A DNA stretch of 31,732 bases, taken from positions 1 to 31,732 of IMG/VR virus record IMGVR_UViG_3300027797_000086. One strand, 5' to 3'. A program made the translations under genes and the position numbers. Below, one piece after another: positions 1 to 31,732 of the stretch; positions within the stretch are counted from its first letter, which is position 1, and every line of letters starts with the position of its first letter. The DNA comes from a virus. Below the pieces are notes generated by a model, which was not told the origin of the DNA, made no database searches, and was given only the letters and a program-made list of their open reading frames with translations.

Positions 1-38
1 CCTGTCAACGCTGGACAAGAATAAGCCCAATATTATGA
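1..38 (+). CDS. gp6-like head-tail connector, C-terminal end only (partial)
   Basis: The first bases encode the last residues (C-Q-R-W-T-R-I-S-P-I-L, then TGA at 36-38) of a connector gene that is complete at 28908-29441. The nucleotides are identical to the end of that gene, so the window opens inside this gene and its body lies outside or, if the genome is circular, at the other end. The stop overlaps the next start in an ATGA arrangement. Confidence 0.75.
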   Translation, partial: CQRWTRISPIL

Positions 39-117
39 GATTAGGAAGCAAGAAAGCAAATTATGTGGATGCCAATACAATGTACTCTGAAATAGGCTTA
101 TATGTGCCTACAAGGAC
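1..117 (+). repeat. Exact direct repeat of 29404-29520 (contig-end redundancy)
   Basis: Bases 1-117 are identical to 29404-29520. From base 118 the two stretches diverge but stay homologous through the following genes. The repeat covers the end of the connector gene and the start of the head closure gene. An exact block that begins at the contig edge and ends in divergence is what an assembly graph gives when one shared segment leads into two alleles. Confidence 0.9.
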
Positions 118-376
118 TGCTGATGGGCAAGGTGGGTACATTACTACCTTTGCCTTGCAAGAAGTTGTATTTGGCGATTTTAGACCAGAGAACGAAAACA
201 GAGCATTATTGGAAGCTCAATTAAGTTTTACTCGTTCTGCTAAGTTATTTATCAGATACGATGTAACAATCAATAATAACTACCAAATAGAGGCTGAAGG
301 AGAGATGTACACGATTCATTCAATAAAGGATGTAGAGAATCAGTTTAGATTTTACGAAATAATAATGTACGCATAA
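35..376 (+). CDS. Head closure / head-tail joining protein (copy A)
   Basis: A 113-residue protein in the position and of the size of SPP1 gp16 / Phage_H_T_join adaptors, which close the head channel and join it to the tail. The sequence is beta-rich, with G-L-Y-V-P-T-R-T near residue 21, a D-F-R-P segment, and a Y-T-I-H-S-I-K-D region near the C-terminus. It overlaps the stop of the connector gene (ATGA) and its own stop overlaps the next start by one base, so it is translationally coupled on both sides. A second copy of equal length is at 29438-29779 and differs at 14 of 113 residues by my count. Family assignment rests on size, order and general look. Confidence 0.78.
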   Translation: MRLGSKKANYVDANTMYSEIGLYVPTRTADGQGGYITTFALQEVVFGDFRPENENRALLEAQLSFTRSAKLFIRYDVTINNNYQIEAEGEMYTIHSIKDVENQFRFYEIIMYA

Positions 377-939
377 TGGCAGGGATATTTTTTAATGTTA
401 CTGAGTTTGATGAGACTATACTAAAGTTAGAGAACCTAACTCAAAAACTTAAAAATCAAATTATTGATGAAACAAATGCATCTGCATTAAAGATTCAATC
501 AGAAGCTAAAAAGAATGCTCCTGCTAACTTTGGAACATTAAGAGGTTCAATACATTTAAAAGAAGAAGGGGGAATAGATAAGAAGGTTTACATAGTTGGT
601 TCGGATTTATCCTATGCACCTTATGTAGAGTTTGGCACAGGAGGTAAGGTTAATACTCAAGGATATAATGAGTTTGCTAATACCTTTAAAGGCAAGACTG
701 GTGGCACATTTCAAGATATGCTTAAAGCATTGGTATTGTGGGTAAAAAGAAAAGGTTTAGTAGGAGTATCAAAAGGCAAAAAAGGTTCAAATAAACAATA
801 TGAATCAGCAGCCTATGCAATAGCATTGAGCATATTAAGAAAAGGAATTAGACCTCAACCTTATTTAATACCTGCTTATGAGACTGAAGTTTCATTATTA
901 AAAGATAGAATTAAAAACATAGTAAATGCTCAATCCTAA
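376..939 (+). CDS. HK97 gp10-like head-tail connection protein (copy A)
   Basis: A 187-residue protein of the HK97 gp10 type, which acts in head-tail completion or at the tail terminus. Recognisable signs are the early A-L-K-I-Q-S-E-A-K-K-N-A-P segment (about residues 36-48), the L-R-G-S-I strand, Y-V-E-F-G-T-G (about 83-89), and a C-terminal R-P-Q-P-Y-L-I-P-A motif. It starts on the stop of the preceding gene (TAATG) and overlaps the next by 14 bases. The counterpart at 29779-30303 is shorter (174 residues) and clearly more diverged than the flanking genes, with an internal length difference after the W-V-K-R-K-G motif. Confidence 0.85.
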   Translation: MAGIFFNVTEFDETILKLENLTQKLKNQIIDETNASALKIQSEAKKNAPANFGTLRGSIHLKEEGGIDKKVYIVGSDLSYAPYVEFGTGGKVNTQGYNEFANTFKGKTGGTFQDMLKALVLWVKRKGLVGVSKGKKGSNKQYESAAYAIALSILRKGIRPQPYLIPAYETEVSLLKDRIKNIVNAQS

Positions 940-1333
940 TATAGAAGTAAAGAAGTGGTTTTATACTAACTTAACAAGTTCAAGTACATTGACTGTTTAT
1001 GATGGTATAGCACCAGATAATGCACCTAATGAATATATCATTATGAGTGGCAGAACTTCAAACCAAGAACAAGGCAAAATTAGTTACACTAATGGAGTTA
1101 CCATTGATGTTGACATTGTCATAAAAAATAGTAACTTTGGTTATAAAAGAGCCGAAACGATAAGCGATTTAATACTGACTGCAATCAATTCAGACACAAA
1201 CATAACCCTTACAAATGGGTTTTATGCCTCAAGTTTGGTAGTAGCAGCAATTAGAAATTTAGATGGTTTAAACCCTTTGGACAATGTCTTTAGAACGATT
1301 ATAACATATAATATAATAATAACTCAAAATTAA
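926..1333 (+). CDS. Tail completion / tail terminator protein (copy A)
   Basis: A 135-residue protein in the place and of the size of DUF3168 / gp17-like tail completion proteins, which cap the tail tube and meet the head connector. It begins M-L-N-P-N-I-E, has a Y-I-I-M-S-G strand, and a long V-T-I-D-V-D-I-V-I-K strand followed by a helix (about residues 74-90). Copy B at 30296-30703 has the same length and differs at only 9 residues by my count, so this gene is far more conserved between the copies than the gp10 gene before it. It overlaps gp10 by 14 bases. Confidence 0.75.
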   Translation: MLNPNIEVKKWFYTNLTSSSTLTVYDGIAPDNAPNEYIIMSGRTSNQEQGKISYTNGVTIDVDIVIKNSNFGYKRAETISDLILTAINSDTNITLTNGFYASSLVVAAIRNLDGLNPLDNVFRTIITYNIIITQN

Positions 1334-1338
1334 ATAAA

Positions 1339-1779
1339 ATGGCAGAAACAAAAGTATCAGCAAGGGACTATATCCTATTAGCTGACATAGACAACGATGC
1401 GACTTTCAAACCAGTTGCTTGTCTTACAACTAACTCAATGACATCAACTGTTAACACTATTGATGCAACTTCAAAATGTGGAGACCAATATCAAGCTGGT
1501 CCTTCATTTACTCAGTCTTTCAAAGGCGATGGTTTTGCAATTGATGAAACAGGAAGTCCAAGTAAGGATTCTTACCAACAATTGTATGCTGCTCACGCTG
1601 CAAAAACTGCTTTTAATATGAAGATGGGTAAAGCAACTCCAACATCTGGAGATGTTTTCTATTCAGGTCAAGTATTTATTAGCGATTTTGAAGTAAATGC
1701 TGCTGATAAAGATGATGTTAAATTTACTGCGACTTTCGTAGTTACTTTACCACCATTAACACAAACTGAACAAGCGTAA
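1339..1779 (+). CDS. Major tail tube protein (copy A)
   Basis: A 146-residue protein of the TP901-1-like tail tube type, which polymerises into the tube around the tape measure. The motif T-I-D-A-T-S-K-C-G near residues 40-48 and the D-D-V-K-F-T-A-T-F-V-V strand near the C-terminus are typical of small tube proteins, and the gene lies between tail completion and the chaperones as expected. An A-rich leader without a Shine-Dalgarno sequence precedes the ATG. Copy B (30710-31159, 149 residues) is a close homologue with scattered substitutions and a small insertion near residue 109. Confidence 0.82.
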   Translation: MAETKVSARDYILLADIDNDATFKPVACLTTNSMTSTVNTIDATSKCGDQYQAGPSFTQSFKGDGFAIDETGSPSKDSYQQLYAAHAAKTAFNMKMGKATPTSGDVFYSGQVFISDFEVNAADKDDVKFTATFVVTLPPLTQTEQA

Positions 1780-1790
1780 ATCAATAACCT

Positions 1791-2162
1791 ATGTTTGAAT
1801 TAAGACTAAACAACAACACAATTCAATTAAAATGGGGTACTTGGTCAATGCGTGAATTTTGTAACGAACGAAATATCACAATAGACAAATACTTTGAAGT
1901 TTTAGGTAGTAATCAATTTGATTTAGATATTATTGTTAAATTAATACATATCGGTTATAAATCGGCTTGTATTAGTAATAAACAGGAGATTGAATTTACT
2001 GAAAACGATGTTTGCGATTGGATAGATGAAATAGGCTCAATTTTTCAAGCTGAAGGGCAAGTACTAGCTTACTTAAAGTATATTGTGCAAAACACAGTAA
2101 CGGCAGTTCAAGGTACTCCTAAAGAAGAAAAAAAAAAGTCTAACAAGGCTAAATTGGGATGA
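1791..2162 (+). CDS. Tail assembly chaperone, upstream frame (lambda G-like, copy A)
   Basis: A 123-residue protein between the tube and tape measure genes, the standard place of the G/GT tail chaperones. It starts M-F-E-L-R-L-N-N and ends in a lysine-rich tail. A run of ten A at 2128-2137 lies just before its stop (TGA at 2160-2162), and the next frame is open from that run to 2457. A frameshift product joining both parts is therefore expected, as in many siphoviruses. Copy B is at 31170-31535. Function is assigned by position and frameshift layout. Confidence 0.8.
   Translation: MFELRLNNNTIQLKWGTWSMREFCNERNITIDKYFEVLGSNQFDLDIIVKLIHIGYKSACISNKQEIEFTENDVCDWIDEIGSIFQAEGQVLAYLKYIVQNTVTAVQGTPKEEKKKSNKAKLG
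2128..2137 (+). other. A10 frameshift site in tail chaperone (copy A)
   Basis: Ten consecutive A followed by G. Zero-frame codons are GAA AAA AAA AAG TCT. The downstream chaperone frame starts at positions congruent to 1 mod 3 while the first gene uses 0 mod 3. Joining therefore needs +1 or -2, not the usual -1. With eleven A the same junction would be -1, so one missing A or slippage of RNA polymerase on the run is an alternative. Confidence 0.7.
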
Positions 2163-2457
2163 TATTTTAGTTAAGGCTGCTGAATGTAATATACGCCCAA
2201 ACGAGTTTTGGGAGATGACTTGGAAAGACTTTTCTATTATCGTAATGGGTAAAGAAAGACAAGAGTTAAACGAATGGGCAAGGACTAGAAACCTTGCCTA
2301 TATTGTATATTTAAGTAACACTAATGAAAAATCGCCTAAGTCAATTAAGGCATTTTGGAGCATACCAGCTATTGATGATTTAGATATTGAAGAAGAAAAG
2401 GTAATGTTAACAAATGACCAATTAGCAAGGACATTAAAATTGTACGGAGTAAATTAA
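2137..2457 (+). CDS. Tail assembly chaperone, downstream frame (T-part of GT fusion, copy A)
   Basis: An open frame that continues without a stop from the A10 run to TAA at 2455-2457. An ATG exists only at 2215, but translating upstream of it gives conserved chaperone-like sequence (L-N-W-D-D-I-L-V-K-A-A-E-C, then N-E-F-W-E-M-T-W-K-D-F). The homologous stretch exists in copy B (N-E-F-W-Q-L-T-W-R-E-F). The reading upstream of the ATG is thus real protein, which supports expression by frameshift from the 1791 gene rather than from 2215. The fusion is expected to bind the tape measure and help tube assembly. Confidence 0.75.
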   Translation, partial: SLTRLNWDDILVKAAECNIRPNEFWEMTWKDFSIIVMGKERQELNEWARTRNLAYIVYLSNTNEKSPKSIKAFWSIPAIDDLDIEEEKVMLTNDQLARTLKLYGVN

Positions 2458-2463
2458 AATAAG

Positions 2464-4293
2464 ATGGCAGAGAATATTGGTTTTAATGTAAAAGTTGGAA
2501 TGGATGTTGCAGAGATACAATCTGAACTGCAAAAAGCTGAAAACCAACTTAGACAATTTCAGGCACAATTAAAAAAGTCTACCAATACTATTGAGATTAA
2601 TATGCTCAATAGAGAAATTGCTGCTTTAAATCCTCAAATATTAGCTTACGGACAAGCGTTACAAAAAGTAGGTAAACCAGTTGGTGATGCTTCTCAATCT
2701 CTAATAAACTTCTCTAGAATTGCTCAAGATGCTCCTTATGGTATAATGGGTGTTGCGAATAACTTAAACCCTATGGTTGAGTCATTCCAAAGATTAGCAA
2801 AAACTGAAGGTGGTACAAAAAAGGCATTACAAGCAATGCTTTCTGGATTAACTGGTCCTGCTGGTATTGGTGTTGCAATTGGAGTAGTTTCTTCTTTAGC
2901 AGTTACATTTAGTAAAGAAATAGTAGCATTTTTTAAAGGACCAACTGCTGAACTAGAAAAGTTTAGAGAAGAATTAAATAAAGTTGCTCAAGAAATTTAT
3001 AAATTAATTGGACAAGAGCAAACTAAAAGAACTAAGGGAATATTATTAGTTGAACTTATTACTGGTGGAAATAAAACACAAAGAGAAGAGGCATTAAAGC
3101 AATTACAAGATTTATATAATAAAAGTGATGCAATTAAAAATGCAAAACTAGGTAAAGACAAGGCTTACTATACTACTTTAGTAAACCAAGCAGCAATGCA
3201 AAATAGTGCAGTAGCTAATGAAAAAAATAATGCTGCACAATTAGATAAATTATATGAAGACCAATTAAAAAATAATAAAAAAAGAAATGATGCTTTAGCA
3301 TTAGTTACTGGTCCAAAAAAAATGATTGAATATGGACATTCTCATGTAAGGAGTATTCAATATCAAAAAGATAAAATAAATGAACAATACGATGTATTAG
3401 GAAATGACATAAAAAACAAAATTGCTACATTAGAAGCTAACACTTTTAAACAATTAGCACAAATTACTTTAACTCCTACTGCGGATTCGGTAAAAAAGAA
3501 AGGTGAAAAAACAATTGATGCTTTAGAAGAATTTAGAAAAGAACAAGAATTTGAATTACATAAACAATATTTAGATAGGCTTAAGTATAAACAATTATTT
3601 GAACAACTTGATGCATCTCCAATATTAACTTATGGTACTAAAGAAGCAATACAAGATAGAAAAGAAAATAGAAAAGAAAGAGTAAAAGATGTTACTGCTA
3701 AAGATAATAGCGTAGGAGAATTTTTAGCTAAAGATGCTGCAAAAAGAGCAAGGGAATATCAAATTGAAGATGATAAAGTAAAGGGTTTAGCTAAGTCTTA
3801 TGAGAACTTTGCAAATATGTTAGCTAGTGATGTAACAAATGGTTTAATGAATGTTTTTACTGCATTAGAGGAAGGTAAAAATCCTTTAGATGCTATTGGT
3901 CAAATGTTTCTTAATATAGCTAAAAACATAGCTGCTGCTATTATACAGGCTACTATTTTTCAAGCTATTCTTACTGCATTCCCAGAACTTAGAGCAGTAT
4001 TTAAAGCAAGTGGTGTTTTAACAAGTGCATTTGGTTATTCTGGTCCAAGAGCAACAGGTGGTATCACAAACGGACCTTCAATGGCTTTAGTAGGAGAAGC
4101 TGGGCCAGAGGCAATTATGCCTTTAAGTAAATTAAGTAACTATTTAAATACATCTTTTAATGCAGGTGCTATGAGTAGTGGTGGAACAGGAAATGGCAGT
4201 CAGTTTGTATTAAGAGGACAAGATTTACTTCTTTCAATTAATAGAGCGCAAAAGGCATCAAATCTTAAAGGACAAAATATTAGTTTAGGATAA
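2464..4293 (+). CDS. Tail tape measure protein
   Basis: A 609-residue protein, one of the longest in the window, directly after the chaperones. It has a long helical N-terminal part (residues 10-70, rich in Q, L and K), a hydrophobic stretch G-L-T-G-P-A-G-I-G-V-A-I-G-V-V-S near residue 130, a charged helical centre, a second hydrophobic region near residues 480-515, and the typical tape-measure C-terminal motif G-E-A-G-P-E-A-I-M-P-L near residue 545. It sets tail length and may help DNA delivery. From the family rule of roughly 0.15 nm per residue, the tail would be about 90 nm (inference). Its stop overlaps the next start by one base. Confidence 0.92.
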   Translation: MAENIGFNVKVGMDVAEIQSELQKAENQLRQFQAQLKKSTNTIEINMLNREIAALNPQILAYGQALQKVGKPVGDASQSLINFSRIAQDAPYGIMGVANNLNPMVESFQRLAKTEGGTKKALQAMLSGLTGPAGIGVAIGVVSSLAVTFSKEIVAFFKGPTAELEKFREELNKVAQEIYKLIGQEQTKRTKGILLVELITGGNKTQREEALKQLQDLYNKSDAIKNAKLGKDKAYYTTLVNQAAMQNSAVANEKNNAAQLDKLYEDQLKNNKKRNDALALVTGPKKMIEYGHSHVRSIQYQKDKINEQYDVLGNDIKNKIATLEANTFKQLAQITLTPTADSVKKKGEKTIDALEEFRKEQEFELHKQYLDRLKYKQLFEQLDASPILTYGTKEAIQDRKENRKERVKDVTAKDNSVGEFLAKDAAKRAREYQIEDDKVKGLAKSYENFANMLASDVTNGLMNVFTALEEGKNPLDAIGQMFLNIAKNIAAAIIQATIFQAILTAFPELRAVFKASGVLTSAFGYSGPRATGGITNGPSMALVGEAGPEAIMPLSKLSNYLNTSFNAGAMSSGGTGNGSQFVLRGQDLLLSINRAQKASNLKGQNISLG

Positions 4294-6224
4294 TGGCATA
4301 CGGATTAAGATATACAATACCACAAGAATTAAGAGATAATACAAATCTTGTAGCAAAAATATATGAAGAAGGTTATGTTGGTTCTTCTTATGAATATACT
4401 GCTACATCAATAAATATACAACCAAACTCTGCTGATGAGGATGCTTTAGCTTGTGTAATATCAACTCAATTAAATATTTCATTTATATTAAATAGTGAGG
4501 ATGATTATACTAATTTTCCTGACTTATTAAATTTTAATGATACTAAATATTATGTTGAATTAACATTAAATAATGTAATAAAATGGAGAGGTTATTTATT
4601 TAATGATTATGTAGATGTAACATTTACAACAGGAATACAAGAAGTTAATTTAACTTGTATTGATGGTTTATCGTTTTTAAGATACAATATTTATAACCCT
4701 ACTGAAAATAGCAATGGATTAATAAAGTTATTGGATTTATTTAATAATACTTTATATCTTTTGCCTTCTTACACAAGTACTTCTATGTATATGTGTTGTT
4801 CTTATTTTGCTACTGGTATGGCTAATAGAAGTGCATCTACGGATAATGACCCATTTAATCAATCGTATCAATATAGGAGAGATTTTATAGGCTTAGATTA
4901 TTATACTATTTTAGAGAACATAATGTTATCTTTTGGTTGTAGGCTATTTCAAGCAGAGGGAGATTGGTATGTATTGCCAATGAATGAAATGGCTTCAACA
5001 ATATACTATTCTAAATATGTTATAACTTCTACTACACCAACATTTAATAGTAGTGGGGTATTAAATAACTTAGTAAATATTGCACCATATTCTACAACAA
5101 GTGTTCACTTTATAAATAATAGCCAAACAAAAATAGTTAGAAAAGGTTACCCTACAATACAAAGTGTTGTTGATTTTACACCAGCTAAAAACTATATAAA
5201 TAATGGAAATTTTAAATCTGTTGTATCTTCTCAAGCAGTTGGTTGGGATGTTGCAACATCAGGTTCTTCAGTAGTTACATTAACTGAATTTCCAAGTGTT
5301 CAATTTAATAGATATAGTATATTTTACATTAGTTCTGGTTCTGCTTCAATTACAACTAATTCAGCATACTTGGCAAATATGTATGGAGGTAGTGCAACAT
5401 TTTCTTTTGATTATCAAGCAGCAAATGCAAATCAAGAAATACTTGTTATTATTACTATTACTATTGCTGGTACCTTATATTATTTAACTAGCGATTTGTA
5501 TTGGAGAACAAGTTTTGCAGTAATACCTAAAACATATACTGAAAATAATACTTACCAAACGCAATCAGTAGAAATTCCATTAGGGTTGTTGCTTTCCCCT
5601 AATCCAAACTTAACATTTCAAGGACCAATAACTATAAAGCTACAAGCTGATAGTACGCATATTGGAGGTTTTGTAAGAAATGTTATTTTAGAGCAAAATG
5701 GTTATGAAATAAAAAATGCAACAATTACTAGAACTATTGGAAATGTAAATCAGACTGCAAAATCAATAGATTTGTATTATGGATTAAATTATCCTTTAAT
5801 AGGTCAATATGAAGTTTATAATAATGTTGGTCTTATAACAAATTCAAGTGGTGTATTTTGGGCAAATTGGTATGTTCAAGGTGCTATTGGGACTACATTC
5901 TATTCATTGCCTTTTCTTATAATGAGACAATATTCAAATTTATTAAATAAAAATATAGCTACATTAGAGGGAGATTTAGGTAATTATAATAGTTCTGTTG
6001 GTTTAATTGGCTTAGATAAAGTCTATACAATAACAGATGCATCTACAAATAATTTAACTTATAATGGTAAAAAGTTTATGGCTAATAGATTAACTATGAA
6101 CCCATTTTTAGATGAAACTAATTCAATGCAGTTCTTAGAAGTTAGTAGTACTAATATAGCTTCAACTGAAACTATTGTTTATATTACTGACCAAGAACAA
6201 GAGACACCAAGAAGGTATTTTTAA
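4293..6224 (+). CDS. Distal tail / baseplate protein
   Basis: A 643-residue protein directly after the tape measure, where Dit and Tal-type baseplate proteins lie. The N-terminal third alternates beta strands (W-R-G-Y-L-F-N-D-Y, E-V-N-L-T-C-I-D-G-L-S-F-L) typical of a Dit-like or hub domain. An I-L-E-N-I-M-L-S-F-G-C segment and E-G-D-W-Y-V-L-P-M (about residues 209-230) follow, resembling hub proteins of Bacteroidota phages. The C-terminal half is beta-rich and low in charge, perhaps carbohydrate-binding. I do not see a peptidase or hydrolase motif. The exact family is not certain. Confidence 0.7.
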   Translation: MAYGLRYTIPQELRDNTNLVAKIYEEGYVGSSYEYTATSINIQPNSADEDALACVISTQLNISFILNSEDDYTNFPDLLNFNDTKYYVELTLNNVIKWRGYLFNDYVDVTFTTGIQEVNLTCIDGLSFLRYNIYNPTENSNGLIKLLDLFNNTLYLLPSYTSTSMYMCCSYFATGMANRSASTDNDPFNQSYQYRRDFIGLDYYTILENIMLSFGCRLFQAEGDWYVLPMNEMASTIYYSKYVITSTTPTFNSSGVLNNLVNIAPYSTTSVHFINNSQTKIVRKGYPTIQSVVDFTPAKNYINNGNFKSVVSSQAVGWDVATSGSSVVTLTEFPSVQFNRYSIFYISSGSASITTNSAYLANMYGGSATFSFDYQAANANQEILVIITITIAGTLYYLTSDLYWRTSFAVIPKTYTENNTYQTQSVEIPLGLLLSPNPNLTFQGPITIKLQADSTHIGGFVRNVILEQNGYEIKNATITRTIGNVNQTAKSIDLYYGLNYPLIGQYEVYNNVGLITNSSGVFWANWYVQGAIGTTFYSLPFLIMRQYSNLLNKNIATLEGDLGNYNSSVGLIGLDKVYTITDASTNNLTYNGKKFMANRLTMNPFLDETNSMQFLEVSSTNIASTETIVYITDQEQETPRRYF

Positions 6225-6237
6225 TATTAATATAGTT

Positions 6238-6245
6238 TAACTTTG
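6238..6245 (+). promoter_or_regulatory. Bacteroidota -7 element (TAACTTTG) close to ATG
   Basis: The octamer fits TAnnTTTG and ends four bases before the ATG at 6250. No clear -33 TTTG is visible at the usual distance. If used, transcription would begin about at the start codon and the message would be leaderless. It lies in one of the few gaps of the structural array. Confidence 0.45.
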
Positions 6246-6249
6246 CAAT

Positions 6250-7410
6250 ATGGCAGATAAAGTACAAGGTAATAATATGATTCTCTATTGGCAAAATCCC
6301 AATGGACAATTCTATCTAAATGGTGGCATATCACAAGGCACAATAGGTGGTAATTCTTACTATGAATTAAGTTCTACTGAGAATGTAGGAAGTAGTGCTA
6401 ACTTCGTTGCAACAGGAGATAATATAATAGCTAGGTTTATTACAGATGTAAATAAGCCTAATTTGACTACTATTCCTGCTGGAACTTGGAATTTTAGTTC
6501 CTATGTATCTATTACAACAAATTTAACAGGTAGCCCAGCATTTTATTATATAGTATATAAATATGATGGAACAACCTTTACATCTTTAGCAAGTAGTACT
6601 GCAACGACCTTAACATCAACATCTATAACATTATATAATACTTCTATAAGTTTTCCTGCAACAGCATTATCTGCAAGTGATAGAATAGTTGTTATGGTTT
6701 ACCCTCAAAATGTAAGTACTAGAAATATTACTTTTTATACACAAGGAAATAATGTAGCTAGTGTAGTAACTACAATGCCAACTGATATTCCCTTTGCTTG
6801 TTCAACAAATTGTTCTTTCTCGGTTAATGTGGACCAGAAAGAAGTAACATCTCAAACAAGTGCTTGGTATCGTGAATTTAAGAACGACATAGCTAATTGG
6901 AGTGTGAATTGCGATGGATTAATAACATTAGAAAACTATGGTTATTTATACTTATTGCAAACGCAACAAAATAGAACACAAATAGCGATTAAATTTGCTA
7001 TTGACAATGGGGTAGATGGGTTGGTAATTATAGGTGGAAATTGTAATCTTACGAGTTTACAAATCAATGCTCCTTATAAGGACATAGGTACTTATTCAGT
7101 AGGTTTACAAGGTTCAGGTGCTTATACAACTTCAGGAGTATCAATAAATCAAAATGGCGAGATAGTAACAGTAACTGGTCAAGTGTATATGAAATCTTCA
7201 ACGGCAGCAGGAGGAGAAACTACTATTACTTATGCAGATATGATAGGAAAGATTTGTCTAGGCTTTACAAGAGGTGGTGTAGAAGTAAGAGAGATTTTAA
7301 CAACAGGAACTCCTACAAACGACCAGATTAAGTTTAATAGTACAAGTGGTGTAGTTACTTTCGGAAGGGCATTAGAGGCTGATGAATTTATTAGAGGAAT
7401 ATTTCAATAA
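6250..7410 (+). CDS. Tail protein with receptor-type module and tube-like C-terminal domain
   Basis: A 386-residue protein with two parts. Residues about 20-178 form a beta-sandwich-like module (Y-L-N-G-G-I-S-Q-G-T-I-G-G, then Y-K-Y-D-G-T-T-F, then S-D-R-I-V-V-M-V-Y) that is clearly paralogous to residues 58-217 of the next gene. Residues about 185-386 resemble a tail tube protein of the TP901-1 type (D-Q-K-E-V-T-S-Q-T-S-A-W with F-K-N-D-I-A-N-W-S-V-N-C-D-G-L). A plausible role is a decorated tube-like or baseplate element displaying a fibre module. It sits between the distal tail protein and the fibre. The domain assignments are by eye. Confidence 0.65.
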   Translation: MADKVQGNNMILYWQNPNGQFYLNGGISQGTIGGNSYYELSSTENVGSSANFVATGDNIIARFITDVNKPNLTTIPAGTWNFSSYVSITTNLTGSPAFYYIVYKYDGTTFTSLASSTATTLTSTSITLYNTSISFPATALSASDRIVVMVYPQNVSTRNITFYTQGNNVASVVTTMPTDIPFACSTNCSFSVNVDQKEVTSQTSAWYREFKNDIANWSVNCDGLITLENYGYLYLLQTQQNRTQIAIKFAIDNGVDGLVIIGGNCNLTSLQINAPYKDIGTYSVGLQGSGAYTTSGVSINQNGEIVTVTGQVYMKSSTAAGGETTITYADMIGKICLGFTRGGVEVREILTTGTPTNDQIKFNSTSGVVTFGRALEADEFIRGIFQ

Positions 7411-7415
7411 TTAAT

Positions 7416-10400
7416 ATGAGCAATCAATTACAAATAACAGGAGCAGCGAAAATAAGGGATTTACAAGGACCAGTGGTTTCAAATTCTGGAGTGATTTCTG
7501 CTTTAGATGGAGATGCTTCTCAATATGTACGAGGAGATGGTACTTTAGCTGATTTCCCTACATCAACAGGTGGAGGTAGTTCAGTTTCTTATTATCTTAA
7601 CACAAGTGTAAGTCAAGGTACAATAGGTGGGGTTGCTTATAAACAATTAAGTAAAGTTCCTATTAGTGGTGCTGGAACCGATGTTAGTACTTCGGCTAAT
7701 GGTTACATAGCTAGTTATATTACGGATGCTAATGACCCTGCTTTATTAGAAGTACCTGCTGGAAACTTTAATTGTGAGTTTTATTTTAGTGTAAACTCTG
7801 ATGCTCACAATCCTTATGTTTATGCAGAAGTATATAAGTATGACGGAACAACTTTTACTTTATTAGGTAGTAGTCAAAGTGTTCCTGAGTATTTAAGTAA
7901 TGGAACTACATTAAGTCCTTATTACTTTGCAATAGCTGTTTCTAGTTCTGTTTTAACTGTAACGGATAGAATAGCAATTAGAATCTATGTAAATGTAGAT
8001 GGTAGAACTGTTACTTTACATACCGAGAATAATCATTTGTGTCAAGTAGTTACTACTTTCTCTAAGGGGTTAATCTCTTTAAATAACCTTACTAGACAAA
8101 ATCAATTCTTTGCAACAGGCACAAGTGGAACTGACTTTGCTATATCAAGTGCAACGGCTACTCATACTTTTAACTTGCCTGTGGCTTCGGCTTCAAATAC
8201 TGGTAAGTTAAGTTCAACGGATTGGAGTACATTTAATAGCAAGGTTGGTGGTAGTGGCTCTGATGGTAGAGTAGCATTTTGGACTGGTGCAAGTACTTTA
8301 AGTAGTGATGCTAATTTATATTATGATTATTCTACCGATAGATTAGGAATAGGTACTAATACTCCTAATGCAAGTTTAGGGATATTAAACGCTAGTTCAA
8401 CAGGTATTCAAGTAAGAACTTCAGATAGTGCAAACCAATATCAAGCAAATATCTTTTACGATGCCTCTTATGGTATGGTTTATGGGTATAATAGACTAGG
8501 CACAGGTACGGCTAGTAATTTAACTTTCTTTAATAACATAGGTGGTTTTATATCTATTCCTGAAAGTGCTACTAATAACATAGGTTTTAATACTTTAAAT
8601 CCTCAGGGTTTAGCAAGTGCATCTGTGTATGACTTTACTTCTTTAAATACAAATGTAGAATTAAGACTACATAATTCATCAACAGGATATACTTCAACAG
8701 ATGGTTCTTACATAAGAGTAACTTCTACTGCTTTAGTAATAGGTAATGATGAATCAAGTAAAAGTATTTTAATAAATAATGGTGGCAATGGTGTTGTTAC
8801 TATTGATGGTACAAATAAAGTAGCATTAGGGAATATAGGTTCAATACCTATGACACAACAATTAACTGTTGTAGGTTCAATAGAAGCCTATGGTGGTTCT
8901 ATCTATCAGACTGTAACATCTAGTATGTTAAAGGCTAATGCTTCAGGACAAATTATTGCTGCCATTGCAGGAACAGATTATTTAGCAGTAGGTAGTGCAG
9001 TTACAAGTGTAAGTGCTACGAGTCCTGTTTTATCAAGTGGTGGAACTACTCCTAATATTTCAATCCCTGCTGCAACAACTTCGGTTAGTGGTTATTTGAC
9101 TTCTACGGATTGGACAACTTTTAACAACAAGTTTACTTTACCTTCTTTAACTCAAGGTTCTATATTATTTAGTGATGGTTCAACCATTGCTCAAAATAAT
9201 AACAGGTTATTTTGGAATAATACAAATATGAGATTAGGTGTTGGTACACAACCTGTGTCTCAATATGTAATGTATGTAAAAGCAAATATTGGAGAAAATG
9301 GAAATGCTTGGTTGGGTATTGAAAATGAAAATACAACAGGTTCTACTGCGGTAAGATTATTATTAAATGGTGGCACAGTTGCTGGATTTCAGTATATACA
9401 ATCTACAAACACTACTGAAGTTTTTGCTCAATCAGGTAATATACGAATAGTTAATGCTTCTAGTCTTGGTTTAGTAATAGCAGATACAACTGGTGCTGCA
9501 ACTTTTAGTGCTAGTGCAACTGCTACATCTTTTGTTAAATCAGGTGGTACAAGTTCACAATTCTTAAAGGCAGATGGTTCAGTTGATTCTACTGCTTATG
9601 GCACAGGTTCGGTTACTTCAGTAGCTACATCTGCTCCATTAACAGGAGGTACTATTACAACTTCAGGAACAATAGGTATAACACAAGCTACAACAAGCAC
9701 AAATGGTTATCTATCATCAACTGATTGGAATACTTTTAATAATAAAACAACATTACCATCTTTAACAAGTGGTTCAGTATTGTTTAGCAATGGTTCAACT
9801 ATTGCTCAAGACAATGCTAATTTCTTTTGGGATGATGTAAATAATAGATTAGGCATAGGAACTGCAACACCTGAACAAATTTTACATATTGTTGGTGCAA
9901 GTGCAATAGTTTATATAGATGGTAATAGTGCTGGTACTCAAACAAGTTCAACTTTAAGATTAAGAACAGGTGGATTTAATGTAGGTAATTTTAGATATAA
10001 TGTAGCTACTGACAATATTGAAATAAGTAATATTTCAGGAGGTGGTGCAGTAACAAGTGGTGCAGTTAAAATATATGGCACAGGTGGTAGCACAACAGGT
10101 TTAACAATAGCAGCAGCAGGAGAATCTACTTTTAGTCAAAAAATTCAAATTAGTACAGGTGGTTTAAGAATTGGAACTTCTGCAACAGAAAACGATAGAT
10201 TAATTGTAGTAAATGGAACAAATTTAACAAGTGGCTCAAGTCAATATTTAGAAGTTATTGCTCCAACATATACTGGTAATATAACTAATTTATATGGAAG
10301 ATTACAATATGCAACCTGTGATAGTGGTACTATTAGTAATGCATATATGCTATATTTGGGTTCTTGGAGTGGGACATCAACTTACTCTAATAAGTGGTCT

Positions 10401-11762
10401 ATTTACCAAGAATCTACTACTGAAAAAAACTACTTTGGTTCTGCTGTATTAATAGGAACTAATACCAATTCAGGCTACAAGCTAGATGTTAGTGGTACAG
10501 GTAGATTTTACCAACCATTAACAAACTCTACTTCATATTTAGTAGTAGAAAATAATAGGGCTAGAAATGCAGCAGTTTATACTGCAACTACTAATGGTGG
10601 TTTTTATGCTGGTACTTCAATAGGAACAGATACTTTTAATTATCAAATTTATGATGGTGTTGCAGGTTCAGCTCGTTTAACAATAGCCTCTACAGGAGCA
10701 GCTACATTCTCAAATAATGTTGGTATAAATGGTGGTTCAACAAATTTCCCTTTAGTAGTAAAAGTTGCTACAAATCAAAACCTAAGAATTTCTACGGAAA
10801 CATCAACATCAGTTCAAGCAATAAATGATGCAGTTAGTGCTTTTGTTACCTTAAAAGTAGATGGTTTGCCATTATTACTAAATAGCCAAAGCGGTGGTAA
10901 TGTTGGAATCGGAACGAGTAGTCCAAGTGCAGGATTGGAAGTAGTTACGAATAGTGGTACATATAATGCTTTAAGATTAGTTTCAAATAGAGCCTATAAT
11001 TTAAGTACAGATGTTGCATTGACTTTTAGATATTTATATGATACAACAAATTATACTTCAGGCGGTTTAATAGTTGTTGCAAAAGATAATACCACAATTT
11101 CAAATCAAAGTGGTAATATGCAATTTTATACCAATAATGCAGGAACAGTTGCAGAAAGAATGCGTATTACAAGTGATGGTAGATTATCATTAAAAAGAGG
11201 AGGCGGTACTGTTAATTTTGACGTATTTCTAAGTGGTGGTGGTGATAATTTTTGTGATGTAGATGGAGAAGTATTTAGAACTAAAGCATTTTTACCCCTT
11301 GCAGATAATGCTTATGCTATTGGTTCAAGCGGTTCAAGATGGACTGCTGTATGGGCTGTTAATGGTTCAATTCAGACTTCAGATGAAAGAGAAAAGAAAG
11401 ACATTGTTAACTCTGATTTAGGATTAGATTTTGTAAGTAAATTAAGACCAGTATCTTTTAAATGGAAAATTGGTCAAAATATTGTTACAAATGAAACTAT
11501 TATTGATGAAGAAGGTAATGAAACTGTTAAAGAGGTAATAACTCCAAGAGAAGGTAAAAGAACTCATTATGGATTAATTGCTCAAGAAGTTGAAGCTTTA
11601 TTGGATGGTAAAGATTTTGGTGGATTTATTAGTGATGAAGAAACTGGATTAAAAGGGTTAAGATATGACCAATTTGTTCCATTATTAATAAAGTCAATTC
11701 AAGAACAACAAGCACAAATAGAAGAACTATCTAATAGATTAATCAAACTAGAAAACAAATAA
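7416..11762 (+). CDS. Tail fibre with C-terminal S74 intramolecular chaperone
   Basis: A 1448-residue adhesin and the largest gene. Residues 58-217 share the beta module of the preceding protein. Then come repeated fibre modules: S-S-T-D-W-S-T-F-N-S-K (near 265), T-S-T-D-W-T-T-F-N-N-K (near 562) and S-S-T-D-W-N-T-F-N-N-K (near 768), each followed by R-L-G-I-G-T-like turns (near 309, 606, 813, and N-V-G-I-G-T near 1163). The C-terminus is a peptidase S74 domain: S-D-E-R-E-K with Ser1322 and Lys1327 in the endosialidase spacing, then H-Y-G-L-I-A-Q-E-V-E and a final coiled coil (about 1420-1448). By family knowledge the domain trimerises the fibre and cuts itself off before Asp1323. It probably binds the host surface. 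Confidence 0.92.
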   Translation: MSNQLQITGAAKIRDLQGPVVSNSGVISALDGDASQYVRGDGTLADFPTSTGGGSSVSYYLNTSVSQGTIGGVAYKQLSKVPISGAGTDVSTSANGYIASYITDANDPALLEVPAGNFNCEFYFSVNSDAHNPYVYAEVYKYDGTTFTLLGSSQSVPEYLSNGTTLSPYYFAIAVSSSVLTVTDRIAIRIYVNVDGRTVTLHTENNHLCQVVTTFSKGLISLNNLTRQNQFFATGTSGTDFAISSATATHTFNLPVASASNTGKLSSTDWSTFNSKVGGSGSDGRVAFWTGASTLSSDANLYYDYSTDRLGIGTNTPNASLGILNASSTGIQVRTSDSANQYQANIFYDASYGMVYGYNRLGTGTASNLTFFNNIGGFISIPESATNNIGFNTLNPQGLASASVYDFTSLNTNVELRLHNSSTGYTSTDGSYIRVTSTALVIGNDESSKSILINNGGNGVVTIDGTNKVALGNIGSIPMTQQLTVVGSIEAYGGSIYQTVTSSMLKANASGQIIAAIAGTDYLAVGSAVTSVSATSPVLSSGGTTPNISIPAATTSVSGYLTSTDWTTFNNKFTLPSLTQGSILFSDGSTIAQNNNRLFWNNTNMRLGVGTQPVSQYVMYVKANIGENGNAWLGIENENTTGSTAVRLLLNGGTVAGFQYIQSTNTTEVFAQSGNIRIVNASSLGLVIADTTGAATFSASATATSFVKSGGTSSQFLKADGSVDSTAYGTGSVTSVATSAPLTGGTITTSGTIGITQATTSTNGYLSSTDWNTFNNKTTLPSLTSGSVLFSNGSTIAQDNANFFWDDVNNRLGIGTATPEQILHIVGASAIVYIDGNSAGTQTSSTLRLRTGGFNVGNFRYNVATDNIEISNISGGGAVTSGAVKIYGTGGSTTGLTIAAAGESTFSQKIQISTGGLRIGTSATENDRLIVVNGTNLTSGSSQYLEVIAPTYTGNITNLYGRLQYATCDSGTISNAYMLYLGSWSGTSTYSNKWSIYQESTTEKNYFGSAVLIGTNTNSGYKLDVSGTGRFYQPLTNSTSYLVVENNRARNAAVYTATTNGGFYAGTSIGTDTFNYQIYDGVAGSARLTIASTGAATFSNNVGINGGSTNFPLVVKVATNQNLRISTETSTSVQAINDAVSAFVTLKVDGLPLLLNSQSGGNVGIGTSSPSAGLEVVTNSGTYNALRLVSNRAYNLSTDVALTFRYLYDTTNYTSGGLIVVAKDNTTISNQSGNMQFYTNNAGTVAERMRITSDGRLSLKRGGGTVNFDVFLSGGGDNFCDVDGEVFRTKAFLPLADNAYAIGSSGSRWTAVWAVNGSIQTSDEREKKDIVNSDLGLDFVSKLRPVSFKWKIGQNIVTNETIIDEEGNETVKEVITPREGKRTHYGLIAQEVEALLDGKDFGGFISDEETGLKGLRYDQFVPLLIKSIQEQQAQIEELSNRLIKLENK

Positions 11763-11763
11763 A

Positions 11764-12093
11764 ATGAAAACAATACAAGCAGTGGTATTTCCACTAAATT
11801 TAGGAACTGCAACAATTTTAAATGCTTATTGCATAAATGACAATTTAACAAATTGTGCTACTTTTTACTATTCACTATTAACTGATAGTCAAAGTCAATT
11901 ACAACAAGGAAATTTAACTATGACAGGCACAGACTATGATGGTTGGTCTACAAATGATTATGCTTATAATTGGGTAGCAACTCAAATAGATGTTACTATT
12001 ATAGGAGATTATGTTCCTCCTGTCCCAATAGTTGTAGAAACTGCAACAGTTGTAGAGACTCCAATAGTAAGCGAAGAAATTATAACGGAATAA
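11764..12093 (+). CDS. Small fibre-associated protein of unknown function
   Basis: A 109-residue protein starting two bases after the fibre stop. The N-terminal part is beta-like (I-Q-A-V-V-F-P-L-N-L-G-T-A), followed by a W-S-T-N-D-Y-A-Y-N-W-V-A segment and a proline/valine/glutamate-rich tail (from about residue 83) that looks flexible. Genes of this size after Bacteroidota phage fibres may encode accessory or chaperone proteins, but I recognise no family. No signal peptide or membrane segment is seen. Confidence 0.6.
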   Translation: MKTIQAVVFPLNLGTATILNAYCINDNLTNCATFYYSLLTDSQSQLQQGNLTMTGTDYDGWSTNDYAYNWVATQIDVTIIGDYVPPVPIVVETATVVETPIVSEEIITE

Positions 12094-12096
12094 TCT

Positions 12097-12104
12097 TATA
12101 TTTG
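12097..12104 (+). promoter_or_regulatory. Bacteroidota -7 element (TATATTTG) before lysis region
   Basis: TATATTTG ends 15 bases before the ATG at 12120, in the 26-base gap after the fibre-associated gene. No good -33 box is visible. It could give separate timing to the lysis genes. Confidence 0.45.
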
Positions 12105-12119
12105 TAAAAAATCAATACT

Positions 12120-12266
12120 ATGTTAAATCTATCAGACGAGAATTTAAAAGAATTAGAAGCATTTATCAACACTATCCCAACTGCATATGGCTTACCGCTA
12201 TTGCAGTTCTTAGGTAAATTAAATGCAGAACAAAATCCTCCAATAGAGGAAGCAAAAGAAGTATAA
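12120..12266 (+). CDS. Small protein of unknown function (48 aa)
   Basis: A short open frame from ATG 12120 to TAA 12264-12266, starting M-L-N-L-S-D-E-N-L-K and ending in a glutamate-rich tail. It is predicted helical with a central I-P-T-A-Y-G-L-P-L-L segment. The TAATG overlap with the next gene and the promoter-like octamer just upstream support its being real. No family is recognised. Confidence 0.6.
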   Translation: MLNLSDENLKELEAFINTIPTAYGLPLLQFLGKLNAEQNPPIEEAKEV

Positions 12267-12439
12267 TGACTCCACATAGCAATCAAGCCGACTTTGGAAT
12301 GGTACTGAGTATTACTAGTGCTGCAATAAGCATAGCAAGTATTCAACCTATTGTAACATTCTTTGGTAGTTTGGTTGCTATTGCATCTGGACTTTTTGCC
12401 ATTAGATATTATTGGAAAGCAGCAAAAAAGTTTAAGTAA
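12266..12439 (+). CDS. Small membrane protein, holin candidate (57 aa)
   Basis: The frame runs from ATG 12266 (overlapping the previous stop) to TAA 12437-12439, which overlaps the next ATG. The protein has one long or two short hydrophobic segments (about residues 11-46: G-M-V-L-S-I-T-S-A-A and F-F-G-S-L-V-A-I-A-S-G-L-F-A-I) and a basic C-terminal tail (Y-Y-W-K-A-A-K-K-F-K). Size, hydrophobic profile and location ahead of the lysozyme fit a holin or holin-like protein. A second candidate is at 13847. Function is inferred. Confidence 0.6.
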   Translation: MTPHSNQADFGMVLSITSAAISIASIQPIVTFFGSLVAIASGLFAIRYYWKAAKKFK

Positions 12440-12972
12440 TGAGAGACATTGTAATTACTTTAGTGATTGCAGTAGTTCTTATCTTCATCTTTAACGGAAG
12501 GTACAACGGAAACGAACCTACAATAGTAACTCACATAGATACTATTTATAAGCACGAAATAACAAAGAAATATATTAAAGGGGATTCTATCCCTTTTGTC
12601 GTTTTAGGTATTGATACGACCATTGTACACGATACTGTACGTATAGTTCAAGATTATGCGTACGTACGAGCCTACTCGGACACTATAAAAGTAGATTCAA
12701 GCACTTTTATTATTAACGATACCATCTCCAAAAACAAGATTCTAAACAGGGGATTTTATGCCGATATAAGTCAAAAAACGATAAAAGTGGAAACCATTAG
12801 GACAACACCATCCAAAAATGAGCTTTATTGGGGCATATTAGCCGATTTAAGGGCAATTGACAATAAAGTGGGCGTAGGAGTTGGTTTAGCTTTTAAAACC
12901 TCTAAAAAGGGCTTATTTACAATATCAGCAACAACTAATCAATATTCAATCGGATATTACAAAAAATTCTAA
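12439..12972 (+). CDS. Membrane-anchored protein of the lysis region, DUF6808-like
   Basis: A 177-residue protein with an N-terminal membrane segment (I-V-I-T-L-V-I-A-V-V-L-I-F-I-F, residues 4-18) and a periplasmic-type body. The body has repeated aspartate-threonine strands (H-I-D-T-I-Y, I-D-T-T-I-V-H-D-T-V, S-D-T-I-K-V-D) like the DUF6808-type proteins of Bacteroidota phages. The C-terminal 40 residues are glycine-rich and beta-like, ending in aromatic residues (Y-S-I-G-Y-Y-K-K-F). Genes before and after overlap by one base. A spanin-like or membrane lysis role is possible but not shown. Confidence 0.55.
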   Translation: MRDIVITLVIAVVLIFIFNGRYNGNEPTIVTHIDTIYKHEITKKYIKGDSIPFVVLGIDTTIVHDTVRIVQDYAYVRAYSDTIKVDSSTFIINDTISKNKILNRGFYADISQKTIKVETIRTTPSKNELYWGILADLRAIDNKVGVGVGLAFKTSKKGLFTISATTNQYSIGYYKKF

Positions 12973-13235
12973 TGAAATTACCTGTATCATATAAAGAGTT
13001 TGTTAAGCAGCCAATTGTTGCTACTTTATTCATTGTACTATGTGGAATATCGGCTTTGTATGTTGATGTAAGGTCAACCTTCCAAGACCAAGCAAAGGCA
13101 CAAAATGTAAGAATAGAAAAGGTAGAGGGCAGATTAGATTTAGTACAAAACGCATTAAGGAAATCCGATTCGTTGAGTGCAGTTTCTACTACTAAACTTC
13201 AGGTGCTAACTGACCTTAAAATGATACCAAAATAA
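12972..13235 (+). CDS. Small single-pass membrane protein (87 aa)
   Basis: One membrane segment near residues 15-30 (V-A-T-L-F-I-V-L-C-G-I-S-A-L-Y-V) follows a short basic N-terminus. The rest (32-87) is a charged amphipathic helix, possibly coiled coil (V-R-I-E-K-V-E-G-R-L-D-L-V). This topology matches inner-membrane spanin-like or holin-accessory proteins. The start and stop overlap both neighbours by one base, so it is coupled to them. No family is recognised. Confidence 0.55.
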   Translation: MKLPVSYKEFVKQPIVATLFIVLCGISALYVDVRSTFQDQAKAQNVRIEKVEGRLDLVQNALRKSDSLSAVSTTKLQVLTDLKMIPK

Positions 13236-13531
13236 TGAGGTATTTATTATTCATATTTTTGTATGGTTGTAGTTTGACTGCTCAAGAGCCAAGTAAAGAA
13301 CAAAAGATAGATAACGAGTTTCAATTATTGCTTAATAAAGTAAATGAAAACAATGTCAATTCATCTTTAGTTCAAAAAGAGGCATCTAAAAAAGAAAAGA
13401 AAATAATTACTAATACTATAAATAATATTAACAATTTAAAAACTGAATTAAGTGAGGTTAAAGCTAGGTTGGATTCTATTGCTATTGATACTGGAAGTTC
13501 ATTCAGCTTATTGCCAATACCCAAGAAGTAA
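13235..13531 (+). CDS. Secreted or lipoprotein-like coiled-coil protein (98 aa)
   Basis: The N-terminus M-R-Y-L-L-F-I-F-L-Y-G-C-S-L-T-A-Q is a signal peptide. It may be cleaved by signal peptidase I before Gln17, as is common in Bacteroidota, or be a lipobox (L-Y-G-C). The mature part is a heptad-rich helix (about residues 25-80). The last 80 bases overlap the next gene in another frame. Such a nested pair of exported coiled-coil proteins beside a lysozyme resembles spanin gene pairs (o-spanin candidate), but this is inference. Confidence 0.55.
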   Translation: MRYLLFIFLYGCSLTAQEPSKEQKIDNEFQLLLNKVNENNVNSSLVQKEASKKEKKIITNTINNINNLKTELSEVKARLDSIAIDTGSSFSLLPIPKK

Positions 13532-13844
13532 AAGAATAGGCAACGATTCGGTAATAATAATAACTATTGACCAAGCAAATAACATAAACAACCTATACAA
13601 GAACTACAACGATTCAATTGTTAAATTAAATGATTCAATAATCAATTCAAACTTAAACTATGCAAAACTTAATAAAAAAATATTTGAGAAAACTGATTCT
13701 ATCTATCTATGGAAAGTTAGGTATGAAGCTGCAAGAGAACTTACCAATTATAGAACCAAAGACCACGAAAAAACCGACCAAGCAAAAGAAATAGGGAAAT
13801 ATCTTTTAATCTTTATAATCATTTTACAATTTATAAAACTTTAA
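13452..13844 (+). CDS. Exported coiled-coil protein with C-terminal membrane anchor (130 aa)
   Basis: It starts with GTG inside the preceding gene. The N-terminus (W-I-L-L-L-L-I-L-E-V-H-S-A-Y-C-Q) is a good signal sequence ending before Gln or at Cys. Residues about 45-85 are asparagine-rich heptads, and the C-terminus (Y-L-L-I-F-I-I-I-L-Q-F-I-K-L) is a membrane segment. The GTG was chosen because the signal peptide lies in the overlap; no downstream start would keep it. An inner-membrane partner in a spanin-like pair is a possible role. No family is recognised. Confidence 0.55.
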   Translation: MRLKLGWILLLLILEVHSAYCQYPRSKRIGNDSVIIITIDQANNINNLYKNYNDSIVKLNDSIINSNLNYAKLNKKIFEKTDSIYLWKVRYEAARELTNYRTKDHEKTDQAKEIGKYLLIFIIILQFIKL

Positions 13845-13846
13845 AT

Positions 13847-14062
13847 ATGGAATGGATAAAAAATTTACTTAGCGATGAAAGAGGAAGCATAAGCACTAAA
13901 AGAGTGATTGCTTTATTAAGTGCTTTATTTCTTTGTATTACTTTAATAGCTAATTCATTTAGTCATTTAGAAATAGCACCTAGTGATAAATTAGTGGATG
14001 CAGTAATGGTTATTTGTATTGCTGCAATGGGAACTACAACGATAGATAAATTCTCAAAATGA
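13847..14062 (+). CDS. Holin-like protein (71 aa)
   Basis: Two membrane segments (about residues 20-36, I-A-L-L-S-A-L-F-L-C-I-T-L-I-A, and 49-64, L-V-D-A-V-M-V-I-C-I-A-A-M-G) are separated by a short polar loop, after the N-terminal motif E-R-G-S-I-S-T-K-R. The S-x-S-x-K-R start and the T-T-I-D-K-F-S end are typical of small holin-like proteins next to lysozymes in Bacteroidota phages. It lies two small genes upstream of the lysozyme and shares an ATGA overlap with the next gene. It probably forms inner-membrane holes. Confidence 0.7.
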   Translation: MEWIKNLLSDERGSISTKRVIALLSALFLCITLIANSFSHLEIAPSDKLVDAVMVICIAAMGTTTIDKFSK

Positions 14063-14145
14063 AACAAAAAGCAATCCTTAGAGTAGCCTTAGTGCTTTGG
14101 TTTGTATTATTAATATTCTTTATAATGGCAAGTTATGTTAAGTAA
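14059..14145 (+). CDS. Single-pass membrane micro-protein (28 aa)
   Basis: The frame runs from ATG 14059 to TAA 14143-14145, overlapping the previous stop (ATGA) and the next start by 11 bases. The product is a basic head (M-K-Q-K-A-I-L-R) plus a single hydrophobic helix (V-A-L-V-L-W-F-V-L-L-I-F-F-I-M). Coupling on both sides inside the lysis region supports it. It may modulate the holin, but that is a guess. Confidence 0.5.
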   Translation: MKQKAILRVALVLWFVLLIFFIMASYVK

Positions 14146-14740
14146 AAAAGCAATAGACCTTATTATCCAGTTTGAGGTAGGAGGTAGAGCATACTATGAT
14201 AAGAAATTACAAAGCCCTATTTGGGCAGGTGGCGAATCAGGTATAACTATTGGAATGGGCTATGATGTTGGCTATGTAAACGAAAAGCAGTTCTTTTTAG
14301 ACTGGGGTAATAAACTTACTCCTAACTTCTTAGAGCCATTAAGAAAGACTATTGGACTTAAGGGCATACAAGCCAAGCAAATGCTTAGAGGGGAATTATT
14401 ACAAGTTAAAATCTCATACAATATTGCATACGAAGTATTCGTTAAATGCTCAGTACCTAAGTATTTTAAAATGACTAAGGCAATATATCCAGAACTAGAA
14501 TTGTTAAATGAGGACACTCAAGGTGCGTTGGTTTCTATGGTTTACAATAGAGGGAATAAGCTAGAAGGGGATTCTAGGATTGAGATGAAGCGAATAGTAG
14601 AAATGGTTAAGAACAAAGATTATGATGGGATTGCAGAGGCAATAGAGAGCAGTAAGAGACATTGGGAAGGCAAAGGATTAGATGGTTTAGTAGTGAGAAG
14701 GGAAGCAGAAGCAGACTTGATTCGTGATTCGTTAGCATAA
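14135..14740 (+). CDS. Endolysin, T4-lysozyme/pesticin-like muramidase
   Basis: A 201-residue protein resembling GH24/pesticin-type lysozymes that cut the peptidoglycan glycan strand. The likely catalytic Glu14 is in I-Q-F-E-V-G-G, followed by G-I-T-I-G-M-G-Y-D-V-G (residues 36-46), the analogue of the T-x-G-x-G motif with Thr38. The C-terminal lobe has V-S-M-V-Y-N-R-G (about 133-140) and a final R-R-E-A-E-A-D-L helix. No signal peptide is seen, so it needs a holin, matching the membrane genes upstream. The length is slightly greater than T4 lysozyme. Confidence 0.85.
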   Translation: MLSKKAIDLIIQFEVGGRAYYDKKLQSPIWAGGESGITIGMGYDVGYVNEKQFFLDWGNKLTPNFLEPLRKTIGLKGIQAKQMLRGELLQVKISYNIAYEVFVKCSVPKYFKMTKAIYPELELLNEDTQGALVSMVYNRGNKLEGDSRIEMKRIVEMVKNKDYDGIAEAIESSKRHWEGKGLDGLVVRREAEADLIRDSLA

Positions 14741-14754
14741 CAAAAACCTAAAAT

Positions 14755-15771
14755 ATGGCTGGAAGTAAAACCACAATGAGTGGTCAAATAGTCTTAGACT
14801 ACTTGGCAAAGTATCCTGCGTGGATGCCCTCAAACACCTTAGCTACTCTAATCCTAAAAGAGAACAAGAATCACTTTACTGACAAAGAGAATGTGCGTTA
14901 TCTAATACGCTATTACAGAGGCAAGACTGGTCCAGATAAAAAGTCAACTAACAATAAAGAATACTTAGAGCAAACTAAAAGAAGTTGCTCTCATTTTGTG
15001 CAACCTGAGACTTGGGCAGAGGAAAAGGTTGTATTTGACCTACCATTAGGAATTAAGAAGATGGGATTCATTAGTGATATACAAGTACCATTTCACGACC
15101 CAAAGGCAATAGATGTTTGCTTTAACTACTTAAACAAAGAAGGGATAGATACTTTGTTTATCAATGGAGACTTAGTAGATTTCTACCAATTAAGCGACTT
15201 CCAAAAAGACCCAAGAGTTAGAAATTTTAGTGATGAATACGAAAGCATATTAGAAATGCTAGGATTTATAAGAAGGTCATTTCCTAATTTAATTATTTAT
15301 TATAATCTGGATGCAAATCACGAATTTCGCTATGAAAGATATATGAGGACAAAAGCACCAGAATTATTAAGTTTGCAATTGTTTGAGTTAGAGGATTTGT
15401 TGAAGCTAAATGAATTTGGGATAAAGCCTTTAAAGAACTTAGACCATGTAAAATTCGGTAAGTTGCCAATAATACATGGAGATACTACTTTTAGGAGAGG
15501 TAGTGGTGTAAGCCCTGCTAAGACCCTTTACGATAGGGTAAAGCAATCGGCTATCGCAAGTCATGTTCACAGGACAAGCGAGTACACTACTAAGAACCAA
15601 TTTGATGGCGAAATGTTTACTTGCTGGACCACAGGAATGCTAATGCATCCTAATGTTGAATATTGTAAGCATGTGGACCAGTACAACGCAGGGTTTGCTT
15701 TACTAGAGAAAGAGACTAATGGAGATTATAGAGTTCACAATAAAAGAATAACAAAAGGAAAAGTATTTTAA
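14755..15771 (+). CDS. Calcineurin-like metallophosphoesterase with N-terminal HTH-like region
   Basis: A 338-residue protein. Residues 100-300 hold the metallophosphatase motifs: D-I-Q-V-P-F-H (Asp108, His114), G-D (138-139), N-H-E (188-190), H-G-D (241-243) and S-H-V-H (His270, His272). The usual G-N-H is A-N-H here (Asp186-Ala187-Asn188). The N-terminal 60 residues (S-N-T-L-A-T-L-I-L-K and V-R-Y-L-I-R-Y-Y-R-G-K-T-G) look like a winged or helix-turn-helix domain, which suggests binding to nucleic acid. The substrate is unknown; DNA or RNA phosphodiesters or small phosphoesters are possible. It follows the lysozyme in the late array, an unusual place for a nucleic-acid enzyme. Confidence 0.82.
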   Translation: MAGSKTTMSGQIVLDYLAKYPAWMPSNTLATLILKENKNHFTDKENVRYLIRYYRGKTGPDKKSTNNKEYLEQTKRSCSHFVQPETWAEEKVVFDLPLGIKKMGFISDIQVPFHDPKAIDVCFNYLNKEGIDTLFINGDLVDFYQLSDFQKDPRVRNFSDEYESILEMLGFIRRSFPNLIIYYNLDANHEFRYERYMRTKAPELLSLQLFELEDLLKLNEFGIKPLKNLDHVKFGKLPIIHGDTTFRRGSGVSPAKTLYDRVKQSAIASHVHRTSEYTTKNQFDGEMFTCWTTGMLMHPNVEYCKHVDQYNAGFALLEKETNGDYRVHNKRITKGKVF

Positions 15772-15781
15772 ATATAAAACT

Positions 15782-15967
15782 ATGAAGATGCCTAAGAATT
15801 GGAATAAACTTAATTTAAGCGAACAGGAAAGCTGGTTAGTAAAGAAGTATCAAGAGATGATTAACGAAGTAGAATCAGTATCTAAGATGTTAGCCAAGAT
15901 AAGAGGTGGCAATAGAATAGTAGTAAAGGAGATTGAAAGACCAGATGAAGCCTTGCTGAAAGCGTGA
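15782..15967 (+). CDS. Small helical protein of unknown function (61 aa)
   Basis: The protein is charged and helical (L-S-E-Q-E-S-W-L-V-K-K-Y-Q-E-M-I-N-E near residues 12-29) without membrane segments. An ATG two codons further on is an alternative start. The stop overlaps the GTG of the next gene by four bases, so the two are coupled. No family is recognised. Confidence 0.6.
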   Translation: MKMPKNWNKLNLSEQESWLVKKYQEMINEVESVSKMLAKIRGGNRIVVKEIERPDEALLKA

Positions 15968-16233
15968 GAATCAAAATAATATATCGTAAACTTGGTAAGG
16001 AACAGGCTTACGGCATATCCTCTAGTGATGGCGTAATAGAGATTGATGAAAGGCTAAAAGGAAAGAAGATGATGGAGATATTGATTCACGAGATATTACA
16101 TTTACTAAACCCAAAGGATGATGAAAAAACCATAATTCGCAAAAGTGTAACTTTGACTAAAGTCTTGTGGAATGAAGGGTACAGGAAAATAGATGATACT
16201 ATTGACTTGCCTTTACAAGATGGGTCAATTTAG
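15964..16233 (+). CDS. Mini zinc metallopeptidase (HExxH)
   Basis: An 89-residue protein starting with GTG. It carries I-L-I-H-E-I-L-H-L-L (HExxH near residues 42-46) in a predicted helix after a beta-strand region (I-I-Y-R-K-L-G, V-I-E-I-D-E), as in minimal gluzincin or SprT-like peptidases found in phages. A third metal ligand is not certain; the acidic D-D-E after P-K is a candidate. The substrate is unknown. It is the last gene before the late terminator. Confidence 0.65.
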   Translation: MRIKIIYRKLGKEQAYGISSSDGVIEIDERLKGKKMMEILIHEILHLLNPKDDEKTIIRKSVTLTKVLWNEGYRKIDDTIDLPLQDGSI

Positions 16234-16257
16234 GTTGTTTTTTCTTGTTCATAGGTT

Positions 16258-16287
16258 CTCCTCAGTGTAAAAAGCTGGGGAGTTTTT
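16258..16287 (+). terminator. Intrinsic terminator of the late operon
   Basis: CTCCTCAG (16258-16265) pairs with CTGGGGAG (16275-16282) with one G-T wobble and a 9-base loop, followed by five T. It lies 25 bases after the metallopeptidase stop and would end the transcript of the structural and lysis genes. Confidence 0.8.
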
Positions 16288-16289
16288 AT

Positions 16290-16297
16290 TATATTTG
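16290..16297 (+). promoter_or_regulatory. -7-like element (TATATTTG) between two terminators
   Basis: The octamer fits TAnnTTTG and lies directly after the first terminator and 25 bases before the second hairpin. No -33 box is seen. If active, it would give only a short RNA (about 16303-16355). Confidence 0.3.
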
Positions 16298-16322
16298 TAT
16301 TCAGATATACTAATGGTTTAAC

Positions 16323-16355
16323 GGAGGTTCGTTTTTACGATGCCTCCCTTTTTTT
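16323..16355 (+). terminator. Second intrinsic terminator
   Basis: GGAGG (16323-16327) pairs with CCTCC (16343-16347). Inside it TCGT pairs with ACGA around a TTTT loop, with a small internal loop between the two stems. Seven T follow (16349-16355). It is a strong terminator in tandem with the one at 16258. Confidence 0.8.
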
Positions 16356-16379
16356 GCTCTTATGTTATAATATCCCTTA

Positions 16380-16411
16380 AAAGTAACATAACAATACCCA
16401 TATGTTACTTT
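16380..16411. repeat. Perfect 11-bp inverted repeat (GTAAC/GTTAC arms)
   Basis: AAAGTAACATA at 16380-16390 and TATGTTACTTT at 16401-16411 are exact reverse complements with ten bases between. Centre-to-centre spacing is about two helical turns, which fits a dimeric protein binding site on one DNA face. Confidence 0.7.
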
Positions 16412-16479
16412 AATGACACATTATCGTATGAATAAGTGTATCAATCATACAATTATATGCAGGAAATTATAATTTGGGT

Positions 16480-16494
16480 ATCACAATTTGTGAT
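16480..16494. promoter_or_regulatory. Palindromic operator candidate ATCACAA-T-TTGTGAT
   Basis: A perfect 7-bp inverted repeat around one central base. Two bases further lies TTCACG-AATC-CGTGAA (16496-16511), and the arms GTTCAC (16495-16500) and GTGAAC (16524-16529) are also inverted. GTAGTT-T-AACTAC (16536-16548) and AACAAA-T-TTTGTT (16557-16569) follow. Such a row of short dyads is typical for repressor or replication-protein binding. Confidence 0.5.
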
Positions 16495-16723
16495 GTTCAC
16501 GAATCCGTGAAAGGTTTAAAAATGTGAACACTTGCGTAGTTTAACTACCAACAATTAACAAATTTTGTTACAAGTCTATATAAATCAGTAACATATATAC
16601 CCTAATTCTGTTACAATATTTTACATATTGTACCTAAAACATTGTACAATGTTCCCAATTTGGTTACAAAAGTTCGCTAATAGTAAACTTATCAATCATA
16701 AAAGTTACCCAATAAAGCAACTT

Positions 16724-16752
16724 TGAGCCGTATTTGACCGATAATCGGCTCA
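16724..16752. repeat. Inverted repeat TGAGCCG/CGGCTCA
   Basis: A 7-bp stem (16724-16730 with 16746-16752) encloses a 15-base loop. Inside it, CCGAT-A-ATCGG (16738-16748) is an alternative palindrome that excludes the outer stem. No T-run follows, so it is not a normal terminator. It may be a protein site or a cruciform. Confidence 0.45.
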
Positions 16753-16836
16753 TTTATGACTGATATATACCTAACTGCTTGATTATCAAAGAATAGACTA
16801 ATTAACATAACTTTAACTAAAATAATTTAAATAATT

Positions 16837-16869
16837 TTTGGTTAGTATTGTAATCTTATGTTATCTTTG
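16837..16869 (+). promoter_or_regulatory. Main early promoter (TTTG, 21 bp, TATCTTTG)
   Basis: TTTG at 16837-16840 and TATCTTTG at 16862-16869 stand 21 bases apart, the Bacteroidota sigma-factor pattern (-33 TTTG, -7 TAnnTTTG). It is the only place in the window where I find both boxes well spaced. Transcription would start near 16874 and give a leader of about 40 bases before the ATG at 16913. Confidence 0.7.
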
Positions 16870-16912
16870 TTAAAACAAACAGAGAGGCACTCTTAAAACT
16901 GCACCATTAGTT

Positions 16913-17200
16913 ATGAAAAATCAAAAATTTGAAACAATCAAAAGTTTTATTGAAAAAGAAGTTAGTAGCACAAACTTGATGTTAGCTTGTAGAATTGCAT
17001 TAAAATTAATGCCTTATTCAGATGCTTTAGTTCAAATGATAGAAACTAAAAATATAGATAATGAATATAAACAAACCTTTAATAAGATTATTGTTGAAAC
17101 AATTTGCCACGATTATAATGGCTTAATGTCAAACGATGAAGATTTTTTACCTAGATTAAAAGCAAATATAAAATTATCTGATTTAGTATTTAGTAATTAA
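16913..17200 (+). CDS. First early gene, unknown function (95 aa)
   Basis: A helical protein (F-E-T-I-K-S-F-I-E-K-E-V, then L-A-C-R-I-A-L-K-L-M-P-Y) without membrane segment or clear motif. As the first gene behind the early promoter it is a candidate for host takeover or regulation, but this rests on position only. The leader is A-rich with no Shine-Dalgarno sequence. Confidence 0.7.
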   Translation: MKNQKFETIKSFIEKEVSSTNLMLACRIALKLMPYSDALVQMIETKNIDNEYKQTFNKIIVETICHDYNGLMSNDEDFLPRLKANIKLSDLVFSN

Positions 17201-17250
17201 CCCTCAAAGGTAGGGATGCGACTACTCAACGCATATTTTAAATAACCATT

Positions 17251-17430
17251 ATGAAAACACTATTAAGCCTTAACACAAATTTCTATCCCTACAATGGGAA
17301 CTTTATCCCTCAAGCTGGGGACAATATTTTCTTAGACTATTCAATAGAAGATACTAAGTTCTTCGTAGTCAAGTTTAGGACTATTGACCTAGCAAACAAT
17401 CAAATTATTATCTCAATTGAAAAAATCTAA
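17251..17430 (+). CDS. Small protein of unknown function (59 aa)
   Basis: The frame runs from ATG 17251 to TAA 17428-17430. The protein is beta-rich (N-F-Y-P-Y-N-G-N-F-I-P and F-F-V-V-K-F-R-T-I), with no known domain. The 50-base gap before it holds two small inverted repeats, CCCT/AGGG (17201-17204 with 17212-17215) and ATGCG/CGCAT (17216-17220 with 17230-17234). It belongs to a chain of short early genes. Confidence 0.6.
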   Translation: MKTLLSLNTNFYPYNGNFIPQAGDNIFLDYSIEDTKFFVVKFRTIDLANNQIIISIEKI

Positions 17431-17433
17431 ATT

Positions 17434-17520
17434 ATGACAGACCAACAAAACAAGAATTTTCAGGCAATCGTTATTTTAATCTTTGTCTTTATTGTAACAG
17501 GAATCTTACAAAACATTTAA
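17434..17520 (+). CDS. Single-pass membrane micro-protein (28 aa)
   Basis: The frame runs from ATG 17434 to TAA 17518-17520. A polar head (M-T-D-Q-Q-N-K-N-F-Q) is followed by a hydrophobic helix (A-I-V-I-L-I-F-V-F-I-V-T-G-I-L). Gaps of three and four bases to its neighbours support translation within the early array. Function is unknown. Confidence 0.5.
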   Translation: MTDQQNKNFQAIVILIFVFIVTGILQNI

Positions 17521-17524
17521 CCTT

Positions 17525-17671
17525 ATGAAAGTAGAAAAAAAAGAAGTAGTCTGCATCAGGCTACCAGAATCAATCAAGAAAAAAGTAGATGCCGAAGCTA
17601 AAAAAATGTACTTAGCACCAAGCAAATTAGTATCAATTATCGTACAAAAATATTACGAATCTAAAAACTAA
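17525..17671 (+). CDS. Ribbon-helix-helix-like DNA-binding protein (48 aa)
   Basis: The frame runs from ATG 17525 to TAA 17669-17671. The strand V-V-C-I-R-L-P-E-S-I is followed by two helices (K-K-K-V-D-A-E-A-K-K-M and S-K-L-V-S-I-I-V-Q-K-Y-Y), the layout of Arc/CopG-type RHH regulators. As a small early regulator it may bind the palindromes at 16380-16750 (inference). Confidence 0.6.
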   Translation: MKVEKKEVVCIRLPESIKKKVDAEAKKMYLAPSKLVSIIVQKYYESKN

Positions 17672-17674
17672 ACT

Positions 17675-17980
17675 ATGCAACCATTAATCTATCAAGGAAA
17701 ACAACTTAAACTACACCAAAGAGCAACTTGCCTCTTGGAACTATTAAAGAAGGCACAATCAAGGCAATCTAGCATTGAAACCGACCTAATCAAATGGAGA
17801 GGAGCAACTTGGGATAATCCTATCAAACTAATGAATAAGTACGAAGATGACTACCTTATTAAGATTGCTAGAATGAACCAAATACAAAAGAGAATCTTAA
17901 AGTCTTATCACTTCCTGATACTGGACCTTTACGAGATTACCGAAGATTTTATGCTACCTATTAACCTTTTACATTTTTAA
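17675..17980 (+). CDS. Early protein of unknown function (101 aa)
   Basis: A helical, charged protein with A-T-C-L-L-E-L-L-K-K-A-Q-S-R-Q near residues 17-31 and a C-terminal hydrophobic helix end (F-L-I-L-D-L-Y-E-I). It begins three bases after the RHH gene and ends one base before the next ATG. No family is recognised. Confidence 0.65.
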   Translation: MQPLIYQGKQLKLHQRATCLLELLKKAQSRQSSIETDLIKWRGATWDNPIKLMNKYEDDYLIKIARMNQIQKRILKSYHFLILDLYEITEDFMLPINLLHF

Positions 17981-17981
17981 T

Positions 17982-18161
17982 ATGACATACATAGACAATA
18001 GCAAGTTCCAATTGCAAAGAGAAATATACATTTTAGAGGTAGAGAATGAGATGTTAAGAAACCAAATTATAAAACTTAAAATAGAAAAGAATGAACTACT
18101 GGTCAATACCAAGTCAAAAGGAGAGCAGACTGACAACGAAGGAGATGATAAGGTATTCTGA
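17982..18161 (+). CDS. Small coiled-coil protein (59 aa)
   Basis: The frame runs from ATG 17982 to TGA 18159-18161. Residues about 9-43 form heptads (L-Q-R-E-I-Y-I-L-E-V-E-N-E-M-L-R-N-Q-I), a leucine-zipper type helix, with an acidic tail. Its end overlaps the next gene. It may dimerise or bind a replication partner; function is unknown. Confidence 0.55.
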   Translation: MTYIDNSKFQLQREIYILEVENEMLRNQIIKLKIEKNELLVNTKSKGEQTDNEGDDKVF

Positions 18162-18432
18162 AACAATTATAGATAAGATTGCAGAATATTATAAAATACT
18201 TCCTAAGGACATCAAAGGCAAAAGCCGTAAAAGGCATTTTGTTAAGGCTAGATTTATAGCAATGTATTGTATAAAAAATAACACAACTTTAACATTAAAG
18301 GCAATTGCAGATATGGTAGGCAGAGACCACACTACAATTATCCACTCTTTAAAGACTATACAAAACACTTTAGACTTGCATTACGATACGGATTTAAAGG
18401 ATGAATTAAACGAAATAAAAAGATTAATATAA
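18145..18432 (+). CDS. Stand-alone DnaA domain IV-like DNA-binding protein
   Basis: The core K-A-R-F-I-A-M-Y-C-I-K followed by L-K-A-I-A-D-M-V-G-R-D-H-T-T-I-I-H-S matches the C-terminal DnaA domain (Bac_DnaA_C) with its signature helix G-R-D-H-T-T, which contacts DnaA boxes. The AAA+ ATPase domain is absent. I chose ATG 18145 (95 residues, 17-base overlap); ATG 18091 gives 113 residues but a 71-base overlap with the preceding gene. It probably binds an origin, perhaps the region at 16356-16861, or acts as decoy for host DnaA (inference). Confidence 0.8.
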   Translation: MIRYSETIIDKIAEYYKILPKDIKGKSRKRHFVKARFIAMYCIKNNTTLTLKAIADMVGRDHTTIIHSLKTIQNTLDLHYDTDLKDELNEIKRLI

Positions 18433-18491
18433 ATTTTTGTTATTCACAAAATAGTCTTATTTTTAATTATTATTTACCAAAAAACCATAGT

Positions 18492-19046
18492 ATGATTAAC
18501 TTACAAACAAACTCACTTATCAACATTTACAAGGCTTTATCTGCTTTTCAGCAAGACTGCCCTGTAATACACAAGGGAACAACTGGACATAACTACACCT
18601 ATGCCGACTTCCCTACAATTCTTGAAGTAATCAATCCGATACTCAAGAAGCACAATCTAGGATTTACCCAGCTTCTTATTGAGGATGGATTAAAGACAAT
18701 TATCTTTCACACTATTAGTGGCGAGGCAATTGAATCTAATGCAACAATCCCACAAATTACTCTTAGGGGTATGAACGAGTATCAATCATTCGGAAGTGGC
18801 ATTACTTATTACAGGAGATATGCTTTAAGTGCTGCTCTTGGGTTGGTAACTGATAAAGATACCGATGCCTCTGGAGAGAAAGCTGCATCCGTATTTATTA
18901 AGAAACACAAGTCAATACTTGATTTAACATTAGCTATTGATATGTGCGAAAACTTAAACGAGTTATCTAAACTGCATTCTTTGAATAAAGATTTAATGAA
19001 TGAGGGAATTACTGCATTATTCACAAGTAAAAAATCTAAATTATGA
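18492..19046 (+). CDS. erf: ERF-family single-strand annealing protein
   Basis: A 184-residue protein of the ERF superfamily. It shows Y-T-Y-A-D-F-P-T-I-L-E-V-I-N-P-I-L (residues about 36-52), the strand L-G-F-T-Q-L, and G-S-G-I-T-Y-Y-R-R-Y-A-L-S-A-A-L-G-L (about 102-119), the family hallmark, then D-K-D-T-D-A. ERF proteins anneal complementary single strands in phage recombination, often to make circles or concatemers. No exonuclease gene is seen next to it. It is followed by small genes and an SSB-tip protein, a typical recombination module. Confidence 0.85.
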   Translation: MINLQTNSLINIYKALSAFQQDCPVIHKGTTGHNYTYADFPTILEVINPILKKHNLGFTQLLIEDGLKTIIFHTISGEAIESNATIPQITLRGMNEYQSFGSGITYYRRYALSAALGLVTDKDTDASGEKAASVFIKKHKSILDLTLAIDMCENLNELSKLHSLNKDLMNEGITALFTSKKSKL

Positions 19047-19273
19047 TTGACCAAAAACTAATAAAACTAAGAGACTTAGTTTCTTATTGGGAATGGAAAC
19101 ATAGTGCTTGTCATAAGTTTTGGATAAATGAAACCTATCAGGAACTTAAAAAGGCAAGACAAAACCTAAAGGAATATAAGTCTAAACATTACCCATCAAC
19201 CCCATTATTAACCCAGCCTAAGCCATTCTTACGAATGAATGATTGGACTGAACAATACGAAAACTATGAATGA
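19043..19273 (+). CDS. Small basic protein of unknown function (76 aa)
   Basis: It starts within the ERF stop (four-base overlap). The protein is helical and aromatic (S-Y-W-E-W-K-H-S-A-C-H-K-F-W, about residues 14-27), then has a lysine-rich helix and a proline-rich C-terminus. No family is recognised. Confidence 0.6.
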   Translation: MIDQKLIKLRDLVSYWEWKHSACHKFWINETYQELKKARQNLKEYKSKHYPSTPLLTQPKPFLRMNDWTEQYENYE

Positions 19274-19445
19274 ATTTCCTAGCATTGACTTAATGATAGG
19301 TCAATTAAATAAATCAATAAAGGATATTGAAGCTACATCTATGTCAAGCGAAAACTATGTACTAAGAACATTGAACGCAGCTTTAAGATTAGCTTTAGAT
19401 ATTAAGAATGAGGAAATGAATTATTTTATAACTAAAAACAATTAA
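19266..19445 (+). CDS. Small early protein of unknown function (59 aa)
   Basis: I chose ATG 19266 (M-N-E-F-P-S-I-D-L-M), which overlaps the previous gene by eight bases; the ATG at 19239 would overlap by 35 bases and its first residues look like chance. The protein is helical (L-R-T-L-N-A-A-L-R-L-A-L-D-I), soluble, and not recognised. Confidence 0.55.
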   Translation: MNEFPSIDLMIGQLNKSIKDIEATSMSSENYVLRTLNAALRLALDIKNEEMNYFITKNN

Positions 19446-19446
19446 T

Positions 19447-19638
19447 ATGGCTATAAGTACTTGCTGCGGAGCAGAAACCGATATGGATGAAATAGGGATT
19501 TGTCCTGAATGTATGGAACATTGCGACTGGGAAGATGAGGAAGAAGATGAAGAAGAAATCGCAAAGGACCAGAAAGAACAAAACGAAATAGATGAAATAA
19601 TGCTAAGAGAAGCAGAAGAAAAATTACATAACCAATAA
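19447..19638 (+). CDS. Small zinc-ribbon-like acidic protein (63 aa)
   Basis: Cysteines in C-C-G-A-E (residues 6-10) and C-P-E-C (19-22), plus a further cysteine near 26, suggest a small metal-binding knuckle. A strongly acidic helix follows (E-D-E-E-E-D-E-E-E). It lies one base after its neighbour in the recombination module. It may act as an adaptor or DNA mimic, but there is no direct evidence. Confidence 0.55.
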   Translation: MAISTCCGAETDMDEIGICPECMEHCDWEDEEEDEEEIAKDQKEQNEIDEIMLREAEEKLHNQ

Positions 19639-19648
19639 ATAAAACAAA

Positions 19649-19885
19649 ATGGAAAAAGCAGAAAAAATCGGTGCTTGGACAAACAAGACCAAAACAGGTA
19701 AACAAGTAATTAATTTTACTATTGATGGCAAAAAGTATGATATGTATGTAAACGATTTTAAGAAGGAGGAAAAGCATCCTGATTATCAAATCGTAGAAAA
19801 TACCTACAAACCTAAAGCCGAAACTAAAATGGAGTATGCATCTCCAGTAAACCAACAAGAAAGCGAAGATGACCTTCCTTTTTAG
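19649..19885 (+). CDS. Small protein with SSB-like acidic C-terminal tip
   Basis: A 78-residue protein, beta-rich in residues 6-48 (G-K-Q-V-I-N-F-T-I-D-G-K-K-Y), with K-H-P-D-Y-Q-I that recalls DUF736-like proteins, then a disordered linker and the end E-D-D-L-P-F. Bacterial SSB proteins end D-D-D-I-P-F and use this tip to recruit replication and repair enzymes. The body is too short for a normal SSB OB domain. It lies between ERF and the replication gene, so ssDNA handling or recruitment of host SSB partners is a reasonable inference. Confidence 0.65.
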   Translation: MEKAEKIGAWTNKTKTGKQVINFTIDGKKYDMYVNDFKKEEKHPDYQIVENTYKPKAETKMEYASPVNQQESEDDLPF

Positions 19886-19917
19886 CCGTATTTAATAACT
19901 ATCTAAAAACAAAAACT

Positions 19918-20112
19918 ATGAGCCAAAACAAACAAATTGCAGACTACCTAAACAAAGGTAAAAAGCTAACTACATTAGATGCCTTAAGTAAATTTGGATG
20001 CTTTAGATTAGCATCACGAATAAACGATTTAAGGAATGATGGAATGAATATAAAAACAAAGATTATCAAGCTAGAGAATAAGAAGCAAATAGCCCAATAT
20101 TCATTAAAATAG
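19918..20112 (+). CDS. Small helix-turn-helix protein (HTH_39-like)
   Basis: A 64-residue protein with L-T-T-L-D-A-L-S-K-F-G-C-F-R-L-A-S-R-I followed by N-D-L-R-N-D-G-M-N-I (residues 17-45). This matches the small HTH family of phages in which the second helix contains F-R-L-A-x-R-I. A C-terminal wing (Q-I-A-Q-Y-S-L-K) follows. It probably binds DNA as a regulator. The structured leader RNA starts right after it. Confidence 0.7.
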   Translation: MSQNKQIADYLNKGKKLTTLDALSKFGCFRLASRINDLRNDGMNIKTKIIKLENKKQIAQYSLK

Positions 20113-20114
20113 TT

Positions 20115-20122
20115 TATATTTG
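20115..20122 (+). promoter_or_regulatory. -7-like element (TATATTTG) before leader RNA
   Basis: TATATTTG lies directly after the HTH gene. Transcription would start near 20127, exactly where the structured segment begins. No convincing -33 box is seen, so the promoter is tentative. Confidence 0.4.
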
Positions 20123-20126
20123 CAAC

Positions 20127-20210
20127 AGGATGTAGGATATCCATTTTAAAACTTATTGGCTCAAAGCTGAAACCCTAATCCTACTGGGGTGGAAGCCGAG
20201 AGCCTTTTTT
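20127..20210 (+). ncRNA. Structured leader RNA with terminator-like hairpin and possible pseudoknot
   Basis: A three-tier hairpin is visible: GGCTC (20158-20162) with GAGCC (20200-20204), GCT (20166-20168) with AGC (20194-20196), and ACCC (20172-20175) with GGGT (20187-20190). Symmetric 3x3 internal loops, AAA/CGA and GAA/GGA, separate the tiers. The 11-base loop contains ATCCTAC (20178-20184), the exact complement of GTAGGAT (20132-20138) upstream, which allows a 7-bp pseudoknot. Six T follow the outer stem, and the ATG of the replication gene is five bases further on. The layout suggests a transcription attenuator or riboregulator. I do not recognise a known class. Confidence 0.55.
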
Positions 20211-20214
20211 ATTT

Positions 20215-20865
20215 ATGAGTAAAGACCCAGCAGTATTGTTTTACACTTCTGATTTTTTAAGTGGAACATTTACTATGACTAACGAACAGGTTGGCAAATA
20301 CATTAGATTATTATGCCTCCAGCATCAAAAAGGAAGATTAACTGAAAAGGATATGCTAAGCATATGCTCTGCATATGATTCCGAGATTTGGGATAAATTT
20401 AAGATTATAGATGGATTCTACCTTAACGAAAAGATGTCAAACGAGACAATTCGTAGGCAAAAGTTTACAGAAAGTAGGAGAAACAACGCTTTAACCCCTA
20501 AAAGCGAAAGCACTAGCAAAGCATATGCTAAGCATATGGAAACTGAAACTGAAACTAGAACTGTAACTATAAATAAAACTAAAATACTAGATGAGCAGTT
20601 TGAGGAATTTTGGGATTTATACGATTATAAGAAATCTAGGGATAAAGCAGAAAAGGCTTGGAAAACTTTAAATCAAGAGGAAAAGGCTTTAGCTTTACAA
20701 CACGCACCAGTATATGCTAAATCAACTCCTGATAAACAATTCCGTAAACATCCTACAACCTATCTAAACAGTAAATCTTTTAACGATGAAATTATTGAAC
20801 GAACTATTAGTACAAAACTTAGCTACGCAGAACTTGAATGGGAACGACTTAAAAATCTTGGATAA
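20215..20865 (+). CDS. Replisome organiser-like replication protein
   Basis: A 216-residue protein. Residues 1-85 (A-V-L-F-Y-T-S-D-F-L-S-G-T and V-G-K-Y-I-R-L-L-C-L-Q-H) resemble the DUF1376/phage replisome-organiser N-terminal winged helix. A polar linker follows (about 90-125). The C-terminal part (F-W-D-L-Y-D-Y-K-K-S-R-D-K-A, then F-R-K-H-P-T-T-Y-L-N-S) is the motif common at the end of phage replication initiators. It probably binds the origin and brings in helicase loader or primase. The structured leader just upstream may control its level. Confidence 0.75.
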   Translation: MSKDPAVLFYTSDFLSGTFTMTNEQVGKYIRLLCLQHQKGRLTEKDMLSICSAYDSEIWDKFKIIDGFYLNEKMSNETIRRQKFTESRRNNALTPKSESTSKAYAKHMETETETRTVTINKTKILDEQFEEFWDLYDYKKSRDKAEKAWKTLNQEEKALALQHAPVYAKSTPDKQFRKHPTTYLNSKSFNDEIIERTISTKLSYAELEWERLKNLG

Positions 20866-21484
20866 GGATGAACTAAAGGTTTATAAGGCTATGGAATCTA
20901 TGCACATTGGTAAATGCTCAAGGATAGAGGTAACCGAGCATCTAAAGACTTGTATTGCTTTGAGTGGGATGCAAGTACCAACAAATCAAATATTTAATCT
21001 ATGCGTTTCGTTTACAATAGAATCTTACGGACAATACAAACTAAAAGAACTAGGAGTAGCTTTTAAGATGTTTGCAGAGGATAAATTCACTATTGGTAAT
21101 CATATAAACTTTTCTCCTAAGTTAATTGGGGAGGTAATGAATGCATATAAAAAGATAGCAGTACAAGTAAGAAACAAAACAATTGAAGAACCTAAACAAA
21201 TAGTTATGCAAGTAGATGAAGAACAAGTAATGAGAGAGGAAGCCGAGTATTGGAAAACATCTAAGAAAGACTGGAGATTCCTAAATTACCAATGCTTTGA
21301 TTATTTATGGAAAAGAAAACTACTAAAGATAAGCCCTGATAAAGCTGAGTACATAAAATCTAAAGTAAAAGCCTATCATTTAGCACAGGCTAAGAAACCA
21401 GAGGATATGATGGTAGATGAGGAAACTATGAGGCAACAATGCAAAAAATATTCCCTTAAACTTTATTACGACAACGAACTATGA
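20858..21484 (+). CDS. Early protein of unknown function, possible replication partner
   Basis: Soluble, mostly helical, with W-K-T-S-K-K-D-W-R-F-L-N-Y-Q-C-F near its centre and a C-terminal helix (A-E-Y-I-K-S-K-V-K-A-Y-H-L-A). I place the start at TTG 20858 (208 residues, eight-base overlap). ATG 20891 gives a shorter and ATG 20786 a longer protein that overlaps the preceding gene by 80 bases. It follows a replisome-organiser-like gene, where helicase loaders often lie, but I see no Walker motif, so it is not an AAA+ loader. Confidence 0.6.
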   Translation: MDKDELKVYKAMESMHIGKCSRIEVTEHLKTCIALSGMQVPTNQIFNLCVSFTIESYGQYKLKELGVAFKMFAEDKFTIGNHINFSPKLIGEVMNAYKKIAVQVRNKTIEEPKQIVMQVDEEQVMREEAEYWKTSKKDWRFLNYQCFDYLWKRKLLKISPDKAEYIKSKVKAYHLAQAKKPEDMMVDEETMRQQCKKYSLKLYYDNEL

Positions 21485-21666
21485 TAGAGAATTATATACC
21501 TATGGAGGATGTGCTTATCAGGATTAAGTACCACCCAGATATAAGCAAACAAGAAAAGGAACAATTTAAAGAATCCATTAAAGGAATCTATATGACCGAG
21601 AAAGGCAAAGTAAAAATGAATAAACCTAAAAAATACCAAAATGAAAGAGACACTAGGAATGATTAA
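21481..21666 (+). CDS. Small basic protein of unknown function (61 aa)
   Basis: It starts in an ATGA overlap with the previous gene. The protein is charged and lysine-rich (I-S-K-Q-E-K-E-Q-F-K-E-S-I-K, about residues 21-34) with a very polar C-terminus. The next short gene begins inside its end. No family is recognised. Confidence 0.55.
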   Translation: MIENYIPMEDVLIRIKYHPDISKQEKEQFKESIKGIYMTEKGKVKMNKPKKYQNERDTRND

Positions 21667-21760
21667 ATTCTTTTTTATCTCAGTTCCAGTATTTCTTTGT
21701 GTTTACTGCTCTGTAATGATTTACATAGAAATAAAAGAATATATCCAAAAATATGAGTAA
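21641..21760 (+). CDS. Single-pass membrane protein (39 aa)
   Basis: The frame runs from ATG 21641 to TAA 21758-21760. It has one hydrophobic helix (I-K-F-F-F-I-S-V-P-V-F-L-C-V-Y) with a charged C-terminal tail (I-E-I-K-E-Y-I-Q-K-Y-E). It overlaps both neighbours (26 and 8 bases). It is the third membrane micro-protein of the window; function is unknown. Confidence 0.5.
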   Translation: MKETLGMIKFFFISVPVFLCVYCSVMIYIEIKEYIQKYE

Positions 21761-21959
21761 GATAAGAGGACACGAGAACGCACAACCAATAAGATTAATA
21801 TTTATAGATACAAAAGAAGAAATAGAGTTTAAGTCAGTAGCCTACGCAAAAAGAGTAACAGGAGTTAATGAGTACCAAATAAAGGAAAGCCTTAACCCAC
21901 TAAAAAAGAAGCGTTTTGATTACAAAGAACGAAAAATAGTGTTCCGTATTAAGAAATAA
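21753..21959 (+). CDS. Small NUMOD-like basic protein (68 aa)
   Basis: I-E-F-K-S-V-A-Y-A-K-R-V-T-G-V followed by Y-Q-I-K-E-S-L (about residues 24-46) recalls the short helix-turn-helix repeats (NUMOD/IENR type) found beside HNH and GIY-YIG nucleases. The protein is basic and has no catalytic motif. It precedes the NinG-like HNH nuclease gene, so it may help DNA binding. The similarity is weak. Confidence 0.45.
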   Translation: MSKIRGHENAQPIRLIFIDTKEEIEFKSVAYAKRVTGVNEYQIKESLNPLKKKRFDYKERKIVFRIKK

Positions 21960-21961
21960 TC

Positions 21962-21969
21962 TAATTTTG
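21962..21969 (+). promoter_or_regulatory. -7 element (TAATTTTG) four bases before ATG
   Basis: The octamer fits TAnnTTTG and ends four bases before the start of the NinG-like gene, which implies a leaderless message if active. No -33 box is clear. Confidence 0.4.
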
Positions 21970-21973
21970 TGGT

Positions 21974-22354
21974 ATGGCATTACAAACCATTCCAAAACTT
22001 ACAGGGAAAACACAAACAATTTTTAATCGTTATATACGACAAAGAGATAGTCAAAATGGTTATTTTACTTGCATATCGTGTGGCACTACTAAAGATACAT
22101 CCCAAATGGATGCAGGTCATTATGTGCCTGTCAAGAATAGTTCAGCTTTAAGATTTGATGAGTATAATGTAAACGGAGAGTGCAAGGCTTGTAATGGCTT
22201 TGACCAATTCCACCTGATAGGGTATAGAAAAAACCTAATAGATAAGATAGGCGAAAGAATGGTTTTACACTTAGAAAGTCAGTCAAGACTTATAAAGAAA
22301 TGGACTAGAACAGAGTTAAACGAAATAAACGAAAAGTATGGCGAAATTAAGTAG
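21974..22354 (+). CDS. ninG: NinG/Rap-like recombination nuclease
   Basis: A 126-residue protein matching the lambda NinG family. C-I-S-C-G (residues 33-37) and a later C-K-A-C-N form a zinc site. Q-M-D-A-G-H-Y (44-50) is the HNH-type core, followed by F-D-E-Y-N-V-N-G-E-C and H-L-I-G-Y-R-K-N-L-I. Family members resolve or cut recombination intermediates such as D-loops. The length is shorter than lambda NinG, mainly at the N-terminus. It fits with the ERF gene as part of the recombination set. Confidence 0.85.
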   Translation: MALQTIPKLTGKTQTIFNRYIRQRDSQNGYFTCISCGTTKDTSQMDAGHYVPVKNSSALRFDEYNVNGECKACNGFDQFHLIGYRKNLIDKIGERMVLHLESQSRLIKKWTRTELNEINEKYGEIK

Positions 22355-22460
22355 TAATAACAAAGTCAGCTTTGGGAAACGCAAATGTGGTAAGTACAAA
22401 AAGACATCTGGTCCTAAAGACAAACCTACTAAACCTTATAACCGACAGGGCAGATGCTAA
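22338..22460 (+). CDS. Small very basic protein (40 aa)
   Basis: The frame runs from ATG 22338 (inside the end of the NinG-like gene) to TAA 22458-22460, overlapping the next start. It contains V-S-F-G-K-R-K-C-G-K-Y-K-K and K-D-K-P-T-K-P-Y-N-R-Q-G-R, nearly all lysine, arginine, glycine and proline, so it probably binds nucleic acid. Tight overlaps on both sides support it. Function is unknown. Confidence 0.6.
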   Translation: MAKLSSNNKVSFGKRKCGKYKKTSGPKDKPTKPYNRQGRC

Positions 22461-22882
22461 TCAACGAAATTATACCTAACCCAAAGAATCCTAGAATTTG
22501 CCGAGATGCTAAATTCAAATTGTTAGTTAAATCAATACGAGAGTTTCCAGAGATGTTAAATTTAAGACCTATTGTAATTGATGAAAACAATATCATTTTA
22601 GGTGGTAATCAAAGGTATCGTGCTTGTATAGAGGCAGGACTTACCGATGTACCAGTTATTCACGCTAACAACTTAACCGAAGAACAAAAGAAACAATTTA
22701 TTGTTCGTGATAATGTTAGCACAGGCGATTGGGATTTTGACCTATTAGCAAACGAATGGAGTATTCAAGACTTAGATAACTGGGGATTAGATATACCAGC
22801 TTTTGCTAATAACGATATAGATGAACCAAAGGACAATTCTAAAGGTGGCAAGAGTTGTCCTAATTGTGGAGTAACTTTGTAA
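22454..22882 (+). CDS. ParB/Srx-type N-domain protein with short Zn-knuckle end
   Basis: A 142-residue protein. Residues 1-75 are a ParB-like domain (I-I-P-N-P-K-N-P-R, then G-G-N-Q-R-Y-R-A at about 49-56). The middle (V-R-D-N-V-S-T-G-D-W-D-F-D-L-L) resembles the ParB-nuclease regions that precede phage DNA methylases. It ends in C-P-N-C-G-V-T-L. No methylase domain or gene follows, so it is an orphan. As it lies just before the terminase genes, a role in DNA packaging or modification is possible. Confidence 0.75.
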   Translation: MLINEIIPNPKNPRICRDAKFKLLVKSIREFPEMLNLRPIVIDENNIILGGNQRYRACIEAGLTDVPVIHANNLTEEQKKQFIVRDNVSTGDWDFDLLANEWSIQDLDNWGLDIPAFANNDIDEPKDNSKGGKSCPNCGVTL

Positions 22883-22906
22883 GAATAGTGAAATAATAGT
22901 GAGATT

Positions 22907-23254
22907 ATGGCAAATGAACAAAATTTAACCCCATTTAAGAAAGGGGAGGTTGCAAACCCTAATGGCAGACCTAAAGGAATACCGAATAGCAAAACTAGAT
23001 TGTTAAGATTGCTTGAATTGGTACAAGTAAAGACTAACCCAATTACAGGAGAGAAAGAGGAATTTACTGTGGCAGAGCAATTAGATATGATGGTACTGCA
23101 AAAGGCATTTAAAGGTGATTTAAAGGCTTATCAGGAGATACTTGATAGACTAGAAGGCAGAGCAAAACAAACCAATGAGATAGAACTATCAGGAGGACTG
23201 CAAATAAATTGGGAGGAGAAGAAAACCTATGTAGAAAACAAAGGAAGCATTTAG
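22907..23254 (+). CDS. terS: Small terminase subunit (DUF5681-like)
   Basis: A 115-residue protein beginning with F-K-K-G-E-V-A-N-P-N-G-R-P-K-G (residues 10-24), the well-known start of DUF5681/small terminase-type proteins, followed by helices that suit oligomerisation (L-D-R-L-E-G-R-A-K-Q-T). It lies 62 bases before the large subunit, with the symmetric repeat in the gap. It should recognise the packaging site. The frame after its TAG stays open to 23332 and would add a tyrosine-rich tail. Confidence 0.8.
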   Translation: MANEQNLTPFKKGEVANPNGRPKGIPNSKTRLLRLLELVQVKTNPITGEKEEFTVAEQLDMMVLQKAFKGDLKAYQEILDRLEGRAKQTNEIELSGGLQINWEEKKTYVENKGSI

Positions 23255-23255
23255 C

Positions 23256-23309
23256 CTCGTACTACTCGTAGCACTCGTACTTACTACGACTACTACGATT
23301 ACTACGAAT
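23256..23309. repeat. 54-bp dyad of six 9-bp units between terminase genes (pac candidate)
   Basis: Three units CTCGTANNN (23256-23282) are followed by three units ACTACGANT (23283-23309). The TCGTA cores at 23257, 23266 and 23275 mirror TACGA at 23303, 23294 and 23285 exactly about base 23282. Of the 25 opposed positions 23257-23281, 20 pair. It lies in the gap between the small and large terminase genes, where pac or cos recognition sites often lie. Confidence 0.75.
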
Positions 23310-23316
23310 ATCAATT

Positions 23317-24627
23317 ATGGAACTATCAATAAAACAAACAACTGCTTTAGACCTATTAGAAGATAAAACAACAAATGAGATTCTATTTGGAGGAGGAGCA
23401 GGAGGTGGTAAGACTGCGTTAGGTTGCTACTGGCAACTTAAACAAAGATTAAAATATCCCAATACAAGAGGACTAATTGGTCGTGCAGTCTTAAAAACCC
23501 TAAAAGAAACTACCTTAGTCTCCTTCTTTCAGATAGCTAAAATGCAAGGATTAGAAGCCAACAAGCATTATAAGTTTAACGGACAAACAAGCCAAATAGA
23601 ATTTCCTAATGGTTCTACTATTCTACTAAAAGACCTTTACTCCTACCCTTCCGACCCTAACTTTGATGAATTAGGTTCATTAGAGATTACAGATGCTTTT
23701 ATAGATGAGGCAAATCAAGTAGATGACAAGGCTAGAAACATTATAAAATCAAGGATAAGATTTCAATTAGACCAAAACGATTTAGTGCCTAAGATTCTTT
23801 ACACTTGTAACCCAGCAAAGAACTGGACCTACTCGGAGTTCTACAAACCAGAACAAGAAGGCACAATATCTAAGAATAAAAAGTTTATTACTTCCTTGAT
23901 AGATGACAATCCTTTTATCTCTAAGCATTACAAAGAGAACTTACTAACTTTGGATAGTGTATCAAAGGAGAGGCTTTTATTTGGTAACTGGGAATACTTA
24001 GATGACCCTGCACAACTTATAGACTATGATAAAATACTTGATTCTTTTACCAATACTTTTGTTTCTATTGGCGATTCTTATATTACTTGTGATGTGGCAC
24101 GCTTTGGTAATGACAGTACTGTTATTGGTATTTGGAGTGGCTTTCGTGTTAGGTTTTATCAATTCAATGGTAAATCAGTTGTTGAGGTCGCTGAACTTAT
24201 AAAGAACTTTGCAACCGAACACAAAGTACCTATATCTAACATAGTTTGCGATGAGGATGGAGTAGGAGGTGGAGTTGTAGATATTCTTAGGTGTAAAGGA
24301 TTTGTCAATAATAGTTCTCCATTAGTAAACCCTGTAACAAGAGAAAAGGAAAACTTTGATAACTTAAAGTCTCAATGCTATTTTAAATTAGCAGATATGG
24401 TTAACAAAGCAGAACTTTACATTCAGGCAGATGGGAAACAAAAACAAACTATCATTCAGGAACTAGAGCAAGTCAAACAAAAGTCAGTAGATAACGATAT
24501 GAAAAAAGGAGTAATTCCTAAAGATAAAGTTAAAGCAGCCATAGGTCGTTCTCCTGATTTTAGTGATTGTTTAGCTATGAGAATGTTCTTTGAATATACA
24601 CCAAGATTTCAAGTAAGTGTATTTTGA
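23317..24627 (+). CDS. terL: Large terminase subunit
   Basis: A 436-residue packaging motor. The ATPase has Walker A G-G-G-A-G-G-G-K-T (25-33), Walker B A-F-I-D-E-A (127-132) and coupling motif Y-T-C-N-P (162-166). The nuclease has C-D-V-A-R-F-G (Asp259), C-D-E-D-G-V-G-G-G (Asp312/Asp314) and D-F-S-D-C-L-A (Asp417), the RNase H-like acidic set. It pumps DNA into the prohead and cuts the concatemer. Whether cutting is headful or at cos is not shown by this gene alone; the permuted contig suggests headful or circular assembly. Confidence 0.95.
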   Translation: MELSIKQTTALDLLEDKTTNEILFGGGAGGGKTALGCYWQLKQRLKYPNTRGLIGRAVLKTLKETTLVSFFQIAKMQGLEANKHYKFNGQTSQIEFPNGSTILLKDLYSYPSDPNFDELGSLEITDAFIDEANQVDDKARNIIKSRIRFQLDQNDLVPKILYTCNPAKNWTYSEFYKPEQEGTISKNKKFITSLIDDNPFISKHYKENLLTLDSVSKERLLFGNWEYLDDPAQLIDYDKILDSFTNTFVSIGDSYITCDVARFGNDSTVIGIWSGFRVRFYQFNGKSVVEVAELIKNFATEHKVPISNIVCDEDGVGGGVVDILRCKGFVNNSSPLVNPVTREKENFDNLKSQCYFKLADMVNKAELYIQADGKQKQTIIQELEQVKQKSVDNDMKKGVIPKDKVKAAIGRSPDFSDCLAMRMFFEYTPRFQVSVF

Positions 24628-24638
24628 TGTAAAAATCA

Positions 24639-24646
24639 TAACTTTG
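24639..24646 (+). promoter_or_regulatory. -7 element (TAACTTTG) before portal gene
   Basis: The octamer ends 16 bases before the portal ATG, in the 35-base gap after terL. No well-spaced -33 TTTG is visible (one at 24623-24626 is only 12 bases away). Confidence 0.4.
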
Positions 24647-24662
24647 TTTAAATTCTAATAAT

Positions 24663-26048
24663 ATGGCATTTTTTGACTTCTTAACTAAAAAGAAGATAAA
24701 CACTCTATTACCTAATATTCCTTTTGATACAAGTGTCGCTATTCAACGAGGTATCGTTACTTGGCAAGGTGGTGATTCAAGAGCATTCGTAAGAGATGGA
24801 TATATAGCTAACGATATTGTTTACTCAATTGTAAAACTAATTACTGATAAAGCTAAACTTGCTCCATTTCATGTATATAAAGTTAAAGATGAAGTATCTG
24901 CAAAAAGATATAAGTCGTTGATGAAGCAACCAGATAAGATTACTAACTGGCAAGAGGTAAATGATTTACATAAGAAAGCATTTGAGATATATACAGGAGA
25001 CCAAAGATTAAACGACCTTTTAAAATATCCTAATGGAGAAGATACTTGGGCAGATTTAGTTGAGCAATGGTGTGGATTTAAGTTAATAACAGGAAATTCA
25101 TTTATATATGGAAAACTTATTGAAACAGGAAACAATCAAGGTAAGCCGTTTGAACTATTTGCTTTACCTGCTCAGTATATGGCTATTATCGCAAACATTG
25201 AAATGTTCCCACCAACCAGAGTGGGCTACCAATTATACTATGGAGCAATGTGGTCCTTTGACCCAAAAGAAATATTACACGACAAATACTTCAATCCAGA
25301 GTGGACAGTTACAGGTGGACAATTATACGGACAAAGTCCTTTACTTGCAGCAGCAAGAACATTAACTAGAAGTAACGAAGCTAAGACTGCTGCCGTTGCA
25401 TCATTCCAAAATGGTGGACCAGCAGGGGTTCTATTTATGAACGATGAAAGATTTGACCCTACAAGTGGTCAAGCACAAGCACAAGCATTAAAAAGAGCAG
25501 TTAGCGAGAAAGGTGGTGCAGCTAATTTTAACTCTATTGCAGTAAGTGGTTACAAGGTAGATTGGAAACAAATAGGTTTAAGTCCAGTAGAACTTAATAT
25601 CATTGAATCAGAGAAATGGGATATGAAGGCACTTTGTAATATTTACGGAGTACCATCACAACTATTAAACGATGCAGATAATAAGACTTACAACAATCAA
25701 TTAGAGGGAGAGAAAGCATTGACTTTGCGTTGTGCTATTCCTTTATTAGATGCTTTAACTGAGAACTTAAATAGAAAATTACATACTGACTGGGGATATA
25801 GAAATAGTGGGTTGTATGTTGGATATGATATGAAAGTCTATCAAGAATTAGAGGCTAATAAAACAGAGCAAGTTGCTTGGTTAAATACTGCTTGGTGGAT
25901 TGCTCCAGCACAAAAGAATGAAATAATGGGCATTAGAACTCCAGACTATATTCCACAAGAGGAAATGGAGAAACTTTATATCCCTTCATCTTTGCAACCT
26001 ACTGACCAATTTCAACCCTTGACTATTCCTGATAACCTAAACCCATAA
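24663..26048 (+). CDS. Portal protein (HK97 family)
   Basis: A 461-residue protein of the HK97 portal type. It has G-N-S-F-I-Y-G (about residues 143-149), G-Q-S-P-L-L-A-A-A-R-T-L (about 222-233), A-A-V-A-S-F-Q-N-G-G-P-A-G-V (near 243-256) and the late G-V-P-S-Q-L-L-N-D motif (near 330-338) with N-Q-L-E-G. It forms the dodecameric ring through which DNA enters and exits. It lies between terL and the MuF gene as usual. Confidence 0.92.
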   Translation: MAFFDFLTKKKINTLLPNIPFDTSVAIQRGIVTWQGGDSRAFVRDGYIANDIVYSIVKLITDKAKLAPFHVYKVKDEVSAKRYKSLMKQPDKITNWQEVNDLHKKAFEIYTGDQRLNDLLKYPNGEDTWADLVEQWCGFKLITGNSFIYGKLIETGNNQGKPFELFALPAQYMAIIANIEMFPPTRVGYQLYYGAMWSFDPKEILHDKYFNPEWTVTGGQLYGQSPLLAAARTLTRSNEAKTAAVASFQNGGPAGVLFMNDERFDPTSGQAQAQALKRAVSEKGGAANFNSIAVSGYKVDWKQIGLSPVELNIIESEKWDMKALCNIYGVPSQLLNDADNKTYNNQLEGEKALTLRCAIPLLDALTENLNRKLHTDWGYRNSGLYVGYDMKVYQELEANKTEQVAWLNTAWWIAPAQKNEIMGIRTPDYIPQEEMEKLYIPSSLQPTDQFQPLTIPDNLNP

Positions 26049-26049
26049 A

Positions 26050-26949
26050 ATGATTTGGCAAGATTACAGGAAACTCTATGCTAATGCCTTAAAACAATAT
26101 TCGCCTAAGTTCAAGAAAGAACTGCAAAATCAGGTGAATACCTATTGCCGTACGCTAGACTACAACAAAATTAGCGACAAAGCCCTAAAAAAGACCATTT
26201 ACAAGCTCCATTTAGCTATGGGTACTAAAATGGCTCTTATAAGTGAAAGTGTCGTTAAAAAGTCTGTGAAGGGGGTTTATGTGCCTATGGAGTTTAAATC
26301 ACAAAAGACCGATGCCTTTCAGTATGCTATTATCCAAGTTCTCCAAAATGATGGCTTAGACCAATTAGCAGCAGATATTACCGAAACTACCAAAGAACAA
26401 ATAAGAAGATACCTAATAGAGTCAGCAGAGAAAAATCTTACATTGCCTCAAACAATTGCCTTGCTTAGAACTTCAGGCATTACGGATTATAGAGCAGAAC
26501 TTATTGCTAGAACGGAAACAGGCAGAGCAGCTAATATCGGTTCAATGGTAGGTGCAACAAGTACAGGATTAGTAACTATCAAAGAATGGATTGCAGCTAG
26601 AGACAATAGAACAAGGAGAGAACCAAGAGACCAGACAGACCATTTAATTATGGATGGGGTTAAACTTCCTATGAATGCAAAGTTCCAAGTGCCAAATATA
26701 AAAGGTAGATTAATGGGAGAGAATGGTAGATACGACCCAATGGACCATCCTTGCGATTCATCTGCAAGTGCTTCTAATGTTTGTAATTGCCGTTGCACTT
26801 TAGGATATGAAGCCGTAAGAGGTGCAAATGGTAAACTTTTAACCTTAGCAGACAATCCTCCAATGGGCAGAATCGGAGTTATTTGGAATGCCTTACAAAA
26901 TGTAATGGGTCAAGCAATAGGAAAACTTATAGCATCACTAATACAATAA
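26050..26949 (+). CDS. Phage head morphogenesis protein, MuF-like
   Basis: A 299-residue protein. The MuF core is near residues 150-220: Y-R-A-E-L-I-A-R-T-E-T-G-R-A, then K-E-W-I-A-A-R-D-N-R-T-R. A late segment C-N-C-R-C-T-L-G (about 249-256) is the usual cysteine-rich end of this domain. It starts one base after the portal stop. MuF proteins help prohead assembly and may be injected. The C-terminal 30 residues are hydrophobic (V-I-W-N-A-L-Q-N-V-M). Confidence 0.85.
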   Translation: MIWQDYRKLYANALKQYSPKFKKELQNQVNTYCRTLDYNKISDKALKKTIYKLHLAMGTKMALISESVVKKSVKGVYVPMEFKSQKTDAFQYAIIQVLQNDGLDQLAADITETTKEQIRRYLIESAEKNLTLPQTIALLRTSGITDYRAELIARTETGRAANIGSMVGATSTGLVTIKEWIAARDNRTRREPRDQTDHLIMDGVKLPMNAKFQVPNIKGRLMGENGRYDPMDHPCDSSASASNVCNCRCTLGYEAVRGANGKLLTLADNPPMGRIGVIWNALQNVMGQAIGKLIASLIQ

Positions 26950-26961
26950 CAAAAAAAATAA

Positions 26962-26969
26962 TAACTTTG
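26962..26969 (+). promoter_or_regulatory. -7 element (TAACTTTG) five bases before ATG
   Basis: The octamer lies in the short gap before the protease gene and ends five bases before its ATG. Transcription would start at or next to the start codon. It would give an extra, probably strong, supply of protease and capsid message, which ends at the terminator at 28847. No -33 box is clear. Confidence 0.45.
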
Positions 26970-26974
26970 TCAAT

Positions 26975-27730
26975 ATGAAAACATACTCATCAAAAGACAC
27001 AATTGTTGAAAAACAAGATATTGGTTACGAGGTAATGGATGTAGATACTGAAACTCGTAGAGTAAAAGCAGTTTGGGCAAGAACAGGAAACATTGATTTA
27101 GATAATGATATTATAGTTCCTGAAGCCTTTACTAAGACTCTAAAAGAAAGAGGTCCATTAGGTAAAAACTTAATATGGTCTTTAGTTGACCATTGTGCTG
27201 AAATGGAAGCCGTAATAGGTAAGCCTGAGCAATTATACATTGAGGGAGATATGCTTATCGCAATTACCCCAATAGTAGAAACTGAGAAAGGAGAAGATAT
27301 GATTAAGATGTACGATGCAGGTCTTATCAATCAGCATTCAATTGGATTTAGTACAATTAATTCAAGCGTAGATAAAAACGGAATAAGAACAATAAGTGAA
27401 CTTAAACTTTACGAAGGTAGTGCAGTATTATGGGCAGCAAACCCAGAGACTCCAACTATCTCAGTAAAGAGTGAATTTAAAAGAGAGCAATTAGCAAATA
27501 GGCTAGAGAAACTCTTGAAAGCGTTTAAAGGTGGTCGTTTCACAGATGAGACCTTTGCGTTGATGGAGATTGAAATAAAAAGGATTCAATCAGAATTATT
27601 AGAAATTGAAGTCATTAAAGAAATCACTCAGACCGAGCAATCACTTGAGCCGATTATTGAAGAAATTAAAAACAATGATGAACAAATCCTGAAGGCAATT
27701 AAAGAATTTAATAAAATATTAAAAAAGTAA
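26975..27730 (+). CDS. Prohead maturation protease (HK97 U35 type)
   Basis: A 251-residue protein. The protease domain covers residues 15-165: D-I-I-V-P-E-A-F (45-52), catalytic His73 in L-V-D-H-C, and Ser122 in N-Q-H-S-I-G-F, with a final strand E-G-S-A-V-L-W-A-A-N-P. The C-terminus (about 166-251) is a charged coiled coil that may work with the scaffold. It is placed directly before the capsid gene, with a two-base gap. It cleaves the capsid delta domain during maturation. Confidence 0.9.
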   Translation: MKTYSSKDTIVEKQDIGYEVMDVDTETRRVKAVWARTGNIDLDNDIIVPEAFTKTLKERGPLGKNLIWSLVDHCAEMEAVIGKPEQLYIEGDMLIAITPIVETEKGEDMIKMYDAGLINQHSIGFSTINSSVDKNGIRTISELKLYEGSAVLWAANPETPTISVKSEFKREQLANRLEKLLKAFKGGRFTDETFALMEIEIKRIQSELLEIEVIKEITQTEQSLEPIIEEIKNNDEQILKAIKEFNKILKK

Positions 27731-27732
27731 AA

Positions 27733-28821
27733 ATGGAAAACATTATTAACGAAATGGCTGAGAACCTTAAAGGTTTTCAAGCTAACATTGAGGCTAAGTT
27801 AGAAGAAACTAAAGCTGAGATTAAAGTTGTAAGAGATGAAGCACAAAAACAATTTGATGCTCAAGCTGCTGCAACAAAAAAAGCTGCAAAGCGTGAAGTA
27901 AAACATCTTGACGAAGTTATCATTGAGAAATTAGATGGTAAATTAGATGAGATGGAGAAATCAATGAAATCAAATGGTAAATTCCGTTTAGATTTAAGAG
28001 ATGTAAAGTCTATGACTTTATCTGCAAGTTTAACAGGAGATGCTCAAGCATCTTATGCTCTTAATGCTTCAGTATTACCAAGTCAAGCAATCAACTTTAG
28101 AGATTTAATCCCTACTGTTCGTTCTGAAAGTGGTTTGTATGTATTCTACAAAGAAACTGCAACAACTAACAACATTGCTGCTCAAACTGAAGGTTCTAAC
28201 AAAGGTGAGAACAACTACGCATTAAGCGAAGTGAAAGTAGTTAATGACTACATCGCTGGTTTCTCAACTTTCTCAAAGCAAATGGCTAGAAGTTTACCTT
28301 TCTTAAGCACAACTTTACCAAGAATGTTGACTAGAGATTTCTACAAAGCTGAGAATGCTGCGTTCTTCTCTACTGTTTCTGCTGCTGCAACTGGTTCTAC
28401 TACAACTGCTGAAACTGTTGATTTGAAGCAATTAGTTGACTATATTGGCAACCAAAAGAGTGCAAACTTTGTATCTTCTGTTGCTTTAGTAAGCCCTGCA
28501 CAATTAGGTCGCTTATTGAAAGAAACTATCACTGCTGGTTATTATGCTGGTTCTGGTAGTGTTATCGTTAATCCTAATGGTGGTATGACAATCTGGGGAA
28601 CTCCAGTAATTGCTGCATCTTGGGTTACTGACGATAAAGTACTTATCTTAGATAACAACTTTGTAGAAAGAATTGAGGTTGAAGGAATGGCTATTGAGTT
28701 CTCTTATGAGAATGCAAGTAACTTCCAACAAAATATGGTTACTGCTCGTATTGAGTGTTATGAAGATATTAACTTAATGCAACCAACTTCAGCTATTTAT
28801 GCTGACTTAGGAAATGTATAG
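27733..28821 (+). CDS. Major capsid protein (HK97 fold)
   Basis: A 362-residue protein. Residues 1-85 form a charged coiled coil (L-E-E-T-K-A-E-I-K-V-V-R-D-E-A), the delta/scaffold domain expected to be removed by the protease. The mature part begins near residue 90 and shows the HK97 pattern, with F-R-D-L-I-P-T-V-R-S-E-S-G (about 118-130) and the C-terminal F-S-Y-E-N-A-S-N-F-Q-Q-N-M-V-T-A-R. Codons look more optimised (more GCT, ACT, TTC) than in neighbours, which fits high expression. It is followed by a terminator. Confidence 0.93.
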   Translation: MENIINEMAENLKGFQANIEAKLEETKAEIKVVRDEAQKQFDAQAAATKKAAKREVKHLDEVIIEKLDGKLDEMEKSMKSNGKFRLDLRDVKSMTLSASLTGDAQASYALNASVLPSQAINFRDLIPTVRSESGLYVFYKETATTNNIAAQTEGSNKGENNYALSEVKVVNDYIAGFSTFSKQMARSLPFLSTTLPRMLTRDFYKAENAAFFSTVSAAATGSTTTAETVDLKQLVDYIGNQKSANFVSSVALVSPAQLGRLLKETITAGYYAGSGSVIVNPNGGMTIWGTPVIAASWVTDDKVLILDNNFVERIEVEGMAIEFSYENASNFQQNMVTARIECYEDINLMQPTSAIYADLGNV

Positions 28822-28846
28822 TTCTAATCTTACATAGATATAAAGA

Positions 28847-28874
28847 CCCCTTGCTATTTAGTAGGGGGTTTTTT
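28847..28874 (+). terminator. Intrinsic terminator after capsid gene
   Basis: CCCCTTGCT (28847-28855) pairs with AGTAGGGGG (28860-28868) with two G-T wobbles and an ATTT loop. Six T follow (28869-28874). It separates the capsid message from the connector and tail genes. Confidence 0.85.
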
Positions 28875-28887
28875 ATTATAAATAATG

Positions 28888-28895
28888 TAAATTTG
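28888..28895 (+). promoter_or_regulatory. -7 element (TAAATTTG) for connector and tail genes
   Basis: The octamer lies directly after the capsid terminator and 12 bases before the ATG at 28908. It would restart transcription for the connector-tail operon. No -33 box is clear; the T-rich end of the terminator lies upstream. Confidence 0.5.
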
Positions 28896-28907
28896 TAAAA
28901 AAGATAT

Positions 28908-29441
28908 ATGGCATATTCTAATTTTATTATAGATTTTACTTTAACCGATATAGGTACTGTGGTTGAACCAGTAACATTAGCAGAGGCTAAATTGTATTGC
29001 AGAGTAACTACTTCCGTTGATGATAACCAAATCTCTTTAATGATTAAACAAGCAAGAGAAGCCATTGAAGTAGGCACAGGCTTGAGTTTAATACCTAAGA
29101 CTGCCGTTGTTTGGTTTACTAATTTTAATGGTGGTTTTAATCTTCCTTATGGACCAGTTAATAGTTTTACTTCATTAATAGATGAAAATAACGATACAAT
29201 AGTAGCTGCTGATTATACTTTAGTAGGTGGTAAGTTTCCACAATTACAAAGACCTCCTTTTAAAAACTTAAAGGCTACTTATGTGGTTGGATATGCAACT
29301 GTCCCTAATGACTTAAAGATTGCTATTTTAGACCAAGTAAGCTACGATTACGAGAATAGAGGATTAGATTCAAATACAGGTATTTGTGAAAAGTCTTGGA
29401 AAGCCTGTCAACGCTGGACAAGAATAAGCCCAATATTATGA
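28908..29441 (+). CDS. Head-tail connector, gp6-like
   Basis: A 177-residue protein of the HK97 gp6 / SPP1 gp15 type. It has the motif V-T-L-A-E-A-K-L-Y-C-R-V (about residues 23-34), then D-N-Q-I-S-L-M-I-K-Q-A-R-E-A-I-E helix, and the late helix L-K-I-A-I-L-D-Q-V-S-Y-D-Y-E-N-R. The adaptor ring sits under the portal. Its last bases are the same as the first bases of the window, and its stop overlaps the head closure start (ATGA). Confidence 0.85.
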   Translation: MAYSNFIIDFTLTDIGTVVEPVTLAEAKLYCRVTTSVDDNQISLMIKQAREAIEVGTGLSLIPKTAVVWFTNFNGGFNLPYGPVNSFTSLIDENNDTIVAADYTLVGGKFPQLQRPPFKNLKATYVVGYATVPNDLKIAILDQVSYDYENRGLDSNTGICEKSWKACQRWTRISPIL

Positions 29442-29520
29442 GATTAGGAAGCAAGAAAGCAAATTATGTGGATGCCAATACAATGTACTCTGAAATAGGC
29501 TTATATGTGCCTACAAGGAC
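29404..29520 (+). repeat. Exact direct repeat of 1-117
   Basis: This stretch is identical to the first 117 bases of the window. The distance between copies, 29,403 bases, is the likely unit genome length if the molecule is circular or concatemeric. Divergence starts at 29521. Confidence 0.9.
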
Positions 29521-29779
29521 ATCTGATGGGCAAGGTGGCTTTACGACTACCTTTGCCTTGCAAGAAGTTGTATTTGGTGATTTTCGCCCTGAAAATCAAA
29601 ATAGAGCATTATTAGAGGCTCAATTAAGTTTTACTCGTTCTGCTAAGTTATATATCAGGTGCAATGTAACAATCAACAATAATTACCAAATAGAGGTAAA
29701 TGGTGATAGATATACAATACACTCTATTAAGGATGTAGAGGACCAGTTTAGATTTTATGAAATATTAATGTACTTCTAA
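29438..29779 (+). CDS. Head closure / head-tail joining protein (copy B)
   Basis: A 113-residue homologue of the 35-376 protein. The first 27 residues are identical, and 14 differences fall in the remaining part. I place the start at ATG 29438, matching copy A; an upstream ATG at 29396 in the same frame would overlap the connector gene by 46 bases. Role as in copy A. Its stop overlaps the next start by one base, as there. Confidence 0.78.
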   Translation: MRLGSKKANYVDANTMYSEIGLYVPTRTSDGQGGFTTTFALQEVVFGDFRPENQNRALLEAQLSFTRSAKLYIRCNVTINNNYQIEVNGDRYTIHSIKDVEDQFRFYEILMYF

Positions 29780-30303
29780 TGGCATTTGCAGTAAGTTTAA
29801 GTGGGATGAAGCAACTTGAAGGAAAGTTAAATAAATTAACTACTGCATTAAAGGAAGATGTAAGTAATGAAATAAATGCATCTGCACTTAAAATAGAGAA
29901 TCAAGCTAAAAAATTAGCACCTATTAATTTAGGTCAATTAAGAAATTCAATAGCATTAACAAAAGATAGTGAATTAACATATACAGTTGCAGCAAACGCT
30001 TCATACTCTGCTTATGTTGAATTTGGCACAGGACCACAAGTAAATGTTCCAGCTGACTTTTCATCTTATGCTCAACAATTTAAAGGCAAAAGTGGTGGCA
30101 AGTTTAAAGATATGGTTGATGCCTTAACTTTATGGGTAAAACGAAAGGGAATAGGTAATGGTAAAAATGATAAGGGTTTAGCTTATGTAATAGCTTTAAG
30201 CATACTAAGAAAAGGTATGCGACCTCAACCATTCTTAATACCAGCCTATGAAATGGAAAAACCCAAACTTATACAAAGACTAAATAAATTATTAAATGCT
30301 TAA
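29779..30303 (+). CDS. HK97 gp10-like protein (copy B, diverged allele)
   Basis: A 174-residue homologue of 376-939, with the same landmarks (Y-V-E-F-G-T-G, W-V-K-R-K-G, R-P-Q-P-F-L-I-P-A) but many substitutions and fewer residues after W-V-K-R-K-G. The divergence is much larger than in the head closure gene before and the tail completion gene after it, so the gp10 gene appears to be a mosaic segment. It overlaps the next gene by eight bases. Confidence 0.85.
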   Translation: MAFAVSLSGMKQLEGKLNKLTTALKEDVSNEINASALKIENQAKKLAPINLGQLRNSIALTKDSELTYTVAANASYSAYVEFGTGPQVNVPADFSSYAQQFKGKSGGKFKDMVDALTLWVKRKGIGNGKNDKGLAYVIALSILRKGMRPQPFLIPAYEMEKPKLIQRLNKLLNA

Positions 30304-30703
30304 TCCTAATATAGAAATAAAGAAATGGTTTTATACTAACTTGACAAGTTCAAGTGCATTGCCTGTTTATGATGGCATAGCACCTGATAATGCACCTAAT
30401 GAATATATCATTATGAGTGGCAGAACTTCTAATCAGGATCAAGGTAAAATCAGCTATACTAACTCGGTTACCATTGATGTTGACATTGTCATAAAAAATA
30501 GTAACTTTGGTTATAAAAGAGCCGAAACGATAAGCGATTTAATACTAAATGCAATCAATTCAGACACAAACATAACCCTTGCAAATGGGTTTTATGCTTC
30601 AAGTTTGGTGGTAGGTGCAATTAGGAATTTAGATGGTTTAAACCCTTTGGACAACGTATTTAGAACAATAATAACTTATAATTTAATAATAACTCAAAAT
30701 TAA
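30296..30703 (+). CDS. Tail completion / tail terminator protein (copy B)
   Basis: A 135-residue homologue of 926-1333 with nine substitutions by my count, all mild (for example V8I, E48D, I130L) except a few in the first 60 residues. At the nucleotide level a stretch of more than 70 bases in the middle is identical. The close match between two diverged neighbours suggests recent recombination or strong constraint here. Confidence 0.75.
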   Translation: MLNPNIEIKKWFYTNLTSSSALPVYDGIAPDNAPNEYIIMSGRTSNQDQGKISYTNSVTIDVDIVIKNSNFGYKRAETISDLILNAINSDTNITLANGFYASSLVVGAIRNLDGLNPLDNVFRTIITYNLIITQN

Positions 30704-30709
30704 AATAAA

Positions 30710-31159
30710 ATGGCAGAAACTAAAGTAAGCGGTAGAGATTACATCCTACTTGCAGACATAAACAACGATGGTACTTTTTTACCAGTTGCTTGTTTAACTA
30801 CAAACTCATTGACATCAACTAACGACACTATTGATGCAACTTCTAAGTGTGGTAATCAATACCAACCTAGTCCAGTATTTTCTCAATCTTTTGATTGTGA
30901 AGGTTTTGCAATTGATGAAACAGGAACTCCTAGTAAGGATTCTTACCAACAATTATATGTTGCTCATTCTGCAAAGACTTTATTTGCTATCAAAATGGGT
31001 AAAGCAACTCCAACTTCTGGAGATATTACTTATGGTGGTGCTGGTCAATTAGTGTTTATTAGCGATTTTGGAGTGCAAGCAGATGATGGTGATGATGTTA
31101 AATTTACTGCAACATTCGTAGTAAGTGTTCCACCAATTACACAAACTGAAACTGCATAA
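30710..31159 (+). CDS. Major tail tube protein (copy B)
   Basis: A 149-residue homologue of 1339-1779 with the same landmarks (T-I-D-A-T-S-K-C-G, D-S-Y-Q-Q-L-Y, D-D-V-K-F-T-A-T-F-V-V). It has an insertion of a few residues at Y-G-G-A-G-Q-L (near residue 109). If both copies belonged to one virion, it would have two tube proteins, which is rare, so alternative alleles is the easier reading. Confidence 0.82.
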   Translation: MAETKVSGRDYILLADINNDGTFLPVACLTTNSLTSTNDTIDATSKCGNQYQPSPVFSQSFDCEGFAIDETGTPSKDSYQQLYVAHSAKTLFAIKMGKATPTSGDITYGGAGQLVFISDFGVQADDGDDVKFTATFVVSVPPITQTETA

Positions 31160-31169
31160 TAAATAACCT

Positions 31170-31535
31170 ATGTTTGAATTAAGACTGGACAACAACAAAA
31201 CAATCCCCCTAAAATGGGGTACTTGGGCGATGAAAAGATTTTGCGAATTAGAGAATAAATCTCTTTTAGACTTAATCAATATTTTATCAAGTGGTGCTTT
31301 TGAATTAGGAACGATAGTGCATATAATACAAGCATCTGCCGAAAGTGGATGCAAAACACTAAATCAACCAATTGAATTTAACGATGTTATCGTTTGTGAT
31401 TGGATAGATGAAGTGGGAGGATTATCTGCAAAAGATGGTCAGCTAATAGATTTTATTAAATTTATGCAGACATCAATGGTTCCTGAAACAAAAGAAAATG
31501 CCGAAGTAACAAAGGATAAAGGAAAAAAAAAATAG
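31170..31535 (+). CDS. Tail assembly chaperone, upstream frame (copy B)
   Basis: A 121-residue homologue of 1791-2162. Both start M-F-E-L-R-L and share L-K-W-G-T-W near residues 13-18 and V-C-D-W-I-D-E further on, but they are clearly diverged. The lysine-rich end runs into an A10 run (31523-31532) followed directly by TAG. The -1 frame is open from this run to the end of the window, the classic chaperone arrangement. Confidence 0.8.
   Translation: MFELRLDNNKTIPLKWGTWAMKRFCELENKSLLDLINILSSGAFELGTIVHIIQASAESGCKTLNQPIEFNDVIVCDWIDEVGGLSAKDGQLIDFIKFMQTSMVPETKENAEVTKDKGKKK
31523..31532 (+). other. A10 slippery run (-1 frameshift, copy B)
   Basis: Ten A then T. Zero-frame codons are GGA AAA AAA AAA TAG, so A-AAA-AAA (31526-31532) is a canonical -1 slippery heptamer next to a stop codon. 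Slipping back one base continues as I-G-I-Y-S-W-D-S. Confidence 0.75.
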
Positions 31536-31732
31536 GAATTTATAGCTGGGATTCAATAATTATTCTCGCAATAGAAGTTGGCTTGACAATTAATGAGTTT
31601 TGGCAACTTACTTGGCGGGAATTTTTATTATATAAAAAGGCTTATGAGAATCAGCAGATAAAGGAGTGGGAAAGGACAAGAACTTTAGCTTATATGATTT
31701 ATAGGTCTAATTCAACGGATAAAAATCAGAAA
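31532..31732 (+). CDS. Tail assembly chaperone, downstream frame (copy B, partial)
   Basis: An open frame from the A10 run to the window edge with no stop. Its sequence (I-N-E-F-W-Q-L-T-W-R-E-F, then E-W-E-R-T-R-T-L-A-Y-M-I-Y) matches the copy A downstream part (R-P-N-E-F-W-E-M-T-W-K-D-F, then E-W-A-R-T-R-N-L-A-Y-I-V-Y). It has no start codon of its own at the 5' end and so depends on frameshifting. It is cut by the end of the window. Confidence 0.75.
   Translation, partial: MGIYSWDSIIILAIEVGLTINEFWQLTWREFLLYKKAYENQQIKEWERTRTLAYMIYRSNSTDKNQK

What the first reader, a model, noticed from the sequence alone, without database searches (positions are those of the whole stretch)
1..2457. Contig ends carry two diverged alleles of the same head-tail module
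Genes at 1-2457 and 29404-31732 are the same five to six genes in the same order. The first 117 bases are identical to 29404-29520, after which the copies diverge. This is not normal terminal redundancy (which would be identical). It fits a 29,403-bp circular or headful genome in a mixed population, where assembly ran from allele A round to allele B. Alternatively it is a real tandem duplication giving two tube and chaperone sets.
Basis: partly seen in the sequence, partly recalled or inferred. Interest (0 to 1): 0.75.

Follow-up and report, generated by a model that had tools for sequence, protein, structure and literature searches.

The report
Two phage strains joined during assembly
The two similar gene sets at the two ends of this phage sequence are alternative versions of one neck-and-tail gene block from two closely related strains, joined by the assembly software at a stretch both strains share, and not a duplication carried by one virus.

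Summary
In detail: bases 1-117 equal 29404-29520 exactly, and 1-1850 aligns with 29404-31232 at 78.5%, same genes, same order. The window is the whole IMG/VR record. Eight of 13 checked have exact terminal overlaps of 55, 63, 123 or 127 bases, the mark of a circle cut by a k-mer assembler. One of these, G002, carries the B-type block alone, running into a tape measure gene. The 117-mer recurs exactly in 18 loci behind the same connector. A toy graph puts the k=117 branch node exactly at 1-117. Tandem duplication is not supported. Reads could not be examined. Among relatives, neck-tail genes are swapped extensively. In passing: both copies' chaperone genes end at the same A10 run but need opposite frame changes.

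The parts
1..117 (+). First copy of the 117-base word shared by both alleles (last 38 bases of the connector gene and start of the head-closure gene); equals the k=117 branch node
   Evidence: Exact identity to 29404-29520; exact in 18 relative loci; toy graph node
29404..29520 (+). Second copy of the 117-base word; here it follows the intact connector gene
35..376 (+). Head-closure / head completion protein, allele A
   Evidence: PF05521 3e-8, phrog_25
376..939 (+). HK97-gp10-like neck/tail completion protein, allele A
   Evidence: PF04883 6e-11, phrog_5
926..1333 (+). Tail terminator, allele A
   Evidence: phrog_176 1e-6
1339..1779 (+). Tail tube protein, allele A
   Evidence: PF06199, phrog_1407
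1791..2162 (+). Tail assembly chaperone, G-like, allele A
   Evidence: Position between tube and tape measure, A10 run near the 3' end, T-like frame beyond; no family hit
2128..2137 (+). A10 run of chaperone A; downstream T-like frame lies +1 (or -2)
2101..2457 (+). T-like open frame of copy A (listed ORF 2215-2457), reached by a frame change at the A10 run
2464..4293 (+). Tape measure-like protein following module A
   Evidence: Position and length; no Pfam hit; 100% identical relatives in L004-L006
28908..29441 (+). Head-tail connector, conserved anchor in front of the exchangeable block
   Evidence: PF05135, phrog_442; 83-100% in the best 80 relatives
29438..29779 (+). Head-closure protein, allele B
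   Evidence: Continues the 117-base word; 97-100% in B-type relatives
29779..30303 (+). HK97-gp10-like protein, allele B
   Evidence: PF04883 6e-12
30296..30703 (+). Tail terminator, allele B
   Evidence: 91% DNA identity to 926-1333
30710..31159 (+). Tail tube protein, allele B
   Evidence: phrog_1407 4e-18
31170..31535 (+). Tail assembly chaperone, G-like, allele B
   Evidence: 98% in single-module relatives L085, L095, L168
31523..31532 (+). A10 run of chaperone B, directly before its TAG; T-like frame lies -1
31520..31732 (+). T-like open frame of copy B, cut by the end of the record; in relatives it continues and is followed by a tape measure gene

Best explanation
The record is one circular (or circularly permuted) phage genome of about 29,403 bp plus about 2.3 kb from a second, co-occurring strain. 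The two strains share the connector end and the start of the head-closure gene, then carry different alleles of one neck-tail block. In a de Bruijn graph that shared 117-base word is a node with one way in and two ways out. The contig starts at the node on branch A, goes once round the circle, re-enters the node and leaves on branch B until it stops inside chaperone B's T-like frame. Shown here: the repeat and its exact length, the node position in a toy graph, single-module circular relatives, and both allele types behind the same connector elsewhere. Inferred: the assembler's k and path, and that both strains were in one sample. The alleles differ because this phage group exchanges neck-tail genes by recombination; an ERF-family annealing protein and a NinG homologue are encoded and could promote it (inference).
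For: (1) 25 long relative records (16-31.7 kb) searched whole: each has exactly one tube match and one connector match. No fetched locus holds two copies of any module gene; 172 loci show connector and tube together. (2) Exact terminal overlaps of 127 (G001, G002, G005, G013, G008), 123 (G014), 63 (G009) and 55 bases (G007), with break points at different places of the map: circles of about 27.7-31.6 kb cut by k-mer assemblers. CheckV's authors report such odd-numbered overlaps and explain them by k (PMC8116208). (3) G002, circular by overlap, matches window 27484-31727 contiguously at 93.5%: B block only, then tape measure. The last 200 bases of the window occur at 97-99.5% in about 20 loci; in the 12 nonredundant B-type loci with a tape measure it starts 403 nt after the chaperone stop in every one, in the 7 A-type loci 302 nt. 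(4) L006 links capsid protein (100%), connector (99%), an A-type block and a 100% identical tape measure on one contig: the closure of circle A in another sample, except that its tail terminator is of another type. (5) The 117-mer is exact in 18 loci behind the same connector sequence, with either continuation. (6) In a toy graph of circle A and a B variant, the k=117 out-branch node is exactly 1-117.
Against: No reads, depth or assembly graph could be examined. k=117 was not seen among the eight overlaps measured in relatives (55, 63, 123, 127); at k=127 the contig should start 10 bases earlier, so another assembler setting or slight trimming must be assumed. The contig that would continue beyond 31732 was not found. 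Enrichment of contig ends at this spot in relatives is weak.
Confidence: 0.93

Rival explanations
1. A true tandem duplication: one genome carries both neck-tail modules and makes two tube and chaperone sets.
For: Both copies are intact as far as they reach, so neither looks decayed.
Against: No relative has two copies. Copy A would have to begin with a 38-base stub of the connector gene exactly where the record happens to begin. B-type chaperones are followed by a tape measure at a fixed distance in every relative where both are present. Each allele type occurs alone elsewhere.
Confidence: 0.03
2. Not a graph branch but a linear genome whose terminal repeats have diverged.
For: The copies lie at the two ends of the record.
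Against: Terminal repeats are regenerated from each other and stay identical (general knowledge); here gp10-like genes are 59% and chaperones 55% identical. Relatives' contig ends lie all round the map, not at this spot.
Confidence: 0.01
3. A refinement rather than a rival: the 29.4-kb backbone is itself a patchwork of several strains, so that copy A need not be the allele of the strain that supplies the rest.
For: Module genes are exchanged widely in this group. Copy A's exact combination (tail terminator type 1 with gp10 type 3) is not seen in another locus of the core set.
Against: L006 joins a near-identical connector, an A-type block and an identical tape measure. L022 has a 100% identical tail terminator next to an A-like gp10 and tube, so such a mosaic exists outside this record.
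Confidence: 0.25

Closest known systems
k-mer-length terminal overlap of circular viral contigs (CheckV, PMC8116208)
   Same: A circle is cut at an arbitrary point and the contig ends repeat a word of odd length set by the assembler; relatives here show 127, 123, 63 and 55
   Different: Here the repeated word is 117 bases and is followed by 2.2 kb of a different allele, so an end check calls the record linear
Microdiversity-driven branching in short-read viral assemblies (PMC6487183)
   Same: Sequence shared between co-occurring strains makes unresolved branches in the graph
   Different: Instead of breaking the genome, the branch gave an over-long contig carrying both alleles
Flavobacterium phage 11b and Cellulophaga phage phi10:1
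   Same: Terminase 53% and 50% identical over 99% of the query; related capsid protein; same order of terminase, portal, protease, capsid, connector and neck-tail genes, single module annotated
   Different: Larger genomes (36 and 54 kb); no DNA-level match of window 1-8000 to any cultured phage record; phi10:1 has A8G, not A10, at the chaperone frame change
Lambda G/GT tail assembly chaperones
   Same: Two overlapping frames between tail tube and tape measure, joined by a frame change near the end of the first
   Different: A run of exactly ten A instead of a lambda-type heptamer, and both frame directions within one phage group

Membership tests
Circular genome cut by a k-mer assembler | Exact repeat at both extreme ends of the record | tested here: not met
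   The extreme ends do not match; the 117-base repeat lies at the start and 2.2 kb inside the other end
Circular genome cut by a k-mer assembler | Relatives of similar length close as circles with k-length terminal repeats | tested here: met
   55, 63, 123 and 127 bases in eight of 13 relatives checked
Strain-mixture contig | Each allele type occurs alone in the same slot in other genomes | tested here: met
   A-type in L004-L006, B-type in G002, L085, L095, L168
Strain-mixture contig | Read depths of the two copies add up to the backbone's, and no molecule carries both | not testable with these tools
   No reads available
Tandem module duplication | Two modules on one molecule in at least one independent genome | tested here: not met
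   0 of 25 long records
Lambda-like G/GT chaperone pair | Second frame open across the first frame's stop and a slippery run in the overlap | tested here: met
   Open in 119 of 119 loci with both frames identified; A10 in 117, A9 in 2
Lambda-like G/GT chaperone pair | Both products made, in a fixed ratio | not testable with these tools
   Needs expression data
Headful-packaging phage | Circularly permuted, terminally redundant virion DNA | not testable with these tools
   Circular maps only; needs virion DNA ends

The most novel reading that the evidence does not exclude
The duplication is an artefact, but the two chaperone alleles it exposes use one invariant A10 run to reach T-like frames in opposite directions (+1 or -2 in type A, -1 in type B). 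That would fit RNA polymerase slippage, which can both add and drop A residues, making the G/GT switch in this phage group transcriptional and indifferent to direction.
Probability: 0.45. Interest if true: 0.55.

Novelty: new member of a known kind. Interest (0 to 1): 0.3.

Why it matters
The record should not be cited as a phage with duplicated tail genes, and its length (31.7 kb) overstates the genome by about 2.3 kb. End-repeat checks miss such contigs because the extreme ends differ; looking for an internal match of the contig start is a simple extra test. The two alleles give a real view of how a widespread group of uncultured phages related to Flavobacterium phage 11b swaps neck and tail genes: tube, chaperones and tape measure travel together, while capsid and distal tail genes are only weakly tied to them.

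Tried and rejected
Search of cultured phage DNA with window 1-8000: no match. Exact search for the last 44 bases of the window in viral contigs, to find the continuing contig and read k directly: no match. Host search by terminase in one genome each of 84,980 species: no relative, so the host stays inferred from the Flavobacterium and Cellulophaga phages. Enrichment of contig ends at the branch point in relatives: somewhat dense from -122 to +60 but not distinctive; the largest pile-up lies 500-600 bases upstream, so not used as evidence. The A10 run in cultured relatives: phi10:1 has A8G, 11b shows no such run between tube and tape measure. tRNAs and Rfam families in the window: none.

Full report
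What was checked. The window is the whole of one IMG/VR virus record, 31,732 bases, classed linear. Its first 117 bases are identical to 29404-29520, the copies differ from base 118, and 1-1850 aligns with 29404-31232 at 78.5%. Both copies encode head closure, HK97-gp10-like, tail terminator, tail tube and a G-like tail chaperone with a T-like second frame. Divergence is uneven: 83, 59, 91, 77 and 55% in DNA. Such a long collinear match cannot be chance.

Is it two modules in one genome? Four scans of viral contigs with the two tubes, the connector and the tape measure brought 283 loci. None has two copies of any module gene, and 172 show connector and tube together (some are overlapping cuts of one contig, and many of the tape measure hits are distant and lack the module). 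Searching 25 long records whole gave one tube and one connector in each. Eight of them were read in full: six have exact terminal overlaps (127, 127, 127, 127, 123, 55), and of five more checked at their ends two have 127 and 63. These are circular maps of about 27.7-31.6 kb, bracketing the size predicted for circle A (29,403). CheckV's authors attribute such odd-numbered overlaps to the assembler's k-mer (PMC8116208).

Are both modules alleles of the same slot? G002, a circle of about 28.2 kb, matches window 27484-31727 without interruption at 93.5% and then goes into its own tape measure; the B block is its only one. The last 200 bases of the window occur at 97-99.5% in about 20 loci. In the 12 nonredundant loci with a B-type chaperone and a tape measure, the distance from chaperone stop to tape measure start is always 403; in the 7 A-type loci it is always 302. 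L006 joins the window's capsid protein (100%), connector (99%), an A-type block and an identical tape measure on one contig, which is the closure the circle model needs. The 117-mer is found exactly in 18 loci, after the same connector sequence wherever the contig reaches that far, and is followed by either continuation.

How the record arose. With node words of 117 bases, circle A and a B variant share one out-branching node, at exactly 1-117 (the B variant was given A's backbone, so only the left branch point is informative). A path that starts there on branch A, runs round and leaves on branch B gives this record's start and its inner repeat with nothing left over. At k=127 the contig should start 10 bases earlier, so the setting was probably 117 or the end was trimmed; this is inference. 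A tandem duplication would instead need copy A to begin with a 38-base stub of the connector gene precisely at the record's first base.

Why the alleles differ. Among 80 nonredundant relatives whose connector is at least 83% identical, gene-by-gene distances show that tube, both chaperone frames and tape measure travel together (rank correlations 0.62-0.88), while capsid and connector are only weakly tied to them (0.18-0.30) and the distal tail protein is nearly unlinked to tube and chaperones (0.03-0.05). These correlations carry no significance test and share phylogeny, so only the contrast matters. With allele types cut at fixed identities there are 46 combinations among 82 entries, somewhat inflated by genes missing at contig ends. 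Copy B has the same types as five single-module contigs (L085, L093, L094, L095, L168). Copy A differs from L005 and L006 in its tail terminator only. The genome encodes an ERF-family annealing protein (18492-19046, PF04404 1e-25) and a NinG homologue (21974-22354, PF05766 2e-28), which could promote such exchange; that is inference.

A second thing the two copies show. Each chaperone gene ends near a run of exactly ten A (2128-2137; 31523-31532), the only runs of nine or more A or T in the window. In 119 relatives with both frames, the run is A10 in 117 and A9 in 2; there are only 121 A10 runs in the 1.3 Mb of these loci. The second frame lies +1 (or -2) in 62 loci, all with the run end at the same distance from the stop, and -1 in 57, nearly all with the stop at or one base behind the run. 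The two classes largely follow the chaperone types of copy A and copy B. Lambda and its kin use -1 ribosomal frameshifting here, and +1 is thought likely for one archaeal virus (PMC5009743). Runs of nine or ten A are known or proposed sites of RNA polymerase slippage, as in dnaX of Thermus and of species with ten A (PMC3711429). A fixed run length with two directions fits transcriptional slippage, but ribosomal slippage is not excluded.

Verdict. The duplication is not a feature of one virus. Interest is low for the finding itself and moderate for the A10 run.

Noticed in passing
2128-2137 and 31523-31532: Both chaperone copies end at an A10 run, conserved as A10 in 117 of 119 relatives, but the T-like frame lies +1 (or -2) in 62 and -1 in 57 of them. 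One invariant run serving both directions suggests transcriptional slippage.
   Followed up: partly
2464-4293 and relatives L004-L218: The tape measure is far more variable (median pairwise identity 32%) than the capsid protein (81%) among the same loci, and co-varies with the chaperones.
   Followed up: partly
18492-19046 and 21974-22354: ERF-family single-strand annealing protein and NinG homologue in a genome with strong module exchange.
   Followed up: no
9089-9238 and 9704-9853: A 150-base direct repeat, 73% identical, inside the 1448-aa tail protein gene 7416-11762.
   Followed up: no
16234-16912 and 17201-17674: Two stretches without a listed ORF of 60 aa or more in an otherwise dense genome, partly conserved in G001 at 81-96% DNA identity; no tRNA or Rfam match.
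   Followed up: no
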